Source: Methanosarcinaceae archaeon
GTDB lineage: Archaea; Halobacteriota; Methanosarcinia; Methanosarcinales; Methanosarcinaceae
Direction: 5' to 3'
Assembly (NCBI GenBank): GCA_030611265.1
Contig: JAUWQD010000002.1
Location: forward strand, 62,001 to 126,000
DNA: 64,000 bases
Position numbers and translations under genes: made by a program. A model generated the notes under the pieces. It made no database searches, had not been told where the DNA came from, and saw nothing but the letters and a program-made list of their open reading frames with translations. Each line of letters starts with the position of its first letter. Position 1 is the stretch's first letter. This document shows positions 1 through 64,000 of the stretch, piece after piece.

Positions 1-1
1 G

Positions 2-874
2 AAACATCTTGTTGACAAAATTGAACATATCAAGTTCACAACCCTGTTTATGGGGCTGCTGGCCGGAAATTGCATGAGTACAAATGTGCTTCGCGCAAGA
101 ACCCTTGGTGGGTTTGGACGGGTATTTTTTCTTAAAAATGTCTCGCAGAATACCAGACATTCAAACTGGTATGCCACTATTGCCATGGACCAGACCACCA
201 ATAATTTTGTATTTGCCCCACTTATAATATTTTCCTTGCTTTTTGGATTCCTGTTTTTGAACATCCCTGGGTGGCTGTCGGTATTGATGGAAATTATAGT
301 CCTTATCCTGTTTTCTTCGGCACTTGCTGCATACCTGTCAAGGCAAAAGATCAAAAGATCGTCCATTATCAATTTCTGCCAGTTGAACCTGCAACGGATA
401 TACAATTTTACCCCAATCAAATTTATCAGAAACCGATTTGGCTCATACCATCTATTTGAAGAGATCGTTATCCACAACCTTACGGAATTCAAAAAAACCT
501 ACACTTCAATTCTGAAGGATAAACAGACCCTTGCAAAGGATGTGAGCCTCGCAGTCCTCATGTACTCATTCATTTATTCCAAATCATACGTCCTCTTTCA
601 CAGTACCGGATATGACATTTCCATCCTCCAGCTTGTGGTATCCCTGTCCCTTATATTCTGGATTATCTCTGTGGTTCCTGTTCCGGGAGGACTTGGATTT
701 AAAGAAATTGTGATGATAGGCATGTATACCATGGTGGGAGTTCCTATCAATATTGCTGCCATTGTTTCTGTAATTGACAGAATTATTTATTTGTTCTTTG
801 TGAGTGTCGTCTCATATTCTGCCATTGGCATTATGCGGATATTCCATATAAACCAGAAGCAATACAGGATATAG
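2..874 (+). CDS. UPF0104 / flippase-like integral membrane protein (5' end outside window)
   Basis: The frame is open to the left edge, so only the C-terminal part is seen (about 290 residues); the ATG at 50 is probably internal. The protein has several hydrophobic segments and ends with the VPVPGGLGFKE block followed by two membrane spans, a signature of the UPF0104 / lysylphosphatidylglycerol synthase transmembrane family. Family members are polytopic membrane proteins linked to lipid or polyprenyl-linked substrate transfer; the substrate here cannot be told. It ends in TAG (872-874), which matters in a pyrrolysine-decoding organism. Confidence 0.7.
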   Translation, partial: KHLVDKIEHIKFTTLFMGLLAGNCMSTNVLRARTLGGFGRVFFLKNVSQNTRHSNWYATIAMDQTTNNFVFAPLIIFSLLFGFLFLNIPGWLSVLMEIIVLILFSSALAAYLSRQKIKRSSIINFCQLNLQRIYNFTPIKFIRNRFGSYHLFEEIVIHNLTEFKKTYTSILKDKQTLAKDVSLAVLMYSFIYSKSYVLFHSTGYDISILQLVVSLSLIFWIISVVPVPGGLGFKEIVMIGMYTMVGVPINIAAIVSVIDRIIYLFFVSVVSYSAIGIMRIFHINQKQYRI

Positions 875-1174
875 ATATTATTTTATGATGGATGAGTGAG
901 CTTTGTAGTGTTATAGGTGGTTTATTGGATATGGTGACGCGCAAACAAACCGGAAACGGCTCTTGCATGAAGCGGCACACCATCAAAACAGGAAAAGGTA
1001 TAAGAGAGAGTTCACCCGTATAAGCATCACTAACTTTTAAGCAGTAAATTAATCTTAACTTTTTTATAGTATATATTTAAGTTTTGTTTTTATCCCTTAA
1101 TTGTTTTTAATATATCTTAAAGATATGAATCTGAAAGAGCATTTGAGCAATTAAGTAGCTTTTTCAAACAAAAT
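875..1174. other. Intergenic region upstream of the DEAD-box helicase
   Basis: No credible gene is seen. The last 130 bases are very AT-rich with several TATA-like stretches (1060-1115), so the helicase promoter probably lies here and the mRNA leader may be long. Long leaders are known for archaeal cold-induced DEAD-box helicase genes; that parallel is inference. Confidence 0.4.
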
Positions 1175-2410
1175 ATGGAAAGTCTAACTATGGATAATTT
1201 TAAAAAACTTGGAATCAGTAACGCCATTTTGAAATCAATAGATGAACAGGGATTTGAAAACCCTACAGAAATACAGGAAAAATCAGTTCCCCTGATCCTT
1301 GACGGAGAAGATGTCATTGCCGGATCAGCAACAGGTTCCGGAAAGACACTCGCGTTTGCTTCCGGTATATTACAAAATTCCGAAAAAGGAAACGGAATTC
1401 AGGCTTTGATCCTGACTCCCACAAGAGAACTGGCAGAGCAGGTGGCAAATTCTTTCAGGAAATTCTCAAAATACGACCCATTAAAGATTATATCAATATA
1501 CGGCGGCGTAGGGATCAATCCACAGATTAAAGGATTGAAGACTGCCGATGTTGTTGTGGCAACACCGGGCAGGCTGCTTGATCATATCAGCAGAAATACG
1601 ATCAAATTCAATAATGTAAAAACTCTTGTTCTTGATGAAGCAGACCATATGTTTGATATGGGATTCATAAAGGATGTGGAAAAGATCATTCAAAGATGTC
1701 CTCAAAGCAGGCAGACCCTTTTGTTCTCTGCAACCATCTCAAAAGAAGTTGTCAGGCTCTCCCGCAAGTACATGAAAGATCCAGTTCAGGTATCTGTAGA
1801 CTCTTATATTGACCCTGCCAAATTGAATCAGGTCGTTTATAAGGTGAATGCTGATATGAAATTATCTCTGCTTGTCCACCTGTTAAAGAATGAGAGTTCG
1901 AACCTTGGGATGGTTTTTTGCAACACAAAAAGAAACACGGATAAAATTGCAAAGAAACTGAGAAATGCAAGTATCGACGCCATTGCAATTCATGGCGGAT
2001 TGACACAGAACAAACGAAATAACATTATGCAATTATTCCATTCCGGGAAAGTGTCTGTTCTTGTATGCACAGATGTAGCCGGAAGGGGACTCGATATACA
2101 GGGTGTTTCCCATGTTTACAATTACGAGATTCCCAGGGAGAGCAAACAATATATTCACAGGATCGGAAGAACTGCACGAGCAGGAGCAGAAGGAAAAGCG
2201 ATAAATATCCTTTCCGAAAAGGACCGAGATAACTTTTCGAGTGTGCTTAGAGACAATGATGTCTATATTAAGGAAATGAAACTACCTGCTCTTGAGAAGA
2301 TCGTAATTCAAAAGCCGGACAGAGAATTGTCAAAGCCGGCTAATAAGATGGATAAGCCTGCCTCTGGAAAAAGGCGGCAACATAAAAGGCACAACTACAA
2401 CCGCAGTTAG
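1175..2410 (+). CDS. DEAD-box ATP-dependent RNA helicase
   Basis: This is a 411-residue superfamily 2 helicase core with all expected motifs: a Q motif near residues 26-34, Walker A SATGSGKT at 51-58, PTRELA near 82, DEAD at 154-157, SAT near 186, and the motif VI block HRIGRTARAG in the second RecA domain. The last 35 residues form a Lys/Arg-rich tail typical of RNA contact. The role is unwinding or remodelling of structured RNA, often cold-induced in methanogens. Two Met codons compete for the start (1175 and 1190) and no clear Shine-Dalgarno decides between them. The stop is TAG. It stands alone with no operon partner. Confidence 0.93.
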   Translation: MESLTMDNFKKLGISNAILKSIDEQGFENPTEIQEKSVPLILDGEDVIAGSATGSGKTLAFASGILQNSEKGNGIQALILTPTRELAEQVANSFRKFSKYDPLKIISIYGGVGINPQIKGLKTADVVVATPGRLLDHISRNTIKFNNVKTLVLDEADHMFDMGFIKDVEKIIQRCPQSRQTLLFSATISKEVVRLSRKYMKDPVQVSVDSYIDPAKLNQVVYKVNADMKLSLLVHLLKNESSNLGMVFCNTKRNTDKIAKKLRNASIDAIAIHGGLTQNKRNNIMQLFHSGKVSVLVCTDVAGRGLDIQGVSHVYNYEIPRESKQYIHRIGRTARAGAEGKAINILSEKDRDNFSSVLRDNDVYIKEMKLPALEKIVIQKPDRELSKPANKMDKPASGKRRQHKRHNYNRS

Positions 2411-2898
2411 ATGCTGGTTGTCTGTGCGTTGCGTTATGACTAACCATTGATTTATTGGCGTCGGCAGGGGCAATGGGCCGCTCCTGCAAAATTGTTCACA
2501 TACTTTTTTTCGTTTCTCTTTGCTGAATAGCGATAAGTTTTTGTCGGTAATATTATACAAAAACGCCACACCATATTGAATTTGAAATGCTTTTACCACA
2601 ATGCCATTGATTATATATGAATTGTCATAATTTGAAAAAATGTAGGTTAAGCACTTATATATGGTTAACCACAAGTTTTCGAGACTTTTTAATTTCTTCT
2701 GGTCTTTTGAATTATAATGAACCGCAGATGAACACAAATGAACGCAGATTTCGCATGCAGTATCCGCGTTCATCCGCGGTTAACAGAACTGATTAATAAG
2801 TGTGACCAGAAAATAATAAAAAGTCTCAGTTTTCATACCTGCACGTTGTTTATATATTACACGGTTAAACACATATATACTCTTAACAGGTGAACAAT
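2411..2898. other. Non-coding spacer with an inverted-repeat hairpin
   Basis: About 490 bases without a supported gene. It holds the imperfect inverted repeat at 2716-2784. AT-rich sequence just before 2899 probably carries the promoter of the next gene. Confidence 0.5.
2716..2784. repeat. Dispersed-type inverted repeat (CGCAGATGAAC family)
   Basis: The left arm tgaaccgcagatgaac pairs with the right arm gttcatccgcggttaac, and inner arms gaacgcagat and atccgcgttc extend the palindrome. This is the well-known style of short intergenic repeat found in many environmental genomes. No transposase is nearby. Confidence 0.7.
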
Positions 2899-3279
2899 AT
2901 GGATCAAACAAAAGAAACAAAATTGAGACTCATGCATTTCTGTGATATACTTAACAAATACGGTAAACTTGATCGAAATCAAATAGGTGAGATAATTTTC
3001 AAAGAGAAACGATTTGTAAAAGATACTGGTCAAGTTATAAATCCCCATGATCAAGAAAAACAAGCAAAAATGCACAATTTATGTCCGATTTTAGTTGAAG
3101 AAGGCTTTGCAAATCAGATCCCAAAAAAAACAAAAAGTGGAAGAAATGCATATGAATATGAGATCACAGAAAAAGGAAAAGACACAGTTAATGCATATCT
3201 CATAGATCTACGTCCTCACGATTCCAAAATAACATCACTGCCCCAAGCTATAATTAAAACCAGAAAAACGAAAAAATGA
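2899..3279 (+). CDS. Small hypothetical protein, winged-helix-like
   Basis: 126 residues starting at ATG 2899, chosen because an aggtg ribosome-binding site lies about 6 bases upstream; a GTG at 2890 is the alternative. It is highly charged with no Cys pairs and no membrane span. An N-terminal helical stretch followed by a segment around KKTKSGRNAYEYEITEKGK looks like the wing of a winged-helix DNA-binding fold. No family name can be given. The tail is Lys/Arg-rich (KTRKTKK). A transcription-regulator role is inference only. Confidence 0.6.
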   Translation: MDQTKETKLRLMHFCDILNKYGKLDRNQIGEIIFKEKRFVKDTGQVINPHDQEKQAKMHNLCPILVEEGFANQIPKKTKSGRNAYEYEITEKGKDTVNAYLIDLRPHDSKITSLPQAIIKTRKTKK

Positions 3280-3458
3280 ATTGTGTTTTAAGAAGATAAT
3301 AATCCCACAATTCGATTGAAGTTCAAAAACATGAGCATCAGCGCTGATATTTCCGATTTAAATCTGGAGTAGTGATTTTTTTTCACAACTGCAACCCCAC
3401 ACACAAACCCACGTAATACCAACACATTAAAATATTCATCCACCTCATCAATACATAC

Positions 3459-4598
3459 ATGAAATCCGTGTGCATTATTGGGGAAGTGCACCTTCCATAT
3501 CAAATACGATGGTACTGGCCGGGTGAGGGCGACAAAATACCCGGAATGAGTACATACTTTGACCAAAAGACCGCCTTTTCGCGATTTGAAAAACGGGCAA
3601 AGGATATCATCCACACAAACCATGTGCTCAATGATTCCATTGACAATGGGGGAAAATACACATTCAACATATCAGGCACGTTCCTTGACCAGTGCAAATG
3701 GGATCCTGATGTGACCCGATCTTTTCAGGAACTTGCAGACACAGGAAATGTTGAGTTTGCAGCATCCCCGTACTATCATTCGATCTGTTCCCTTTACCCT
3801 GACCTTTCAAAGTTCAAGGAAGAAGTAAAGAAACACAGGGATGCAATTTCCAACCTGTTTGGAATTATCCCCACGACCTTTGTCAACTCTGAACTCATTT
3901 TGTCAAAACAAATCGGAGAAACACTCAAAGAACTTGGGTTTAAGTGTCTGGTTTCCGAGGGATCACAAAATATACTGAACGGATACGACCCCGTACATCT
4001 GTATGATGACCACCTGCCAACCCTTCTCCGCCACATCGACCTTAGCGAGGATATTGAGAACCGTTTTTCCGAAAAAGAATGGACCGGATATCCGTTAATT
4101 GCAGATAAATTTGCATCATGGATCAGCAATATGGAAGGGGATGTGGTCACACTGTATTTCAATTACGACACCCTTGCCAGACATCACAGAAACGAGAGCA
4201 AGATATGCAAATTCATACGTGAGTTGCCACAAGCACTTGCTGATCATGGAGTGGAAATGGTCACTCCGACAGAAGCCGTCCGCAAGTATAAGGATAAGAT
4301 CGTAAAACTGGCAACCCTCAGGACTGAAACGACTGCGCGTTATGGCATGCACAGTATGATGGGCAACCACATGCAACACCTGTATTTGAATGAGTTGGTA
4401 ACAATAGGACAGGAACTTGAGAATATCAGGGATGCACGCGAATATGATACGTTTAAGCACATCTACGGTTGCCTCGGGCAAAGCGACCTGCTTCTGGACA
4501 TGAACTCCAACAATTTCCAGATCGCATACGAGAGAGGCGTGAATCTTTTTTCCATACTATCCGATCTGCGGCGTGCCATCAGGGAGGTTGAGCCATGA
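3459..4598 (+). CDS. GH57 alpha-amylase-like protein with altered catalytic site
   Basis: 379 residues, clearly a paralogue of the next gene and of GH57 amylases. It keeps conserved region 1 as HLPYQ (residues 11-15), region 2 as ISGTFLDQ, and the nucleophile region FVNSEL with Glu145. Region 4, which is DYETFGEH in the neighbour, reads NYDTLARH here, so the expected acid/base Asp is Asn235. GH57 amylase-like proteins lacking one or both catalytic residues are known. It overlaps the next gene by 4 bases (ATGA at 4595-4598), so the two are translationally coupled. It may be a non-catalytic partner or a carbohydrate-binding subunit; that is inference. Confidence 0.85.
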   Translation: MKSVCIIGEVHLPYQIRWYWPGEGDKIPGMSTYFDQKTAFSRFEKRAKDIIHTNHVLNDSIDNGGKYTFNISGTFLDQCKWDPDVTRSFQELADTGNVEFAASPYYHSICSLYPDLSKFKEEVKKHRDAISNLFGIIPTTFVNSELILSKQIGETLKELGFKCLVSEGSQNILNGYDPVHLYDDHLPTLLRHIDLSEDIENRFSEKEWTGYPLIADKFASWISNMEGDVVTLYFNYDTLARHHRNESKICKFIRELPQALADHGVEMVTPTEAVRKYKDKIVKLATLRTETTARYGMHSMMGNHMQHLYLNELVTIGQELENIRDAREYDTFKHIYGCLGQSDLLLDMNSNNFQIAYERGVNLFSILSDLRRAIREVEP

Positions 4599-5791
4599 CA
4601 TCGGTGTGTGTTTATTTCCAGATACACCAGCCATACCGGCTTCGCTGGTTCTGGCCAAATGGGGACAAAGGGTTTAACAGATACTTTGACGAATCCAAGA
4701 ACAAGGAGATATTCGAAAAGGTTGCCAACAAATGCTACCTTCCTGCAAATAATATATTGCTGGATGCGATCGATGAACATAATGGTGATTTCAAGTTTAG
4801 CGTTTCCATCACAGGAACGCTGCTGAGCCAATGTGAACAATGGGGCACGGACGTGCTTGACACTTTCAGGCAGATGGCAGACTCGGGGTGTGTGGAATTT
4901 CTGGACGAGACGAACTACCATTCCCTTGCAGGTCTGTTCGAAGATCGAACTGAATTCATAGAACAGGTTCGCGAACATCGCGACCTTGTTTTTGACCTGC
5001 TAAATGTGAAACCCGAGGTATTCAGGAACACCGAACTGCTATACAACAACAGCATCGCAAAAACGGTCTCTGATCTGGGATACAAGGCAATACTCGCAGA
5101 AGGTGCAGAGCACCTGCTTGGCTGGCGCTCCTCAAACTTTGTCTATAAAGCGAAGGGTAGCGATATCGCAATCCTGATGAGGAACTTCAAACTCAGTGAC
5201 GATATAGGATACCGTTTCTCTGCAAAATGGTGGAGCCAGTACCCGCTCACAGCAGACAAATGGGCGGCTTGGGCATCGAATATCAGGGAAGATACGATCA
5301 ACATATTCATGGATTATGAGACATTCGGCGAACACCAGTGGGAAGATACGGGCATATTCCAGTTCTTGCGCGCATTTCCAAATGAGGTCATCAAAAGGAA
5401 ACTCACCTTCAATACTCCATCCGAGGTCGTAGACATGTACAAGCCGGTTGCGGAAATTGATGTGGGGGACTTTTCGACCGTATCATGGGCTGACATGGAA
5501 CGCGATACGAGTGCATGGCTTGGAAATGATATGCAAAGGCGTTGTTTTGAAGAGGCTAAACAACTTGGACCGTATGTCAAAAAGACAGGGGACAGGGAAC
5601 TGTTACGCATCTGGAAACACCTGTTGACATCAGATCACTATTACTATATGTGTACCAAATGGCTTGAAGACGGGGATGTGCATTCATACTTTAGCATACA
5701 TTCATCACCATTCGATGCGGCTGTTAATTTCATGGCAGTCATTATGGATTTCAAGGCTCAGGTGTTCGAACGTTTGAGCGAAATGGATTAA
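4595..5791 (+). CDS. GH57 alpha-amylase
   Basis: 398 residues of the archaeal GH57 type. Conserved regions are HQPYR (11-15), ITGTLLSQ (about 72-79), FRNTEL with nucleophile Glu147, DYETFGEH with acid/base Asp240, and a C-terminal helical domain. The reaction is hydrolysis of internal alpha-1,4 bonds in starch or glycogen, in the cytoplasm since no signal peptide is seen. It overlaps the upstream inactive-looking paralogue by 4 bases and the downstream V4R gene by 1 base (TAATG), so the three form one coupled unit that continues into a GH15 glucoamylase. Confidence 0.9.
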   Translation: MTSVCVYFQIHQPYRLRWFWPNGDKGFNRYFDESKNKEIFEKVANKCYLPANNILLDAIDEHNGDFKFSVSITGTLLSQCEQWGTDVLDTFRQMADSGCVEFLDETNYHSLAGLFEDRTEFIEQVREHRDLVFDLLNVKPEVFRNTELLYNNSIAKTVSDLGYKAILAEGAEHLLGWRSSNFVYKAKGSDIAILMRNFKLSDDIGYRFSAKWWSQYPLTADKWAAWASNIREDTINIFMDYETFGEHQWEDTGIFQFLRAFPNEVIKRKLTFNTPSEVVDMYKPVAEIDVGDFSTVSWADMERDTSAWLGNDMQRRCFEEAKQLGPYVKKTGDRELLRIWKHLLTSDHYYYMCTKWLEDGDVHSYFSIHSSPFDAAVNFMAVIMDFKAQVFERLSEMD

Positions 5792-6675
5792 TGCTATGCT
5801 TGCATGACATTTTATGGGGATATCAGAAATCGATAGGGATAAAGATAGACATAGGGGTTGATAATATCGTTCGGGATCTTTGCATGTTCTGCACCGCAGA
5901 TGAGACTGAAAATGTCATCTGGTTTAATATTATTTATTATGACAGGATCAGTTCACATGCCGACATAATGAATTTTATGGCAGATAATGGGATTAATGTG
6001 CGTTTTGGGTATCTTGACAATCGAATGAATACAGGCACAGGAAAATATATATTTTTCACAAATATTGACAAAAAAGTTGATTTGATAAGCCTCGTTGATG
6101 AACTTAAAGATCTCGATGTTGTGATTGATGTGGAATACGGAATTTCAAAGAACACGATAATACAATCTGCAGAATTCCCGCTTAACATGCTTGGGGAAAG
6201 AGCGATAATTGCCCGTGCAACAACATTTGTAGACATCATAAGAACACTATATGAAAACGTATCACAGTCGAATGGATTGATGATGCTAAGCGGCTTAAAA
6301 GGCGGCATCGATGCGGCCAAATATTTTAAAGGTGTTATTGACATAGATGAGAGCAATTTCAAAGATATATTAGAAGAATTATTCATTGCAACCGGTTGGG
6401 GAATCCTTGACATTGAATGTGATCAGGAAACTATGAGAGGTCGGATAATTGTCAAGGAATCTTTCATTGCTAATAAGTACAAAGAGAGCGAACGTCCGGT
6501 CTGTGGGTATATGAGCGGATATTTTGCCGGGTTTTTGACAGAAGTTTTGGGTCAGACCATGCATGTGCGTGAGGTCAGGTGCAAAAGCATGGGTCATGAT
6601 GTATGTGAGCATGCAATATCTCTTGCACCACCGGGTGCAAAACTTGAACACCTTTTGCGAGGCGAAAGTACTTGA
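5791..6675 (+). CDS. V4R-domain protein in the glycogen operon
   Basis: 294 residues. The last ~150 match the V4R (4-vinyl reductase-type) small-molecule-binding domain, ending in the pattern GYFAGFLTEVLG, then VRCKSMGHDVCEHAIS with conserved Cys and His. The first ~130 residues look like an ACT-like or small alpha/beta domain. V4R domains often act as ligand sensors or in hydrocarbon/tetrapyrrole-related proteins. Start and stop overlap both neighbours (TAATG at the start, TTGA at the end), so it is expressed with the amylase and glucoamylase. A sensor of carbon status for this operon is a reasonable inference, not shown. Confidence 0.75.
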   Translation: MLCLHDILWGYQKSIGIKIDIGVDNIVRDLCMFCTADETENVIWFNIIYYDRISSHADIMNFMADNGINVRFGYLDNRMNTGTGKYIFFTNIDKKVDLISLVDELKDLDVVIDVEYGISKNTIIQSAEFPLNMLGERAIIARATTFVDIIRTLYENVSQSNGLMMLSGLKGGIDAAKYFKGVIDIDESNFKDILEELFIATGWGILDIECDQETMRGRIIVKESFIANKYKESERPVCGYMSGYFAGFLTEVLGQTMHVREVRCKSMGHDVCEHAISLAPPGAKLEHLLRGEST

Positions 6676-8618
6676 TAAGACAACCGAATGTGATCTTTGG
6701 TAATTCTAGATTGCTTGTCACAATGGGAAGAAAAGGAGAACTTTTTGGGTTTTTCTACCCAAGACGCGACCATGCACAACATGTAGAGGATTCACTGGCA
6801 TGTATTTATTCCGATGACAAACTGCTGTGGATCAACAGTCATGAATGGCATTCCACCCAGAAATACATTGAAGATTCCAATATTGTATCTACGGAACTAT
6901 CACATGATTCAGGGATTGAAATATCGATACTTGATTTTGTTCACCCAAATATCCCCATATTGATCCGCAAATTCAAGATACATTCAAAAAAACGATTAGA
7001 TGGTAAGTTCTTTTATTACTCAAATTTCAGTGTCGGAGAGATGCAGAAAAAGAACTCATGTTTCTGTGATTCGGATGAGAAATTACTTGTGCAGTACTGG
7101 CAGGATTACTATATTGGTCTTAAGGGTGTACCTGATTTTGAACAATGGCAGGTTGGTAAAGCAATGGACGCCATATGGTGGACCAATGCAAAGTATGACA
7201 TGGAAGATGGAAAACTTCAAAACAATAAGGAAGATATCGGAAAACTTAACAATGCACTGGGTTGGAACCTTGATATCGAAAAGGGTGGAACGACTGAAAT
7301 AACGGTAATGATCGGTGCTGCCCAGAAAAGAACACGTTTGTATAAAAGAATGCGTGAACTCACAAATCAGTCAATGGACAATATATTTGAGAAAACACGT
7401 GACAACTGGATTATGTGGCTTGCGAAAAAAAATATGCTGGATCTATCCACATTTGACGGACAGCATGTGTTCAGGCAGGAACTTACCAGTGCATATAACC
7501 GCTCGCTTCTTACGCTGAATCTTTTGAATGATTCTAAATATGGTTCTTTTGTTGCTGCACCTGAGTTTGATTCTGATTTCGAGATGTGCGGAGGATATGG
7601 ATTTTGCTGGAACCGCGATGTGGTGGAAGTTGTACTGTCCTTACTGGATGCAGGCTACCCGGAATATTGTGATAGGTTCTTCAAATGGTGTAAAAAGACA
7701 CAACTCTCAGATGGTTCATGGTTCCAGAGATATTGGCTTGATGGTAACACCGCCCCCTCATGGGGGAATTTTGATTACTCGACCCAGATAGATGAAACGG
7801 GCACGACACTGTATGCGATAGACACATACTACCGCTCACTAAAAGGACTTGCAAGGGTTGAGTTTCTCGAAGACATGTGGACTTTGGTACTGCGCGGTGC
7901 CGAATACCTGATGAAACGAAGCAGGCGCGGGGTGCATGATTCTTGTATTGACCTTTGGGAGACGTATTACGGTCGTTTCAGTTATACGAATGCTTCGGTG
8001 TACGCCGGACTTGTTGCTGCTGCTCATATCGCAGGGGAATATGACGAATCCGGTCTTGCCGACCGATGGGTAAAGCACGCGGATCTTGTGAAGATGAAAA
8101 CAAAGGAAAAACTGTGGTTGAGTGAGGGATATTTTGCAAAAGGAATTATCGATAACAAACTTGATCCCACAGTTGATGCAAGCATACTTGGGATGATCGT
8201 TCCATTCAATTTGCTATCCCCGGATAATCCTGACGAAAGGGCGATGATCTATTCGATCATCAAGAATGTGGAGGACACTCTGAGAGTTAGAATAAATAAC
8301 CATTATGGGATCAAGCGCTATGAAAATGACAACTATATCGAAGGGAATCCCTGGATCGTGACTACACTGTGGCTTTCAAAGACAATGCTTGCGCTTGCCA
8401 ATGCACTTCAATGCGAAGACGGAAACGAAGAACGGGTACAGCAATTGGTCAAAGATGCGACAAATTACATCAAATGGGCACTGAAAGGCACGACAAGCAC
8501 AGGACTACTGCCGGAACAGGTAGATAAGTTCAATGGACATCCTGCGTGGGCAATACCGCTTGGATGGAGTTGCGCCCTTATGCTTGACAATATCCGACTT
8601 CTCGATGAGATCCAATGA
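6672..8618 (+). CDS. GH15 glucoamylase-type glycoside hydrolase (first copy)
   Basis: 648 residues, the usual length for archaeal GH15 enzymes: an N-terminal beta-sandwich domain followed by an (alpha/alpha)6 barrel. Seen are FCWNRDVVEVV, DLWETYYGRFSYTNASVYAGL with the general-acid Glu, and a C-terminal LLPEQVDKFNG with the general-base Glu. It releases glucose from non-reducing ends of maltooligosaccharides or glycogen. The TTG start at 6672 is chosen because the family N-terminal GN.RLLV motif lies before the first ATG; it overlaps the V4R stop (TTGA) and has a gaggcg-like site upstream. No signal peptide, so probably cytoplasmic glycogen breakdown. Confidence 0.88.
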   Translation: MIRQPNVIFGNSRLLVTMGRKGELFGFFYPRRDHAQHVEDSLACIYSDDKLLWINSHEWHSTQKYIEDSNIVSTELSHDSGIEISILDFVHPNIPILIRKFKIHSKKRLDGKFFYYSNFSVGEMQKKNSCFCDSDEKLLVQYWQDYYIGLKGVPDFEQWQVGKAMDAIWWTNAKYDMEDGKLQNNKEDIGKLNNALGWNLDIEKGGTTEITVMIGAAQKRTRLYKRMRELTNQSMDNIFEKTRDNWIMWLAKKNMLDLSTFDGQHVFRQELTSAYNRSLLTLNLLNDSKYGSFVAAPEFDSDFEMCGGYGFCWNRDVVEVVLSLLDAGYPEYCDRFFKWCKKTQLSDGSWFQRYWLDGNTAPSWGNFDYSTQIDETGTTLYAIDTYYRSLKGLARVEFLEDMWTLVLRGAEYLMKRSRRGVHDSCIDLWETYYGRFSYTNASVYAGLVAAAHIAGEYDESGLADRWVKHADLVKMKTKEKLWLSEGYFAKGIIDNKLDPTVDASILGMIVPFNLLSPDNPDERAMIYSIIKNVEDTLRVRINNHYGIKRYENDNYIEGNPWIVTTLWLSKTMLALANALQCEDGNEERVQQLVKDATNYIKWALKGTTSTGLLPEQVDKFNGHPAWAIPLGWSCALMLDNIRLLDEIQ

Positions 8619-9060
8619 TAATGTTGAAATTGTCAAACTTTCGAAAATTGATGAATAGTGCCAAAAATGTTTGATGATCTTGATTCGATGTATCTGTTTA
8701 TCTGAAACTAAAGCCAATGCAACAACCGCCGCAGGCGGCACATTCCATCACCACTGACCTATAAAAAAATCTCACTGCGGTCGAATTAACTCGCACTTGA
8801 TATTTATAAAATACATACTATAAAAAACGCAAAAAACACGAAATGTACAATCTCATATTCAAACCAATCGAGAAAATCTTCGCTGACGCTCAGATTGACT
8901 CGCACTATATATTTATAAAATATATACTACGAGAAAACGATTACTTCGATATGTGTGAGTTATAGTTTATTGGTGATGGTGAAATGTGCCGCCTGCGGCG
9001 GGTTGCTCACGCGGAGTTAAGAACAACTAACATAACTGGATAAATACGATTTGATTATAG
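8619..9060. other. Intergenic region filled by a composite repeat element
   Basis: No gene. Most of the space is the MITE-like element at 8715-9005. The 50 bases before 9061 are AT-rich and may hold a promoter for the debranching enzyme. Confidence 0.5.
8715..9005. mobile_element. MITE-like composite element, copy 1
   Basis: The ends are inverted copies of a GC-rich palindromic unit: left end caaccgccgcaggcggcac near 8724-8742, right end its reverse complement at about 8987-9005, each continuing into a CA-rich arm (ccatcaccac and its complement). Between them lie two copies of a second AT-rich repeat (gcactatatatttataaaat type). There is no open reading frame. A similarly organised element occurs at 36791-37028. 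Non-autonomous element status is inferred from the terminal inverted repeats and multiple copies. Confidence 0.6.
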
Positions 9061-9075
9061 ATGGAGGTGTGGAGT

Positions 9076-11106
9076 GTGAGCAGATCTGGTTTTTCGCATA
9101 GAGGCGTTCTGGATTACGAACACGGGATACAGAAGGAATGGATAATTACCAATGGTCTTGGAGGCTACGCCGCGTCAACCATCATTAATGCAAATTCAAG
9201 GACATACCACGGTCTGCTGGTTGCTGCACTGAACCCGCCTGTTGACAGGACTGTTTTGCTATCATCGATCGATGAGGAGATAATTGTCGGTGAGGACATA
9301 TACCGCATTTCAACACACAAATATCCGAACACGGTTTATCCAACGGGTTTTGAATATCTCAAACATTTTTCAGTTGATCCTTTTCCAACTTCTATCTACC
9401 GGATAGAAGATATGGAGATTGCCAGGCGCGTTTTCATGGTCTATGGGCAGAACACTACCATCATCAAATACGAAGTGAACAATGGTGGCGGTGGCGATGG
9501 CGATGGCGATGGCGGTTCCGGCAGTGCGATACTGCGCCTTTACCCGCTTGTCAATATGCGGAACTTCCATTACACCATAAAGTCGGATGATATTGGTTTT
9601 GCACAGAACACGAGCGAATATGAGACAACACTGACCGCAAATGATGTCTCGTTGTCGCTTTTATCCAACGCCAGATACTTAAAAGGTGGAACATGGTTCT
9701 ACAATCTTGAATATGATACCGAACGTTCACGCGGGCAGGCATATCAGGAGGATAACTACAACCCGGGATATTTTGAGATCGAACTTAAGAAAGGTATGAG
9801 CAATATTTTTGTTGCGGCATCGGTCAATGATCTATCGCCTCTGGAAACAAGTGATGTTGAAAAACTGTACGAGCAAGAAGTTGTGCGGCTTCGCTCACTT
9901 GAAGAAAAGACGGGGCTTGATGATGACTTTGTTTTGAATCTGATACCTGCTGCAGATTCGTTTATTGTAAACCGTGCATCAATCGGTTCACGTTCGATCA
10001 TAGCCGGTTACCACTGGTTCTCTGACTGGGGGCGGGATGCGATGATATCCCTGCCCGGACTTACACTTGTGACCGGACGGTTCGACGATGGTGCACAGAT
10101 CCTTTCAAGTTTTGCGAAATACTGCAAGGATGGGCTGATCCCGAACCGGTTTGCTGACCTGAGTGACCAAAGACCGGATTACAATACTGTTGATGCTTCT
10201 CTGTGGTTTGTGCATGCGGTGGGAAGATATTTTGCATATACCAAAGATGCAAATTTTGTCAGAAAAATGTGGGACACAATTGATAGCATCATCCACAACT
10301 ACATGAATGGCACCCATTTTGGCATTCGTATGGATGCGGACGGACTGATCACACACGAAGGTCAACTCACATGGATGGATGTAAAGATAGGAGATTTTGA
10401 AGTGACGCCAAGACGCGGCAAGGCATGTGAGATCAATGCCCTGTGGTACAATGCACTAAAGACCGCATCCCATCTGGCAGATTCCCTGCAAAAAGACCCA
10501 TCTCTATATGAGAGGGTGGCGGATGATGTTAAACAAAGTTATGCCACGACGTTCTGGAATTCGGATGAGAAATGCCTTTTTGATTGTGTCGACAATAATG
10601 CTAATGATGGCAATGAGGGCGGGATAGTCAACAGGGATGCAGCCATCCGTCCAAACCAGATACTTGCGGTCTCGTTGCCATATACGATGTTGTCGCGGGA
10701 GATGGAACTCGATATTGTGAAGAGAGTTGAGCGCGACCTTTTGACACCTGTGGGATTGCGGACATTGTCCACGGACAATCCCATGTATCAGAACCGATAT
10801 GAGGGCGACATGGTCGCGCGCGATACGGCATATCACAATGGAACAGTATGGGCATGGCTGATGGGACCTTATATTTCTGCATATACAAAAGTCAACAACC
10901 ATTCAAAAGAGAGCAGGGAACATGCGCGCGCGATATTGCGCGGGTTCGAGGAACACTTGCAGGATGGCGGTATCGGGACAATATCCGAGATATTTGATGG
11001 CGACGCGCCACATCGGCCGCATGGGTGTATATCGCAGGCGTGGAGTGTTGCTGAGGTGATGCGCGCGTATGTTGAGGATGTGGTTGGGGGTGGGGAGATT
11101 GTTTAG
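9076..11106 (+). CDS. Glycogen debranching enzyme (amylo-alpha-1,6-glucosidase)
   Basis: About 676 residues of the archaeal GDE type: an N-terminal domain with EWIITNGLGGYAASTI and RTYHGLLVA, then an (alpha/alpha)6 barrel with FSDWGRDAMISLPGL, GLIPNRF, DASLWFVHA and DTAYHNGTVWAW. It hydrolyses alpha-1,6 branch points left by other glycogen-degrading enzymes. The start is ambiguous: ATG 9061 is possible, but ggaggtg at 9063-9069 sits 6 bases before GTG 9076, which is preferred. An odd Gly/Asp-rich insert (about residues 135-152) is encoded by a GGTGGC/GGCGAT hexamer repeat at 9482-9520. It stands between two GH15 genes and faces the second one. Confidence 0.9.
   Translation: MSRSGFSHRGVLDYEHGIQKEWIITNGLGGYAASTIINANSRTYHGLLVAALNPPVDRTVLLSSIDEEIIVGEDIYRISTHKYPNTVYPTGFEYLKHFSVDPFPTSIYRIEDMEIARRVFMVYGQNTTIIKYEVNNGGGGDGDGDGGSGSAILRLYPLVNMRNFHYTIKSDDIGFAQNTSEYETTLTANDVSLSLLSNARYLKGGTWFYNLEYDTERSRGQAYQEDNYNPGYFEIELKKGMSNIFVAASVNDLSPLETSDVEKLYEQEVVRLRSLEEKTGLDDDFVLNLIPAADSFIVNRASIGSRSIIAGYHWFSDWGRDAMISLPGLTLVTGRFDDGAQILSSFAKYCKDGLIPNRFADLSDQRPDYNTVDASLWFVHAVGRYFAYTKDANFVRKMWDTIDSIIHNYMNGTHFGIRMDADGLITHEGQLTWMDVKIGDFEVTPRRGKACEINALWYNALKTASHLADSLQKDPSLYERVADDVKQSYATTFWNSDEKCLFDCVDNNANDGNEGGIVNRDAAIRPNQILAVSLPYTMLSREMELDIVKRVERDLLTPVGLRTLSTDNPMYQNRYEGDMVARDTAYHNGTVWAWLMGPYISAYTKVNNHSKESREHARAILRGFEEHLQDGGIGTISEIFDGDAPHRPHGCISQAWSVAEVMRAYVEDVVGGGEIV
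9482..9520 (+). repeat. In-frame hexanucleotide microsatellite in the debranching enzyme
   Basis: Direct repeats of ggtggc and ggcgat encode a Gly/Asp run in the N-terminal domain. Units are six bases, so copy-number change would keep the frame and only alter linker length. Confidence 0.85.
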
Positions 11107-11149
11107 GAAATGCAGACCGCGTTTTGTGGTGTGTCGGTTTATCCTTTCA

Positions 11150-13093
11150 TCATTGTTTTTCCAGTGACCTCGCTTTCTCGACAAATGCCAGAACAGTTAT
11201 CACATAGGTGGCATGAGCCCATGTAAGGGGACTGACACTTAAGGCACTCCCATCAAAAGGATTCAACTGCTCTGCCAGAATACCGGTTTCAGTTGCGTGT
11301 TCTGTGACCCAGTCCAGAATTTCTCTTGGTTTTTGCAGATCGTTGATGCTCTTTGCCTTCTGGATGTGCCACTGGGCTACCCAAAGAGTACATATATACC
11401 AGGGATTGCCGGGTATAACCTCAAAGTCATATTCAGACACCTGGTGATACGCATCCCCATAGAAACGGGCGATACCTCCGACATCTGTCTTTACTGACAG
11501 TTTGCTTTCTATGGCCTCCATGGTATTGACCACCCTGCTATCATCGGGAGGTAGCACATTGAACTGGGATACAGCATATAGGCTGGCATCTAAAGTTTCA
11601 TCTCTCGGGTTGATACTTCGCAGAAACCGCCCCAGTTTTTCATCATACAGATGAGTTTCGATTCCCACTTTAATTTCCTTCGCAGCCGTGCTGTATTTTA
11701 TTGCGAGGTCATCATCCCCGTACAATTCTGCAAACTTGGCCGCACACTTCAGACCTGCATATACGGTCGAAGATGTATAGGTATGGACTGCCCTATTCTC
11801 CTCCCAAAGATTGTAACTGGGTTTTGGAAGACCCGTGACGGGATCGCGGTATTTTGTCATGAACTCAGCAGCCGGCTTCACTATCGACTCATAGAGTGGA
11901 TCAATTCTCGTGATGAATCCGGCCGTTTTGTAATGATTCCAAAGTGCAACCACTATAAGCGCAGTGCTGTCTTCCTGTATGGGAAGCTGTGATTGTCCCT
12001 CGGGATTGAGCCAGGGCATCCAGCCGCTTGCCAAGGTGCCTGTAGGATTGTACTTCTGCAGGAAATATCCATGCTCACTGATAAGATCCTTACAGTATTC
12101 AAAAAACGTATGCACAATTCCGGAATATCGTGTCATATCCAACGACATGGCAATGAACGCACTGTCTCGCGGCCACATGTAACTATATGAATCCATGTTG
12201 AAACGTTCAAGGATATCACTGTCATTTGCAGCGATGATCGCACCATCATTATCAATCTGCGATTTTATTATAAGCAGACTGTGTTTGAACAGGTCTGCCA
12301 CATTTGTAGGAAGGTCAAAAAAGTCATACTTCTCTTTATTCACCCATGAATGACCGTACTGCTCGACTTTGGCCATCATTCTCTCAGGAGTTTTTTCAAG
12401 GACCAGCTCATTGAGTCGTTTGACATCAGAAAATGTTTTCCCTGCTGCGATCCAGTAATATACTGTTTTTGTCTCTCCGGCTGCAATATGCTGGGAAAAC
12501 CGGACATAACTTTTCACTGCTCCTATCTGGATAGAGTTCATATTAAGTTCTGCAGATTTTATTAAACCGGATTCATTTTCTTCTTTGGGGGAGATATCAT
12601 ACTGGTCAAAGTGCGGTGAGCCATTAATAAGGATATAGCGAGAGCGTTTGTAATGTATTATAGATTGCACTGCCGGATCATAGACACTTGTATCTCCCAT
12701 CGGGTTCTCGTAAAGGGCAATATCATGGGAGAAGAGCAGATTCATCTCGACATCTTTCGTATCGGTGTTTGTTATTGTTATCTTACGAATGAACACATTT
12801 TCGAAAGGGTGCACACATTCGTTTAATCTCAGTTCAATATCGAGCAGGTCGTTGCGGTACCAGGAGTCGGTTACTAATGTGTCTTTCTTATAACCAAGTT
12901 TGCAACTCCAGTCATCCCCGATCTGTGATACCAGATCCAGGTTTTTTCCCTCAACCATTACTCCTACCCGACAGTAATGGCCGTTTACGTGGTTCTCATC
13001 CCCTACATGAGGAAAGTACATGTCCCGTATGCTCGCATTCCTGTCAAGGTTTACCAGCAGAGATCCATTTCCGACAACAAGTGGTTTTGGCAT
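11150..13093 (-). CDS. GH15 glucoamylase-type glycoside hydrolase (second copy)
   Basis: 647 residues, paralogous to the gene at 6672 but clearly diverged. The N-terminus has VGNGSLLVNLDRNASIRDMYFPHVG. The barrel shows YMWPRDSAFIAMSL, NLWEENRAVHTYTSSTVYAGL with the putative general-acid Glu, and GILAEQLNPFDG with the general-base Glu. It is expected to release glucose from alpha-glucans. It is convergent with the debranching enzyme (43 bases between the ends) and divergent from the GT4 gene across 230 bases, so a shared regulatory region for synthesis and breakdown may lie at 13094-13322. Confidence 0.88.
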   Translation of the reverse strand: MPKPLVVGNGSLLVNLDRNASIRDMYFPHVGDENHVNGHYCRVGVMVEGKNLDLVSQIGDDWSCKLGYKKDTLVTDSWYRNDLLDIELRLNECVHPFENVFIRKITITNTDTKDVEMNLLFSHDIALYENPMGDTSVYDPAVQSIIHYKRSRYILINGSPHFDQYDISPKEENESGLIKSAELNMNSIQIGAVKSYVRFSQHIAAGETKTVYYWIAAGKTFSDVKRLNELVLEKTPERMMAKVEQYGHSWVNKEKYDFFDLPTNVADLFKHSLLIIKSQIDNDGAIIAANDSDILERFNMDSYSYMWPRDSAFIAMSLDMTRYSGIVHTFFEYCKDLISEHGYFLQKYNPTGTLASGWMPWLNPEGQSQLPIQEDSTALIVVALWNHYKTAGFITRIDPLYESIVKPAAEFMTKYRDPVTGLPKPSYNLWEENRAVHTYTSSTVYAGLKCAAKFAELYGDDDLAIKYSTAAKEIKVGIETHLYDEKLGRFLRSINPRDETLDASLYAVSQFNVLPPDDSRVVNTMEAIESKLSVKTDVGGIARFYGDAYHQVSEYDFEVIPGNPWYICTLWVAQWHIQKAKSINDLQKPREILDWVTEHATETGILAEQLNPFDGSALSVSPLTWAHATYVITVLAFVEKARSLEKQ

Positions 13094-13322
13094 TTTATCA
13101 CAACATTTAAAAGAGATTAATGCTATATTAACTGATAGATATATATTTTTAAGTAGCGGTTTTAATAATGCATTGAGCCTTGGGATAAATTAATTTTAAA
13201 ATTGAATATGCTTCGGCATTTCTGTTCATGGGCCAGTACATTTTCTGACTTTATATACTTAATGTAAGTGCGAATGAGAACGAGTAGTTTATTGTGCCGA
13301 ATTCTGCATAGGAAATAGAAAA

Positions 13323-14852
13323 ATGACAAAAAGACAGCAAAAGGCAGATGAGATTTGTGTAGGTTTTCTCTCGTATGAATTCCCCCCAATGATTTATGGA
13401 GGGGTTGGAGTCCATGTGAGTGAGTTGACCAGACATCTTGCTGAGAGTATCCAGCATGTGCATGTATTCACATCACATGTTGAAGGATTGAACAACCAGA
13501 AGGTAGGAAGTGTGTATGTGCACAGGTCATCTAAACCTTTGGTAACGTCATCGAACCGTTCCAGTAATGTGTTTGAAAATATAACAACAAATGCCAACGT
13601 GGCAGGGATGAGGGTCGATCACATTTCCGGTGAAAAAGTTAACCTGTTGAATTCGCATGAAGGATTGATCCAGGTGACTGCAATACAAGCAAGAAATACG
13701 ACCCATCTGCCTCTGATGATGACGGCTCACAGTTCTGGGATCAACATCCCCGATCCAGACGGGTTGAGTGTTGTTATGGAGCAGAATGTGATGGGTAAGG
13801 TGGATAGGTCCATTGCAGTATCGGGATACGTGCAAAGGGAACTGAAACAGACCTTTGGTGTGGATGTATTGGATGGCCAGAAAGCAGGAAGTTTGTCTGC
13901 ACACAGGGTATCCAAACCTTTAGTACCGTCATCGAACTATTCCAGGAAGGATTTTGAAAGGATAATGACCAATGTCAATGTGGCAGAGATGGTGGATAAA
14001 TATATTTCCGGTGAAAAACTTGACCTGTTGCATTCGCATGGAGGATTGATCCAGATGGCTGCAACAGAAGCAAAAAATATGACCCATCTGCCTCTGGTAA
14101 TGACGGCTCACAGTACTGAGATCAACAGGGTCAGGCCGGATAATCTCAGCCTTTTAATGGAACAGAATGTGATGGGTGAAGTTGACAGGTTCATTGCAGT
14201 ATCGAAATCCATGCGAACGGAACTGAACCGGACCTTTGGTATCGATTATAACAAGATCACGGTCATACCCAACGGCGTGGATTCTGCGGTTTTCAAGTAC
14301 CAGAATGCCGATGATATTCGCAGTAAATACCAACTTGATGACAGGTTTGTCGTGCTGTTCGTTGGAAGGGATGATCCACAAAAGGGTGCGAAGCGCCTGG
14401 TTGATGCCGTGAAGGATCTTGCTAAGCAGATACCTGAGATCATGGTTGTCATGGTCGGCCAAAAAGATATCTATTCGGATAAACATATCCTCTGCCTCCC
14501 ACGCGTCAGCAGAAGTGAACTCGTCAAGTTATATTCCCTTTCCGACGTGTTCGTTCTACCCAGTATCTACGAGCCTTTCGGTATTGTCCTCTTAGAGGCC
14601 ATGGCATGCGAGACCGCATGTATTGGAATCCAGACCGGTGGTATACCTGATATCATAGACCATAACAGAACAGGGCTTTTGGTAGAACCGGAAAATGCCG
14701 GAGGTCTTTCAGATGCAATCTCCAATCTATACCATGACCCTGAAAAAAGGCACAGAATGGCCAAAAACGGAAGGGATAGAGTGGTCTCACACTTTGACTG
14801 GAATTCGATCTCGACGAAGACCATTGGAGTATACAAACAGGTACTGCATTAA
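13323..14852 (+). CDS. GT4 glycosyltransferase, glycogen-synthase-like, with internal tandem duplication
   Basis: 509 residues. The start region FLSYEFPPMIYGGVGVHVSEL and the C-terminal block EPFGIVLLEAMACE (the E-x7-E motif), then GGIPDII, place it in GT-B fold family GT4, most like archaeal glycogen/starch synthases. Residues 58-182 and 185-309 are near copies of each other with a period of exactly 127 residues (DNA 13494-13868 and 13875-14249). The second copy keeps LLHSHGGLIQ, while the first has LLNSHEGLIQ and looks relaxed. A normal family member would be about 380 residues. It sits in the glycogen block; the donor nucleotide sugar cannot be told. Confidence 0.85.
   Translation: MTKRQQKADEICVGFLSYEFPPMIYGGVGVHVSELTRHLAESIQHVHVFTSHVEGLNNQKVGSVYVHRSSKPLVTSSNRSSNVFENITTNANVAGMRVDHISGEKVNLLNSHEGLIQVTAIQARNTTHLPLMMTAHSSGINIPDPDGLSVVMEQNVMGKVDRSIAVSGYVQRELKQTFGVDVLDGQKAGSLSAHRVSKPLVPSSNYSRKDFERIMTNVNVAEMVDKYISGEKLDLLHSHGGLIQMAATEAKNMTHLPLVMTAHSTEINRVRPDNLSLLMEQNVMGEVDRFIAVSKSMRTELNRTFGIDYNKITVIPNGVDSAVFKYQNADDIRSKYQLDDRFVVLFVGRDDPQKGAKRLVDAVKDLAKQIPEIMVVMVGQKDIYSDKHILCLPRVSRSELVKLYSLSDVFVLPSIYEPFGIVLLEAMACETACIGIQTGGIPDIIDHNRTGLLVEPENAGGLSDAISNLYHDPEKRHRMAKNGRDRVVSHFDWNSISTKTIGVYKQVLH
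13494..14249 (+). repeat. 381-bp tandem duplication inside the GT4 gene
   Basis: Two 375-bp copies in direct orientation with a 381-bp period. At protein level they align without gaps, for example MTAHSSGIN against MTAHSTEIN and LMEQNVMGEVDRFIAVS against VMEQNVMGKVDRSIAVS. Confidence 0.93.
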
Positions 14853-14953
14853 AATTGTAAAATGAGTTACGGGGTTGCCCCATAAACACGAGAGGCGCAT
14901 TCCCTCACTATTGTGCTGCCTGACATTGCACACGTTTCCCAAAAATGCTGCTA

Positions 14954-16840
14954 TCAAGATTGATACTTCGGCAGCGTCACATGGATTGTTGTCCCAACCC
15001 CTTTTTCACTTTCAGCCCATATCTTTCCATTATGTGCTTCAACTATGAGTTTGCTGATATACAAACCCAATCCTGTTCCCCCATATTTGCGCTTTGTAGA
15101 AGCATCGCCCTGATAGAATCTCTTAAATAAATTACCAATCAGCTCTTGAGACATTCCAATTCCAGTATCACTCACCACAATATGCAGATCATTTTTGTCC
15201 TCATATGCGGATACTTTAATCTCACCAGATAGCGTGAATTTAATAGCATTACCGATCAGATTTATCATAACCTGCATCAACTTATCCACATCTGCCTGGA
15301 TAAGAGGTAAATTATCGGTCACTTCTTTTTTGATAACCAGCCCGTGATTCTTAGCCTGTGGAAGCATATCAAGAACGGAATAATCGATCACATCAGCAAT
15401 CTGGACAGGTTTGAATATATATTTCATCTTTCCAGACTGTGAAATACTCAAATACAAAACTGAATTGATTAACCGTTCAAGCCTGTTAGCATTACGCAAA
15501 ACTGTATCGATAGCTTTTTTTTGCCCCTCGTTTAGCACACCTAACGTCTCATTCCTTATTACTTCACTGAACCCCTCAATTGAAACAAGGGGTGTCTTGA
15601 GTTCATGGCTTACGTTTGATAAGAACTCATCTTTCATCTTGTCAAGAGATTTGAGTTCTTCATTTATTTTTGTAAGTTCCTCTGTATATTTTTTTAGTGA
15701 TTCCTCAGCTTCCTTGCGCTCAGTAATATCAATACCCTGGGCAATAATTGCTGAAACAGTCTTGTCATCTTCATCATATAGATTTGCAGAATTCCACAAT
15801 ATTAAACGGATAGTTCCATCCTTGCGAAGAATAGGAATCTCCACCAATTCCCAGTGTTCGCCATTCAAAGTACGGTTAATCTCATTAAATATTTCCTGCA
15901 TACTTGAATCAGGGAAAAGCATGTTTAGTTTTTTGTCTATCAACTCGTTTGATGTATAGCCCGTAAGTTGTTCAAAGGCATGGTTGACCCTTGTAATCAT
16001 TAAATTCGGATTCCATACAATAAACGGGGCATTGGTATAGTCAATTAATTTATTCAGGTAGTCACTGGTTTCCCGCAACGTTTTTTCTGTCAGTTTGGCT
16101 TTTGTGATATCACGGCTTGATTCGATTATCTGGATAACTTCACCATTCTTATCAAAAATAGGGGTGACAACAATATCAACGAATGATTCGTTTCCTTCGC
16201 GATCATGATGAATGTGTATGACTCTTTGTGGTGCTTTTGTACTAATTACCTTCTCTAATGGGCATGGTTCATCAGGCATTTCACATTGTGAGTCCCTTTG
16301 ATGATTTAATTGGTAACAATGAAGGGGTTTCTCAACCGGATACCGATCATCGTTGAAACCCCGTGCTGCTTTGTTTGCCAATAATATCTCAAAATTGCTT
16401 ATGTCCACCACTATTGTTGGATCTCCGATACTGTCGATCAAATTCCGGATTTCATTCGTGCGCTCCTCGACCCGGTACTCGAGTAATTCGCTATACGATC
16501 TCAGTTCATCCAGCAGCTGCAATATTTTTTGGTTCAGGGCGGCAACTATCATACCAACAAGCACAAACATGGATGCCCGCATCGCATCTGCCCAGATAGA
16601 GGTCGCTATTGGGCTTATGACATGTGAAATCAATAGCACTGTGCCAAGAAATACCGCAACCGCTATGCCTTTACGTGACCACCACAAACCCGCAAGGACA
16701 ATGGGCATATAGAAAAGATGAGTAAAGATAACATCAATTTTTAAGATAAAATGAAAATAATAAACTAACAATAAAGAAATTACCAGCAGAATTGCAATGG
16801 TAATAATTTTGTGTTGTTCTTTTATATCAAATACTTTCAT
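14954..16840 (-). CDS. Membrane-bound PAS-PAS sensor histidine kinase
   Basis: 628 residues. The first ~120 hold four or five membrane spans, then a short coiled coil (LEYRVEERTNEIRNLI). PAS 1 (about 131-255) has a Cys/His pattern (CYQLNH, CEMPDEPCPLEKVI). PAS 2 spans about 262-380. A HisKA domain follows with the phospho-acceptor in NVSHELKTPL, then HATPase_c with NLIGNAIKF, DTGIGM and GGTGLGLYI. It should autophosphorylate in response to a signal read by the membrane and PAS parts. No response regulator is adjacent, as is common in methanogens. PAS 1 is closely related to the PAS of the kinase at 59604. Confidence 0.92.
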   Translation of the reverse strand: MKVFDIKEQHKIITIAILLVISLLLVYYFHFILKIDVIFTHLFYMPIVLAGLWWSRKGIAVAVFLGTVLLISHVISPIATSIWADAMRASMFVLVGMIVAALNQKILQLLDELRSYSELLEYRVEERTNEIRNLIDSIGDPTIVVDISNFEILLANKAARGFNDDRYPVEKPLHCYQLNHQRDSQCEMPDEPCPLEKVISTKAPQRVIHIHHDREGNESFVDIVVTPIFDKNGEVIQIIESSRDITKAKLTEKTLRETSDYLNKLIDYTNAPFIVWNPNLMITRVNHAFEQLTGYTSNELIDKKLNMLFPDSSMQEIFNEINRTLNGEHWELVEIPILRKDGTIRLILWNSANLYDEDDKTVSAIIAQGIDITERKEAEESLKKYTEELTKINEELKSLDKMKDEFLSNVSHELKTPLVSIEGFSEVIRNETLGVLNEGQKKAIDTVLRNANRLERLINSVLYLSISQSGKMKYIFKPVQIADVIDYSVLDMLPQAKNHGLVIKKEVTDNLPLIQADVDKLMQVMINLIGNAIKFTLSGEIKVSAYEDKNDLHIVVSDTGIGMSQELIGNLFKRFYQGDASTKRKYGGTGLGLYISKLIVEAHNGKIWAESEKGVGTTIHVTLPKYQS

Positions 16841-17207
16841 GTTTTGGCCTCTTTAATTTTGGTATGAAAAACACATCACCATTTACATACGCGTGTGTCC
16901 CAAAGAGTCATGAAAGTTTCTTTTGGCTTCATGTGAGTTCGTATATACTCCTTTTTTGCAAGAGCATTGTATCTTGTAACCTACTCGAAAAGTAGGTCAA
17001 GAGGAATAACAAACATTGCGTTTGGGATTACGTTCCCGTAAATTAACCTGTTACCCACTCATCCTTTTAATGCATGAATTAGTACGTTTTGGACACATAA
17101 ATAGATTTGTACCACATATAACTAGCGAACTTGTGTAAAAGGATACAACAAGGAGGATATTTCCTTCTCGACCTTCAAACTTGAAATTGAGAATCAAGAG
17201 GTCGAAT
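16841..17207. other. Intergenic region before the cas1 remnant
   Basis: About 370 bases with no intact gene. A short palindrome cctactcgaaaagtagg lies near 16980. In another frame, at about 17125-17206, a short open stretch reads KGYNKEDISFSTFKLEIENQ and could be decayed upstream cas1 sequence; this is a guess. No CRISPR repeats are present. Confidence 0.4.
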
Positions 17208-17522
17208 ATGAACAATAAAGTAACTTACAAGGGTAAATCAATGATGTGGAGTTATGTTTTGTTGTTGAAAACTAGGGAACTGGCTCATTATCTTGTTGAG
17301 AAAAGGAAAACTATTGATTTCAGCCATCCTCATTATGCTGTTGAAAGACAGGATTCAGAGGATGTAAGGCAGAAGATACTGAGTATTTCTTATACCGACT
17401 GGAAGAAGATGGGATTTTCTAAGGGAACTTTGTATTATATGAAAGAGAATGCTAAGGATGAGAAGCCGTTTACTCTGAATGCTCATGTAAGGGAGAGGTT
17501 GGAGATGTGGGAAGTGTGTTAA
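17208..17522 (+). pseudogene. C-terminal remnant of a CRISPR-associated Cas1 protein
   Basis: 104 residues from ATG 17208 (gaggtc just upstream), or 113 from a TTG at 17181. The stretches KVTYKGKSMMWSYVLLLKTR, ELAHYLVEKRKTIDF, ISYTDWKKMGFSKGTLYYMK and KPFTLNAHVRERL resemble the end of archaeal Cas1 integrases, which are normally about 320-340 residues. The N-terminal domain and the catalytic Glu/His/Asp residues are absent, and no cas2, other cas genes or CRISPR array are in the window. It is most likely a decayed gene; use as a small stand-alone protein cannot be excluded because the frame is intact. Confidence 0.65.
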
Positions 17523-17894
17523 ATGAAAATGTATTTATCTCAAAAGCAAAATTGATAGTAATGTAATGGAAACTGAAAAAGATTATATTGAATACATACC
17601 AAAATTAATTGATAGAAATCTATAAAAAACAGGCAATCGATTTTACTTTGTGAGCAATATGAGGAGTTTTATTCTATTTGGTATTTAATCTTATTGACAA
17701 AATACCTCATATTATTTTAGTATGGTCTCACATCAAATAATATCCATTTATTATAATTGTGATTACAATTAATGTATTTTTTATTTTATATTTACGAACA
17801 TTTAATATACTCACAGTGGTTTATTTTTTGTAAATTAATATGCAATTGATAGTTATGTGTAATAAATATTCAAAACTTTATAGGAGAATTAGAT
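17523..17894. other. AT-rich intergenic region, nothing recognised
   Basis: About 370 bases of very AT-rich DNA without a convincing reading frame, repeat or RNA. TATA-like sequences near 17780-17860 may serve the next gene. Confidence 0.4.
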
Positions 17895-19379
17895 TTGAAA
17901 TACAGTAAAGTATTGGTTTTCATAGGAATTTCTATATTTTTACTTATAAGTACTCAATTTGCATTTGCATATTCTGGCACTCACACTTTGCGCGAAAATA
18001 ATAGGTTGGAGTTGTCCGATGGTCTTACAATGTCCATTAGTCAAATAAATATTGGTGAGGGTAGTGCATTGTTTGAAATAAGAGAAGATGGGGGACAAAA
18101 GGCGTTTTATTTTAAATTACATAACCAAGAGGACTACATATATAAGCAAAACAATATTAAAATTTATATGCAATTGAAAGAAGTGTTCCAAGGGCAAATT
18201 TGTTCTTTAGCAATAGTATATATTATGACAGATGCGCTTGTAGAGGAACCTTCAGAAGTAGTGTCTGCAGATGCAGTGTATTATGAAGAAGCAGTGCTTG
18301 GAGAAGCAGTGCCTGCAGATACAGTGTATTATGAAGAAGCAGTGCTTGGAGAATATTATGAAGAAACAGTGCTTGGAACAATATTAATATTCTTAATATC
18401 AATTTTTGGCATAGTGGTTATAATTGTTAAAATTGTAAAATCTATTAAAAAGAAACAAATTGATATTCCTATTAATCCAGAACATGATTCTCAATATCTC
18501 AACACAATTGAGGTAAAAAGTGCATTCAATTACAAAGGTGCAACCATACTCTACAAGTTAAAAGTGGAAAATCCAACATCCGAGCCAATTGGTGACATCA
18601 AAGTGAATCTCTATGTGCCGGATGTATTTCTTGTATCAGAATCAACCAAGTCAATCGCAATGTTAAAACCTTCTGAATCAAAAACTGTAACCTTTGAGAT
18701 TAGACCTACAGGGGAATGTGGAGATTGTGAAGTATCGGGCAAAGTTGTTTATTACGATTATTCGACTAAAAAAACAAGTGAGATAGAAATTCCTGCGAAG
18801 AATTTGAGCATTGTTTGCCCTATGCTCCATTCAAAAGAAATCAGTGAAGACGCATGGCGTAATGCACTTTCAGGGCTTGCAAAAGCCGAAGAAAGTACCA
18901 AAGAGATTGACATGCCTGCATCTACATTATTCGACATTACAACCGATATTCTACAAGATATGAATCTCTACATGCTTGAGCCGAAGATAAATAATTCATC
19001 CAATCTTTACAGGGCAGTTGCCAAATTTTATGGTGAAGGTGTCAAGGAATTAAAGTATGCAGCACAGATTGAGGTTGTTGGTGGCGCAAAGAAGTCAAAA
19101 CTTATATTGAAATCATGGGCAGAACGTGAAGATGCATTGACAGGTTTCTATCATGGTGTTCTTGATGAGATCGAAAAACGAGTGCATGTGAAAGGATATA
19201 TTAATGACAATATTGTGCAGCATGTCCACAATTATGGTGACAATATAGGGACACAGGTGAAGGACTCGCTTGTACAACGTTCAAATATCGGCACAGGTAC
19301 AAAAAAGTGTGTGAACTGTGGAACGGATACAAATACAAATGAGAAGTTTTGTAATGAATGTGGGACCAAAATTGAGTGA
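17895..19379 (+). CDS. Membrane protein with CARDB-like domain and C-terminal zinc ribbon
   Basis: 494 residues from a TTG start, supported by aggag about 8 bases upstream and a good signal sequence (residues 1-26, ending in FAFA). After an extracytoplasmic domain comes a tandem repeat of EEAVLGEAVPADTVYY-type units (about 123-156), one strong membrane span (about 160-185), then a basic stop-transfer (KIVKSIKKK). Next is an Ig/CARDB-like beta domain (about 205-315) and a helical/beta region, and finally CVNCGTDTNTNEKFCNECG, a zinc ribbon. Function unknown. Low GC and TTG start differ from the neighbouring metabolic genes. Confidence 0.7.
   Translation: MKYSKVLVFIGISIFLLISTQFAFAYSGTHTLRENNRLELSDGLTMSISQINIGEGSALFEIREDGGQKAFYFKLHNQEDYIYKQNNIKIYMQLKEVFQGQICSLAIVYIMTDALVEEPSEVVSADAVYYEEAVLGEAVPADTVYYEEAVLGEYYEETVLGTILIFLISIFGIVVIIVKIVKSIKKKQIDIPINPEHDSQYLNTIEVKSAFNYKGATILYKLKVENPTSEPIGDIKVNLYVPDVFLVSESTKSIAMLKPSESKTVTFEIRPTGECGDCEVSGKVVYYDYSTKKTSEIEIPAKNLSIVCPMLHSKEISEDAWRNALSGLAKAEESTKEIDMPASTLFDITTDILQDMNLYMLEPKINNSSNLYRAVAKFYGEGVKELKYAAQIEVVGGAKKSKLILKSWAEREDALTGFYHGVLDEIEKRVHVKGYINDNIVQHVHNYGDNIGTQVKDSLVQRSNIGTGTKKCVNCGTDTNTNEKFCNECGTKIE
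18255..18380 (+). repeat. Short in-frame tandem repeats in the membrane protein gene
   Basis: Units such as gtattatgaagaagcagtgc and cttggagaagcagtgcctg recur two to three times, giving repeated YYEEAVLGE peptides just outside the membrane span. All differences are multiples of three bases. Confidence 0.85.
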
Positions 19380-19447
19380 AATATGTTGGATGGATTCTCT
19401 AAGAAAATATTAATCTAAAAATATTATTATCTATATAGGGTGTTTAA

Positions 19448-20044
19448 TTGGACAATAAAATCGACGATGCTAAAAAAGAAGATAGAAAACATTTGGATAG
19501 CCATGAAGTTCCAGAATTCTCCCCCATGCTCTTTGAATTTATTCTTGAGAATAGAAGATTACAGTGGGATATCTTTAAAAGTGTGGAACAAAAGGCTGTA
19601 CAACTGATTTTATTTTCTGGGATAATGATTGGATTGGTTCTTAATTTAACGGACTTATTTTCATATTTAATAGATAATGCGATTAGTATAATCATTTTTG
19701 AAAAAATTTTAGTTTCATATTTCGTTCAATTTATTTTCATTCTATTTATCATTTCAACATTATTTGGACTAAAAGTAATCTCTCACTCTATTTTTCTTGA
19801 TATTTTTACACCAACAGGTTTTAGAAATGAAGAATTTGAAGAATGTTTCCATAAATACCTATCAAGTGATGATGATTGTTTGGATAATAGAAGTTTTTCG
19901 CTCGAGATGTTCAGCGAATTAACTAGTGAAATTCAATTTTTAAAAAAAATAAATTCAGATAATTCCCCATTTTTGAAAGGCGGTTTTGTCGTTTTCATAA
20001 CGGGAGTCGTTTTCATTACCATAACCATTTTGACAATTTTTTGA
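19448..20044 (+). CDS. Hypothetical membrane protein
   Basis: 198 residues from a TTG start (a weak aggg lies upstream). The N-terminus is charged and soluble; hydrophobic spans lie at about 55-80, 84-115 and 178-197, with an acidic loop between the second and third. No family is recognised. It is AT-rich like the gene before it, follows it by about 70 bases on the same strand and may be co-transcribed. Confidence 0.55.
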   Translation: MDNKIDDAKKEDRKHLDSHEVPEFSPMLFEFILENRRLQWDIFKSVEQKAVQLILFSGIMIGLVLNLTDLFSYLIDNAISIIIFEKILVSYFVQFIFILFIISTLFGLKVISHSIFLDIFTPTGFRNEEFEECFHKYLSSDDDCLDNRSFSLEMFSELTSEIQFLKKINSDNSPFLKGGFVVFITGVVFITITILTIF

Positions 20045-20121
20045 ACAATATTTTAAGTGAATTGAAGTTGTTAAATTATCGCGTACAAAAAAATAGAGTT
20101 ACCTATAACCCTTGTGATTGG

Positions 20122-20206
20122 TGCGAGGGATGGGATTCGAACCCACGAAAACCTACGTTACGGGGTCCTAAGCCCCGCGCATTTGACCTGGCTGTGCAAC
20201 CCTCGC
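20122..20206 (-). tRNA. tRNA-Leu (anticodon UAG)
   Basis: An 85-base type II tRNA on the minus strand. The acceptor strands gcgaggg and ccctcgc pair fully. The anticodon stem ggggc/gcccc-like arms enclose cttagga with anticodon UAG. A long variable arm follows (gtaacgtaggttttc region), and the T arm is gtgggttcgaatcccat. The discriminator is A; CCA is not encoded. It reads CUA (and other CUN) leucine codons. Confidence 0.95.
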
Positions 20207-20291
20207 GCAAGAATTTAAATCTATGAACAGAATTCAAGTTACAAAGCGCTTTTCTATGCACTTCATAAACAAATAATATGCAACACTATGA

Positions 20292-20351
20292 AACAGGCTT
20301 AGGCCCCTGTCTTGTAGAAGTTCGTGCGTTCGAATCGCACCTCCCGCACCA
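20292..20351 (+). pseudogene. tRNA-Leu 3' half (fragment)
   Basis: On the plus strand an anticodon arm (acagg-cttaggcc-cctgt, loop one base too long, still UAG) is followed by a variable segment, a good T arm (gtgcgttcgaatcgcac), acceptor strand ctcccgc and ACCA. The matching 5' acceptor gcgggag and a D arm are absent within 100 bases upstream. It is a 3' half, not a tRNA with an intron as far as can be seen. Such 3' halves are typical scars of integration at tRNA genes. Confidence 0.75.
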
Positions 20352-20452
20352 ACCAATCATTTTTATTACTGTTATTCCATGAAGTGCGTGACAAATGTTG
20401 TACCATAAGTATGATACTTTGTGTACAACTAATTGATGATTGCAAAACACCA

Positions 20453-21244
20453 CTATTTATCCAAAATCTCGGATTTTGCCTTTCTGTAGCATTCTTCAAT
20501 AAGGGTGGAACATCCTGAAATGTTTACCACATCAAAATCAAAACATCTGGCAAAATCAGCCACATGTTCGTCAAACCTTTTTTCATTTGAAAGACCCGTA
20601 TTGATCTTTGCAACTTTCTTGTACCCGGAATAATCAAAAACATATTTTGCGATCGACATGTCATCCTGACTGAGTGCAAGCCTTGAACTTTGAAGCAATT
20701 CTCTCCAGTTTGCCGCACCCATTGGACTCAAAAAATATACACCTGTTCCTTTGAAACTCTTCAATGTTTCAAGATATGAAGCCCTGCCACCAAGCAGTGC
20801 ACCAATGCAATCATCCACGATCTCCCCATCCTTATCCTTTAGTATTCTTACAATGCAGGGAGAAGATTCAAAATCTTTTTCCACATTTCCAAGCACATTT
20901 CCACACAGGCCGTATAACAAAAGAATCAGATCAGATTTTTCAGTCAAATGTTTGATCTCCGTGTACACCACATCTCTTAAAGTTGAAGGAGATGCATCGA
21001 GACCAAATTCAATAATATTTATAATGAGGGTGATCTTTTTGGCTTTGCCCCCTTCTGGATTCCTCTTTATTTTATCAAGAGGTAACACCCTATGGGCATA
21101 TCCCACATCAGTGAGTTTTCTTGCCAATCCATGATGACCTCCGTTCTCGATCAGCACCACATCATCAAGATCAGTATCGTTTTCAAGAAGATAGACTATT
21201 TCATCTTCATACATTCTACATGCTACGATACTCATTACTGGCAT
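20453..21244 (-). CDS. DUF1638-like protein
   Basis: 263 residues, start supported by gaggtat 7 bases upstream. Recognisable are SIVACRMYEDEI, the central SDLILLLYGLCGN block, DDCIGALLGGR and a C-terminal NISGCSTLIEECY with Cys residues. This looks like the DUF1638 family, often found near methylamine or corrinoid methyltransferase genes in methanogens and some bacteria. Biochemical role unknown. It lies 100 bases after the gene at 21345 on the same strand with a very similar leader (gaggtataa), so the pair is probably an operon. Confidence 0.65.
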   Translation of the reverse strand: MPVMSIVACRMYEDEIVYLLENDTDLDDVVLIENGGHHGLARKLTDVGYAHRVLPLDKIKRNPEGGKAKKITLIINIIEFGLDASPSTLRDVVYTEIKHLTEKSDLILLLYGLCGNVLGNVEKDFESSPCIVRILKDKDGEIVDDCIGALLGGRASYLETLKSFKGTGVYFLSPMGAANWRELLQSSRLALSQDDMSIAKYVFDYSGYKKVAKINTGLSNEKRFDEHVADFARCFDFDVVNISGCSTLIEECYRKAKSEILDK

Positions 21245-21344
21245 AAATTATACCTCATAATCACTATAACACCACATAAATCGGAAATGAATGAAGTGAA
21301 TTGTAGCATTGCGCATTAAACAATGGTTCCACACATACAACTCA

Positions 21345-21929
21345 TCAGATGCCCTTTTCAAAGTTGATACCCAGCAGGAAAGTTCCGATACCGTGTTCAC
21401 ATTTGAGATTCATCCTATCTTTTAGATATTCATCAGTAGGGGGAGAAGGTGAAGCAAGTATCGCTTCCCTGACGCCGGGCACATTTTCAACCGCAGGACA
21501 TTCCTTTGGAGGCATTACCACGACGAGAGGATCGGATTTTCCCGTTAATGTACCTAATACTGATTTGCCGTAAATGACAATATTCCCAATCACAAGCGCA
21601 TCCTCATTTTTTTCCCACTCCTTGAGCTTTTCAGGATCAGATACATCTTCCCCAACAACTTCCCCATTTTGCATGAGTATCACATTTGGATCGGGGGGCC
21701 ATTGATAATCCATATCAGTGGTGAAAGGCATGACAACATCACATTCCATGACACACTTTACACCTTTGTTGTCCCCAATACCAAGACCCATCAATGTCAT
21801 TTGATTTGCCTTTGTTTCAAGCTCATCGATCTTCAGCCGGTCATCATCGTTGAGAATGTATGTTTCATCAACACCTTTGACAGACTTTATCTGGCGTTTA
21901 ACATTTTTTATTATTTCTTCGCGCTGCAC
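21345..21929 (-). CDS. Hypothetical protein paired with the DUF1638-like gene
   Basis: 194 residues starting at GTG 21929, supported by gaggtatta just upstream. It is soluble, acidic at the N-terminus and has no membrane segment. Notable parts are VKCVMECDVVMPF, a mid-section about an IVIYGKSVLG strand, MPPKECPAV and the ending LKCEHGIGTFLLGINFEKG. No family is recognised. Its neighbour and the methyltransferase region 5 kb away suggest methylamine metabolism, but that is context only. Confidence 0.5.
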   Translation of the reverse strand: MQREEIIKNVKRQIKSVKGVDETYILNDDDRLKIDELETKANQMTLMGLGIGDNKGVKCVMECDVVMPFTTDMDYQWPPDPNVILMQNGEVVGEDVSDPEKLKEWEKNEDALVIGNIVIYGKSVLGTLTGKSDPLVVVMPPKECPAVENVPGVREAILASPSPPTDEYLKDRMNLKCEHGIGTFLLGINFEKGI

Positions 21930-22486
21930 AAGTAATACCTCAAATTATGATGAAATTGGTTTTATTCTCTGCCGTATGTCATGAGATCCCTGGAACAAGA
22001 ATGCAGACAAAGCGCAATTCAAGAAAATCTTCGCTGACGCTCAGATTAACTTGGAGTACATAATTTTACAAATTATACAACGAGAAAATGCTCACTTCGT
22101 TCGCATTAACTAGCACTATATATTTATAAAATACATACTACGAGAAAATGATTTCAATCTTTATTTAAAGATAGCGGTGTATGAGAGTTTAAGCATTTTA
22201 TAATTTACGATTGCCAGATCAGGCCATAATTCCTGAAATGAAATTTCAGCATACCTGCGAACGTTTGAAAAAATGCCATTGCCTTTTGAATCTGTCCAAC
22301 TAAGAAGAACTAAACTCAACATTAATATATAACACGAGCATATAGTTCACAACAAATGCTATATATAATATGGTTGTTTTGGGTTTTAATGCAGTATGTA
22401 GGGCATAAGCAACATATTTAAATATATTCAGTTAATTTTTTCGCAAAATACATATACTGGTTTTTAGTTATAACAATAACTCTGAA
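21930..22486. other. Intergenic region with two AT-rich dispersed repeats
   Basis: Nothing coding. Two copies of the aagaaaatcttcgctgacgc / ttataaaatacatactacg repeat family lie at 22019-22152. The rest is AT-rich sequence that should hold the promoter of the sensor gene at 22487. Confidence 0.5.
22019..22152. repeat. AT-rich dispersed repeat, two copies
   Basis: Units of the form cgagaaaatc, then cgctgacgctcagatt, then actcgcactatatat, then ttataaaatacatactacga occur here, at 8790-8945, at 36900-36995 and (as an inverted pair) at 56655-56795. All are intergenic. Confidence 0.75.
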
Positions 22487-24679
22487 ATGAATAAAATGCA
22501 ACACCCAGGAGGAACACTAATTTCCGCATTTAAAAATTCTCGCAAAAATCCACAAACCGGAATGGAATACCGGACGATATTTGAAAAATCGCCAGTGGGA
22601 ATACTTTATTTTGATCAGAAAGGTCTTATCACCCATTGCAACGAAAGCTGTTCCAATATTCTGGGTTCACCAATAAAAAGAATCGTTGGTTTCAATATCA
22701 AATCGTCATTGATCAACAAAAAGTTGAATGAAACAATTGAAAATGTATTTGCAGGTGAATCCGGTACTTTTGAGGGCGAATGTCTCTCAACGATAACCGG
22801 TAAAACATTAACTATCAAGGCAAATTTCACGCCAATTTTAGATCAAGATGGTTCGCTATTGGATGGTATAGGTATTTTTGAAGATGTAGAACAGCGCAAG
22901 CAAGTGGAAGAAATAGTCCGCATGAATGAACTGCGCCTTAGGATGCTGCTTGAGTTACACCAGATGCAAAATGCTCCACTACATGAAATTACGGATTTCA
23001 TCATAAAAGGGGCTGTTGAACTTACAGGCAGCAAAATTGGATATCTCGAATTTTTGAATAATGATGATAATGTACTGGAAATGTATCATTGGCCAAAGGA
23101 TGCTCTCAACTTATCCACTTCAGAGGATGAACCATTTGTACATCCGATCAAATCTACCGGACTATGGGGTGAAGCAATAAGGACACAAAATCCGGTTATT
23201 GTAAACAGGCATTACAAATCAGATGAAACAGATGTGGTCAGCTCAATAGACAATGAAACCTTGACACGTCACGTCATGGTGCCCATACTTGAAAATGAGC
23301 AGACAGTTGCCGTAGCATGCGTAGGTAATAAAGATTCAGACTATGATGAATCAGATGTTCACCAGTTGACATTGCTGATGGAAGGTGTGTGGAAGGTTTT
23401 ACAGTACATGCATAAAAACGACCTCCGGAATAAATCGCTGAAAGTGAACAAGGTACTTGATTCAGTCATGAGTTCCAGTCCGGCTATTGTTTTCTTGTGG
23501 AGGCCTGAAAAAGACTGGCCAGTAGAGTACGTATCTGAGAACATTTCACAATTCGGCTACAGTGTAGATGATTTCATATCCGGCAAGATGATATATGGTG
23601 ATATCATACATCCGTCAGACCTTGATAGAGTTCGCACAGAGATGAACAGGGCTTCTAACGAAGGTTTCTCGGATTTCAGTCAGGAATATAGGATCTTAAC
23701 CAAATCCGGTGAAGTCAAATGGATTGATGAGAGAACATTGATCCATAATAATGATGACGGAACAGTGGATTATTTGCAAGGTATTATTGTTGATATTACT
23801 GAACGAAAACAAGCTAACAACTTTCTGCGTATAGAATCTGACCTCGATAATGCTCTTGACAATAAATTGAATATGCAGGATGCATTTGAAAGTGTACTTG
23901 ATTCCGCACTTGAGACTAAAGCAATAGATAGTGCTATTCTATATCTTATTGATGAGTACAACGGGGAATTTGACCTTGTTGCTCACCGGGGTGTTTCTAA
24001 ACGCTTTGTGGAAAGTGTTTCCCATTTTTCAAAAAATACAATCATCGCCAACTTTTTCATGACAGGTTATCCTGTTTATAAATATTTTTCAGATATCAGT
24101 TTCATAATCCCGGGGAAGGACCTCAGTTTTGAAGGACTGGAAGCTATGGCCTTCCTACCGGTGCACGTAAACGATGAACTTGTTGCCGCCATAGCTTTGG
24201 GGTCCCATAAATATCTTGAAATCCCGGCTAATACCCGAAATTTGATAGAGACAATTGCCAACCTGATCGGCGTTATAGTATCTCGCACGGAAAATGATTC
24301 AGGCAATTGGAAAAACCAAAACAATATGCGTTCATTACTCGATGCACTGGATGAAATCGTCTTTATCATAGATGTAGAATGTAAAATATTGCATACGAAC
24401 CAAGCATTGCATAAACATCTTAACTATTCAGACAAGGATCTTTTTATGAAAGATTATCTTGTATTGTATCCACAGGGACAAGAATCTTCAGTGCTCTCAA
24501 AACTTGATGAAATCATCGAAGAAAAATCATCTTCATGTGATATACCACTTGTCAGCAAAGAGGGAATGCATATTCCTGTAAAAACCAAATTCACGAAAGG
24601 GGATTGGGGAGGCAAAGAAGTTATAATTGCCACTGCCTCTATTGTGGAAAATCCGGAACTTGACGGGAATATTCAATAG
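22487..24679 (+). CDS. PAS-GAF-PAS-GAF-PAS sensor protein without an output domain
   Basis: 730 residues. Domains in order: PAS (about 25-140), GAF (about 150-310, with LWGEAIRTQNPVIVN), PAS with PAC (about 325-445, ending VDITERKQ), GAF (about 455-600) and a last PAS (about 612-715). No HisKA, HATPase, GGDEF or DNA-binding domain is visible and the frame ends in a clean TAG at 24677. It could act by protein contact with a kinase or regulator, like other stand-alone PAS/GAF proteins of Methanosarcina relatives. Signal unknown. Confidence 0.82.
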   Translation: MNKMQHPGGTLISAFKNSRKNPQTGMEYRTIFEKSPVGILYFDQKGLITHCNESCSNILGSPIKRIVGFNIKSSLINKKLNETIENVFAGESGTFEGECLSTITGKTLTIKANFTPILDQDGSLLDGIGIFEDVEQRKQVEEIVRMNELRLRMLLELHQMQNAPLHEITDFIIKGAVELTGSKIGYLEFLNNDDNVLEMYHWPKDALNLSTSEDEPFVHPIKSTGLWGEAIRTQNPVIVNRHYKSDETDVVSSIDNETLTRHVMVPILENEQTVAVACVGNKDSDYDESDVHQLTLLMEGVWKVLQYMHKNDLRNKSLKVNKVLDSVMSSSPAIVFLWRPEKDWPVEYVSENISQFGYSVDDFISGKMIYGDIIHPSDLDRVRTEMNRASNEGFSDFSQEYRILTKSGEVKWIDERTLIHNNDDGTVDYLQGIIVDITERKQANNFLRIESDLDNALDNKLNMQDAFESVLDSALETKAIDSAILYLIDEYNGEFDLVAHRGVSKRFVESVSHFSKNTIIANFFMTGYPVYKYFSDISFIIPGKDLSFEGLEAMAFLPVHVNDELVAAIALGSHKYLEIPANTRNLIETIANLIGVIVSRTENDSGNWKNQNNMRSLLDALDEIVFIIDVECKILHTNQALHKHLNYSDKDLFMKDYLVLYPQGQESSVLSKLDEIIEEKSSSCDIPLVSKEGMHIPVKTKFTKGDWGGKEVIIATASIVENPELDGNIQ

Positions 24680-24692
24680 AAATATTGATTGA

Positions 24693-26618
24693 TCAGTCAG
24701 CATGATTCCTTGTGCTGACTCCCATGACAAGAATCTTTGTTTCCATTGGTTTTTTCCATCCTTGTGCTATTGTCTCTTCCTTTTTCACATCTATCTTAAC
24801 GTGATCCGAATCGAGTCCTGCAAATTCCATATAATCGCGTACTATTGTTTCCCCTAGATCCATAGCATAATTTAGTGCTTCATGATATTCATGGAAACTA
24901 CTCCTCCCTTTTTCAGAGAATACAAAAAAATCAAACTCAGGCGCACCCATAGAGACTGGTCTTATCAGCACCTCGGTTCTTCTTATTCCCTTTGCAGCCA
25001 GTGCTCCGGCAGCATTGCCAACCTCAGCATATTTTGGAAGGATTATTTCTGCATCCAATATATTCTGCAACTCTTCTACAAAGGCAATTACCGGTCCTCC
25101 AATGAGTACAATAGGAACTTCGATCTTGAACTTTACCGGTGAACTAACATCAAATATTTGCCGTATTACCTCTTTTGGTGCCCCGTCCAAAAAGAAGGAT
25201 ACAAGGTCTGAAGCCATGTTTTTGGCAAATTTATTCTTAATATGGCTGGCAAATTCATGTCTATCCATATTCATCAGATGTCCCATCACATTCGCTCCGA
25301 CATTTGCAGCTTCAACATTCATTTCCGTATAATCCCCAAGCACGTGCAATGCATCTGTGAGCGTAAAACCAATTGAATGAATAAGCCTTTTTTGAATAAG
25401 GGTATCAAGTAATTTACTTGATGGATTTTTCTTTATTTTGTTGTATATTTCTATTACGGATGTCGGTTCCTTTTTTATTGCATCAAGTATCTCCTTTTCA
25501 CCATCGCTGATCTCGATAACTTCGTATTCTGTTCGCAGATAGAATTTCGTTGGTTGGTAATTTACACCTAAAAGGCTTTTTAATGGAATTGGATTTGATC
25601 TGAGTTGTTCCAAAAAACCCGGATAGATTATCGCAGCACGACATATTGGCATAACCCTTCTTGGTCCAATATAAGATTTGTAACCCTTGACCCATACATG
25701 GCTGTCCCCGCCCATCGCCGATGTCACCATTCTTATAGCTTTGACCCTGGTCTTCCAACCGCCGACAACTGCTCCCGAATCACTCATATCAGGGACACCA
25801 TTGTTCATCACTGAAATGTCTGTGCTTGTACCTCCCACATCTATAACTGCACATGTATCTTTTTTTGTCAAAAAGGAAGCACCAACAAGACTTGCAGCAG
25901 GACCGGAGAAAATTGATTCGATTGGTTTATCGAGTGCACCCCTTATATTGGTCACTGACCCATCACACTTTAACATGAATATTTTTGCATCCATCCCCCT
26001 TGTTTTTATTTCCAATTCAACTGTGTTCATGAATGTTTCAGTTACCGAGATCAACTGGGCGTTCAAAAAAGCGGTAACAGCTCTTTCAAAAGCTCCAAGA
26101 TCCTGTGACAGTTCATGACCGCAAACAACCGGAAGTCCGGTAAGTTGATTTATCAATTTCTTTGTTTCAAGTTCATGGTCATGATTTCTTACACTGAAAT
26201 ATGATGAAACAGCAAATGCCGAAACCTTGTCTTTTACCTCCATAGCAAAATGCTCAATAGATTCAATATCCAGAGCTTCAGACTCTATTCCATTGTGATC
26301 ATGCCCCCCAGATATCTGTATGTAGTATTTTGTTGGCAGTTCTTTTGTGACATCATATTTACCAATAAGGATTAAAGCCACTGGAAAACCTGTTTCTTCC
26401 AATATACTATTTGTTGAAAGAGTCGTCGAGACTGAAACCACATTGACTTCTTTAAGATGTGTTTGATCCAATCCATCAATAGCGTTTTTTATTCCTTCAA
26501 GAGGATCCGGATAGCTCGTTAAAGCTTTGTTTGAGTCGATTATCAACTTGTCAGAATCCCGTAAAAGGACAGCGTCCGTATAGGTTCCACCGGCATCAAT
26601 ACCAAGACCATATTTCAT
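24693..26618 (-). CDS. Hydantoinase/oxoprolinase family protein (HyuA-like)
   Basis: About 641 residues from ATG 26618, chosen over a TTG at 26636 because gaggag lies between them. An ASKHA-type ATPase fold is shown by GLGIDAGGTYTDAVLL at the start, SVSTTLSTNS, and a second phosphate motif CAVIDVGGTSTDISVM, followed by FSGPAASLVGA. The family hydrolyses 5-oxoproline or hydantoins with ATP, but many archaeal members have unknown substrates. An insertion of about 75 residues (around 360-435) resembles a winged helix. It ends 14 bases from the convergent sensor gene. Confidence 0.8.
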   Translation of the reverse strand: MKYGLGIDAGGTYTDAVLLRDSDKLIIDSNKALTSYPDPLEGIKNAIDGLDQTHLKEVNVVSVSTTLSTNSILEETGFPVALILIGKYDVTKELPTKYYIQISGGHDHNGIESEALDIESIEHFAMEVKDKVSAFAVSSYFSVRNHDHELETKKLINQLTGLPVVCGHELSQDLGAFERAVTAFLNAQLISVTETFMNTVELEIKTRGMDAKIFMLKCDGSVTNIRGALDKPIESIFSGPAASLVGASFLTKKDTCAVIDVGGTSTDISVMNNGVPDMSDSGAVVGGWKTRVKAIRMVTSAMGGDSHVWVKGYKSYIGPRRVMPICRAAIIYPGFLEQLRSNPIPLKSLLGVNYQPTKFYLRTEYEVIEISDGEKEILDAIKKEPTSVIEIYNKIKKNPSSKLLDTLIQKRLIHSIGFTLTDALHVLGDYTEMNVEAANVGANVMGHLMNMDRHEFASHIKNKFAKNMASDLVSFFLDGAPKEVIRQIFDVSSPVKFKIEVPIVLIGGPVIAFVEELQNILDAEIILPKYAEVGNAAGALAAKGIRRTEVLIRPVSMGAPEFDFFVFSEKGRSSFHEYHEALNYAMDLGETIVRDYMEFAGLDSDHVKIDVKKEETIAQGWKKPMETKILVMGVSTRNHAD

Positions 26619-26636
26619 ATTTCTATAACTCCTCAA

Positions 26637-27201
26637 GCGATTTCTACATTATTCATTTCAGATTGCGCTATAGTCAAGAACCAGTTGATACTCATTATCC
26701 AACAACTTAATTTCCATACATTTTTTGTATATCACGGCAAGGCAATAGAACCATATGGAAAACTTGGTCTGCGTATGATTCATATCTCTGTGTTCCCCGT
26801 GATTTCATTTGTGAGTTATTGAAAAATGCACAATATTGATTTATGTTTGGTTTTTGACTATAATCTTTTAGTGTTGCAATGTGAGTAGTATTTAATAGTT
26901 TCAACACTGCTATATATATTTTCCTACTGCCTTTATTGTATATAAATATTTTGTATAATATTACAACATTACATTTGCCGATATTTAACAGTGTCGACGC
27001 ATTGGTGATAAAATATAAATAGGAAAGTATAGTATTGCCAGCACACACTGTAAAGTAGCCCACACAGTTATTGAAAACATGGGAAATATATATATATGAG
27101 TAATCTCAAACGTGTATATGAGTAAAATGCATACGCATTTTAGTTCCCTCAAGAACATCATATTGATGTTTTGAAGAATTATTAAATTGGAGGTAAGGAA
27201 A
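26637..27201. other. Long regulatory region before the trimethylamine operon
   Basis: No gene in about 560 bases. A TATA element lies at 27010-27024, so the mttB leader would be about 150-165 bases. Inside it are two hairpins: aaaatgcatacgcatttt (27124-27141) and aacatcatattgatgtt (about 27156-27172), just before the ggagg site. Confidence 0.55.
27010..27024 (+). promoter_or_regulatory. Probable promoter (TATA box) of the mtt operon
   Basis: aaaatataaatagga is a good archaeal TATA/BRE-like element. The identical 15-mer precedes the methyltransferase pair at 55243-56611 (55077-55091), which suggests shared control. The transcription start would be near 27045. Confidence 0.6.
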
Positions 27202-28689
27202 ATGGTAAGACAACTATTTCCCGGCAGAATGCCGTTGGATGGCGTTAGTCTGGAGCTATTCTCAGATGATGATCTAAGAGCACTACACTATGCTACCATG
27301 GATGTTTTCATGAATACCGGTATTCAGGTTTCAGACCCTGAAGCAAGAGTAATCTTCAAAGAAGGTGGCTGTGATGTTGATGAAAAAACAATGATCGTAA
27401 AGATTCCTGAATATGTAGTCAACAGAGCACTGATCGATTGTCCATCTAAATTCGTCCTATGGGGACGTGGAAAGAAGAACAAATTGGTTCAGGAGCACAA
27501 GGGTAAGGTACACTGGACCTGTTTCGGCACCGGTGTCAAAATGTGTAACTACAAAGGACCGGGACAGTACGAAACTGTTGATTCAACAGATAAGGATGTT
27601 GCAGACACAGCAAAGATATGTGACTGGGCAGAAAACATCAACTACTATTCACTTGCTGTTTCAGCAAGAGACTGGGCAGGAAAAGGTGCACAGGATGTTC
27701 ACGAAACCATTACACCATTAATGAACACTACAAAGCACTTCCATCACATCGATCCTGTTGGAGAGAATGTTGAATATTACAGGGATATTGCTATAGCATA
27801 CTATGGTGGAGACGAAGAGGAAGCACGCAAAAAGCCGCTTTTCTCAATATTGCTCTGTCCTACAAGTCCGCTGGAACTCAGTGTGAATGCTTGTCAGGTC
27901 ATCATGAAAGGTGCAAGATATGGCATTCCTGTTAATGTCCTGAGTATGGCAATGGCTGGCGGTTCATCACCGGTTACCCTTGCAGGAACTCTTGTGACAC
28001 ACAATGCAGAGGTACTTTCAGGTATTGTACTTGCCCAACTGGTGCAGCCGGGTACAGCAGTATGGTACGGCAGTTCCACTACTACATTCGACCTTAAGAA
28101 AGGCACAGCACCAGTAGGTTCTCCAGAACTTGGAATGATCAGCGCAGCAGTAGCAAAACTTGGTCAGTATTATGGCCTCCCAACATTTGTTGCTGGTTCG
28201 TAGGCTGATGCCAAGATACCTGACGGCCAGGCTGGCCACGAGAAAACCCTAACAACACTTCTCCCAGCCCTCTCCGGTGCAAACACCCTCTACGGTGCAG
28301 GTATGCTTGAGCTAGGTATGACATTCTCACTTGAACAGCTCGTCATTGATAATGACATGATCTCAATGACGAAGAAAGTAATGGAAGGAATTCCTGTAAA
28401 TGAAGAAACTCTTGCAGTCGAATCTATCGATCAAGTAGGTATCGGCAACAATTTCCTTGCTCACAAATCCACAAGAGATAACATAGACCTGCCATCCAGC
28501 CCAATGCTGATTGACAGATTAATGTTTGGTGACTGGAAAGCTGCGGGTTCAAAAGACCTCGCAACGGTTGCTCATGAAAAAGTCGTTGACATCATGAAGA
28601 ACCACGTCGTTGAACCAATCGATGCTGACCTGCTCAAAGATATGAAAGCAGTTGTTGACAGAGCTGACAAAGCGTTCAGAGGCAACTAA
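27202..28689 (+). CDS. mttB: Trimethylamine methyltransferase MttB, pyrrolysine-containing
   Basis: 495 residues with an in-frame TAG at 28201-28203 decoded as pyrrolysine at residue 334, the position known for Methanosarcina MttB. The reading frame and homology continue unbroken after it ([20 protein letters not shown] onward) to TAA. It transfers a methyl group from trimethylamine to the Co(I) corrinoid of MttC, releasing dimethylamine. Start ATG 27202 follows ggagg by 8 bases. Conserved stretches include [37 protein letters not shown] and [20 protein letters not shown]. Treating it as two genes split at the amber codon would be wrong. First gene of mttB-mttC-mttP. Confidence 0.98.
28201..28203 (+). 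other. In-frame UAG read as pyrrolysine (MttB residue 334)
   Basis: The amber codon lies between GTFVAGS-like sequence (TFVAGS) and ADAKIPD; conserved sequence continues on both sides, and pylS/pylBCD and tRNA-Pyl are in the same window. Confidence 0.97.
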
Positions 28690-28704
28690 ATGGAGGTCGT
28701 AAAA

Positions 28705-29352
28705 ATGGCAACAAAAGATGAAATTATTGCAAAAGCAAAAGAAGCTATCGCAAACTTTGATAACGATGCAGCTGCAGCTGCAGCTCAGGAAGCACTGGAT
28801 GCCGGAATAAGTCCTGTGGACATGATCCAGGAAGGTTTTACTACTGCAATGAATGAGGTCGGTGACCAATTCGAGGCAGGTACGTTGTTCCTTCCTCATG
28901 TCATTGCAGCTTCAGAAGCAATGACTGCCGGAGTCAATGTCCTTACGCCTGCACTGGAGGCGTTGGGCTCAGAGATGGAAAGCAAAGGCAAGATCGTAAT
29001 TGGAACGATTGAAGGTGACATCCATTCCATAGGAAAGGACATTGTTGCTACAATGCTCAAGATCGCAGGTTTTGAGGTATTTGATCTTGGAAGAGATGTA
29101 CCAATCAATGACTATGTTGAAAAGGCAAAGGAAGTTGGTGCACAGGTAGTTGCTTCATCTGCCCTTATGACTACAACAATGGTCAGCCAGATCCAGATCG
29201 AAGAGCAGCTCAAGGAAGCAGGTATTCGCGACTCGCTCAAAACAATGGTCGGCGGTGCTCCTGTTACACAAGACTGGGCTGACAAGATCGGTGCAGACGT
29301 CTATGGTGAAAATGCTTCCGATGTGGTGACTAAACTTAAGGAGATGTTCTGA
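28705..29352 (+). CDS. mttC: Trimethylamine corrinoid protein MttC
   Basis: 215 residues from ATG 28705, with ggagg 8 bases upstream (an ATG at 28690 lies before that site and is not used). An N-terminal helical cap domain is followed by a Rossmann-type B12 domain with the cobalt-ligating motif EGDIHSIGKDI (D-x-H-x-x-G), then SSALMTTTMV and GGAPVTQDWA. It carries the methyl group from MttB to the CoM methylase MtbA. It follows mttB by 15 bases. Confidence 0.97.
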   Translation: MATKDEIIAKAKEAIANFDNDAAAAAAQEALDAGISPVDMIQEGFTTAMNEVGDQFEAGTLFLPHVIAASEAMTAGVNVLTPALEALGSEMESKGKIVIGTIEGDIHSIGKDIVATMLKIAGFEVFDLGRDVPINDYVEKAKEVGAQVVASSALMTTTMVSQIQIEEQLKEAGIRDSLKTMVGGAPVTQDWADKIGADVYGENASDVVTKLKEMF

Positions 29353-29372
29353 TTTTTAGAAATCTCTAATCC

Positions 29373-29407
29373 AGTTGCAGAGATGTATTTGTCATATCTC
29401 TGCAACT
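29373..29407 (+). promoter_or_regulatory. Perfect 12-bp hairpin between mttC and mttP
   Basis: agttgcagagat pairs with atctctgcaact around an 11-base loop. No long U run follows, so it looks more like an mRNA processing or stabilising element that lets mttB-mttC be expressed above mttP than a full terminator. Function is inference. Confidence 0.6.
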
Positions 29408-29449
29408 GATTATTTAGCCATTTATAGTTATGTTATGGAGGTATTAATT

Positions 29450-30496
29450 ATGGATTTGCAAGCCTTAAAAACACAGGAGCATAAAAGGAGAGTCAAAATC
29501 GGTTTCATGTGGGCCTTTTTTTGTGCAATTCTCTGGGGTATATGGTACATCCCGGGTACAGTTGTATGGGTCCTCAATCCTTTTGATGCGATGTACAGCG
29601 AGATCGCTGCCACAAGTGGTGACGGGATATCTTTAGTTGTGACTGCTGTGTTAATAACTGCATTCAATGCTTTGACTGTTATTTTAGCCCTTATGGTCTG
29701 GAATGGTGTTCTCGGCAAGTTCGGGGAAATGAAGAGAACATTGAAGGAATTCCATCCATGTTCCAAGTGGTTCTTCCTGGCTGCTATTTTCGGTGGTCCG
29801 ATGGCAATATTGGGATCATTCATCGCAATGGGATTCGTTGGCGGTGCTTTTGCTGCTGTTGCAGCTCTTATGTATCCTGTAATCGGTTCTATTCTTGCTT
29901 CTAAATGGTATGGTGAAAAGATTACCAGACGTGCATACACAGGTATCGCGTTTATCATCGCTGGCGGTTTTACCATCTTTGGTGGTGGCGTTTTAACTGA
30001 ACTTGGCACCGGGAATATCTCATGGATAGGTTACCTTGGAGGACTCATGGCAGCAGCAGGTTGGGGTATTGAAGGTGCTATTGCAGGAAAAGGTCTTGAC
30101 ATCTCTGAACCTGATGTGAGTCTCACAATCAGATTCATTGCTGAGAATATCATCTGGTGGATAATCATCATTCCGCTTCTTGCGATCGTTGGTTTCCCAA
30201 TGTTCAAGTATGCAATACTGGCATTTGAGCCACTCACACTCCTGACCCTGATATTTGCAGGTATCACATTTGGTTTCTGTTATGTTGCCTGGTACAAGTC
30301 GTTCCCACTTATTGGCGTGGGAAGAGGGCAGGGAATTGGAAACCTTTACGGTCTTTTTGCCGTAATATTCATATTCCTTTTCTTCGGAGATATGCCTGCC
30401 TGGACTATCTTGCTAGGAGGCGCTTTGTGTCTTGTCGGCAGTTCCATTATGTTCTCTGAATCTACGGAAGAATTGGAATCATTGAGAGGTGACTAA
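29450..30496 (+). CDS. mttP: Trimethylamine permease-like membrane protein MttP
   Basis: 348 residues from ATG 29450, with ggaggt about 8 bases upstream. About ten hydrophobic spans arranged as two similar halves, as in DMT-type transporters; hallmarks are FFCAILWGIWYIPG, GGPMAILGSFIAMG and GRGQGIGNLYGLFAVIF. In Methanosarcina the gene in this position (after mttBC) is mttP, taken to be the trimethylamine importer. It is followed at once by a small regulator-like gene (its stop at 30496, next ATG 30498). Confidence 0.9.
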   Translation: MDLQALKTQEHKRRVKIGFMWAFFCAILWGIWYIPGTVVWVLNPFDAMYSEIAATSGDGISLVVTAVLITAFNALTVILALMVWNGVLGKFGEMKRTLKEFHPCSKWFFLAAIFGGPMAILGSFIAMGFVGGAFAAVAALMYPVIGSILASKWYGEKITRRAYTGIAFIIAGGFTIFGGGVLTELGTGNISWIGYLGGLMAAAGWGIEGAIAGKGLDISEPDVSLTIRFIAENIIWWIIIIPLLAIVGFPMFKYAILAFEPLTLLTLIFAGITFGFCYVAWYKSFPLIGVGRGQGIGNLYGLFAVIFIFLFFGDMPAWTILLGGALCLVGSSIMFSESTEELESLRGD

Positions 30497-30497
30497 T

Positions 30498-30794
30498 ATG
30501 GCAAATCTACGCCCTATTAAATTCAGGATACTTGAACTGTGCAACGAAGAAGGGGGAAAATGGAATTATGAGATCGTGCCTCAAATACAGGAAGAGTATG
30601 GTCTCAAGGGAAATTTCCAGAGGGATTCCATCAACTTCGATATCATAGAACTGGCATCAGGTGGATTACTACAAGATGTTGAGGTCAAGGTCGATGAAGA
30701 TGGAATTTACAAGAAAGGTTTTCTTTTGCACAAATATAACATCACGGAGTTCGGACAGATCCGAGCGTCTGATGCATGTTTGCTGAACATCTAA
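30498..30794 (+). CDS. Small winged-helix-like protein in the mtt operon
   Basis: 98 residues from ATG 30498 with gaggtgac upstream inside the end of mttP. The pattern IKFRILELCNEEGGKWNYEIVPQI is typical of the first helices of a winged helix (compare PadR-like or archaeal regulators), and VDEDGIYKKGFLLHKYNITEFG looks like the wing. No named family is recognised. It sits between the permease and a tiny membrane protein with tight spacing, so it may be a local regulator or a permease partner. Confidence 0.7.
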   Translation: MANLRPIKFRILELCNEEGGKWNYEIVPQIQEEYGLKGNFQRDSINFDIIELASGGLLQDVEVKVDEDGIYKKGFLLHKYNITEFGQIRASDACLLNI

Positions 30795-30807
30795 TGGAGG
30801 AGATCAT

Positions 30808-30957
30808 ATGGTACAAACAGAAGCCGCAATGGAAGCATATAATGCGTACTGGATAAATTCACCCCTGCCTGCTGCAAGTACATTGTATATGGTATTGATC
30901 CTGATCATTGCCATACTTGCACTCTGGCAGGCAAGAACGTTCGTTTCAAAATTCTAA
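30808..30957 (+). CDS. 49-residue single-span membrane protein
   Basis: An ORF too short for most gene callers. ATG 30808 has a strong ggagg about 7 bases upstream (30797-30801). The protein starts with a polar segment (VQTEAAMEAYNAYWINSP), then has one membrane helix, TLYMVLILIIAILALW (residues 25-40), and the tail QARTFVSKF. It is the last gene before the operon terminator. It could be a small subunit of the MttP transporter; that is inference from position. Confidence 0.75.
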   Translation: MVQTEAAMEAYNAYWINSPLPAASTLYMVLILIIAILALWQARTFVSKF

Positions 30958-31003
30958 GGGGGAATTGAGAAAAACAAACCAAAGAAACAAGGGGTAGATA
31001 CCA

Positions 31004-31085
31004 GACACAGATAGATTTGCTATGGGGTGGATTTAATGTGATTCCCTTAGGACAAATCTACCTGTGTCATTTTAAATTTTTTATT
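31004..31085 (+). terminator. Terminator of the mtt operon
   Basis: A 16-bp stem with one mismatch (gacacagatagatttg against caaatctacctgtgtc, 31004-31019 and 31053-31068), followed by a T-rich run (ttttaaattttttatttc). Confidence 0.75.
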
Positions 31086-31203
31086 TCTACTATTATTGTT
31101 TCACATTGCCCGCATACACCATAATGTGTTAAATTTGCCAGCGGGACAAAACGGAATTTCACAATAATACAACTTATTTATCAAAATTTAACGAGGTGTA
31201 CAA

Positions 31204-31848
31204 ATGAGCAAAGAAGAAATGTTTAAAGAACTTGCAGATGCCGTCATTTCCTGCAAAAAAGATGCTGTTGATGCAGCAGTCGAAAAAGCAAGAAGTGAAG
31301 GCATTGAACCGGCTGAGATCATTGAAAAAGGTCTTGCAGCCGGTATGAATGAAGTCGGTATTATGTTTGAGAGGGGTAAGCTGTTCTTACCACATGTAAT
31401 GCTTGCAGCCGGTGCGATGGAGTCAGGGGTTACGATTTTGGAAGCTGACATGCCAAAGGACACTGCCAGTAAAAAACTTGGTGTTATCGTAAACGGCACT
31501 GTTGAGGGGGATGTCCATGACATTGGCAAGTCCATTGTTTCTACAATGCTCCAGTCCGCAGGCTTTGAGGTCCATGATATTGGAAGAGATGTTCCTCTTC
31601 AGGATTTCATCGACAAGATCAAAGAGACAAATGCAGACATGGTCGGTCTTTCCGCCCTTATGACAACTACCCTTCCTGGTCAGAAAGCAGTTATTGAGAT
31701 GCTCAAAGAGCAGGGGCTGAGAGATAACATAAAGGTCATGGTTGGCGGTGCACCTGCAACAGAAAACTGGGCAAAGAAGATCGGTGCTGATTGCTATGCA
31801 GAAAATGCAAGTGAAGCTGTGGCAAAAGCCAAAGAATTGCTTGTCTAA
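31204..31848 (+). CDS. mtbC: Dimethylamine corrinoid protein MtbC
   Basis: 214 residues with the cap helices and the B12 motif [11 protein letters not shown], then [11 protein letters not shown] and [16 protein letters not shown]. The sequence matches MtbC rather than MttC or MtmC ([20 protein letters not shown] block). It accepts a methyl group from MtbB and passes it to MtbA. gaggtg lies before the ATG. mtbB follows by 19 bases. Confidence 0.96.
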
Positions 31849-31867
31849 TTTGTGGAAGGTGATACGA

Positions 31868-33271
31868 ATGACAACAGAATACACTACAAGAATGGGAGAC
31901 GGTCAGAGGATATTCATGACAAGGGAGCAGATCCTGGCAGACCTCAAAGAAGGAATGGCAGATGCTACCGATCTTGGTGAGATCCCTGATCTTAGTGAAG
32001 ATGAACTTGACAAACTTGTTGACATTATTGCAATGCCTGCGAGAATGGTTGGTGTAGAACCGGGCAAGGAAGTCCCTGTAACACATGATATTGGCACTAT
32101 CAGGATCGATGGTGACCAGGGTAACAGTGGTGTGGGCATTCCATCCAGCAGACTTGTTGGAGTCATGATGCACGAGAGGGCATTTGGTGCCGATACAATG
32201 GAACTTGGTCATATCGACTACAGTTACAAACCTGTCAAACCTGTGATCTCCAATGAACAACAGACAATGGAAGTCTGTCAGCAGAATACTATCGTTCCGC
32301 TTCTCTATGGTGCAATGCCAAATCTTGGTCTTTATTATACACCGGATGGTCCATTCGAAAACCCTGGTGATCTTATGAAGGCATTCAAGATCGATGAGGC
32401 AAGAGCTTCTATTGAAGGTGCAGCTAAACATGCTACAAGGGATATTACATGGATCATGCAGAAAATGATGGCTTCCGGTGCTGACGGTATCAATTTTGAT
32501 ACGATCGGTGCTGCGGGAGACGGTGACATGTTCGCATCATTGCATGCTATTGAGGCATTAAGGAAAGAGTTCCCTGACATTTACATTGAAGCAGGTATGG
32601 CTGGAGAGTTGACACTCGGTTTGCATGGTGACCTTCAATATGACGGTAAGGTTCTTGCAGGAATGTGGCCACATCAGCAGGCTGAGGTTGTTTCAAAGGC
32701 GGGTGCCAATATATTCGGACCTGTTGTTAATACCAACACTAGCAGAAGTGCAGCATGGAACCTTGGAAGAGCGGTTACTTTCGTCAAAGCGGCTGTTAAG
32801 GCTTCATCCATCCCATGTCATGTGAATATGGGAATGGGTGTCGGCGGAATTCCGATGTTTGAGACTCCAACAATTGACGCCGTGTCAAGGGCCAGCAAAG
32901 CTATGGTCGAAGTTGCCGGCGTCGACGGCATATAGGTAGGGGTCGGCGACCCGATGGGTATGCCGATCGCACACATTATGACCTCCGGAATGAGCGGTAT
33001 CAGAGCAGCAGGAGATCTTGTTGCAAGGATGGAATTCTCAAAGAGCATGAGAATTGGGGAAGCAAAGGAATACGTTGCAAAGAAACTGGATGTTTCTACA
33101 ATTGATCTTAGTGATGAGTACGTCATGAGAGAAATAAGGGAAGATCTCGGTATCGGTGTGATAACTTCAGTTGCAGGTGCTCCAAAAGGAATTGCAGCAA
33201 AGATGAATATCGAGAAACTTCTGGATATCAAGATCAATTCCTGTGAAAGATTCAGAAAACAAATTGCATAG
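31868..33271 (+). CDS. mtbB: Dimethylamine methyltransferase MtbB, pyrrolysine-containing
   Basis: 467 residues with in-frame TAG at 32933-32935, pyrrolysine at residue 356 as in known MtbB. The sequence around it is EVAGVDGI, Pyl, [15 protein letters not shown]. The enzyme methylates Co(I)-MtbC from dimethylamine, giving monomethylamine. A TIM-barrel core with [17 protein letters not shown] and [21 protein letters not shown] is seen. The start is ATG 31868 ([13 protein letters not shown]); the frame is open further upstream through mtbC but that is not coding. The final stop is also UAG (33269-33271), with a backup UGA four codons later. Confidence 0.98.
32933..32935 (+). other. In-frame UAG read as pyrrolysine (MtbB residue 356)
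   Basis: Homology to MtbB continues on both sides of the amber codon without frameshift, and the position agrees with the known Pyl356. Confidence 0.97.
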
Positions 33272-33303
33272 TTAAATGAATGAATATCAGGGAAATTTGA
33301 AAT

Positions 33304-33334
33304 GAGACCTTCTGCGTTGCAGGGTCTCTTTTTT
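33304..33334 (+). terminator. Terminator after mtbB
   Basis: gagacc and ggtctc arms around a 12-base loop, followed by six T residues (gggtctcttttttg). Confidence 0.75.
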
Positions 33335-33418
33335 GATCCATTCATATGGAAAATAACTACTGTCCAAGTAGGTGAATGGATACCGTTTCCCAATTATAGA
33401 TATTGAGGGAGGTATTAC

Positions 33419-34066
33419 ATGTCAAATCAAGAACTTTTAGACAAACTTAGGGACACAATTGTCAGTCAGGACATAAACGGTTGTGTGGATGCCACTAATG
33501 CAGCACTTGCGGTCGGTATCAGTGCTGTTGACGCAATCGAGAATGGGCTTTCAGTTGGAATGAAAATCGTCGGTGACAAATTCGAAGCCGCAGAGATCTA
33601 CCTTCCACAGATCATGATGTCTGCAAAAGCAATGAACGGCGCTATGGAGATTCTTTCACCTCTCCTTGAAGGAGATGAAGATGCAGGAAAGGGACTGGCA
33701 ATTACATATGTTCAGGAAGGAGACATTCACGACATTGGTCACCGCCTTGTAACTACAATGCTGGGTGCAAACGGATTTGAGATCATTGATCTCGGAGTGG
33801 ATGTACCAAATGAAAAGGTCATCGAAGAAGTGGAAAAGAACAAGGGCAAGAAAATAATCCTTGTGGGTTCAGCGCTCATGACAACATCAATGCTTGGCCA
33901 AAAAGACACAGTGGAACTGCTTAAGGAAGAAGGGCTCAGGGACGATGTTAAGGTCATGTTCGGCGGTGCACCGGTATCAGATGCATGGATTGCAGAGATC
34001 GGTGCAGATGCAACAGCAGAGAACGCTGCAGATGCGTCCCGTGTTGCTCTTGAAATTATGCAATAA
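33419..34066 (+). CDS. mtmC: Monomethylamine corrinoid protein MtmC
   Basis: 215 residues. The cap domain GLSVGMKIVGDKFEAAEIYLPQIMMSAKAM and the B12 motif EGDIHDIGHRLVTTMLGANGF are characteristic of MtmC, followed by LVGSALMTTSMLGQKD and FGGAPVSDAWIAEIGADAT. It carries methyl groups from MtmB to MtbA. A gggaggt site precedes the ATG and mtmB begins 14 bases after the stop. Confidence 0.96.
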   Translation: MSNQELLDKLRDTIVSQDINGCVDATNAALAVGISAVDAIENGLSVGMKIVGDKFEAAEIYLPQIMMSAKAMNGAMEILSPLLEGDEDAGKGLAITYVQEGDIHDIGHRLVTTMLGANGFEIIDLGVDVPNEKVIEEVEKNKGKKIILVGSALMTTSMLGQKDTVELLKEEGLRDDVKVMFGGAPVSDAWIAEIGADATAENAADASRVALEIMQ

Positions 34067-34080
34067 GAGGTGATTTAATT

Positions 34081-35457
34081 ATGACATATAGTAGATCAAT
34101 GGATTGCTACGAATTTTATGACCGTGCAAAGAAAGGTGAGAAGATGACCCAGGATGACTGGGATCTTATGACCATTCCGATGAAGTCAATGGAACTCAAG
34201 CAGAAATACGGAATTGACTTTAAGAACCAGTTTGTCCCAACCGATAAGGATATGATGGGCAACCTGTTCAAAGCAGGTTTTGAAATGCTTCTTGAGTGTG
34301 GCATTTACTGTACCGACACCAAACGTATCGTCAAGTACACCGAGGATGAGATCTGGAATGCAATCAACAATGTTCAGAAGAAGTTTGTACTTGGTACCGG
34401 AAGGGATTCAGTGACCGTTAAAAAGAGAAAAGTTGGTAGCAAGCGCAAGCCGATAGTGCAGGGCGGTCCAACAGGTTCTCCGATCTCTGAAGAGATGTTC
34501 ATGCCGGTGCATATGAGTTATGCTCTTGAGAAGGAAGTTGACACAATTGTCAATGGTGTTATGATGACAGTTCGTGGAAAACCACCAATCCCCAAGAGCC
34601 CTTATGAGATACTGGCAGCCAAGACCGAGACACGTCTTATCAAACAGGCTGCGGCAATGGCAGGAAGACCTGGCATGGGCATATAGGGGCCTGAGACTTC
34701 CCTGTCCGCTCAGGGAAATATCTCTGCTGAATGTGCCGGTGGCATGATCAGTAGTGATAGTCATGAGGTCTCACAACTAAACGAACTTAAGATCGATCTT
34801 GATGCAATTTCTGTTATTGCACACTATAACGGTAACAGTGACATTATCATGGATGAGCAAATGCCTATCTTTGGTGGCTACGCCGGCGGCGTAGAAGAGA
34901 CTGCTATTGTTGATATTGCAACACACATCAATGCATTTGTGATGAGCAATGCAAGCTGGCACCTTGACGGGCCGGTACACATTCGCTGGGGATCTACAAA
35001 CACAAGGGAAACCTTGATGATCGCAGGATGGACCTGTGCTACTATTTCAGAGTTTACTGACATGCTTTCAGGTAACCAGTACTATCCATGTGCAGGACCA
35101 TGCACAGAGATGTGCCTGCTTGAGGCTTCAGCCCAGTCCATGACAGATACGGCATCCGGCCGTGAGATCCTTTCCGGTGTGGCAGCCGCAAAGGGTGTTG
35201 TGCAGGACAAGACAACAGGTATGGAAGCCAGAATGATGGGGGAGGTTGCAAGAGCAACTGCAGGTATGGACATCGGAGAGGTTAACAAGATAATTGATGG
35301 AGTTGTCAAACTCTACGAGAACGATTATGCAAAAGCACCACAGGGGAAGACATTCCAGGAATGTTATGATGTTAAGACCATAACACCAACTGATGAATAC
35401 GTTAGCGTATACGATGGTGCACGCAAGAAACTTGAAGAGTTGGGGCTTGTATTCTAA
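34081..35457 (+). CDS. mtmB: Monomethylamine methyltransferase MtmB, pyrrolysine-containing
   Basis: 458 residues with in-frame TAG at 34684-34686, pyrrolysine at residue 202, exactly the site of the first structurally known Pyl enzyme. The sequence on either side is GRPGMGI, Pyl, GPETSLSAQGNIS. It transfers the methyl group of monomethylamine to Co(I)-MtmC, releasing ammonia. Start ATG 34081 follows gaggtga. The C-terminal part contains GGYAGGVEETAIVDIATHI, WHLDGPVHIRWGSTNTRETLM and CAGPCTEMCLLE. Operon with mtmC; mtbA follows after a 150-base spacer. Confidence 0.98.
34684..34686 (+). other. In-frame UAG read as pyrrolysine (MtmB residue 202)
   Basis: The position equals the established Pyl202 of MtmB and both flanking segments are homologous to MtmB in one frame. 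Confidence 0.98.
34698..34717 (+). promoter_or_regulatory. Hairpin just downstream of the mtmB amber codon (PYLIS-like)
   Basis: ttccctg and cagggaa form a 7-bp stem with a 6-base loop 11 bases after the UAG. A PYLIS element has been described at this place in mtmB; published work found it helpful but not required for pyrrolysine insertion. Confidence 0.65.
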
Positions 35458-35518
35458 AGTAGCCCAAAGTAACCTAAAGCAACCTAAACTAGCGCTTATT
35501 CTGGATATTATCCAGAAT
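35456..35518 (+). repeat. Short direct repeats and hairpin after mtmB
   Basis: A run of related 10-12-base units (aaagtagccc, aaagtaacct, aaagcaacct, aaactagcg) at 35457-35494 is followed by a perfect 9-bp hairpin, attctggat / atccagaat, at 35498-35518. A second stem, gccagt/actggc, is at about 35536-35556. They may tune read-through into mtbA. Confidence 0.6.
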
Positions 35519-35610
35519 ATCTTCCTCCACCCTTTGCCAGTGGGTAAATACTGGCAACATTTCATTCATAGAGATATAAAATATAATTGAATTTACAGGA
35601 GATTGAATTT

Positions 35611-36630
35611 ATGGTTGAATATACTCCAAAAGAAAGACTGGCACGCGTATTGAACAAACAAACTGTGGACAGAATGCCGGCTGTATGTGTCACACAAACT
35701 GCAACCGTTGAACAGATGGAAGCTTGTGGTGCATTCTGGCCGGAAGCAAACGAGAATGCGGAAAAGATGGCAATACTTTCTGAAGCAGGCCACACTGAAA
35801 TTGGTTTTGAGGCTGTACGTGTTCCTTATGATATTTCCGCAGAAGCCGAATTATTTGGCTGTGAGATCAAGGCGGGTACACAGGTTCAACAGCCATCTGT
35901 TGTTGGACCCGTTGTGAAGACCGCAGAAGATATTGAAAAATTAAGGGATTATGATCTGAGTGAAGGAAGGGTTGGTGTTGTTTGTGAGGCGATCAAGATA
36001 CTTACGGACAAATATGGAGCTGACCTTCCGATCATGGGTAGTATGCTCGGTCCTTTCTCACTGGCACAGCACCTTAATGGTGATAACTGGTTCATGGCCA
36101 TTATGACAGATGAGGCATTTGGACTGGCACTTATGGAATTCACGACCGAGTTCAATATTGCATATGCAAAGAAAATGGTTGAGAATGGTGCTGACACAAT
36201 GGTCGTTATTGACCCTACGGCAAGTTACCAGCTCATCGGGCCTGAGTTCTATGAGAAGTTCGTACTGCCATTCCACACAAGAATAATTGATGCGATGCAT
36301 GAACTCAATATTCCTACTGTGCTCCACATCTGCGGTGACGCCACCGATGGCCTCACTCTAATGGAAGCCTGTGGAGTGGATGGCATCAGTATTGACCAGA
36401 ATGTTGATGTTGCAACTGCTGTGGCAAAATTGGAGAAATCGATAGTCATAGGAAATCTTGATCCGGCGAACATGCTCTGGAACCAGACACCTGAGGCAAT
36501 TAAAGAGGAGTCACAGAATGTACTGAATGCAGGTGTGGCGTTGTTGGCACCCGGATGTGGTATCGTCAGCAAGACCCCTACCGCGAACCTCCGGGCAATG
36601 GTAGAGATGGCTAAGAACCACACATACTGA
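35611..36630 (+). CDS. mtbA: Methylcobamide:CoM methyltransferase MtbA (methylamine-specific)
   Basis: 339 residues from ATG 35611 (caggaga upstream; an in-frame TTG at 35587 is not preferred). It belongs to the uroporphyrinogen decarboxylase-like TIM-barrel family, with the zinc site formed by LHICGDATD (His-x-Cys) and LAPGCGI (Cys). The N-terminal [22 protein letters not shown] and [14 protein letters not shown] match MtbA rather than the methanol-specific MtaA. It moves the methyl group from methylated MttC, MtbC or MtmC to coenzyme M. Its place right after mtmCB agrees. Confidence 0.94.
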
Positions 36631-36790
36631 TAGTTTTAATTTGTTGCTCCGGCCGAAAAATGACTCAATTTTTGTGGTTGTTTTTCGTCCGGAGATTTTT
36701 TTTTGTTTTTTGTCAATACGGGATAATAAAAAGTTAGTATTTGTATAGCCGTGGTAAGAGATTTGTGTAAATGAATTGTTCTATCTGGAA

Positions 36791-37028
36791 CTAAAACCAA
36801 TACAACCGCCGCAGGCGGCACATTCCCACACCACTGATCCACGAATTATGGACTTTTCCGACATTCTCTTGTGAGATTGTATACTCCAAATTAATACGAC
36901 TGTAAGGAGTGATTTTCTCGTAGTATATATTTTATAAATATATAGTGCAAGTTAATCCGAGCATAGCGAGGATTTTCTTGTAGTATATATTCTACAGATA
37001 GAGGAACGCGCCGCCTACGGGGGTTGTT
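36791..37028. mobile_element. MITE-like composite element, copy 2
   Basis: Same plan as 8715-9005. The left end acaaccgccgcaggcggcac is preceded by the same aactaaaaccaat sequence. The right end is an inverted, partly decayed copy (gcgccgcctacgggggttg), with two AT-rich repeat units between (36900-36995, including ccgagcatagcgaggatttt). No ORF. Confidence 0.6.
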
Positions 37029-37126
37029 TCGGCTTCAAAAATAGCTAAACAAATACAAAAGTTAAAAAGAGATTTTATCATTATGTGATGTTTTCACACA
37101 ATGATACATTGAACATTGACTTTTAT

Positions 37127-37198
37127 TGGCGGAAACCAAGGGAAATTAACCCGACTAAACAGATTTAGAGTCCATTCGATCAATATGATCTGATGTCC
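37127..37198 (-). tRNA. Second, diverged tRNA-Pyl copy (CUA anticodon), possibly a pseudogene
   Basis: A 72-base sequence in register with copy A, CCA included. D arm GATC-ATATT-GATC, 6-bp anticodon stem with the CTCTAAA loop and TTTCC-G-CCA end are kept. Three features look damaged: position 4 of the acceptor is C opposite T, and the first two T-stem pairs (TC against TT, in TCGGG/CCCTT) are lost. Its own promoter-like flank is separated from it by the minisatellite. It may be non-functional or a variant needing testing. Confidence 0.75.
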
Positions 37199-37201
37199 CC
37201 A

Positions 37202-37227
37202 CATTCGATCAACGTGATCTGATTTCC
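37202..37227 (-). pseudogene. 5' fragment of a third tRNA-Pyl copy
   Basis: On the minus strand GGAAATCAGATCACGTTGAT followed by CGAATG matches the first 26 bases of copy A with one difference, then homology stops before the anticodon. It lies 3 bases from the 5' end of copy B in the same orientation. Confidence 0.8.
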
Positions 37228-37470
37228 TCATTAATTTCCCTTGGTTTCCCCATTGATTTCCCACTGGTTTCCCAACCGATTTTCCAATCGATTTCCCCAT
37301 TGTTTTTCCCACTGGTTTCCCAATCGATTTTCCAATCGATTTCCCCATTGTTTTTCCCACTGATCTCTCAACCGATTTCCCAATCGATTCCCCATTGTTT
37401 TTCCCACTGGTTTCCCAATCGATTTCCCCATTCATTTTCCCTCTGGTTTTTCAATCGATTCCCCATCGAT
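37228..37470. repeat. Minisatellite of ~12-base units beside the diverged tRNA-Pyl
   Basis: About twenty imperfect units such as cccaatcgattt, cccattgttttt and cccactggttt in tandem. Read on the minus strand the units are ggaaatcgattg and gggaaaccagt, resembling the tRNA-Pyl acceptor sequences ggaaatc and ggaaacc. A minus-strand frame through it gives GKSIGKPVGKTM-type peptide repeats, most likely a by-product of the 12-base period. Confidence 0.85.
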
Positions 37471-37671
37471 TTGCACTTCACGGGCAAAAACAAATAGGCA
37501 TTTATCATACTTATATTTTGTGGTTCAGGTAATATGGATAAAAACTGTATTAACTCTATTGTACCCTGTTTTATAAAAAATTAAATTATACAAACCGTAA
37601 TCTATATATATATTTGATTTGAAAGCAGCGTTTTGTATAAGTGCATGATAAAGTATCGGGGTTTTATCTTT

Positions 37672-37705
37672 GGAGGAATTCGTGCGTTGAGTTGCACCTC
37701 TCGCA
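37672..37705 (+). pseudogene. Decayed tRNA 3' end fragment
   Basis: gaattcgtgcgttgagttgc followed by acctctcgcat resembles the T arm and acceptor strand of the tRNA-Leu 3' half at 20310-20350 (gaagttcgtgcgttcgaatc, gcacctcccgcac). No 5' part is present. Confidence 0.5.
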
Positions 37706-37724
37706 TTATTGCACTTTTATTTGT

Positions 37725-37767
37725 GAAAATGGTGCTGACACAATGGTCATTATTGACCCTACGGCAA
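37725..37767 (+). repeat. 43-bp fragment of mtbA
   Basis: Matches mtbA 36181-36223 with two mismatches (aatggtgctgacacaatggt, then ttattgaccctacggcaa). Flanks are unrelated to mtbA, so it is a copied gene fragment. It lies directly before the 3' flank of tRNA-Pyl copy A. Confidence 0.9.
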
Positions 37768-37855
37768 TTGTCAATAAGGGTAATAAAAAGTTAAAAAGAG
37801 ATTTTATCATTATGTGAAGTTTCCACACAATGATACATTGAACATTAATAAATAT

Positions 37856-37927
37856 TGGCGGAAACCCCGGGAATTCAACTCGGCTGAACGGATTTAGAGT
37901 CCATTCGATCAACATGATCTGATTTCC
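37856..37927 (-). tRNA. pylT: tRNA-Pyl (anticodon CUA)
   Basis: 72 bases including encoded CCA, the size of known tRNA-Pyl. Minus-strand features: acceptor GGAAATC with GGTTTCC (one U-G pair), a single base before the D stem, a minimal D arm GATC-ATGTT-GATC, the long 6-bp anticodon stem AATGGA/TCCGTT with loop CTCTAAA (anticodon CTA), a 3-base variable region (CAG), T arm CCGAG-TTGAATT-CCCGG with one A-C mismatch, and discriminator G. It is charged by PylS and reads UAG in mttB, mtbB and mtmB. It is not next to pylS (54.5 kb) but 1.2 kb downstream of mtbA. Confidence 0.95.
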
Positions 37928-37953
37928 TCGTTGATCTGCACTTTTATGTGCAA

Positions 37954-37966
37954 AAATAAATATGCT
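37954..37966 (-). promoter_or_regulatory. Probable TATA box of tRNA-Pyl copy A
   Basis: On the minus strand gcatatttattt is centred about 32 bases before the mature 5' end, as expected for an archaeal tRNA promoter. The corresponding aaacaaataggc sequence at about 37487-37497 lies on the far side of the minisatellite from copy B. Confidence 0.55.
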
Positions 37967-38107
37967 TTTTTAGTATTTATAATATTTGGGTGATTTGATT
38001 TGGGTTAGAATTGTTATATGGTCTTTTGTATTGGGTTTTATTAAATTGTGAATAATACTAATAGTAACATATATATGTGTGATTTGAAAGGAGTGTTTTT
38101 TCAGCAT

Positions 38108-38215
38108 GCATGGTAGCTTGGTCGGTAGCTTGGCAGGTAACTTGTCCGGTATCTTGTCCGGTTAAAGTAGTCTGACCACCTGTCTGACCACCTGTCTGAC
38201 CACCATCTGTCACTC
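38108..38215 (+). repeat. Two adjacent runs of 12-base tandem repeats
   Basis: First run: units like ggtagcttggtc, ggtagcttggca, ggtaacttgtcc, ggtatcttgtcc (38111-38162). Second run: three units of tgtctgaccacc (about 38176-38212). An 18-codon frame, MHGSLVGSLAG onward, spans the first run but has no clear ribosome site. Confidence 0.85.
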
Positions 38216-38276
38216 ATCCACAGTGATAGTCCCTTTTTTCTTTAGACGTAATTATCAGATCAATTCCACATGAACA

Positions 38277-38372
38277 TCAAGATCCTTCCGGCCCGGTTTC
38301 CGTACAGCCCATTGAAAAAGCAGCAGCCATTACTAACAAAAGTGTCAAGCCTAATGTAAAATATTTATTCAT
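38277..38372 (-). CDS. 31-residue lipoprotein-like peptide (possibly truncated gene)
   Basis: From ATG 38372: basic start MNKY, hydrophobic helix FTLGLTLLLVMAAA, lipobox AFSMGC at about 19-24, then TETGPEGS and a TGA stop. The signal and lipobox are convincing but almost nothing follows, so it is either a very small lipopeptide or the remnant of a larger lipoprotein cut by a stop. It lies 87 bases downstream of the META lipoprotein on the same strand. Confidence 0.5.
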   Translation of the reverse strand: MNKYFTLGLTLLLVMAAAFSMGCTETGPEGS

Positions 38373-38458
38373 GTTAATAATTTTCTCAATATAAATTAAA
38401 TGAATTGTTCCGGTGCTCTTCATTCCTAAATTAAAAAAAAATAGTCGAAACAGGTGTT

Positions 38459-39319
38459 TCACTGCTCGACTGCTTTTCCTTTAACAAAAAGCATTCTGTC
38501 GCCGTCCTCTCCGATGCCGAGAACAAGCTGATCATTGTCCATTGAGACAGTTGTAACATTGCTCAATAGGGAAAGATACTGATTATCCAGCGAGTCAGGA
38601 CCACAGTATGCACGTGTCATTGGTCCTGATGCTAATGTAAGATATTTTCCTTCCAGTGTGTAGTCTCCACTTCCAACGTTGCAGTCTGCTTTAATTAAGT
38701 ATCTCCCATCCGACTTGAAGACAAGTGTGTAGTTTTCCGGATCAGAAACTACTGATTGGCTGGCTGGAAGTGTTTCAGTTAATCCTGACCATTGCCATTC
38801 GATATCAATGATCTCATCAAGATATCCGATATTTTCTTCGACAAAAAGCATTCTGTCACCGTTTTCTCCGATGCCGAGAACAAGCTGATCATTGTCCAGT
38901 GAAACAGTTATTACATTGCCCAACAAGGAAAGATACTGATTATCCAGCGAGTCAGGACCACAGTATGCAAGTGTTATTGGTCCCGGTGCCAATGTAAGAT
39001 CATTTCCTTCCAGTGTGTAGCTTCCACTTCCAAGGTTGCAGTCAGCTTTTATGGAATATGTGCCTTCCTTAGAGAACAGGAGGGTGTATTTTTCCGGATC
39101 AGAAACCACTGATCGGCTGGCAGGTTCATTTTCAATAAGTCCCGACCACTGCCACTTTACGTCAGTTATGTCATCTATGGAAATAGTTTCAGATTCAATT
39201 TCTTCGTTGTTCATATTCTCTGCATCATCTACATCTTCAGTGCAGCCAGATACCAAAAGGGCGGCTGTGACTAAAGTACATATGAAAAGTAAAGTTAGTA
39301 TTTTACGTGTATTTAGCAT
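38459..39319 (-). CDS. Lipoprotein with two META (HslJ-like) domains
   Basis: 286 residues. The signal peptide ends in the lipobox LLVSGC (Cys26), followed by an acidic linker. Two tandem META-type domains (about 48-160 and 170-282) are nearly identical: IKADCNLGSGSYTLEGNDLT against IKADCNVGSGDYTLEGKYLT, and AYCGPDSLDNQYLSLL in both. META domains occur in secreted or lipid-anchored proteins linked to stress and envelope; the role in archaea is not known. The strong similarity points to recent duplication. Confidence 0.85.
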   Translation of the reverse strand: MLNTRKILTLLFICTLVTAALLVSGCTEDVDDAENMNNEEIESETISIDDITDVKWQWSGLIENEPASRSVVSDPEKYTLLFSKEGTYSIKADCNLGSGSYTLEGNDLTLAPGPITLAYCGPDSLDNQYLSLLGNVITVSLDNDQLVLGIGENGDRMLFVEENIGYLDEIIDIEWQWSGLTETLPASQSVVSDPENYTLVFKSDGRYLIKADCNVGSGDYTLEGKYLTLASGPMTRAYCGPDSLDNQYLSLLSNVTTVSMDNDQLVLGIGEDGDRMLFVKGKAVEQ

Positions 39320-40302
39320 AGGTTTTTACTCCTTGCATCTACTAGGATTTTGTATTATTTAGCCTCTTCTTAAGCTTCGAATTGACTTGAAGTTTATATA
39401 TATTGTTTTCAAAGTGATGCCATATGATCTGTTTTAAAAATCGATCTGTCGTTTTTGCGCCCGGTTGGCAGTAGCGTACACTTTTTTGGTTCTCTTTAAC
39501 ATTGTGTGGGTAACATCACTATTCAGGATATGTTTTCAAACATGGAAATCACATTGCCTGAATTAATGGACAGGATGAACAGGATTGACAGGATATGAGT
39601 GGGCTGCCCCATCCTGTAAATCCTGTTCATCCCGTCGAATATTTACCCACTCAATGTTGTGGGGATCCACTTTTTTTCTATATGCATAAATGTGGTTGTG
39701 CGCCACCCATATAACATGAAAAAAGTGTACGCTCTTTATAGTTTTCGAGTTTTCTCTGAGTTCAAATCTAGTCCTTCACACAAAAAATCGGGGATATAGG
39801 TATCTTTAAAAATAGATGCTCAAAAGTTTAGAATGTTTCGGTAAATCAATTTCGAACCTTTTTATTATCGAATTATATAGCATTTAATTTTTGAACTATA
39901 AAAGCAAAAATAAATAATTTATAAAAGATGGTTATTCGTGAAACTACTACACCCACTGTGCATAACTCATTCAGTCTTGTCGAGAGTATTGTAAAAAGAC
40001 GAATGAAAATCTATTAATTTAACGAGGTTTTGTTTAAAGCATATTCAAATGAATACAGTTGTAGAGATCAGAGCTAATTTCAAACTATAAGGGATGCCGT
40101 ACTAAACTAATTCCAAATGAAAAAATGGTTCTGAAAGGTAATTCCACAAAATAATCTTGGAAGAATTACATATATTTTGGATACTTATTTAAACTGTTAA
40201 TTGTCTTAGACTTGTATAACTTGTTTAATATCTATAGAATATTTGCTCCAAAAATAGCAGGTGTAATTATCTTCAGGTTTTTGAAAATATAGGAGAAGAT
40301 AA
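39320..40302. other. Intergenic region upstream of the Wadjet operon
   Basis: About 980 bases without a supported gene. It contains the long-palindrome element at 39473-39733. The rest is AT-rich and should hold the jetA promoter; nothing else is recognised. Confidence 0.5.
39473..39733. mobile_element. 261-bp element with 15-bp perfect terminal inverted repeats
   Basis: Ends are agcgtacactttttt (39473-39487) and its exact reverse complement (39719-39733). A second nested pair is aacattgtgtgggta (39499-39513) with tacccactcaatgtt (about 39642-39656), and the centre holds the palindromic gacaggatgaacaggatt / aatcctgttcatcccgtc unit (39569-39640). Overall one long imperfect hairpin. It looks like a MITE or a structured RNA; no ORF. 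Confidence 0.65.
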
Positions 40303-41751
40303 ATGGAATATCATGATGTAAAGAACCTAAAAGAGAACCACCCCTCTCTAAAGTTGTTAAATGCGGATAATATGCCATTGATAGTAGGTTTTCTTTATAG
40401 CAAGTTCAAGGTAAACAATGTTCCAACGATTTCAAAAGATGAATTGGAATCAAGTCTCTCAAATTATTTGTATTCTATAAGGGATGTAGAAGGAGAAGAA
40501 GTATATCCTAAAACACCTTCCGAGTATCTTGAAGATTGGACTAATGCTAACTACCTGAGAGCATATTATTCTCAAGATGATGAAGCTTTTTTTGATTTGA
40601 CCCACTATACTGAAAAAACGCTTGAATGGATAAGGGGCATTCTAGAACAAAGGGGATTTGTGGCAACCGAATCCCGCCTTCTCAAAATAATAAGCACATT
40701 AAAAGAAATTGCTTATGAGAACACTGAAGATCCTGTCGAAAGATTGGAAGAGTTGAATAAACAAAAGCGTGATATTGAGTTACAGATCGAAAAGATTAAT
40801 GCAGGCGTTATTGAAAGGTTAACTGAAACTCAAATAAAAGAACGTTATTTTGAAATTTGTGAGACAATACACAAAATATTATCTGATTTTAGAGTTATAG
40901 AACACAATTTTCGTCAGCTTGATATGGAAATCAGGGAGAAGCAGATAAAAGAAGGTGTTAGAAAAGATGAGGTATTGCATGATATCTTTTCTACTAAAGA
41001 CCAGCTACACAATACAGATCAAGGTAGGAGTCTCGATGCGTTTTGGGGGCTGCTGCTATCTCAAAAACAACAGGATGAACTGGACAAGCTAATTGAGATG
41101 ACTCTATCTCTTGAAGAAGTACAAAACGTTAAAAAAGACGACGATATCCTTGAAGAAATGAAAATACGTCTCATTAATGCTGGTGAACGAGTCAATCAAA
41201 TTAATTACTCACTCGCTGAGCAACTAAGGAAATTCCTCGATGAGAGGACGTATCTGGAAAACAAGAGAGTAATGGAGATCATCAAAGATATAAAGTCAAC
41301 TGCAGTTGAAATAAAATATGATTATCCATCTAATAATGATTTTCTTACTATTGAAGGTAAACCTTCGATTGAAATGGTAATGGACAGACCTTTATGGAAT
41401 GGTTCATCGACAACAAAATTACGTAAACAGAATATGGAATATGGTTCTTCTGAGGACGTAGATACTTCAGTTCTATATGACCAATTCAACATAGATCCAA
41501 AGGAACTCAAAGGCAAGATCGAAGAATTCTTAAAAACAGATTCACAGGTCTCATTAAATTTGGTCACTGATAAATATCCTATCAGCAGAGGTCTTGTTGA
41601 ACTTTTGACGTACATGGACATTGCATCTAAGAGTAAAAAAGCCATTATAAACGAAGATGTGTCTGAATACATGGACATCTCTAATTTATTTAGTGGAAAG
41701 AAATTTAAGATTCAGATACCTCAAGTTATTTTTTGTAGGGATGAAAGATGA
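40303..41751 (+). CDS. jetA: Wadjet defence protein JetA (DUF3375)
   Basis: 482 residues, mostly helical with long coiled-coil stretches (about 150-210). The N-terminal segment LKENHPSLKLLNADNMPLIVGFLYSKFK and the winged-helix start are typical of DUF3375, the kleisin-like subunit (JetA/MksF type) of Wadjet. With JetB and JetC it forms an SMC-like complex that recognises circular plasmids by loop extrusion. aggaga precedes the ATG. It overlaps jetB by 4 bases (ATGA). Confidence 0.9.
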   Translation: MEYHDVKNLKENHPSLKLLNADNMPLIVGFLYSKFKVNNVPTISKDELESSLSNYLYSIRDVEGEEVYPKTPSEYLEDWTNANYLRAYYSQDDEAFFDLTHYTEKTLEWIRGILEQRGFVATESRLLKIISTLKEIAYENTEDPVERLEELNKQKRDIELQIEKINAGVIERLTETQIKERYFEICETIHKILSDFRVIEHNFRQLDMEIREKQIKEGVRKDEVLHDIFSTKDQLHNTDQGRSLDAFWGLLLSQKQQDELDKLIEMTLSLEEVQNVKKDDDILEEMKIRLINAGERVNQINYSLAEQLRKFLDERTYLENKRVMEIIKDIKSTAVEIKYDYPSNNDFLTIEGKPSIEMVMDRPLWNGSSTTKLRKQNMEYGSSEDVDTSVLYDQFNIDPKELKGKIEEFLKTDSQVSLNLVTDKYPISRGLVELLTYMDIASKSKKAIINEDVSEYMDISNLFSGKKFKIQIPQVIFCRDER

Positions 41752-42329
41752 TAGACGATAATGATATCCTTCCGTATGCCGCAGCAGTGATCAAACTACT
41801 TAAAGGCAATATTTTCAAAAATGATACTGATATATGGAATTATCTTATTCAATACCAACCAGCGATTACTGAATACTTTTCGAGGATTGGGATTGATCTG
41901 TTTGTCAATGAGAACGATGGTTATGCATTTCTTAAACAGAAAGAATTTGATGAGTCCTCTAATATCTCATTACCCCCACTTGTCGAAAAAAGGGCATTGA
42001 GCTATTCAGTTACATTGCTTTGTGTTCTTCTTGTAGAAAAACTGATTGAACATGATGCAAAAGGTGGTGATTCTCCTTATCTGGTTATGGATAGAAAGGA
42101 GATCCACAATTCAATGAAGCTTTTTCGGCCAGACATTTCTAATGAAAAAAAGACTATCAAGGACATTGACGCAAATATAAATACTCTAAAAGGATACGGA
42201 TTTTTAAGGCAATTGAGGAAAGATGAAAATAAATTTGAGGTAAGGAAAATACTTCGTGCAAAGATCTCAGCTGAGACTATTCAGGATATTAAGAAAAAGG
42301 TGATAGAGTATGCAGAACTCGTTGATTGA
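41748..42329 (+). CDS. jetB: Wadjet defence protein JetB (DUF4194)
   Basis: 193 residues, two winged-helix-like halves, of the DUF4194 family (MksE/KITE-type subunit). Landmarks are DIWNYLIQYQPAITEYFSRIG near the start and LLCVLLVEKLIEHDAKGGDSPYLV in the middle. It bridges JetA and the SMC subunit. Its start overlaps the jetA stop and its end overlaps jetC by 20 bases, so the operon is translationally coupled. Confidence 0.9.
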   Translation: MIDDNDILPYAAAVIKLLKGNIFKNDTDIWNYLIQYQPAITEYFSRIGIDLFVNENDGYAFLKQKEFDESSNISLPPLVEKRALSYSVTLLCVLLVEKLIEHDAKGGDSPYLVMDRKEIHNSMKLFRPDISNEKKTIKDIDANINTLKGYGFLRQLRKDENKFEVRKILRAKISAETIQDIKKKVIEYAELVD

Positions 42330-45300
42330 TTTTTCTGATGATGAATTCCAGAAAGGCTTCCGTTTGCATCGGTTGGAAGTCTTTAATTGGGGTACTTTCG
42401 ATAAGAATGTATGGAAGATTGAACCTTCCGGGTACAATTCGTTATTAACCGGAGACATAGGATCTGGGAAATCAACGCTTGTTGATGCTATAACCACGCT
42501 TTTAGTTCCACCAAATAATATTACTTATAATAAGGCAGCTGGTGCTGAAAAAAGGGAACGTTCACTTCGATCATACGTACTTGGTGAACATAAAAGTGAG
42601 AGAGATGAATATAATAATTCAAAACCGGTTTACCTGCGAGATGAAAAGGATTTTTCTGTGATACTAAGCTATTTTCATAACAGTGGATTTGACAAGGGTA
42701 TGACATTGGCTCAGGTGTTTTGGGTAAACAATGGAAAAGTAAACAAATTCTTTGTAACTTCCAAGGAGAATCTGAATATCCACGATCATTTTTCACTTAA
42801 AGATGTTGAAACTGATATTACAACCATGAAAAAACGTATAAGAGCTCTTCACGATACGTTTGTCTTTGATACTTTCAAAGATTATAGTAATTCATTCCGA
42901 CCATTTTTTGGAATTAAGTCTGATAAAGTGCTTGAACTATTCTTCCAGACCGTTTCAATGAAAAACATTGATAAGTTAACGGTTTTTATGAGAACTCATA
43001 TGCTGGAAGATATCGATTTTAAAAGTGATATCCAAGCAATGGTTCAGAACTATGACAATCTTACTAAAGCTTATGAATTTGTTCAGAAAGCTAAAGCTCA
43101 ATTGGATATGCTGAATCCAATGGTGGACAATATCTCAAATTATGAAGATCTATTAAAGGAAATAAATGTATTACAAGATTGTCTGGATTTTTTGCCTTTC
43201 TTTTTTACGGAGATAAAGTATGAGCTTCTTGTTGAGGATATTGGGATATCTAAGGAGAATTTTTCCAGTTTAAATGAGCGGATAGAAGAGAAAATAACAA
43301 TATTGGAGCAGTTAAGAGATAGGGAAAGAAGCATATACATATCAATAAGGGAAAATAAAGAAGGTCAAAGAATCCAAGAGCTGGAAAATGAGATTAAAAG
43401 TCTCGAAGAAACAAAAGAGGTAAAGTTCCAGAAACAACAAAAATATTCAGAGATATGTACTTCTCTTGATATCAGAATTGCAGATGATGAACAAAGCTTT
43501 GCAAATTCTATTAAGGTCGCGGAGAATTTATTAAAGAACGTCAAAGAAGAACTAGAGATACGGATGGATGAAGTGGGTAGGATGTTCTCTTCCAAAGAAA
43601 GACTGGAAAATGAATACAATGACTGCAAATCTGAATTTGAATCATTGAACCAGAGGAAAACAAAAATACCTTCCAGTAGCCTGAAAATCCGTCAGTCTAT
43701 TCTTGAGAATTGTTCTCTTAAAGGGGTAGAACTGCCATTTATAGGTGAACATATAAAGGTCAAATCCACGGAAACAGAATGGGAAGGAGCATTAGAAAGA
43801 CTTCTTCACAACTTTGGATTAAGTCTCCTTGTTCCAGAAGAACACTATAGGACTGTAAGTAGTTATGTCAATCAGACTGACCTTAAGGGACGGCTTGTTT
43901 ATTTTAGAGTACCCAATATCTTAAATTCATCATCGATAAATGAATCTCATGGCAGTTCCGTTGCCAGTAAGCTGGAAATGAAAGCTGATTCTAAATTCCA
44001 TGACTGGATTAACAATGAACTGACCACCAAATTCGATCTTATGTGTTGTGAGACTATTGAGCAGTTTCAGACTGAAAAGAGGTCCATCACTAAAAAAGGA
44101 CAGATAAAGGGAAGTGGGGGACGCCACGAAAAAGATGATCGAAAGAAGCTTTTTGACAAGCGGGAATTTGTACTTGGTTGGGATAACAAAGAGAAGATCG
44201 AGCTTATCAGCAAACAAATGGAACTTTTGCATCAGCAAATACAGGAGTGTGTAAAAGAGAAGAGCCGGTTTAAAAAAAAAGGTGAAGGCTTAGATGAACA
44301 AAAAGAAAATCTGCGTGATCTTTTGAAGATTAAAGATTTTAGTGAAATATTTTGGGAAATATTTGTCACAAAAATACAATTATTAAGACAAGAGATTGAA
44401 GAACTCGAACGGACCTCTGATCAACTAAAAATACTGAACAATCAATTATCTTCAACGAAAGAGCAAATAGCAGAGGAAGAATATGAAAAAACTAATGTTG
44501 AAAAGAACGCGACACTTGTAAATGCCAAGATCGAAAAACACGAAGCGGACTCTAAAAAATGCAAAGAAAAACTAGTTGTTAATCCTTTCAAAGAAAAAGA
44601 AGAAAAACCAGATATTTCTAGTTATTTGAGAACAGATACTTTTTGTATCACATCAATTGATCAGGAACAACAAACTGTACGTGAGAACATTGATCAGAAA
44701 AAAGCAAACAGATCTGATCGAAGTGTAAGATTAAGCCGTAGTATTGTTGGACAAATGACCCAGTATGTGGATAAATATCCTGTTGAGACGACTGATTTAA
44801 TTGCAGTTATTGAATCGATCTCAGAATTTGTCGATATTTTCAGTAAATTAAAAAATGAGAATCTACCCAAATATGAAACGAATTTCAAGAAAGAATTGCG
44901 TGAGCATACAATTCAATCAATTGCTACTTTTAGCTCGAAATTAGATTATGAGGCCACGAGCATTGAGAAGAATATTGCGACGATTAATAAATTCCTGCGT
45001 GATCTTGACTACAATCCAGGTACATTCATTGAACTAAGGTCTGATAAAGCACCTGAAATTAATATCAAACAATTTAAAGCTGAGTTAAAAGATTGTCTTT
45101 CAGAAACCCTTGGTAATGAAGATATCTATAATGAGGAAAGATTCCATAAGGTAAAACGACTATTGGATCAGTTCAAAGGTAAAGATACTGTAGAGCGCAA
45201 TTGGACAAATACGGTTACTGATGTCAGGAATTGGTTAATATTTTCTGCAGCTGAGATATCTTCCGAAGACGGTAGTGAGATAGAGTTCTATAGTGATTCT

Positions 45301-45663
45301 TCTGGAAAATCGGGTGGACAAAAAGAAAAGCTTGCATATACAATTCTGGCATCTGCGCTTGCATACCGATTCGGTCCTGCAGGTGATAAGCCTGTGTCTA
45401 ATTCTTTCCGATTCGTAATAATCGATGAAGCCTTTAGTCGTAGTTCTGATGAAAGTGCTCGATATGGCCTCGATTTATTCAAAAAATTGAACTTACAGCT
45501 TTTAGTAGTAACTCCGTTGCAGAAGATCAATGTAGTTGAAGGCTACATTAACTTTGTTCACTTGTCATCGAATGACAATGGAAGCCATTCAAAGATTAGA
45601 AATGTCACTATTCAAGAATACAAAGAAGAAAAGATGAGCCAACAGGTCGGGGCGATGATATGA
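42310..45663 (+). CDS. jetC: Wadjet SMC-like ATPase JetC
   Basis: 1117 residues with SMC architecture. N-terminal Walker A GDIGSGKST lies at 48-56. Long coiled coils (about 280-400 and 620-770) enclose a hinge-like middle. A C-terminal ABC signature SGKSGGQKEKLAYT (about 997-1010) and Walker B FRFVIIDEAFSR (about 1034-1045) follow. It drives ATP-dependent DNA loop extrusion that allows small circular DNA to be sensed. Start ATG 42310 has aaggtgat upstream inside jetB; it overlaps jetD by 4 bases. Confidence 0.95.
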   Translation: MQNSLIDFSDDEFQKGFRLHRLEVFNWGTFDKNVWKIEPSGYNSLLTGDIGSGKSTLVDAITTLLVPPNNITYNKAAGAEKRERSLRSYVLGEHKSERDEYNNSKPVYLRDEKDFSVILSYFHNSGFDKGMTLAQVFWVNNGKVNKFFVTSKENLNIHDHFSLKDVETDITTMKKRIRALHDTFVFDTFKDYSNSFRPFFGIKSDKVLELFFQTVSMKNIDKLTVFMRTHMLEDIDFKSDIQAMVQNYDNLTKAYEFVQKAKAQLDMLNPMVDNISNYEDLLKEINVLQDCLDFLPFFFTEIKYELLVEDIGISKENFSSLNERIEEKITILEQLRDRERSIYISIRENKEGQRIQELENEIKSLEETKEVKFQKQQKYSEICTSLDIRIADDEQSFANSIKVAENLLKNVKEELEIRMDEVGRMFSSKERLENEYNDCKSEFESLNQRKTKIPSSSLKIRQSILENCSLKGVELPFIGEHIKVKSTETEWEGALERLLHNFGLSLLVPEEHYRTVSSYVNQTDLKGRLVYFRVPNILNSSSINESHGSSVASKLEMKADSKFHDWINNELTTKFDLMCCETIEQFQTEKRSITKKGQIKGSGGRHEKDDRKKLFDKREFVLGWDNKEKIELISKQMELLHQQIQECVKEKSRFKKKGEGLDEQKENLRDLLKIKDFSEIFWEIFVTKIQLLRQEIEELERTSDQLKILNNQLSSTKEQIAEEEYEKTNVEKNATLVNAKIEKHEADSKKCKEKLVVNPFKEKEEKPDISSYLRTDTFCITSIDQEQQTVRENIDQKKANRSDRSVRLSRSIVGQMTQYVDKYPVETTDLIAVIESISEFVDIFSKLKNENLPKYETNFKKELREHTIQSIATFSSKLDYEATSIEKNIATINKFLRDLDYNPGTFIELRSDKAPEINIKQFKAELKDCLSETLGNEDIYNEERFHKVKRLLDQFKGKDTVERNWTNTVTDVRNWLIFSAAEISSEDGSEIEFYSDSSGKSGGQKEKLAYTILASALAYRFGPAGDKPVSNSFRFVIIDEAFSRSSDESARYGLDLFKKLNLQLLVVTPLQKINVVEGYINFVHLSSNDNGSHSKIRNVTIQEYKEEKMSQQVGAMI

Positions 45664-46841
45664 TCCAACCAGAAGAGATCAAAAAGAAGGCTTTGCGCTG
45701 GTATTTAAAAATTTTGAGTTCTTCGGTTCAGGATATCTCTTTTTTCCCTAAAGAAATACAATTCCGAAAAATAAAGGCAAATGAAACGCTTGAGAACTTT
45801 TCACAAATTAATGAAAATATCAGTAAACTGAGAAGTGGATCTAAAGAAGAGATTGGTTACGGTTACTCAATAGAGTTTACCCTTAAGAATGATAGGAAAA
45901 TTGGTAAACAGCTTTTTCCAACTAGAATCTACTTTGAAACCCTTGATGATTATCTCAAGTTCCTACATAAAGAAAAAGAATATCATAGTGTCATGCAGGC
46001 AACACAGCAAATTATCGATCAGATCCCTCAGCTGAAAACATGGATTGTAGCTAATCCCCAAAAAGTACTTGATAATCTTGATAAATGGGATGATCTGATA
46101 AAAGTATGCAACTATTTCATTGAACACCCAAAGCCAAATATCTTTATTCGGGAACTACCTTTAGATATTTCTACAAAGTTTGTAGAGAGGAATAAAAATA
46201 TTCTTAGAAATCTCCTTGATATACTCGTAGAAGAACACATTAACAGTAGTGAGTCCGAGTTCGAAAAACGTTTTAATTTGAAATACAATGAACCCCTTAT
46301 CCGTTTACGGATTCTTGATGATGAGATTGCAGAAAATATGTTTAGTGGGGTTAATGATCTTAGCATCCCTCAAAGCCAATTCGATAATTTAAATATCCCA
46401 TGTGAAAAAGTGTTTATTCTTGAGAACAAGACGACTTATTCCAATATATTCAATTTTCTCACTCTTCCTTCTCTTACAAAATCAATTTCGATATTTGGTC
46501 AGGGTTTTGCTATCAATCAACTAAAAAATGCAAAATGGTTGTCAGACAAACAGATTATTTACTGGGGTGATATTGATGCTCATGGTTTCCAGATTTTGTC
46601 TCAACTAAGAGGATATTTTTCTCAGACAAGATCCTGTATGATGGATCTTCACACTTTCACACAGTTCAGAGATTTGGCTATTACTGGACCGGATACAATT
46701 ATGACAGATCTTGAGAATTTAACTGATGGTGAACGGGAGTTGTTTGAACTTTTGGTAGGTTTGAAAAAGAGTAATCGTTTGGAGCAGGAAAAGATTCCGC
46801 ATGTTTATGCTGTAGGGAGTATATATGAAATTGTAAACTGA
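45660..46841 (+). CDS. jetD: Wadjet Toprim nuclease JetD
   Basis: 393 residues. An N-terminal arm domain (DUF3322 type) is followed by a C-terminal Toprim-like domain (DUF2220) with the acidic motif IYWGDIDAHGFQILSQLRGYF around residues 300-320 and an upstream Glu near KVFILENKTTYSN. JetD cleaves the plasmid once the JetABC complex has extruded it. Last gene of jetABCD, all four overlapping. All key motifs are intact, so the system looks functional. Confidence 0.92.
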   Translation: MIQPEEIKKKALRWYLKILSSSVQDISFFPKEIQFRKIKANETLENFSQINENISKLRSGSKEEIGYGYSIEFTLKNDRKIGKQLFPTRIYFETLDDYLKFLHKEKEYHSVMQATQQIIDQIPQLKTWIVANPQKVLDNLDKWDDLIKVCNYFIEHPKPNIFIRELPLDISTKFVERNKNILRNLLDILVEEHINSSESEFEKRFNLKYNEPLIRLRILDDEIAENMFSGVNDLSIPQSQFDNLNIPCEKVFILENKTTYSNIFNFLTLPSLTKSISIFGQGFAINQLKNAKWLSDKQIIYWGDIDAHGFQILSQLRGYFSQTRSCMMDLHTFTQFRDLAITGPDTIMTDLENLTDGERELFELLVGLKKSNRLEQEKIPHVYAVGSIYEIVN

Positions 46842-46985
46842 GTGATTTGTATTCATCTCTATAAGTATCAATAATTTGAGTCCTATCTTGAAGTTGCAGA
46901 AGTTTATAAGAGGAGTTGTTTGACCTGCTCGAAGAAACACACTTTTACTTGAAGAATAACTTGGTGCAGTGTTCTCCAGATGGTA

Positions 46986-47291
46986 TCAAGGATACTTCAT
47001 ATTCTTCTGTCTCTTCACAGCATCCAATTGCATTATTTTATCCATGATTTCCTGCTTGTTGATGAAGACTTGAGCCTGCCCTACATCCAAGGGCTGGTCA
47101 TCAATATCGTTAACCTCCTTTCCAATTAGAATAACACTATCCGCATGAATATGCCTGCGTTTCATATGTCCAATATCCCCTTCATACTTGTACTCAAGAT
47201 GATCCGCATACTGCAAAATTGTCATATTCAGAGATTTGAAATATTCAGTTCCCTGCTTGATCTCACCTGTATTGTAGTCTAGAAATGCCAC
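46986..47291 (-). CDS. Hypothetical protein
   Basis: 101 residues, charged and soluble, starting MAFLDYNTGEIKQGTEYFKSL. It contains GHMKRRHIHADSVILIGKEVND and a C-terminal helix KQEIMDKIMQLDAVKR. No family is recognised. It lies between the Wadjet operon and a toxin-antitoxin-like pair, in a defence-type neighbourhood. Confidence 0.5.
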   Translation of the reverse strand: MAFLDYNTGEIKQGTEYFKSLNMTILQYADHLEYKYEGDIGHMKRRHIHADSVILIGKEVNDIDDQPLDVGQAQVFINKQEIMDKIMQLDAVKRQKNMKYP

Positions 47292-47486
47292 TCTTTTAAT
47301 TTTATAGTTATACTTTGAATACGAACCTTGTCCATATACAACAAGTCGGCCATATGGGCAACTTTGTAATTTATAACATATTGGAATAAATAATATTTAA
47401 AAATCATAAATCGTATTTGATAAATATACGACATCATAGGATTGACGTGACACTCGTGAATCTTCGAGTATCTTCATGACTCCCAC

Positions 47487-48203
47487 TCATTCAATCTTTG
47501 ATAACACACATTCATTTAGCCATGATGGGATGGAATCTTCATTTGATAATATCAATGATTTATCCGGCTTTATTTCAGCGATTAACTGCATTTGTTCTGA
47601 ATTATCAAAAATGTATGCTCTTCTACAATGTTGTAAAGCAGCGAATAAATTATCGTGTGACTGTGAGTATCGACTGCGGATTTTGTCATGGGGAACATCA
47701 TGTTCTCCCCTTGATACTCTTTCTTCCACACGATCACAATTAATGTCAGAATCTATTGTGCTTACAAAATATAAATACACTAACCATTCGTTGTTTTTTG
47801 CAGTTTCGAGAAAATCTACTCTTGATTTATGTGCAAGAACAGTTTCATATGAAAATAATGTTTCATCTGATTTTATGAAAGAATGTCTTAGAAAATCAGC
47901 TAACATTGAACCCATGTACGGACTTTTGTTTATTATGTTAAAACAATTGTCTTCGATTTTGAGATCTTTTATGTCAATGTTGCAATTTTGGAAAAATGGA
48001 GACTGAGATATGAAGCCTCGAAAATCGTTTTCATCAATTTTTAATCCAAAGTTATCGAAACAAAGCACATCAATTGAATTAAGATAATCAGGATTTATGT
48101 GACGATTAGGATTAATCAATTTATCGCCTTGTTTAATAAACTGACTAACCAGCGTTGTTTTGCCTGACCCATTTGGTCCTGCAAATACTCTCATACGTTT
48201 CAT
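47487..48203 (-). CDS. Zeta-toxin-like P-loop kinase
   Basis: 238 residues. The start MKRMRVFAGPNGSGKTTLVSQFI holds a Walker A motif at about 8-17. Further similarity to the zeta-toxin / AAA P-loop family is seen in NPNRHINPDYLNSID, FSYETVLAHKSRVDFLETAK and RVEERVSRGEHDVPHDKIRSRY with conserved Arg residues. Zeta toxins phosphorylate UDP-N-acetylglucosamine in bacteria; an archaeal member may use another substrate. Its ATG overlaps the stop of the small upstream gene (ATGA), so it is the second gene of a probable toxin-antitoxin pair. Confidence 0.8.
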   Translation of the reverse strand: MKRMRVFAGPNGSGKTTLVSQFIKQGDKLINPNRHINPDYLNSIDVLCFDNFGLKIDENDFRGFISQSPFFQNCNIDIKDLKIEDNCFNIINKSPYMGSMLADFLRHSFIKSDETLFSYETVLAHKSRVDFLETAKNNEWLVYLYFVSTIDSDINCDRVEERVSRGEHDVPHDKIRSRYSQSHDNLFAALQHCRRAYIFDNSEQMQLIAEIKPDKSLILSNEDSIPSWLNECVLSKIE

Positions 48204-48430
48204 AGCTGATATCGTCTTTTCTCTGGCGTTACTGAACTATTTTCGACTTTTCGAATAACTTCAATATGTCCATTTGGATATTTTTTGACAATATATCCAC
48301 CTTGTTGTATAGTTACTGATCTTCCGTGATTAAATGCATTTTTTACCGCATTATGAGATGCTTCTTTTGCAATTTTCTCAATAGATTCAGTTTGTGGATC
48401 TTCTAGGGTTCTGTTATCTGCTAATTGCAT
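48200..48430 (-). CDS. Probable antitoxin of the zeta-like pair
   Basis: 76 residues from ATG 48430, 7 bases after ggagg; an in-frame ATG at 48445 precedes that site. It has an acidic N-terminal half, then the basic GGYIVKKYPNGHIEVIRKVE segment and VTPEKRRYQL end. Small size, position directly before the P-loop gene and the 4-base overlap are typical of an antitoxin. The family is not recognised. Confidence 0.65.
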   Translation of the reverse strand: MQLADNRTLEDPQTESIEKIAKEASHNAVKNAFNHGRSVTIQQGGYIVKKYPNGHIEVIRKVENSSVTPEKRRYQL

Positions 48431-48589
48431 TGTAGATTCCTCCATTTAGCAAATTTGTCATGTATAGTTACATACAACATTTACATAAATACATTTGTAC
48501 TTGCCTTATGAGACGTTTTATTATTTTCTGAAATTCATAAATTGTAACCAAATCACACACATATTTCCTGATGTTCAAACATCCCCCTT

Positions 48590-50209
48590 TCACATCACCC
48601 TCAACAACGAATGATTCATAGTCTGCTCAGGACACACCACAACGCAGCGCCTGCAACTTGTGCCAAGGCAATGCTGGCTGTCAATGTTCACAAACCTATT
48701 TCCGTCTTTTTCGACTATGACCAATGCATCTTCGGGGCATTCCTTTTCGCATTTGTGGCACAATGTGCATTTTACGACCGGAGCTTCGAGGGTGATTCCA
48801 ATGTCTGCTACAACATCAAGACCAAGATAACCCACGTCATCGATATCCCTGACAACTCTTTTTTCAATGTTCACATCTTTCAGGGTTCCGGGATAAACCG
48901 GAATATTGTACATCTCAAGCATCTGGGCATACATCTCGGTTGGCATTCCATTTTGCCATGATGCGAGCTCGCACATGTAAATATTCTTGAATGTTTCACT
49001 CGAAGCCATCATCAGATGATCTGCTTTGATCTTTTGTGCGATCGTGATAACTTCATCAAGTTTTGACCTGTCGAGCGCGATCTTCCTTGCGAGCCCAAGG
49101 GATGTATTCCCAAACTGGATAATGTTTTCGCAAAAATCAGGAACCGAACCGATGCGTCTTGCCTTATTCGCATCAACATAAGTGCCGGTTGCCCCGGACA
49201 TATATGAATACTTCAGATCCTCATATTTCAAACCGGAATCAACAATAAGCGTCATATGTGCTGCCCTGATAGCACCGATCGCTTTCCCCGCTTCTTCAAC
49301 ATCCTTACTGCTGATCGTAATCCCCGGACCCAGAATCAGTTTACCGTTGGGCAGTTCAGGGAGTTTTACGATCAATCCTTCCTTAAGGGCAAGTGCGATC
49401 GTTGAAATAACCCCCGTACCCGTAATCCCCTTAGGTACCACATCCGATCCCTCGATCTCATTCCCCATCACAGGATCTACAAGAGGACCTTTTGCAGGAT
49501 TCATATTGCCGTCAATAACAGTAAGTCTCCAATATCCGTCCTCAACATTTACATCACTGATAGCCCCCGGACCAGCAAGCATACCGCAGCTTATACCCTG
49601 CCCCTCAATAGCCGGACCTGCCGCCGCACTTGCCGTAATTATCTTATCCCCGATCTTAAGCGCCATTTCAGCGTTGGTCCCATAATCCGTAACAAGACAA
49701 GGTTCTTTTTGAGCCATAAAATCAGTCTCAAGCATCATTGCAAGAGCATCAGCCCCGATCTCATGTTTGATAGCCGGAGGAACGACGATCTCGCAATTAT
49801 CCATCTCGAAAATACCTTTGAATATCTCATTTGCCGGAAATATCCTTGCATCCCGATTCACATCTTCCACACCCAGAGAAGCCTGCTTGCTCTTCCCGGC
49901 ATATGCAAGATCCCTTATCTCAATATTCTGGAACAGGGAAAGCTGGATTGGATTCCCGCAAACCGCAATACGTGCAATCTCATTGGGATCAACATCGAAT
50001 TTTTGCAGGATCTCCCTGACAGTCTCAATGATAATTCCATGCGCCACATCGGCTCCTGTGTTAATGGCAAAGTCAAGATGGTCCATCACATTTCCACCGG
50101 GCAGGGGATGTCCCATTGTTACCACGGTTTTAATAGTATCTTTCTTTTCAAGGTCGATCAATTGTGATCTAAAACCACTTGTTCCAAGGTCAAGGGATAT
50201 TACATACAT
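48590..50209 (-). CDS. ramA: Methylamine methyltransferase corrinoid protein reductive activase RamA
   Basis: 539 residues from ATG 50209, the same length as characterised RamA; a longer frame from 50230 lacks a ribosome site, while ggaga lies just before 50209. An N-terminal ASKHA-type ATPase part (ISLDLGTSGFRSQLIDL, VTDYGTNAEMAL) is followed by two C-terminal iron-sulfur motifs, CTLCHKCEKECP and CLGTSCRRCVVVCP. It uses ATP and low-potential electrons to reduce inactive Co(II) corrinoid proteins (MttC, MtbC, MtmC) to Co(I). It follows pylD by 24 bases and so belongs to the pyl operon. Confidence 0.95.
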   Translation of the reverse strand: MYVISLDLGTSGFRSQLIDLEKKDTIKTVVTMGHPLPGGNVMDHLDFAINTGADVAHGIIIETVREILQKFDVDPNEIARIAVCGNPIQLSLFQNIEIRDLAYAGKSKQASLGVEDVNRDARIFPANEIFKGIFEMDNCEIVVPPAIKHEIGADALAMMLETDFMAQKEPCLVTDYGTNAEMALKIGDKIITASAAAGPAIEGQGISCGMLAGPGAISDVNVEDGYWRLTVIDGNMNPAKGPLVDPVMGNEIEGSDVVPKGITGTGVISTIALALKEGLIVKLPELPNGKLILGPGITISSKDVEEAGKAIGAIRAAHMTLIVDSGLKYEDLKYSYMSGATGTYVDANKARRIGSVPDFCENIIQFGNTSLGLARKIALDRSKLDEVITIAQKIKADHLMMASSETFKNIYMCELASWQNGMPTEMYAQMLEMYNIPVYPGTLKDVNIEKRVVRDIDDVGYLGLDVVADIGITLEAPVVKCTLCHKCEKECPEDALVIVEKDGNRFVNIDSQHCLGTSCRRCVVVCPEQTMNHSLLRVM

Positions 50210-50233
50210 ATTAGGTCTCCATATTTTCATTTA

Positions 50234-51013
50234 TCAGATTACAGAATACAACATCGAAGCAACTCCTATCACAAGAGGCTCCATAACAAGATCAACGCGA
50301 TATTTCTTTCCCACTTCCGATGGCAAACCACATGGTATTCCGGGTGTCGATACAAGACATCTCTCTTCGATCATACCCTCGGAGATGGTATCTGCATTTG
50401 GTGTAGCTTCAAGCACCATTGAGAACCGTTTCCGGTCATCGCTACAATATGGATTAATACCAAGTTCATCAACAGCCTTTTCCAGAAACGCTTTATTAGG
50501 GTCGCAGGCAAAGACATTAAATCCCTTTTTAACAAGATGCTTCGCACCCGCATAACCAACTCCTCCAAGCCCGATTACCAGAATATCCTTTGAAGTTGCG
50601 TCCTCAAATCTGGATGCGATCTCAGCATATATCACACCCGTGGCAACATGGTTACTCACGATCTTTTCGTTTCTCAGGTTGTGCGCGGTGAAGATATGGT
50701 CATCTGCCATCAATATAATGTCAGCACCCTGTGAAACAGCCTCATAATAACCTGTCACGTCAGGATGTTCAGAGATAAATCCATCAAGCCCGAAGTATTC
50801 CACAATGAACAGCAAAGATGATGCAAAATTACCGATCACTCCGTTGCCGGCAGTTATAGGTATTATTCCTACCTTTTCAGAACCAAGTTTTGTCCCGTAT
50901 AACGATTCACATATCCCTTTAATATCAACTCCTGTGACCTTACTTACAACAGCATCATTCTCTTCAAGCTGCATAGATAGGTTTTCCAGATCTTCCTGTG
51001 TTAAAAGTGCCAT
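50234..51013 (-). CDS. pylD: Pyrrolysine biosynthesis dehydrogenase PylD
   Basis: 259 residues with a Rossmann NAD-binding motif (VIGLGGVGYAGAKHL) in the C-terminal half and a helical N-terminal domain (VGIIPITAGNGVIGNFASS). It oxidises the lysyl-ornithine intermediate, which then cyclises to pyrrolysine. It starts 2 bases after the pylC stop. Confidence 0.96.
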   Translation of the reverse strand: MALLTQEDLENLSMQLEENDAVVSKVTGVDIKGICESLYGTKLGSEKVGIIPITAGNGVIGNFASSLLFIVEYFGLDGFISEHPDVTGYYEAVSQGADIILMADDHIFTAHNLRNEKIVSNHVATGVIYAEIASRFEDATSKDILVIGLGGVGYAGAKHLVKKGFNVFACDPNKAFLEKAVDELGINPYCSDDRKRFSMVLEATPNADTISEGMIEERCLVSTPGIPCGLPSEVGKKYRVDLVMEPLVIGVASMLYSVI

Positions 51014-51015
51014 TC

Positions 51016-52113
51016 TTATGCCCCCTGTTTACCCATTCCCAAATACTCATTAACGATCTCCAGTCCTTTTTGCCTGTTGATTACCATTTCATCTTTTGCA
51101 GAACCCCAGCTAATAAAAGTAAAAATGTTCTTTTTTCCCCTACATTCGAATATCTCAAGTCCTTCAGAAATATGGAATTCGTTATAATCACGTCCCTGTG
51201 AGATCATATGCTCACCAATCGGTACAAGTTTACCGCCCTGTGGAGTCAGATGCTCGAAAATACAAAAGTTGTTACCGGAAACCCCATCCAACTCTTGAAC
51301 ACCGCCTGAAAATGCATTAAAAAGGAGCTCAACAAGATTTATGCTGGTACAGTGATAGACAACCGTAGGTGTCTGGCTTGGGAACCTTGCATCGATCTCG
51401 ATTACTTTTAATCCCCCGAGGCTGTTGATTGCCTCAATATCCATAATTCCACGAAGGTTCAGGTTCTTTGCCAACTTATGAGAAATTTCCCTAAAAGCAG
51501 GGTAATGCCCAATAGGCGTTATCATGTGGCAGTCATAGGTATCATCCACATGCACTTTTGTCTCCTTGATCACTGCAAAATTACTGCCATCCCCGACAAC
51601 TTCCAGTGAAATTACATCCCCGTCTACATACTCCTCAACAAGCATTGATGGATCAAGACCTTCCAGCCCCTCCTCCTCGTATATTATAGAAGTTCCCACG
51701 CTACTGCTCTGGCAGGATGGCTTAACAAAAAAGGGGGGAACTGTAGGATTGTCGAGAGGTGTAGGCACATCAATTGACTTGAAATATTCTTTTGAACGTT
51801 TCTTGTCCCTGCTAATATAGTATGCATCAAAATCAAATAATATCGGGCATTCCAGCTTATCCTTAATGGTTTTCAGGAATTCGATCGTGTCCGGATCCTC
51901 ATTCACAGGGATTATTCCATCTACAATTCCTGAAATATCAATAAGCTTTTCAGGCTTTTGAATGACATCAAAACAATGGAAATCGTCAACCATATTCTTT
52001 ATCAGCGGGTGCTTGTTCCTGTCAACAAGCACAACATTCATCCCGGCTTTTTTTGCCAGATAGGTCACTTCGAACCCCTGCAACTTCCCCCCGATAAGAG
52101 CTATGCTCCTCAT
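51016..52113 (-). CDS. pylC: Pyrrolysine biosynthesis ligase PylC (ATP-grasp)
   Basis: 365 residues. N-terminal dinucleotide-like fold (IALIGGKLQGFEVTYLAKKAG), then ATP-grasp with FVKPSCQSSSVGTSI, MLVEEYVDGDVISLEVVG and GIMDIEAI...VIEIDARFPSQTP. It joins 3-methyl-D-ornithine to lysine with ATP. The start overlaps the pylB stop by 4 bases (ATGA). Confidence 0.96.
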   Translation of the reverse strand: MRSIALIGGKLQGFEVTYLAKKAGMNVVLVDRNKHPLIKNMVDDFHCFDVIQKPEKLIDISGIVDGIIPVNEDPDTIEFLKTIKDKLECPILFDFDAYYISRDKKRSKEYFKSIDVPTPLDNPTVPPFFVKPSCQSSSVGTSIIYEEEGLEGLDPSMLVEEYVDGDVISLEVVGDGSNFAVIKETKVHVDDTYDCHMITPIGHYPAFREISHKLAKNLNLRGIMDIEAINSLGGLKVIEIDARFPSQTPTVVYHCTSINLVELLFNAFSGGVQELDGVSGNNFCIFEHLTPQGGKLVPIGEHMISQGRDYNEFHISEGLEIFECRGKKNIFTFISWGSAKDEMVINRQKGLEIVNEYLGMGKQGA

Positions 52114-53156
52114 GACACCACCCCTACGATCCTGTTAAAATCGGATTGGCTTGCCGGTTCCATACCCATCTCCCTGAGGCGCTTTACAACACTTTTAGGA
52201 TCCCTGTCCCTCTCTTTGAGATCCCGGTCATAATTGACAACGCCTTCGAGAGAGGAATTGGAAGGTATTATGGATGTGACCACATTTGCCCCTGCATTCA
52301 ATCTTTGCACCATACCATCGATCCCTTCAAGGTCAAGAGATGCAGGGATCAGCCGGTCAGGGAACATCAATCTCAGTATTGCCAATATTTTTAATTCGGA
52401 AATGTTTGATCTCTGGATAGTACCCTCAAGGGGAGTTCCTTCCTGCGGAACAAAGGTCATAACGCGAACCATATCAGGAGAGGCCTCTTCCATGCCTCGA
52501 AGTGATAGAATGGTTGACTCCACATCATCCCCGATCCCTGTAAGTATCCCGTCTTCAACCCGGTAACCGATACTTTTTGCGAATTTCCTTGCATTGACCC
52601 GATCATCAAAGGATTGTCCGACCCTCAGTTTCTTATACAGGTTCCGGTCATGCGTCTCCTGGTATAATGCTAGGAAATTAGCACCATTGTCGTTTAATTC
52701 TCTCAGGACCTCATTGTCCATGACCCCCGGAGAGATCATAATTGGAAGATCAAGTTCGCTTTTCACTGTTTTCACGAGATCAATGAACCTTTCAGGATTG
52801 TCATGGAAGTAAGGATCTTCCCCCATGGTCAGGTCCACCATGTGAATGTCCTCACCTTTCAAAGCCCTGCAAATATTACGTACCTCCCTGATGTCAAGAC
52901 GGTATCTCTCTATGTCATTCGATTCCCTGTAATAGCAAAATGCACATCTGTTTTTACAGTATGTGGAAAAGTAAACAAAGCTGTAGAGAAAGACCTTGTT
53001 CCCGAAGAAATAATCCCTTACCTTTCTTGATATGTAAAATAACTTTTCAAGTTCTTCTTTTTCATTAATGGAAACCAGTTCCCTCAGATCATCATCTGAG
53101 AGTTTCAATCCGTTCAATATCCCTTCTGCAAAATTGTCAAGATCATTCTGTGTCAT
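52110..53156 (-). CDS. pylB: Methylornithine synthase PylB (radical SAM)
   Basis: 348 residues from ATG 53156; the frame is open further into pylS, but this start gives the normal family length. The iron-sulfur motif is C67-x3-C71-x2-C74 in FSTYCKNRCAFCYY. It converts lysine to 3-methylornithine, the first step of pyrrolysine synthesis. A gaggtgat site lies 13 bases upstream. It follows pylS by 22 bases. Confidence 0.96.
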   Translation of the reverse strand: MTQNDLDNFAEGILNGLKLSDDDLRELVSINEKEELEKLFYISRKVRDYFFGNKVFLYSFVYFSTYCKNRCAFCYYRESNDIERYRLDIREVRNICRALKGEDIHMVDLTMGEDPYFHDNPERFIDLVKTVKSELDLPIMISPGVMDNEVLRELNDNGANFLALYQETHDRNLYKKLRVGQSFDDRVNARKFAKSIGYRVEDGILTGIGDDVESTILSLRGMEEASPDMVRVMTFVPQEGTPLEGTIQRSNISELKILAILRLMFPDRLIPASLDLEGIDGMVQRLNAGANVVTSIIPSNSSLEGVVNYDRDLKERDRDPKSVVKRLREMGMEPASQSDFNRIVGVVS

Positions 53157-53178
53157 ATCATTTAACAAAGAAATCACC

Positions 53179-55242
<2,064 letters not shown>

Positions 55243-55557
55243 ATGACAGATATAACAGTAAATTCAACTATATGTGATTTTGTTCATGAAATACATGGGG
55301 AACTTGAGGGGGACAAAGTTGTCATTGATATAGATGCACCCTGTGAAAAGGTCAAACAAATTTCACATCTGGAAGTTCCAAAGATGGAAGTTTTTGACAT
55401 CAAAGACAATTATGTAATGGATAAAGCCAAAGAAGCGAAAATGTGTTCTACTTGTCTGGTACCCTGTGCGATACTTCATGCATGCAAAATAGAGTCTGAA
55501 TTCATGTCAAAGTCCCTTGTTAAGAAATCAGGACCTTTGAGTATAGAATTTAAATAA
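55243..55557 (+). CDS. Small Cys-rich protein, DUF6951-like
   Basis: 104 residues with aaggtgat before the ATG. The layout, VNSTICDFVHEIHGELEGDKVVI then IDAPCEKVKQIS, and the Cys cluster CSTCLVPCAILHACKIE, resembles the DUF6951 family of small methanogen proteins that bring a C-x2-C-x3-PC motif and occur next to corrinoid methyltransferase genes. A metal-binding or reductase-partner role is likely but unproven. The next gene, a CoM methylase, begins 5 bases later. Confidence 0.65.
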   Translation: MTDITVNSTICDFVHEIHGELEGDKVVIDIDAPCEKVKQISHLEVPKMEVFDIKDNYVMDKAKEAKMCSTCLVPCAILHACKIESEFMSKSLVKKSGPLSIEFK

Positions 55558-55561
55558 TATA

Positions 55562-56611
55562 TTGCGAAGTGGTCTTTTGTCGGATATTACACTAAAAGAA
55601 CGCTTAATGCGTTCCCTTAAAGGAAAGAATGTGGATAAGGTCCCTGTCTGTTCAGTCACCCAGACGGGAACCGTTGAACTCATGGAAATGACAGGAGCAA
55701 AGTGGCCACAGGCACACTACGACCCCGAAAAAATGGCCACATTAGCCATCGCAGGTCATGAGATCGCAGGTTTGGAAGCAGTTCGCTACCCCTTTGATTG
55801 TACTGCCATTGCACAGTCACTTGGTTGTAAAATAATGGAAGGTTCAATTGATACCCAACCATCAATAGTAGATTGGGCATGCAAGAACAAGGACGATGTC
55901 AAAGAGATGAACATTCCGGAGAATTTCCTTGGATCTGAAAGGATCTCAACTATATTAGATGCCACAGATATTGTGAAAGAGAGAGTAGGCGAGGATGTTC
56001 CAGTAATTGCAGGGATGATCGGACCTGCTGCAATCGCTTTTTCTCTTGCCGGTGAAAACTACCTCAAATGGATGATCACAGATCCGGATGTGGTAAAAGA
56101 ACTTTTGGAAATCGGAACCGAGGTATGTACTGAATACTCAAATGCGCTTTTTGATCACGGGGTTGATGCTGTTTGTATCCCTGACTCGGAGGGCAGCCCT
56201 GACCTTATCCCGCCACCTCTTTTTGAATCATTGATACTTCCACAGCACAGGAAACTCACTGGTAAAACCAAAGGAATGATGATATTACATATGTGCGGGG
56301 ATGCGACCGATATCCTTGAACCAATGGCAACATCGGGATTTGACGGCATAAGCATTGAGGAAAAGGTAAATGCAAGATATGCCAAACAGGTCATCGGAAA
56401 AAGAGCTTGCCTGATCGGCAATATATCACCCGTAGCAACGCTTCTTGCAAAATCTCCGGAGAATGTAAAACAAGAAGCAAAAATGTGCATAGAGGATAGA
56501 GTCGACATACTTGCACCAGGTTGCGGGATTGCCCCTCATACTCCATTAACGAATCTGAATGCACTCGTTGAAGCAAGGGATGAATATTATCTGGAAAAGG
56601 GGATCTTGTGA
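55562..56611 (+). CDS. MtbA/MtaA-type methylcobamide:CoM methyltransferase (second copy)
   Basis: 349 residues of the uroporphyrinogen decarboxylase-like family with the zinc ligands in LHMCGDATD and LAPGCGI. It is related to mtbA in this window (VCSVTQTGTVELMEMTG against [16 protein letters not shown]) but clearly diverged. Start is TTG 55562, or TTG 55577; neither has a strong ribosome site, and the first gene may be coupled. It should methylate coenzyme M from a corrinoid protein. Which substrate system it serves (methylamine, methanol or methylsulfide) cannot be told; no corrinoid protein is adjacent. Confidence 0.82.
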   Translation: MRSGLLSDITLKERLMRSLKGKNVDKVPVCSVTQTGTVELMEMTGAKWPQAHYDPEKMATLAIAGHEIAGLEAVRYPFDCTAIAQSLGCKIMEGSIDTQPSIVDWACKNKDDVKEMNIPENFLGSERISTILDATDIVKERVGEDVPVIAGMIGPAAIAFSLAGENYLKWMITDPDVVKELLEIGTEVCTEYSNALFDHGVDAVCIPDSEGSPDLIPPPLFESLILPQHRKLTGKTKGMMILHMCGDATDILEPMATSGFDGISIEEKVNARYAKQVIGKRACLIGNISPVATLLAKSPENVKQEAKMCIEDRVDILAPGCGIAPHTPLTNLNALVEARDEYYLEKGIL

Positions 56612-56654
56612 ATACATCTTCTTCAATGAAGTTTGACGACCATCTAAAATGGAT

Positions 56655-56795
56655 ACCGTTTTTAATAGTATATGTTTTATAAACATATAGTGCAAGTTAA
56701 TCCGAGCATAGCGAGGATTTTCTTGTCAATGATTTTTATTCTACTTGTACGACAAGAAAATCCTCGCTACCTCTCAGATCAACTCGAACTATAAA
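56655..56795. repeat. Inverted pair of AT-rich dispersed repeats
   Basis: agcgaggattttcttgt (about 56710-56727) and acaagaaaatcctcgct (about 56752-56769) face each other, flanked by tatagtgcaagttaatccga and atcaactcgaactata. It lies between convergent genes and could fold as one hairpin, so it may also end transcription in both directions. Confidence 0.75.
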
Positions 56796-56825
56796 ATTCT
56801 ATACAAAAATAAAATGTGAGAAAAC

Positions 56826-57524
56826 TCACATCTCGCGTTTCAACTTCTCGACAAGTTCCAGCTGAATTCCGTCATTGCGGTCACCACCACAAACCATGCC
56901 GCGAATACCGATAATATCTGGCTGGATGCGTCGGAGAGCAGGGAGGTCGTCAAACATAAGTGTGCCTGCAAGTGCACTCAATAGATTCATATCACTTGCC
57001 ATTTTTGTGAACTCGGTAAGTTCCTCTTCAGACATGAACTCAAAAGTTGAGCGGCCGTCTTTGATTCCTGTATCCACCATAACCACATCAACGCCTGCTT
57101 TTGCTCCAATTGCCGGAAGAAACATGGGTGAGATAGAATTAATGCGCTCATAATCGGAATAACCGGATGCTACAACGCACTTTGATGAATCATAGTCCTT
57201 CACCGAGTGCACTATATTAGTGAGCATATCAAGTGCCTGTTTTTCGGTTTGAATATCGAATAATCCTACCTTGACATAATCTGCACCAGAAACCGCTGCG
57301 CCCAATGCGGCAAGCGATGCTGTTCCTGGTTTGTAGTTAAAATCTCCGATAGTTGCACTGATTGGTTGTTTTGAACCAATAGCATCCTTTACAGAACTAA
57401 TGACCCATGGGAAATTTGCACCCAGTGAACCTTCCTTAGGATTCTTAACATCGACAATGTCGGCACCGCCATTCGAAGCAATGATTGCTTCTTCTTTATT
57501 GATTGGACTAATAAGTAATTTCAT
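56826..57524 (-). CDS. mfnB: (5-formylfuran-3-yl)methyl phosphate synthase MfnB
   Basis: 232 residues, a TIM barrel of the DUF556 family. ADIVDVKNPKEGSLGANFPW holds the Schiff-base Lys, followed by ISATIGDF, KVGLF and GIRGMVCGGDRNDGI. It makes the furan ring precursor of methanofuran from two molecules of glyceraldehyde-3-phosphate. aaggtg precedes the ATG. It is divergent from the HisA-like gene with only 50 bases between them. Confidence 0.94.
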   Translation of the reverse strand: MKLLISPINKEEAIIASNGGADIVDVKNPKEGSLGANFPWVISSVKDAIGSKQPISATIGDFNYKPGTASLAALGAAVSGADYVKVGLFDIQTEKQALDMLTNIVHSVKDYDSSKCVVASGYSDYERINSISPMFLPAIGAKAGVDVVMVDTGIKDGRSTFEFMSEEELTEFTKMASDMNLLSALAGTLMFDDLPALRRIQPDIIGIRGMVCGGDRNDGIQLELVEKLKREM

Positions 57525-57574
57525 GAAACACCTTCTTATTTATATGGGTTTGAATATCTGTGTATTGATTAAAT

Positions 57575-58282
57575 ATGTTTCGAATTGTCTTTGTATTAGA
57601 TATATATGATCGGACTGTTGTGCACGCACAAGGCGGAAACCGACAAAATTACCAACCCATCCACAAATCCAGTGTGCTTTGCAATTCATCCAAACCACTG
57701 GCAGTAATAGATGCCATTAAACCAAAGGAAGTGTATATTGCCGACCTGAACACCCTGCAGGGAATCGGTGCGCATGGCATTAATTTTGATGATATCCATG
57801 CAGTCTCAAAACAGGTAAAGACAATGCTTGATCCTGCCATATCATCATTGTCCGATGTCGGCGAGGCACTTTCGCTTGCAGGTGATGTAATCATAGGTAC
57901 TGAAACCGCGTCGTTAGACACGATATCAAATGCGGCATCAGAGTTTCCCGGGCGTGTGAATGTCAGCATTGACATAAAGAACGGCAGGATACTGGCATGC
58001 GACCCTGATATGCCCGACGACCCTTTAGAGGTTATTGGGATGCTCAATGACATGGATATTCGTGACATAATCATTCTGGATATGGACAGGGTTGGTACAT
58101 CAAGCGGTGTAGATGCACAATTTTTAAGTACGATTGCCGCCAGTTCCAATCATGATGTGCTACTTGGCGGCGGGGTCAAAGATGTGAGTGATATTGAAAC
58201 ACTTAAAGACATCGGGCTTAAAGGTGCACTTGTTGCAACTGCCCTGCACAACGGCAAAATACCAATTGTAATGGTCCAATGA
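57575..58282 (+). CDS. HisA/HisF-related (beta/alpha)8 protein
   Basis: 235 residues related to HisA but shorter and with a degenerate N-terminus: IVFVLDIYDRTVVHAQGGNR, ADLNTLQGIG, VNVSIDIKNGRI, IIILDMDRVGTSSG and DVLLGGGVKDVSDIE. Euryarchaea carry such a second HisA-like protein, often near cofactor genes. The reaction is not established. Head-to-head placement with mfnB suggests a role linked to methanofuran or sugar-phosphate chemistry; that is inference. Confidence 0.8.
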   Translation: MFRIVFVLDIYDRTVVHAQGGNRQNYQPIHKSSVLCNSSKPLAVIDAIKPKEVYIADLNTLQGIGAHGINFDDIHAVSKQVKTMLDPAISSLSDVGEALSLAGDVIIGTETASLDTISNAASEFPGRVNVSIDIKNGRILACDPDMPDDPLEVIGMLNDMDIRDIIILDMDRVGTSSGVDAQFLSTIAASSNHDVLLGGGVKDVSDIETLKDIGLKGALVATALHNGKIPIVMVQ

Positions 58283-58335
58283 TGACCGTTTATCAAATTA
58301 AATATCAATTTTAGTTATATTAACAGGTGAAAATA

Positions 58336-58596
58336 ATGGCAGAAAATGAAGTAACAGAATCAGTAACAGAATCAGTAACAGAATCCAAAGGCGATGGATA
58401 TTCAGAAATAAAAATGGGTGCAGGCTGGTATCTTACTGTTACACTTGCAAAAAGCGAGAAATACGACAACGAGTATATTGAGATCGCAAAGGAGCGCAGC
58501 GGAACCAAACGCAGTCGGTTCAACCTGAATCCAAAGTATGCAAGAGTATTGGGTAATGCCCTGTTGAAGTTCGCGGATGATAATAATCTGGATTGA
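58336..58596 (+). CDS. Small hypothetical protein with N-terminal VTES repeats
   Basis: 86 residues from ATG 58336 with caggtga 6 bases upstream. The start contains three VTES units (12-base tandem repeats at 58351-58386). The rest, GAGWYLTVTLAKSEKYDNEYIEIAKER and RFNLNPKYARVLGNALLKFADD, reads like a small beta-sheet plus helix, somewhat like a PC4-type ssDNA-binding fold, but this is weak. No membrane segment. Confidence 0.65.
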   Translation: MAENEVTESVTESVTESKGDGYSEIKMGAGWYLTVTLAKSEKYDNEYIEIAKERSGTKRSRFNLNPKYARVLGNALLKFADDNNLD

Positions 58597-58604
58597 TCAA
58601 AATA

Positions 58605-59204
58605 CTAAACGATCGATGTGAGCAATTCCACCACATCGGTTTCTATTTCTTTTATTGACCTGTCAGTATCAACAATTACAAACCTCTGTGGGTCTTCCTT
58701 TACAAGCCGAAGATAATTCGCGCGTACACGTTCCAAAAATCCGATCTTCTCAAACTTTGTCTGCTCACCCCTGTTGCCGCATCGTTCGACTGCGATCTTT
58801 GGGTCAATGTCAAAAAGTATTGTCATATCCGGCACGACAGTCCAGCCATTGTGGATAGACTGTATCCATTCGATCGGGTCATCGAACTTATCACTCAATG
58901 TGACACCCTGATATGCATAACGGCTGTCCGAATACCGGTCCGAGATCACAGTCTTTCCACCCTCAAGTGCAGGCTGTATGACCTTTGAGATATGCTCAGC
59001 ATGATCTGCTGTGAACAGGAACAGTTCTGCAAGGTGATCTGTATCGGAATGTATCGCGCGCTCGACCGCTTCACCGATCCAGTCTGTTGTCGGCTCTCTG
59101 GTAAACACTACATTGTTCATGGATGGATGCGCCTTCAACCGTTCCAATGCTGTGGATTTGCCGGAGCCGTCGATACCTTCCAGTGTGATTAATTTTCCCC
59201 TCAT
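58605..59204 (-). CDS. tmk: Thymidylate kinase
   Basis: 199 residues from ATG 59204 (MRGKLITLEGIDGSGKST), the normal length. Features are the P-loop GIDGSGKST, FTREPT, the DRYSDSRYAYQG motif and DIDPKIAVERCGNRGEQTKFE in the LID region. It phosphorylates dTMP to dTDP (EC 2.7.4.9). A tiny zinc-ribbon gene lies 31 bases upstream on the same strand. Confidence 0.94.
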   Translation of the reverse strand: MRGKLITLEGIDGSGKSTALERLKAHPSMNNVVFTREPTTDWIGEAVERAIHSDTDHLAELFLFTADHAEHISKVIQPALEGGKTVISDRYSDSRYAYQGVTLSDKFDDPIEWIQSIHNGWTVVPDMTILFDIDPKIAVERCGNRGEQTKFEKIGFLERVRANYLRLVKEDPQRFVIVDTDRSIKEIETDVVELLTSIV

Positions 59205-59603
59205 AATGTACAACCGTTTTGTAAAATTAAAACATCTACGTGCGGACTGTGTCTTCACTGCCGCATTGTGGGCACTTTATAGGAACGAAGTTGGGGTCAG
59301 CCTGAAATACAAAATCGCAAACGTTGCATCTGAAATATACCATTGATTGGTTTACATCATCCATTTTGATCACCTTACACATATATGACTTAAGTCTTAA
59401 GACTAAAATTAACATTAAGATCCATTAGTTAAGAACAATAACAAGTTACTCATCAAATAATATTAATGTGCCGATGTCGTAATATTTATGAAAAGGCACA
59501 TACTATCCCTTTAACTGAATATTAGTAATCGACAATTTCAGTAATTCGCTGAAAATAGCTCACTAAATTACTCATCTAATACACCCCACCACATTCCCCT
59601 CTC
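59205..59603. other. Spacer between tmk and the PAS kinase, mostly the zinc-ribbon gene and AT-rich DNA
   Basis: The first part holds the 42-residue gene at 59236-59364. From 59365 to 59603 no gene is seen; the AT-rich stretch contains the palindrome tgacttaagtcttaagac near 59388-59403. Confidence 0.5.
59236..59364 (-). CDS. 42-residue rubredoxin-like zinc-ribbon protein
   Basis: Below the usual size cut-off but convincing. ATG 59364 follows aaggtgat by 4 bases; the protein reads MDDVNQSMVYFRCNVCDFVF, then QADPNFVPIKCPQCGSEDTV and RT, giving two CxxC knuckles 15 residues apart. It ends in TAG. It is 31 bases before tmk on the same strand. It probably binds zinc or iron. Confidence 0.82.
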   Translation of the reverse strand: MDDVNQSMVYFRCNVCDFVFQADPNFVPIKCPQCGSEDTVRT

Positions 59604-61088
59604 TCACGCTTTTCCCACAGTGACCCAAAATACACATCCAACTCCAGCAGGATTATCCTCAACACCGACACTTCCATCGTGCAGTTCAATTATCCGTTTT
59701 ACAATTGCAAGACCAAGACCCGTACCTTTCACAGAACCTTTGCCCACACGTTTAAACCTCTCAAAGAGTAATGGTTTATCCTCATCCGATATTCCACCTC
59801 CAAAGTCAGTTACAGTCACCTTCCAATTGTCATCTGCGTCGATCATATCTATAATGATCTTGCCTTCCTGTGGACCATATTTTATTGCATTGGACAACAG
59901 GTTCGCAAACACCTCTTCGATCGCAGTATTCACATTTGCCGGATATGTCCCTTTGGCCTTAAACTCAAGTGTGATCTGTTTATCTTTAATTTGCGGTCTG
60001 AAGTTCTCTACAACTTCTTTGAATATGACTGCAATATCCATTTTTTCAAACTCAAGTTCCTCGATAGACCCCAATTTTGCGAACTTGGCTGCTGTTTCGA
60101 TCATACTGATGAGTCTTTCAGTGTTATCCATAATTTTCTGCAAGGCTTGAATTTTTTTCTCGTTATCTTCCATATTAAGCAATACTTCAGTATATCCCTT
60201 GACAATCCCTGCAGGATTTAGGACATCGTGTCTCATAATGTCAATAAAAAGTTCTTTGAGTTCATTAGAATCCTTCAAATCCTCTGTATATTGTTTTAGT
60301 ATTTCCTCTGTCCGCTTGCGTTCAGTAATATCACGTGCAATACTAAGTATCGTAGGCTCTCCAGCATATTCGATCATTCGACTGCTAAGTTCGATAGGAA
60401 CCGTTGAACCGTCTTTTCGTACCAGAGCAGTCTCGAATATACCATGTCCATTATCATGTATTTTCCTGATCCGATCTGGAACCACCTTTGAATATTCAGG
60501 TGAATTAAGATCAATTGGCGAGATCTTCAACAGTTCATCCCTGGTATAGCCAAGTTGATCGCAAGCTATCTGGTTCACTTCTATGAAATGACCTTCCATA
60601 TCATGCATTAGGATCGCATCACCGGCATTATTGAATAAAGTCTTAAACATTTTTTCAGATTTTTGCAATGCTATCTTTTCCTGCATTATGTGCGTAATAT
60701 CGTGAAACGATTCGATCACTTGCACAACATTTCCACTTTCATCCAGAACAGGAGTGGCAACTACATCAATGATACTTTCATTATTTTTGTCATCAAAATG
60801 AACGTGCACGACTCTTACCGTTGATCTGGTAGCAATCACTTTTTTAAGTGGACATGGATCATCAGAGGAATTGCAGGGAGTATCCTTACGATGTGTAGCT
60901 TGATGGCATGTCATTGATCCAGTGATAAGGTCAACTCCCTTTACTTGATCAGACATTGCCTTATTAGCCAGCAACAACTTGTAATTACTGGGGTCGATCA
61001 CTATAATTGGATCACCAATACTATCTATTACGTTTTGTGCGAAATCCTTTGGAATGCGCACACTTTCATTATCATTAATTTCATTCAT
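59604..61088 (-). CDS. PAS-PAS sensor histidine kinase (soluble)
   Basis: 494 residues, no membrane span. PAS 1 (about 15-125) has the Cys/His pattern TCHQATHRKDTPCNSSDDPCPLKKVI. PAS 2 (about 140-255) ends DITERKRTEE. The dimerisation domain carries FIDIMRHDVLNPAG with the phospho-acceptor His, and the ATPase has NLLSNAIKYGP, DFGGGI and GTGLGLAIVK. PAS 1 is close to PAS 1 of the kinase at 14954. The signal is unknown; Cys/His residues could bind metal or haem, or sense redox. Confidence 0.9.
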   Translation of the reverse strand: MNEINDNESVRIPKDFAQNVIDSIGDPIIVIDPSNYKLLLANKAMSDQVKGVDLITGSMTCHQATHRKDTPCNSSDDPCPLKKVIATRSTVRVVHVHFDDKNNESIIDVVATPVLDESGNVVQVIESFHDITHIMQEKIALQKSEKMFKTLFNNAGDAILMHDMEGHFIEVNQIACDQLGYTRDELLKISPIDLNSPEYSKVVPDRIRKIHDNGHGIFETALVRKDGSTVPIELSSRMIEYAGEPTILSIARDITERKRTEEILKQYTEDLKDSNELKELFIDIMRHDVLNPAGIVKGYTEVLLNMEDNEKKIQALQKIMDNTERLISMIETAAKFAKLGSIEELEFEKMDIAVIFKEVVENFRPQIKDKQITLEFKAKGTYPANVNTAIEEVFANLLSNAIKYGPQEGKIIIDMIDADDNWKVTVTDFGGGISDEDKPLLFERFKRVGKGSVKGTGLGLAIVKRIIELHDGSVGVEDNPAGVGCVFWVTVGKA

Positions 61089-61359
61089 TAGTTAAACACC
61101 CACATATCAACCAAAGACAATAATACAAATTATGTTGAATATCTATTTTGATTTTATCAAATTAATATTTAATCCTTTGAAACAACCTGTTTTCACACAA
61201 AAAATAGTCAACATCATACATTAAGTGAATTGTAAATGACATTTGTAGGGCAACAGCTAATAAGAAAAGGTCAAGTAAGATCGCTAATAATTCTCTTCTT
61301 TAGTGATCTTATGAATCTGTAATCAACTTCAATAATGCAAAATGAGATATAAGGAACAC

Positions 61360-62022
61360 ATGACAACGATTGGAGTAATCACACGCGGAAAATATGGCGG
61401 GCGACTCATCGAGACCATCCTGTCACAAACAGATTTCAAGGTTGTATCAGCTGAGCTTCCCGCAAACCTCCCCGAATTCATAGAAGACCCCACTCTTTTC
61501 CTTGAAAAACTGAACATTGACAACGACGTGTTCAATGCAAACACCATCATCACTTACTCAATGCACCCGGACCTCACTCCGGAGATTGCAAAACTTGCAG
61601 GAAAAAGCGGCGTACGTGCCCTCATTGTACCCGGCGGGGCATCGCGTGCACCAGTTGGCGAACTTGAGGAAATCTCAAAGCAATACGGCATGTCCATCGA
61701 AGTGGATGACATCTGCTGCACGCTCAAACCAAATCCAGCCGCCCCAGAATTTACATCAAAGTTTGGAAGTCCGGTTCTTGATATCAAAACACGTGACGGG
61801 AAAATCGTTAATGTGAACGTGATTCGCGGCGCACCTTGCGGCAGTACATGGAAAATGGCAGAAAAACTGATAGGAATGCCGGTCAGTGATGCTCCCGCAC
61901 GTGCAGGGCTGTTGATACAGCAATATCCATGCCGCGCCGTGAGGGGTAATACGGGGGGAATCCATGAATCTGCACAAATTCACAAAAAGGAAGTTGAGCG
62001 AGCACTTATTAGTGAAAAATAA
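61360..62022 (+). CDS. DUF166 family protein (thymidylate synthase-like)
   Basis: 220 residues from ATG 61360 (MTTIGVITRGKYGGRLIETI), or 226 from ATG 61342. Conserved features are ITYSMHPDLTPEI, ALIVPGGASRA, VDDICCTLKPNP, the VIRGAPCGSTW motif with its Cys, and the C-terminal QYPCRAVRGNTGGIHESA. Archaeal DUF166 proteins have been annotated as thymidylate synthases on the basis of an early report in Methanothermobacter; this remains uncertain. tmk is 2 kb away, which fits nucleotide metabolism loosely. Confidence 0.85.
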   Translation: MTTIGVITRGKYGGRLIETILSQTDFKVVSAELPANLPEFIEDPTLFLEKLNIDNDVFNANTIITYSMHPDLTPEIAKLAGKSGVRALIVPGGASRAPVGELEEISKQYGMSIEVDDICCTLKPNPAAPEFTSKFGSPVLDIKTRDGKIVNVNVIRGAPCGSTWKMAEKLIGMPVSDAPARAGLLIQQYPCRAVRGNTGGIHESAQIHKKEVERALISEK

Positions 62023-62036
62023 GCGCAAACATGTGG

Positions 62037-62519
62037 TTATGCAATGACATCTGCAATTGATTGCCATTCAATGATTCTTTTTTCTGAGTTTTTTCTGTTC
62101 GCACCGCTTGAAGATGGCAGTACTTTTGTCTCAATCCCATGTTTTCTGATTTTATCTTCAAATCCCCCTGCTTTCTTGCCATTGAAACAGACAAGTCGAA
62201 GATTTGGGGCAACATTCTTGAGATTTGAAAAGTTGTTGAACACCCCGTTCCTGATATTTGAGTCCATGCTGCCATTCCTTTCAACTTCTAAATAGACATC
62301 CCAAAGCCCAATCCTGTGTTCCTGAAGTTTTTGGATCTTTGCCTCATAATCAAGTGCGGCGATATTTTCGCCAATGACCTCATTTATGAGTTTCCAAAAA
62401 TCATTTCCGGGATTACTATAGTACTGCTGCTTGTCTATGGACTCATCACTTGGCAGTGAACCAAGAATAAGGACCTGGGTATTACTATCAATTATCGAAG
62501 TTAGTCCTTTCTTTAACAT
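62037..62519 (-). CDS. DNA-deoxyinosine (hypoxanthine) glycosylase, UDG family 6
   Basis: 160 residues from ATG 62519 (MLKKGLTSIIDSNTQ); a longer frame to 62585 is not supported. The UDG fold is shown by LILGSLPSDESIDKQQYYSNPGNDFWKLI near the start, GLWDVYLEVERNGSMD and the second motif VLPSSSGANR. Family 6 enzymes remove hypoxanthine from deaminated DNA and have been characterised from a Methanosarcina. It is convergent with the DUF166 gene (14 bases apart). Confidence 0.88.
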   Translation of the reverse strand: MLKKGLTSIIDSNTQVLILGSLPSDESIDKQQYYSNPGNDFWKLINEVIGENIAALDYEAKIQKLQEHRIGLWDVYLEVERNGSMDSNIRNGVFNNFSNLKNVAPNLRLVCFNGKKAGGFEDKIRKHGIETKVLPSSSGANRKNSEKRIIEWQSIADVIA

Positions 62520-62829
62520 AGTATGGAATTTACAATTTATCTTACTTATAATCAATGTATTTTGCATCAATTTTTCAAAGTTCAATTAGAGATTAAACTT
62601 AGTATGGTGCAACAACACGCCGCAGGCGGCACAGCCCTGCACCAATGATCAAAGACACATGCATTTAATCCATACATCTCTCATAACACGAATTTCCAGT
62701 ACACGATAACGGCATACGAAATGGTGCATGAAACGATATGCTAAACGGTGCGCAAAGCATCATTCTAATGATGGTGGGAACGTGCGCGCTTCGCGCGGTG
62801 GTCACATCGGTATTTTGGATTATTTTGTA
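62520..62829. other. Spacer between the glycosylase gene and gltX
   Basis: No gene. A solo copy of the GC-rich palindromic unit (caacacgccgcaggcggcac) lies at about 62610-62630. A short perfect hairpin, gcgcgcttcgcgc, is at about 62785-62797. Confidence 0.5.
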
Positions 62830-64000
62830 TCACTTATGTGCAAAATACGCAACAATTTCATGCTCTACCGAATCTATTCTGCAAAAACCAAATCTTTCGA
62901 ACTGTACCAGATTGTCAAGTTCATTTGCGATCTGCTTCTCGCCAATTCCATTGAACTCGCCATGGGGTGCCAGAACTTTCACGGGTGCGCCGTCGATTGG
63001 TGCCCAGTGGATGATTCGGATGCGTTTTTCTCCTTTTTTGACTGCTTCCATTGAATCGCCGGTGTACTTCGCCTGAAGTGGAGCAACTGACGTTATCTCA
63101 ATGTTGTACAGGTCTTTTAGGCGGAGTTTATCGCCTACTTCGAGGTTTTCCGTGTCGTCCTTGCACAAGAACACTTTTGTACCAACCTCGATCTCTCGTT
63201 GTCCTCTATCTTCTGTTGGGTGAAGTGGCGGTTTTGCAGTTAGCGGCTTTGCATCCTGAATCTCGACTTCTACCGGATTCCAGACAAAGAAATACCTGTT
63301 TGCGGTTGAGTCAACCATTTTTCGGTTCTCTGCATACAGGGTGTCAAGACTGATGCTCACATCGGTCTCGCCGACCCCCATTTCTACCATGAACTTGCGT
63401 ATGGCTTCGGGTTTGATACCCCTTCGCCTCATCGCGCGCAGTGTTGGAAGGCGGGGGTCATCCCAACCTGAATATTCTCCTTCCTCGATCGCGTGGCGAA
63501 GTCCGCTTGTGCTGAACTTACCGAACTCGTGTATCTTAATGCGTCCCCAGTGTGTGGTCTTTGGATAATCCCAGCCAAGATATCTGTAGATATAACCCTG
63601 CCGCGTCTCGCTGTCCATCAAGTCCTTGCCCCTGATAATATGAGTCATACCGAGTTCGTGGTCTTCTATGGCACCCTCAAAATCAAGAAGTGGCCAGACT
63701 ACGTACTTGTCACCAACTTCCGGGCGGGGGTGCGGTACTTTTACTATCCTGAAAGCACCGAAATCACGGATTGCCGGATCCTTGTGCTTGATATCGGTTT
63801 TTATACGAAGAACAGCAACCTTTTCCTCATATTCACCGGCAACCATCTTTTTCCAGTGGCTTAGGTTGATCTCAACGCTCTCGTTCCTGTGCGGGCATGG
63901 CTCTTTTGCATCCTTGTATTTCTTGAACTCACCACCTTCGCAGAAACAGACATACGCCTGCTCCATCTCGATCAGTTTTTCCGCATAATCATAATACATC
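62830..64000 (-). CDS. gltX: Glutamyl-tRNA synthetase, archaeal type (N-terminus outside window)
   Basis: The C-terminal ~390 residues of a class I synthetase that continues past the right edge; the Met at 63999 is probably internal. Landmarks are VWPLLDFEGAIEDHELGMTHIIRGKD, the FSTSGLRH loop (KMSKS equivalent) and, after it, the all-beta anticodon-binding domain of the archaeal GlnRS-like type, with HPTEDRGQREIEVG. It attaches glutamate to tRNA-Glu and, in archaea, also to tRNA-Gln for later amidation. Confidence 0.94.
   Translation of the reverse strand, partial: MYYDYAEKLIEMEQAYVCFCEGGEFKKYKDAKEPCPHRNESVEINLSHWKKMVAGEYEEKVAVLRIKTDIKHKDPAIRDFGAFRIVKVPHPRPEVGDKYVVWPLLDFEGAIEDHELGMTHIIRGKDLMDSETRQGYIYRYLGWDYPKTTHWGRIKIHEFGKFSTSGLRHAIEEGEYSGWDDPRLPTLRAMRRRGIKPEAIRKFMVEMGVGETDVSISLDTLYAENRKMVDSTANRYFFVWNPVEVEIQDAKPLTAKPPLHPTEDRGQREIEVGTKVFLCKDDTENLEVGDKLRLKDLYNIEITSVAPLQAKYTGDSMEAVKKGEKRIRIIHWAPIDGAPVKVLAPHGEFNGIGEKQIANELDNLVQFERFGFCRIDSVEHEIVAYFAHK

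Follow-up and report, generated by a model that had tools for sequence, protein, structure and literature searches.

Why does a genome with a single pylS carry two full-length copies of pylT, the gene for tRNA-Pyl, together with a piece of a third, and does it make use of more than one? The sequences in question are encoded on the minus strand, downstream of mtbA, in a 64,000-nucleotide stretch of a Methanosarcinaceae archaeon (the whole stretch is hereafter called the window). We consider it highly probable that copy A is the only working pylT, and that copy B is a local duplicate which has since decayed, accompanied by a repeat array, a tRNA fragment (C) and broken base pairs.

Architecture of the pylT locus

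Neither pylT copy was called by ARAGORN and Rfam gave no tRNA match at the locus; a dedicated covariance model (R1) was therefore made, for which relatives supplied nine distinct pylT sequences and from which A and B were left out. Since this relatives-only model, applied as the first-pass annotation had proposed, detects both copies (A 96.5 bits, E 7e-29; B 76.8 bits, E 2e-22; single-copy relatives 98.6-102.2 bits), chance resemblance to tRNA-Pyl is excluded. Both 72-nt copies and the fragment of 26 nt had been placed correctly to the base at the outset, and the locus as a whole is composed of the following features (G029 is a genome of the same genus, and HMMV denotes isolate HMMV ANME3_119):

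37856-37927, minus strand: pylT copy A, tRNA-Pyl (CUA), intact (model R1, 96.5 bits; 21/22 pairs)
37127-37198, minus strand: pylT copy B, full-length duplicate, probable pseudogene (76.8 bits; three broken pairs)
37202-37227, minus strand: fragment C, tRNA nucleotides 1-26, 26 nt (25/26 identical to A)
37233-37477, no strand assigned: 12-nt minisatellite, about 18-20 units (Tandem Repeats Finder; direct-repeat family D1)
37231-37249, no strand assigned: end of the array, a 19-nt perfect inverted repeat of 37131-37149 (repeat I1)
37485-37645, minus strand: duplicated 5' flank (promoter region) of B (72% to the pylT flank of G029, 68% to that of HMMV)
37936-38110, minus strand: 5' flank (promoter region) of A (conserved in G029 and HMMV)
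37806-37835, minus strand: hairpin then T-run after A, probable pylT terminator (folds in relatives too)
37077-37106, minus strand: hairpin then T-run after B, the same as that of A (from folding)
37724-37767, no strand assigned: 44-nt copy derived from mtbA, between A and B (95% to internal mtbA 36180-36223; repeat family D6)

In the order of transcription, the promoter region of A (38110-37936) is succeeded by A, its hairpin and T-run, the mtbA 44-mer, the second promoter region (37645-37485), the minisatellite (37477-37233), fragment C, copy B and the second hairpin and T-run, with mtbA converging from the opposite side. The repeat shared by A and B spans 142 nt at 88% identity and consists of the tRNA and about 70 nt of 3' flank, so that the early claim of a duplicated 3' flank stands, over a shorter extent than the roughly 85 bases then given. 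The duplication of the AT-rich 5' flank was also borne out (37604-37650 against 38069-38115, 77%), and this repeat continues toward the tRNA in interrupted form; the minisatellite, the mtbA 44-mer, the 19-nt inverted repeat, the conserved hairpin and the nature of C as a tandem duplication had been overlooked. As the same hairpin forms in G029, HMMV and two Methanolobus genomes as well as in A and B, and is followed by a T-run, it is probably the pylT terminator; the 3' flank, which carries it, was for this reason dropped as a neutral yardstick. A BLAST search of the genome with pylT matched A, B and C and produced one chance match (E 2.2), and the further intact pylT that had been feared elsewhere was not found in the assembly (2.86 Mb, 108 contigs, 98.3% complete).

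Copy A as the probable working gene

The window holds the genes that a tRNA-Pyl would serve, together with those for its amino acid and its charging:

27187-28689, plus strand: mttB, one in-frame TAG (reading frame)
31742-33271, plus strand: mtbB, one in-frame TAG and a terminal TAG (reading frame)
34081-35457, plus strand: mtmB, one in-frame TAG (PYLIS_1 match 34684-34783)
35587-36630, plus strand: mtbA, methylcobamide:CoM methyltransferase, convergent with pylT (NF041608, 639.5 bits, above cut-off)
48590-50230, minus strand: ramA-like reductive activase of corrinoid methyltransferases (RACo_C_ter and 4Fe-4S domains)
50234-53228, minus strand: pylD (50234-51013), pylC (51016-52113) and pylB (52110-53228) (intact orthologues in G029)
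53179-54510, minus strand: pylS, full-length, the sole copy in the genome (15.3 kb from copy A)

The terminal TAG of mtbB (33269-33271) is the same codon as the internal Pyl one; a second in-frame stop lies a few codons on, and read-through at the terminus would add only a few residues.

Copy A keeps nearly all of its pairs, as had been noted from the outset: 21 of 22 form, the exception being the A-C pair of the T stem (A48-C58, model 48:58, equivalent to A52-C62). The same mismatch is present in the sole pylT of G029, and only in these two sequences, which marks it as a tolerated feature of the lineage and not as decay specific to this genome. Between A and G029 the tRNA differs at 2/72 positions and the flanks at 45/244 (p=5e-4), which argues that the tRNA of A is under selection; its 5' flank is 16-20% different from those of relatives, as against 33-35% for that of B. 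The cloverleaf (6-bp anticodon stem, 1 nt between acceptor and D stems, 5-nt D loop, 3-nt variable arm, CUA) is of the Methanosarcinaceae type and, as read from the sequence, contains G73, G1:C72, G51:C63, U33 and A37, published as the PylRS identity elements of tRNA-Pyl (PMC7609411). Since three methyltransferase genes with UAG and intact pylS, pylB, pylC and pylD require a working pylT, for which A is the sole good candidate, A is very probably functional; with its cognate pylS and three UAG genes at hand, it would be charged by PylS and decode UAG.

Probable decay of copy B

The three broken pairs attributed to B in the first-pass annotation, one in the acceptor stem (4:65) and two in the T stem (45:61 and 46:60), are indeed broken, whereas a single pair is broken in A (in common with G029) and none in HMMV; these three are never broken in relatives, and a T stem of 3 bp is left. 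Substitutions specific to one copy number 7 in B and 2 in A within the tRNA, and 32 and 6, respectively, within the 5' flank; four of the five stem changes of B break pairs, and B sits on a long branch, so that in comparison to its paralogue A it displays the accelerated, structure-breaking substitution by which pseudogenes are recognised. Folded alone, B reaches a minimum free energy of -15.1 kcal/mol (A: -21.1 kcal/mol), and its centroid structure loses the anticodon stem. Its promoter region is now about 260 nt further from the tRNA, its 5' flank is 33% different from that of A, and the transcript of array plus B folds into a strong hairpin (z -6.2) in which the end of the array captures the 3' arm of B.

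From these sequence features we regard B as most likely a pseudogene, and of the two options first offered, pseudogene or variant Pyl tRNA, the former is favoured; yet B retains every published PylRS identity element (G73, G1:C72, G51:C63, U33 and A37), as well as the CUA anticodon, the 3-nt variable arm, the encoded CCA and the terminator hairpin. As the tRNAs of A and B are less diverged (10/72) than their flanks (66/245, p=0.03), B could have been functional for a time after the duplication.

It is unlikely, in our judgement, that B still acts as a functional second tRNA-Pyl, perhaps poorly expressed, which would provide an extra suppressor tRNA during methylamine use. The full set of M. 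barkeri-type identity elements, a score far above background (76.8 bits), the retained terminator hairpin and a promoter-like flank that can still be recognised are what such a gene would have, but they are outweighed by the three pairs broken in no relative, the shortened T stem, the loss of folding energy and of the centroid anticodon stem, the relaxed pattern of substitution, and a promoter region displaced behind an array that is able to pair with the 3' arm of the tRNA.

We give very little credence to the duplication being an artefact, in which strain variants or repeats were joined during assembly. The genome is a 108-contig MAG with 3.6% contamination, and tandem arrays are difficult to assemble; the two copies, however, are 14% different, have distinct flanks and lie inside one 146-kb contig, and the sequence of B occurs in no relative, so that it is not the single copy of a known strain. 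The early concern about strain variants is thus poorly matched by the locus. Still less probable is the proposal that array and B together form not a tRNA but an element for regulation or termination, placed between the converging mtbA and pylT units: the strength of the fold (z -6.2) and the conserved terminator-like hairpin would suit it, but G029 has the same convergent gene pair and lacks both array and B, strong folding is inherent to minisatellites, and array and B offer no conservation.

Fragment C and the repeats

The start of C precedes that of B by 29 nt, and GAGGAAATC stands before C, as it does before A. From this spacing and shared context, C is best read as the 5' end with which the duplicate started out, and as the first half of a 29-bp tandem duplication of the 5' third of B. 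That C and B instead make up one interrupted tRNA-Pyl gene, with a 101-nt precursor from which a 29-nt insert is removed so that the acceptor strand of C is used, is the least credible of the alternatives: the 5' strand of C does remove the acceptor mismatch of B and the 101-nt RNA closes a full acceptor stem (-30.6 kcal/mol, z -2.05), but the insert has the exact length of a tandem duplication such as slippage yields, the minimum-energy fold has symmetrical internal loops where a split or intron-containing archaeal tRNA would have a 3-4-3 bulge-helix-bulge, and the spliced product would retain two broken T-stem pairs.

The 12-nt minisatellite occupies a single site in the genome and is absent from the G029 and HMMV loci, and the mtbA-derived 44-mer is 95% identical to mtbA of G029. 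The end of the array (37231-37249) is a perfect 19-nt inverted repeat of the 3' T-arm and acceptor strand of B (37131-37149); shuffles of B gave at most 14 nt (2000 trials), A gives 7 and G029 10. As the repeat includes the TT that breaks both T-stem pairs of B, a single templated event (a hairpin-mediated template switch) could account for the match. A derivation of the 12-nt units from the 5' edge of the tRNA is suggested by position, in that the best alignment lies at the expected place (ATCAACGAGGAAATCA), but not by score, since 234 of 500 shuffles align as well.

Tandem arrays of 12 nt are present also at 38112-38204 and 58350-58385 (GGTAGCTTGGCC, GTCTGACCACCT, AGTAACAGAATC), which suggests a genome prone to 12-bp slippage. 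In HMMV (L038, 2080-2130) a short repeat (ATCGATGTTCAATT) stands in tandem just downstream of pylT, and the flanks of pylT in this genus seem prone to tandem repeats. The window further contains a lipoprotein-like META-domain gene with an internal 300-nt duplication (38459-39319; 84%), followed by the remnant of a truncated lipoprotein start (38280-38380), and, at about 56657-56728, a dispersed repeat of about 70 nt, which other genomes of the genus match dozens of times at 85-100%. A DUF3375 protein, a 193-aa ORF, an SbcC-like ATPase and a JetD-like protein, encoded in a row (40303-46841), look like a Wadjet (JetABCD) plasmid-defence operon within the methylamine region.

Taken together, the order of events that we infer would begin with a local duplication that copied pylT, its promoter region and its terminator, with the mtbA scrap now lying between the copies. 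Free to decay, B would then have seen the 12-nt minisatellite grow between its promoter region and its tRNA, and its first third tandemly duplicated (29 bp) to give fragment C, while substitutions cost it one pair of the acceptor stem and two of the T stem; the 19-nt inverted repeat suggests that a hairpin templated one or more of these changes (quasi-palindrome template switch). Copy A alone would remain to read UAG in mtmB, mtbB and mttB, using the PylS encoded 15 kb away. The four-taxon topology of A, B, G029 and HMMV gave no order of splits, and the duplication may therefore predate the A-G029 split, with loss in G029; its dating against the split of the window genome (G000) from G029 was dropped on the same ground.

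Separation of pylT from pylS in the family

Among the 61 family genomes sampled, pylT was found in 53, of which 52 have a single full-length copy, the window genome being the only one with more. In G029, whose mtb region is 89.8% identical to that of the window over 5.7 kb, mtbA is followed by one pylT, without array or mtbA scrap. Three relatives gave 19-nt pylT-like matches that a pattern scan of those loci did not recover and that were taken as chance.

Published accounts give pylTSBCD as uninterrupted in Methanosarcinaceae, Methanohalobium excepted (PMC3941956, PMC9499178). In the window genome pylT is not immediately upstream of pylS: the first-pass annotation had reported some 730 bases without a tRNA there, and the 732 bases concerned (54511-55242) hold no pylT or detectable remnant. 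This detachment is real, and what falls is its standing as a local peculiarity, since it is the gene order of a clade. From the coordinates, pylT and pylS are adjacent in 42 of the sampled genomes and apart in 11. To the latter belong all three genomes of this genus that carry pylT, two of which have the genes on separate contigs and no pylT beside pylS, together with seven of Methanolobus (g4) and one of g12; detachment thus characterises 11/11 pylT-bearing genomes of these groups and 0/42 of the others. The comparison with Methanolobus that had been suggested earlier shows pylT detached in all seven genomes sampled, and in 5/7 it lies less than 2 kb from a convergent mtbA, which indicates that this neighbourhood predates the genus. 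The detachment, common to the clade, would accordingly be older than the duplication. The 11 genomes are further exceptions to an uninterrupted pylTSBCD; our literature search found no paper treating pylT and Methanolobus together.

A likely ANME-3 setting

The pylT contig of G038, a genome of the same genus, is identical letter for letter to DQIP01000118.1, of isolate HMMV ANME3_119, and Ca. Methanovorans sp. HMMV is the ANME-3 reference (PMC9012536). The McrA of the window genome is 98.9% identical to that of G017, 94.2% to that of HMMV and 85% to that of G029, and groups with G017 and HMMV; the genome also encodes a protein of 3161 residues with 32 CXXCH motifs, which resembles the giant cytochromes described for ANME. 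A chimeric or mis-binned contig is unlikely, as core genes beside the pyl cluster are closest to same-genus relatives (88-96% identical to G017, whose McrA is the nearest) and tetranucleotide usage is broadly consistent.

ANME genomes, those of ANME-3 included, are reported to be without methylamine methyltransferases (PMC9012536, PMC8470020), which renders a complete methylamine/Pyl set in this genus unexpected. Across the genus, where all genomes compared are MAGs and the placement of contigs is presumed, the set is intact in the window genome (25-36 kb and 48-55 kb) and G029 (C126, C160 and C254), the only two with MtmB and MTTB; it is a relic in HMMV, and neither pylT, pylS nor mtbA was detected in G003 and G017. 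In the HMMV relic (G038 C11, L065, 735-6256), pylS has a TAA at codon 202 and a 1.8-kb insertion that carries a DDE transposase, pylB has a TAA at codon 56, pylD is truncated after residue 71, and pylC is whole; all pairs form in the pylT of HMMV (L038, 2004-2075), and no mtbA match or methyltransferases were found. Identity between the window and G029 amounts to 89% (DNA) in the pyl region (48.4-55.2 kb against C254) and 89-90% in the pyl/mtb regions overall, as compared to mostly 81-82% in neighbouring core genes (56.8-64 kb against C174). Because the pyl/mtb regions are more alike than core genes and McrA, transfer within the genus has to be considered beside vertical descent, and a horizontal exchange of the Pyl/methylamine island is possible.

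On balance we incline to the view that a genome of the ANME-3 genus (Ca. Methanovorans) keeps a complete UAG-decoding methylamine pathway, and that the genus presents a graded series from intact through relic to nothing detected. If so, the decaying second pylT would be a step in a code expansion gained and lost during a shift in methane metabolism. The gene set in these two genomes and the wreck of the same operon in HMMV bear on whether ANME-3 arose from methylamine-using methanogens and on how an expanded genetic code is lost. This setting is of more consequence than the duplicated pylT.

Comparison with known systems

The duplicated pylT is real and mostly a case of ordinary gene decay, with B as a probable tRNA-Pyl pseudogene between duplication and erasure, for which G029 shows the 'before' state. 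Copy A resembles the pylT of Methanosarcinaceae (Methanosarcina, Methanolobus) in its 72 nt, CUA, 6-bp anticodon stem, 5-nt D loop, 3-nt variable arm and encoded CCA, is mostly 92-97% identical to them, and differs by the A52-C62 mismatch that it shares with G029 alone. Prokaryotic tRNA fragments left by integrating elements (PMC9897764) likewise place a partial copy beside a whole tRNA; C, in contrast, arose by tandem duplication of 29 bp amid repeats, and the pylT locus showed neither an integrase nor an att-like arrangement. Ca. Methanohalarchaeum thermophilum HMET1, with its dual PylRS/tRNA-Pyl (PMC9499178), also has two pylT in one genome, but there two distinct pylS go with discriminators G73 and A73, whereas the window genome has one pylS and G73 in both copies, so that a functional dual Pyl system was rejected; for annotation it follows that two pylT matches need not equal two Pyl tRNAs. 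A precedent is found in Methanomassiliicoccus luminyensis, whose third, isolated pylT is a likely pseudogene (PMC3941956): it too is an extra copy at a distance from pylS that has lost proper folding. It lies near a third pylC in a genome with two full pyl clusters, whereas B, with its minisatellite, is the tandem neighbour of the only working copy.
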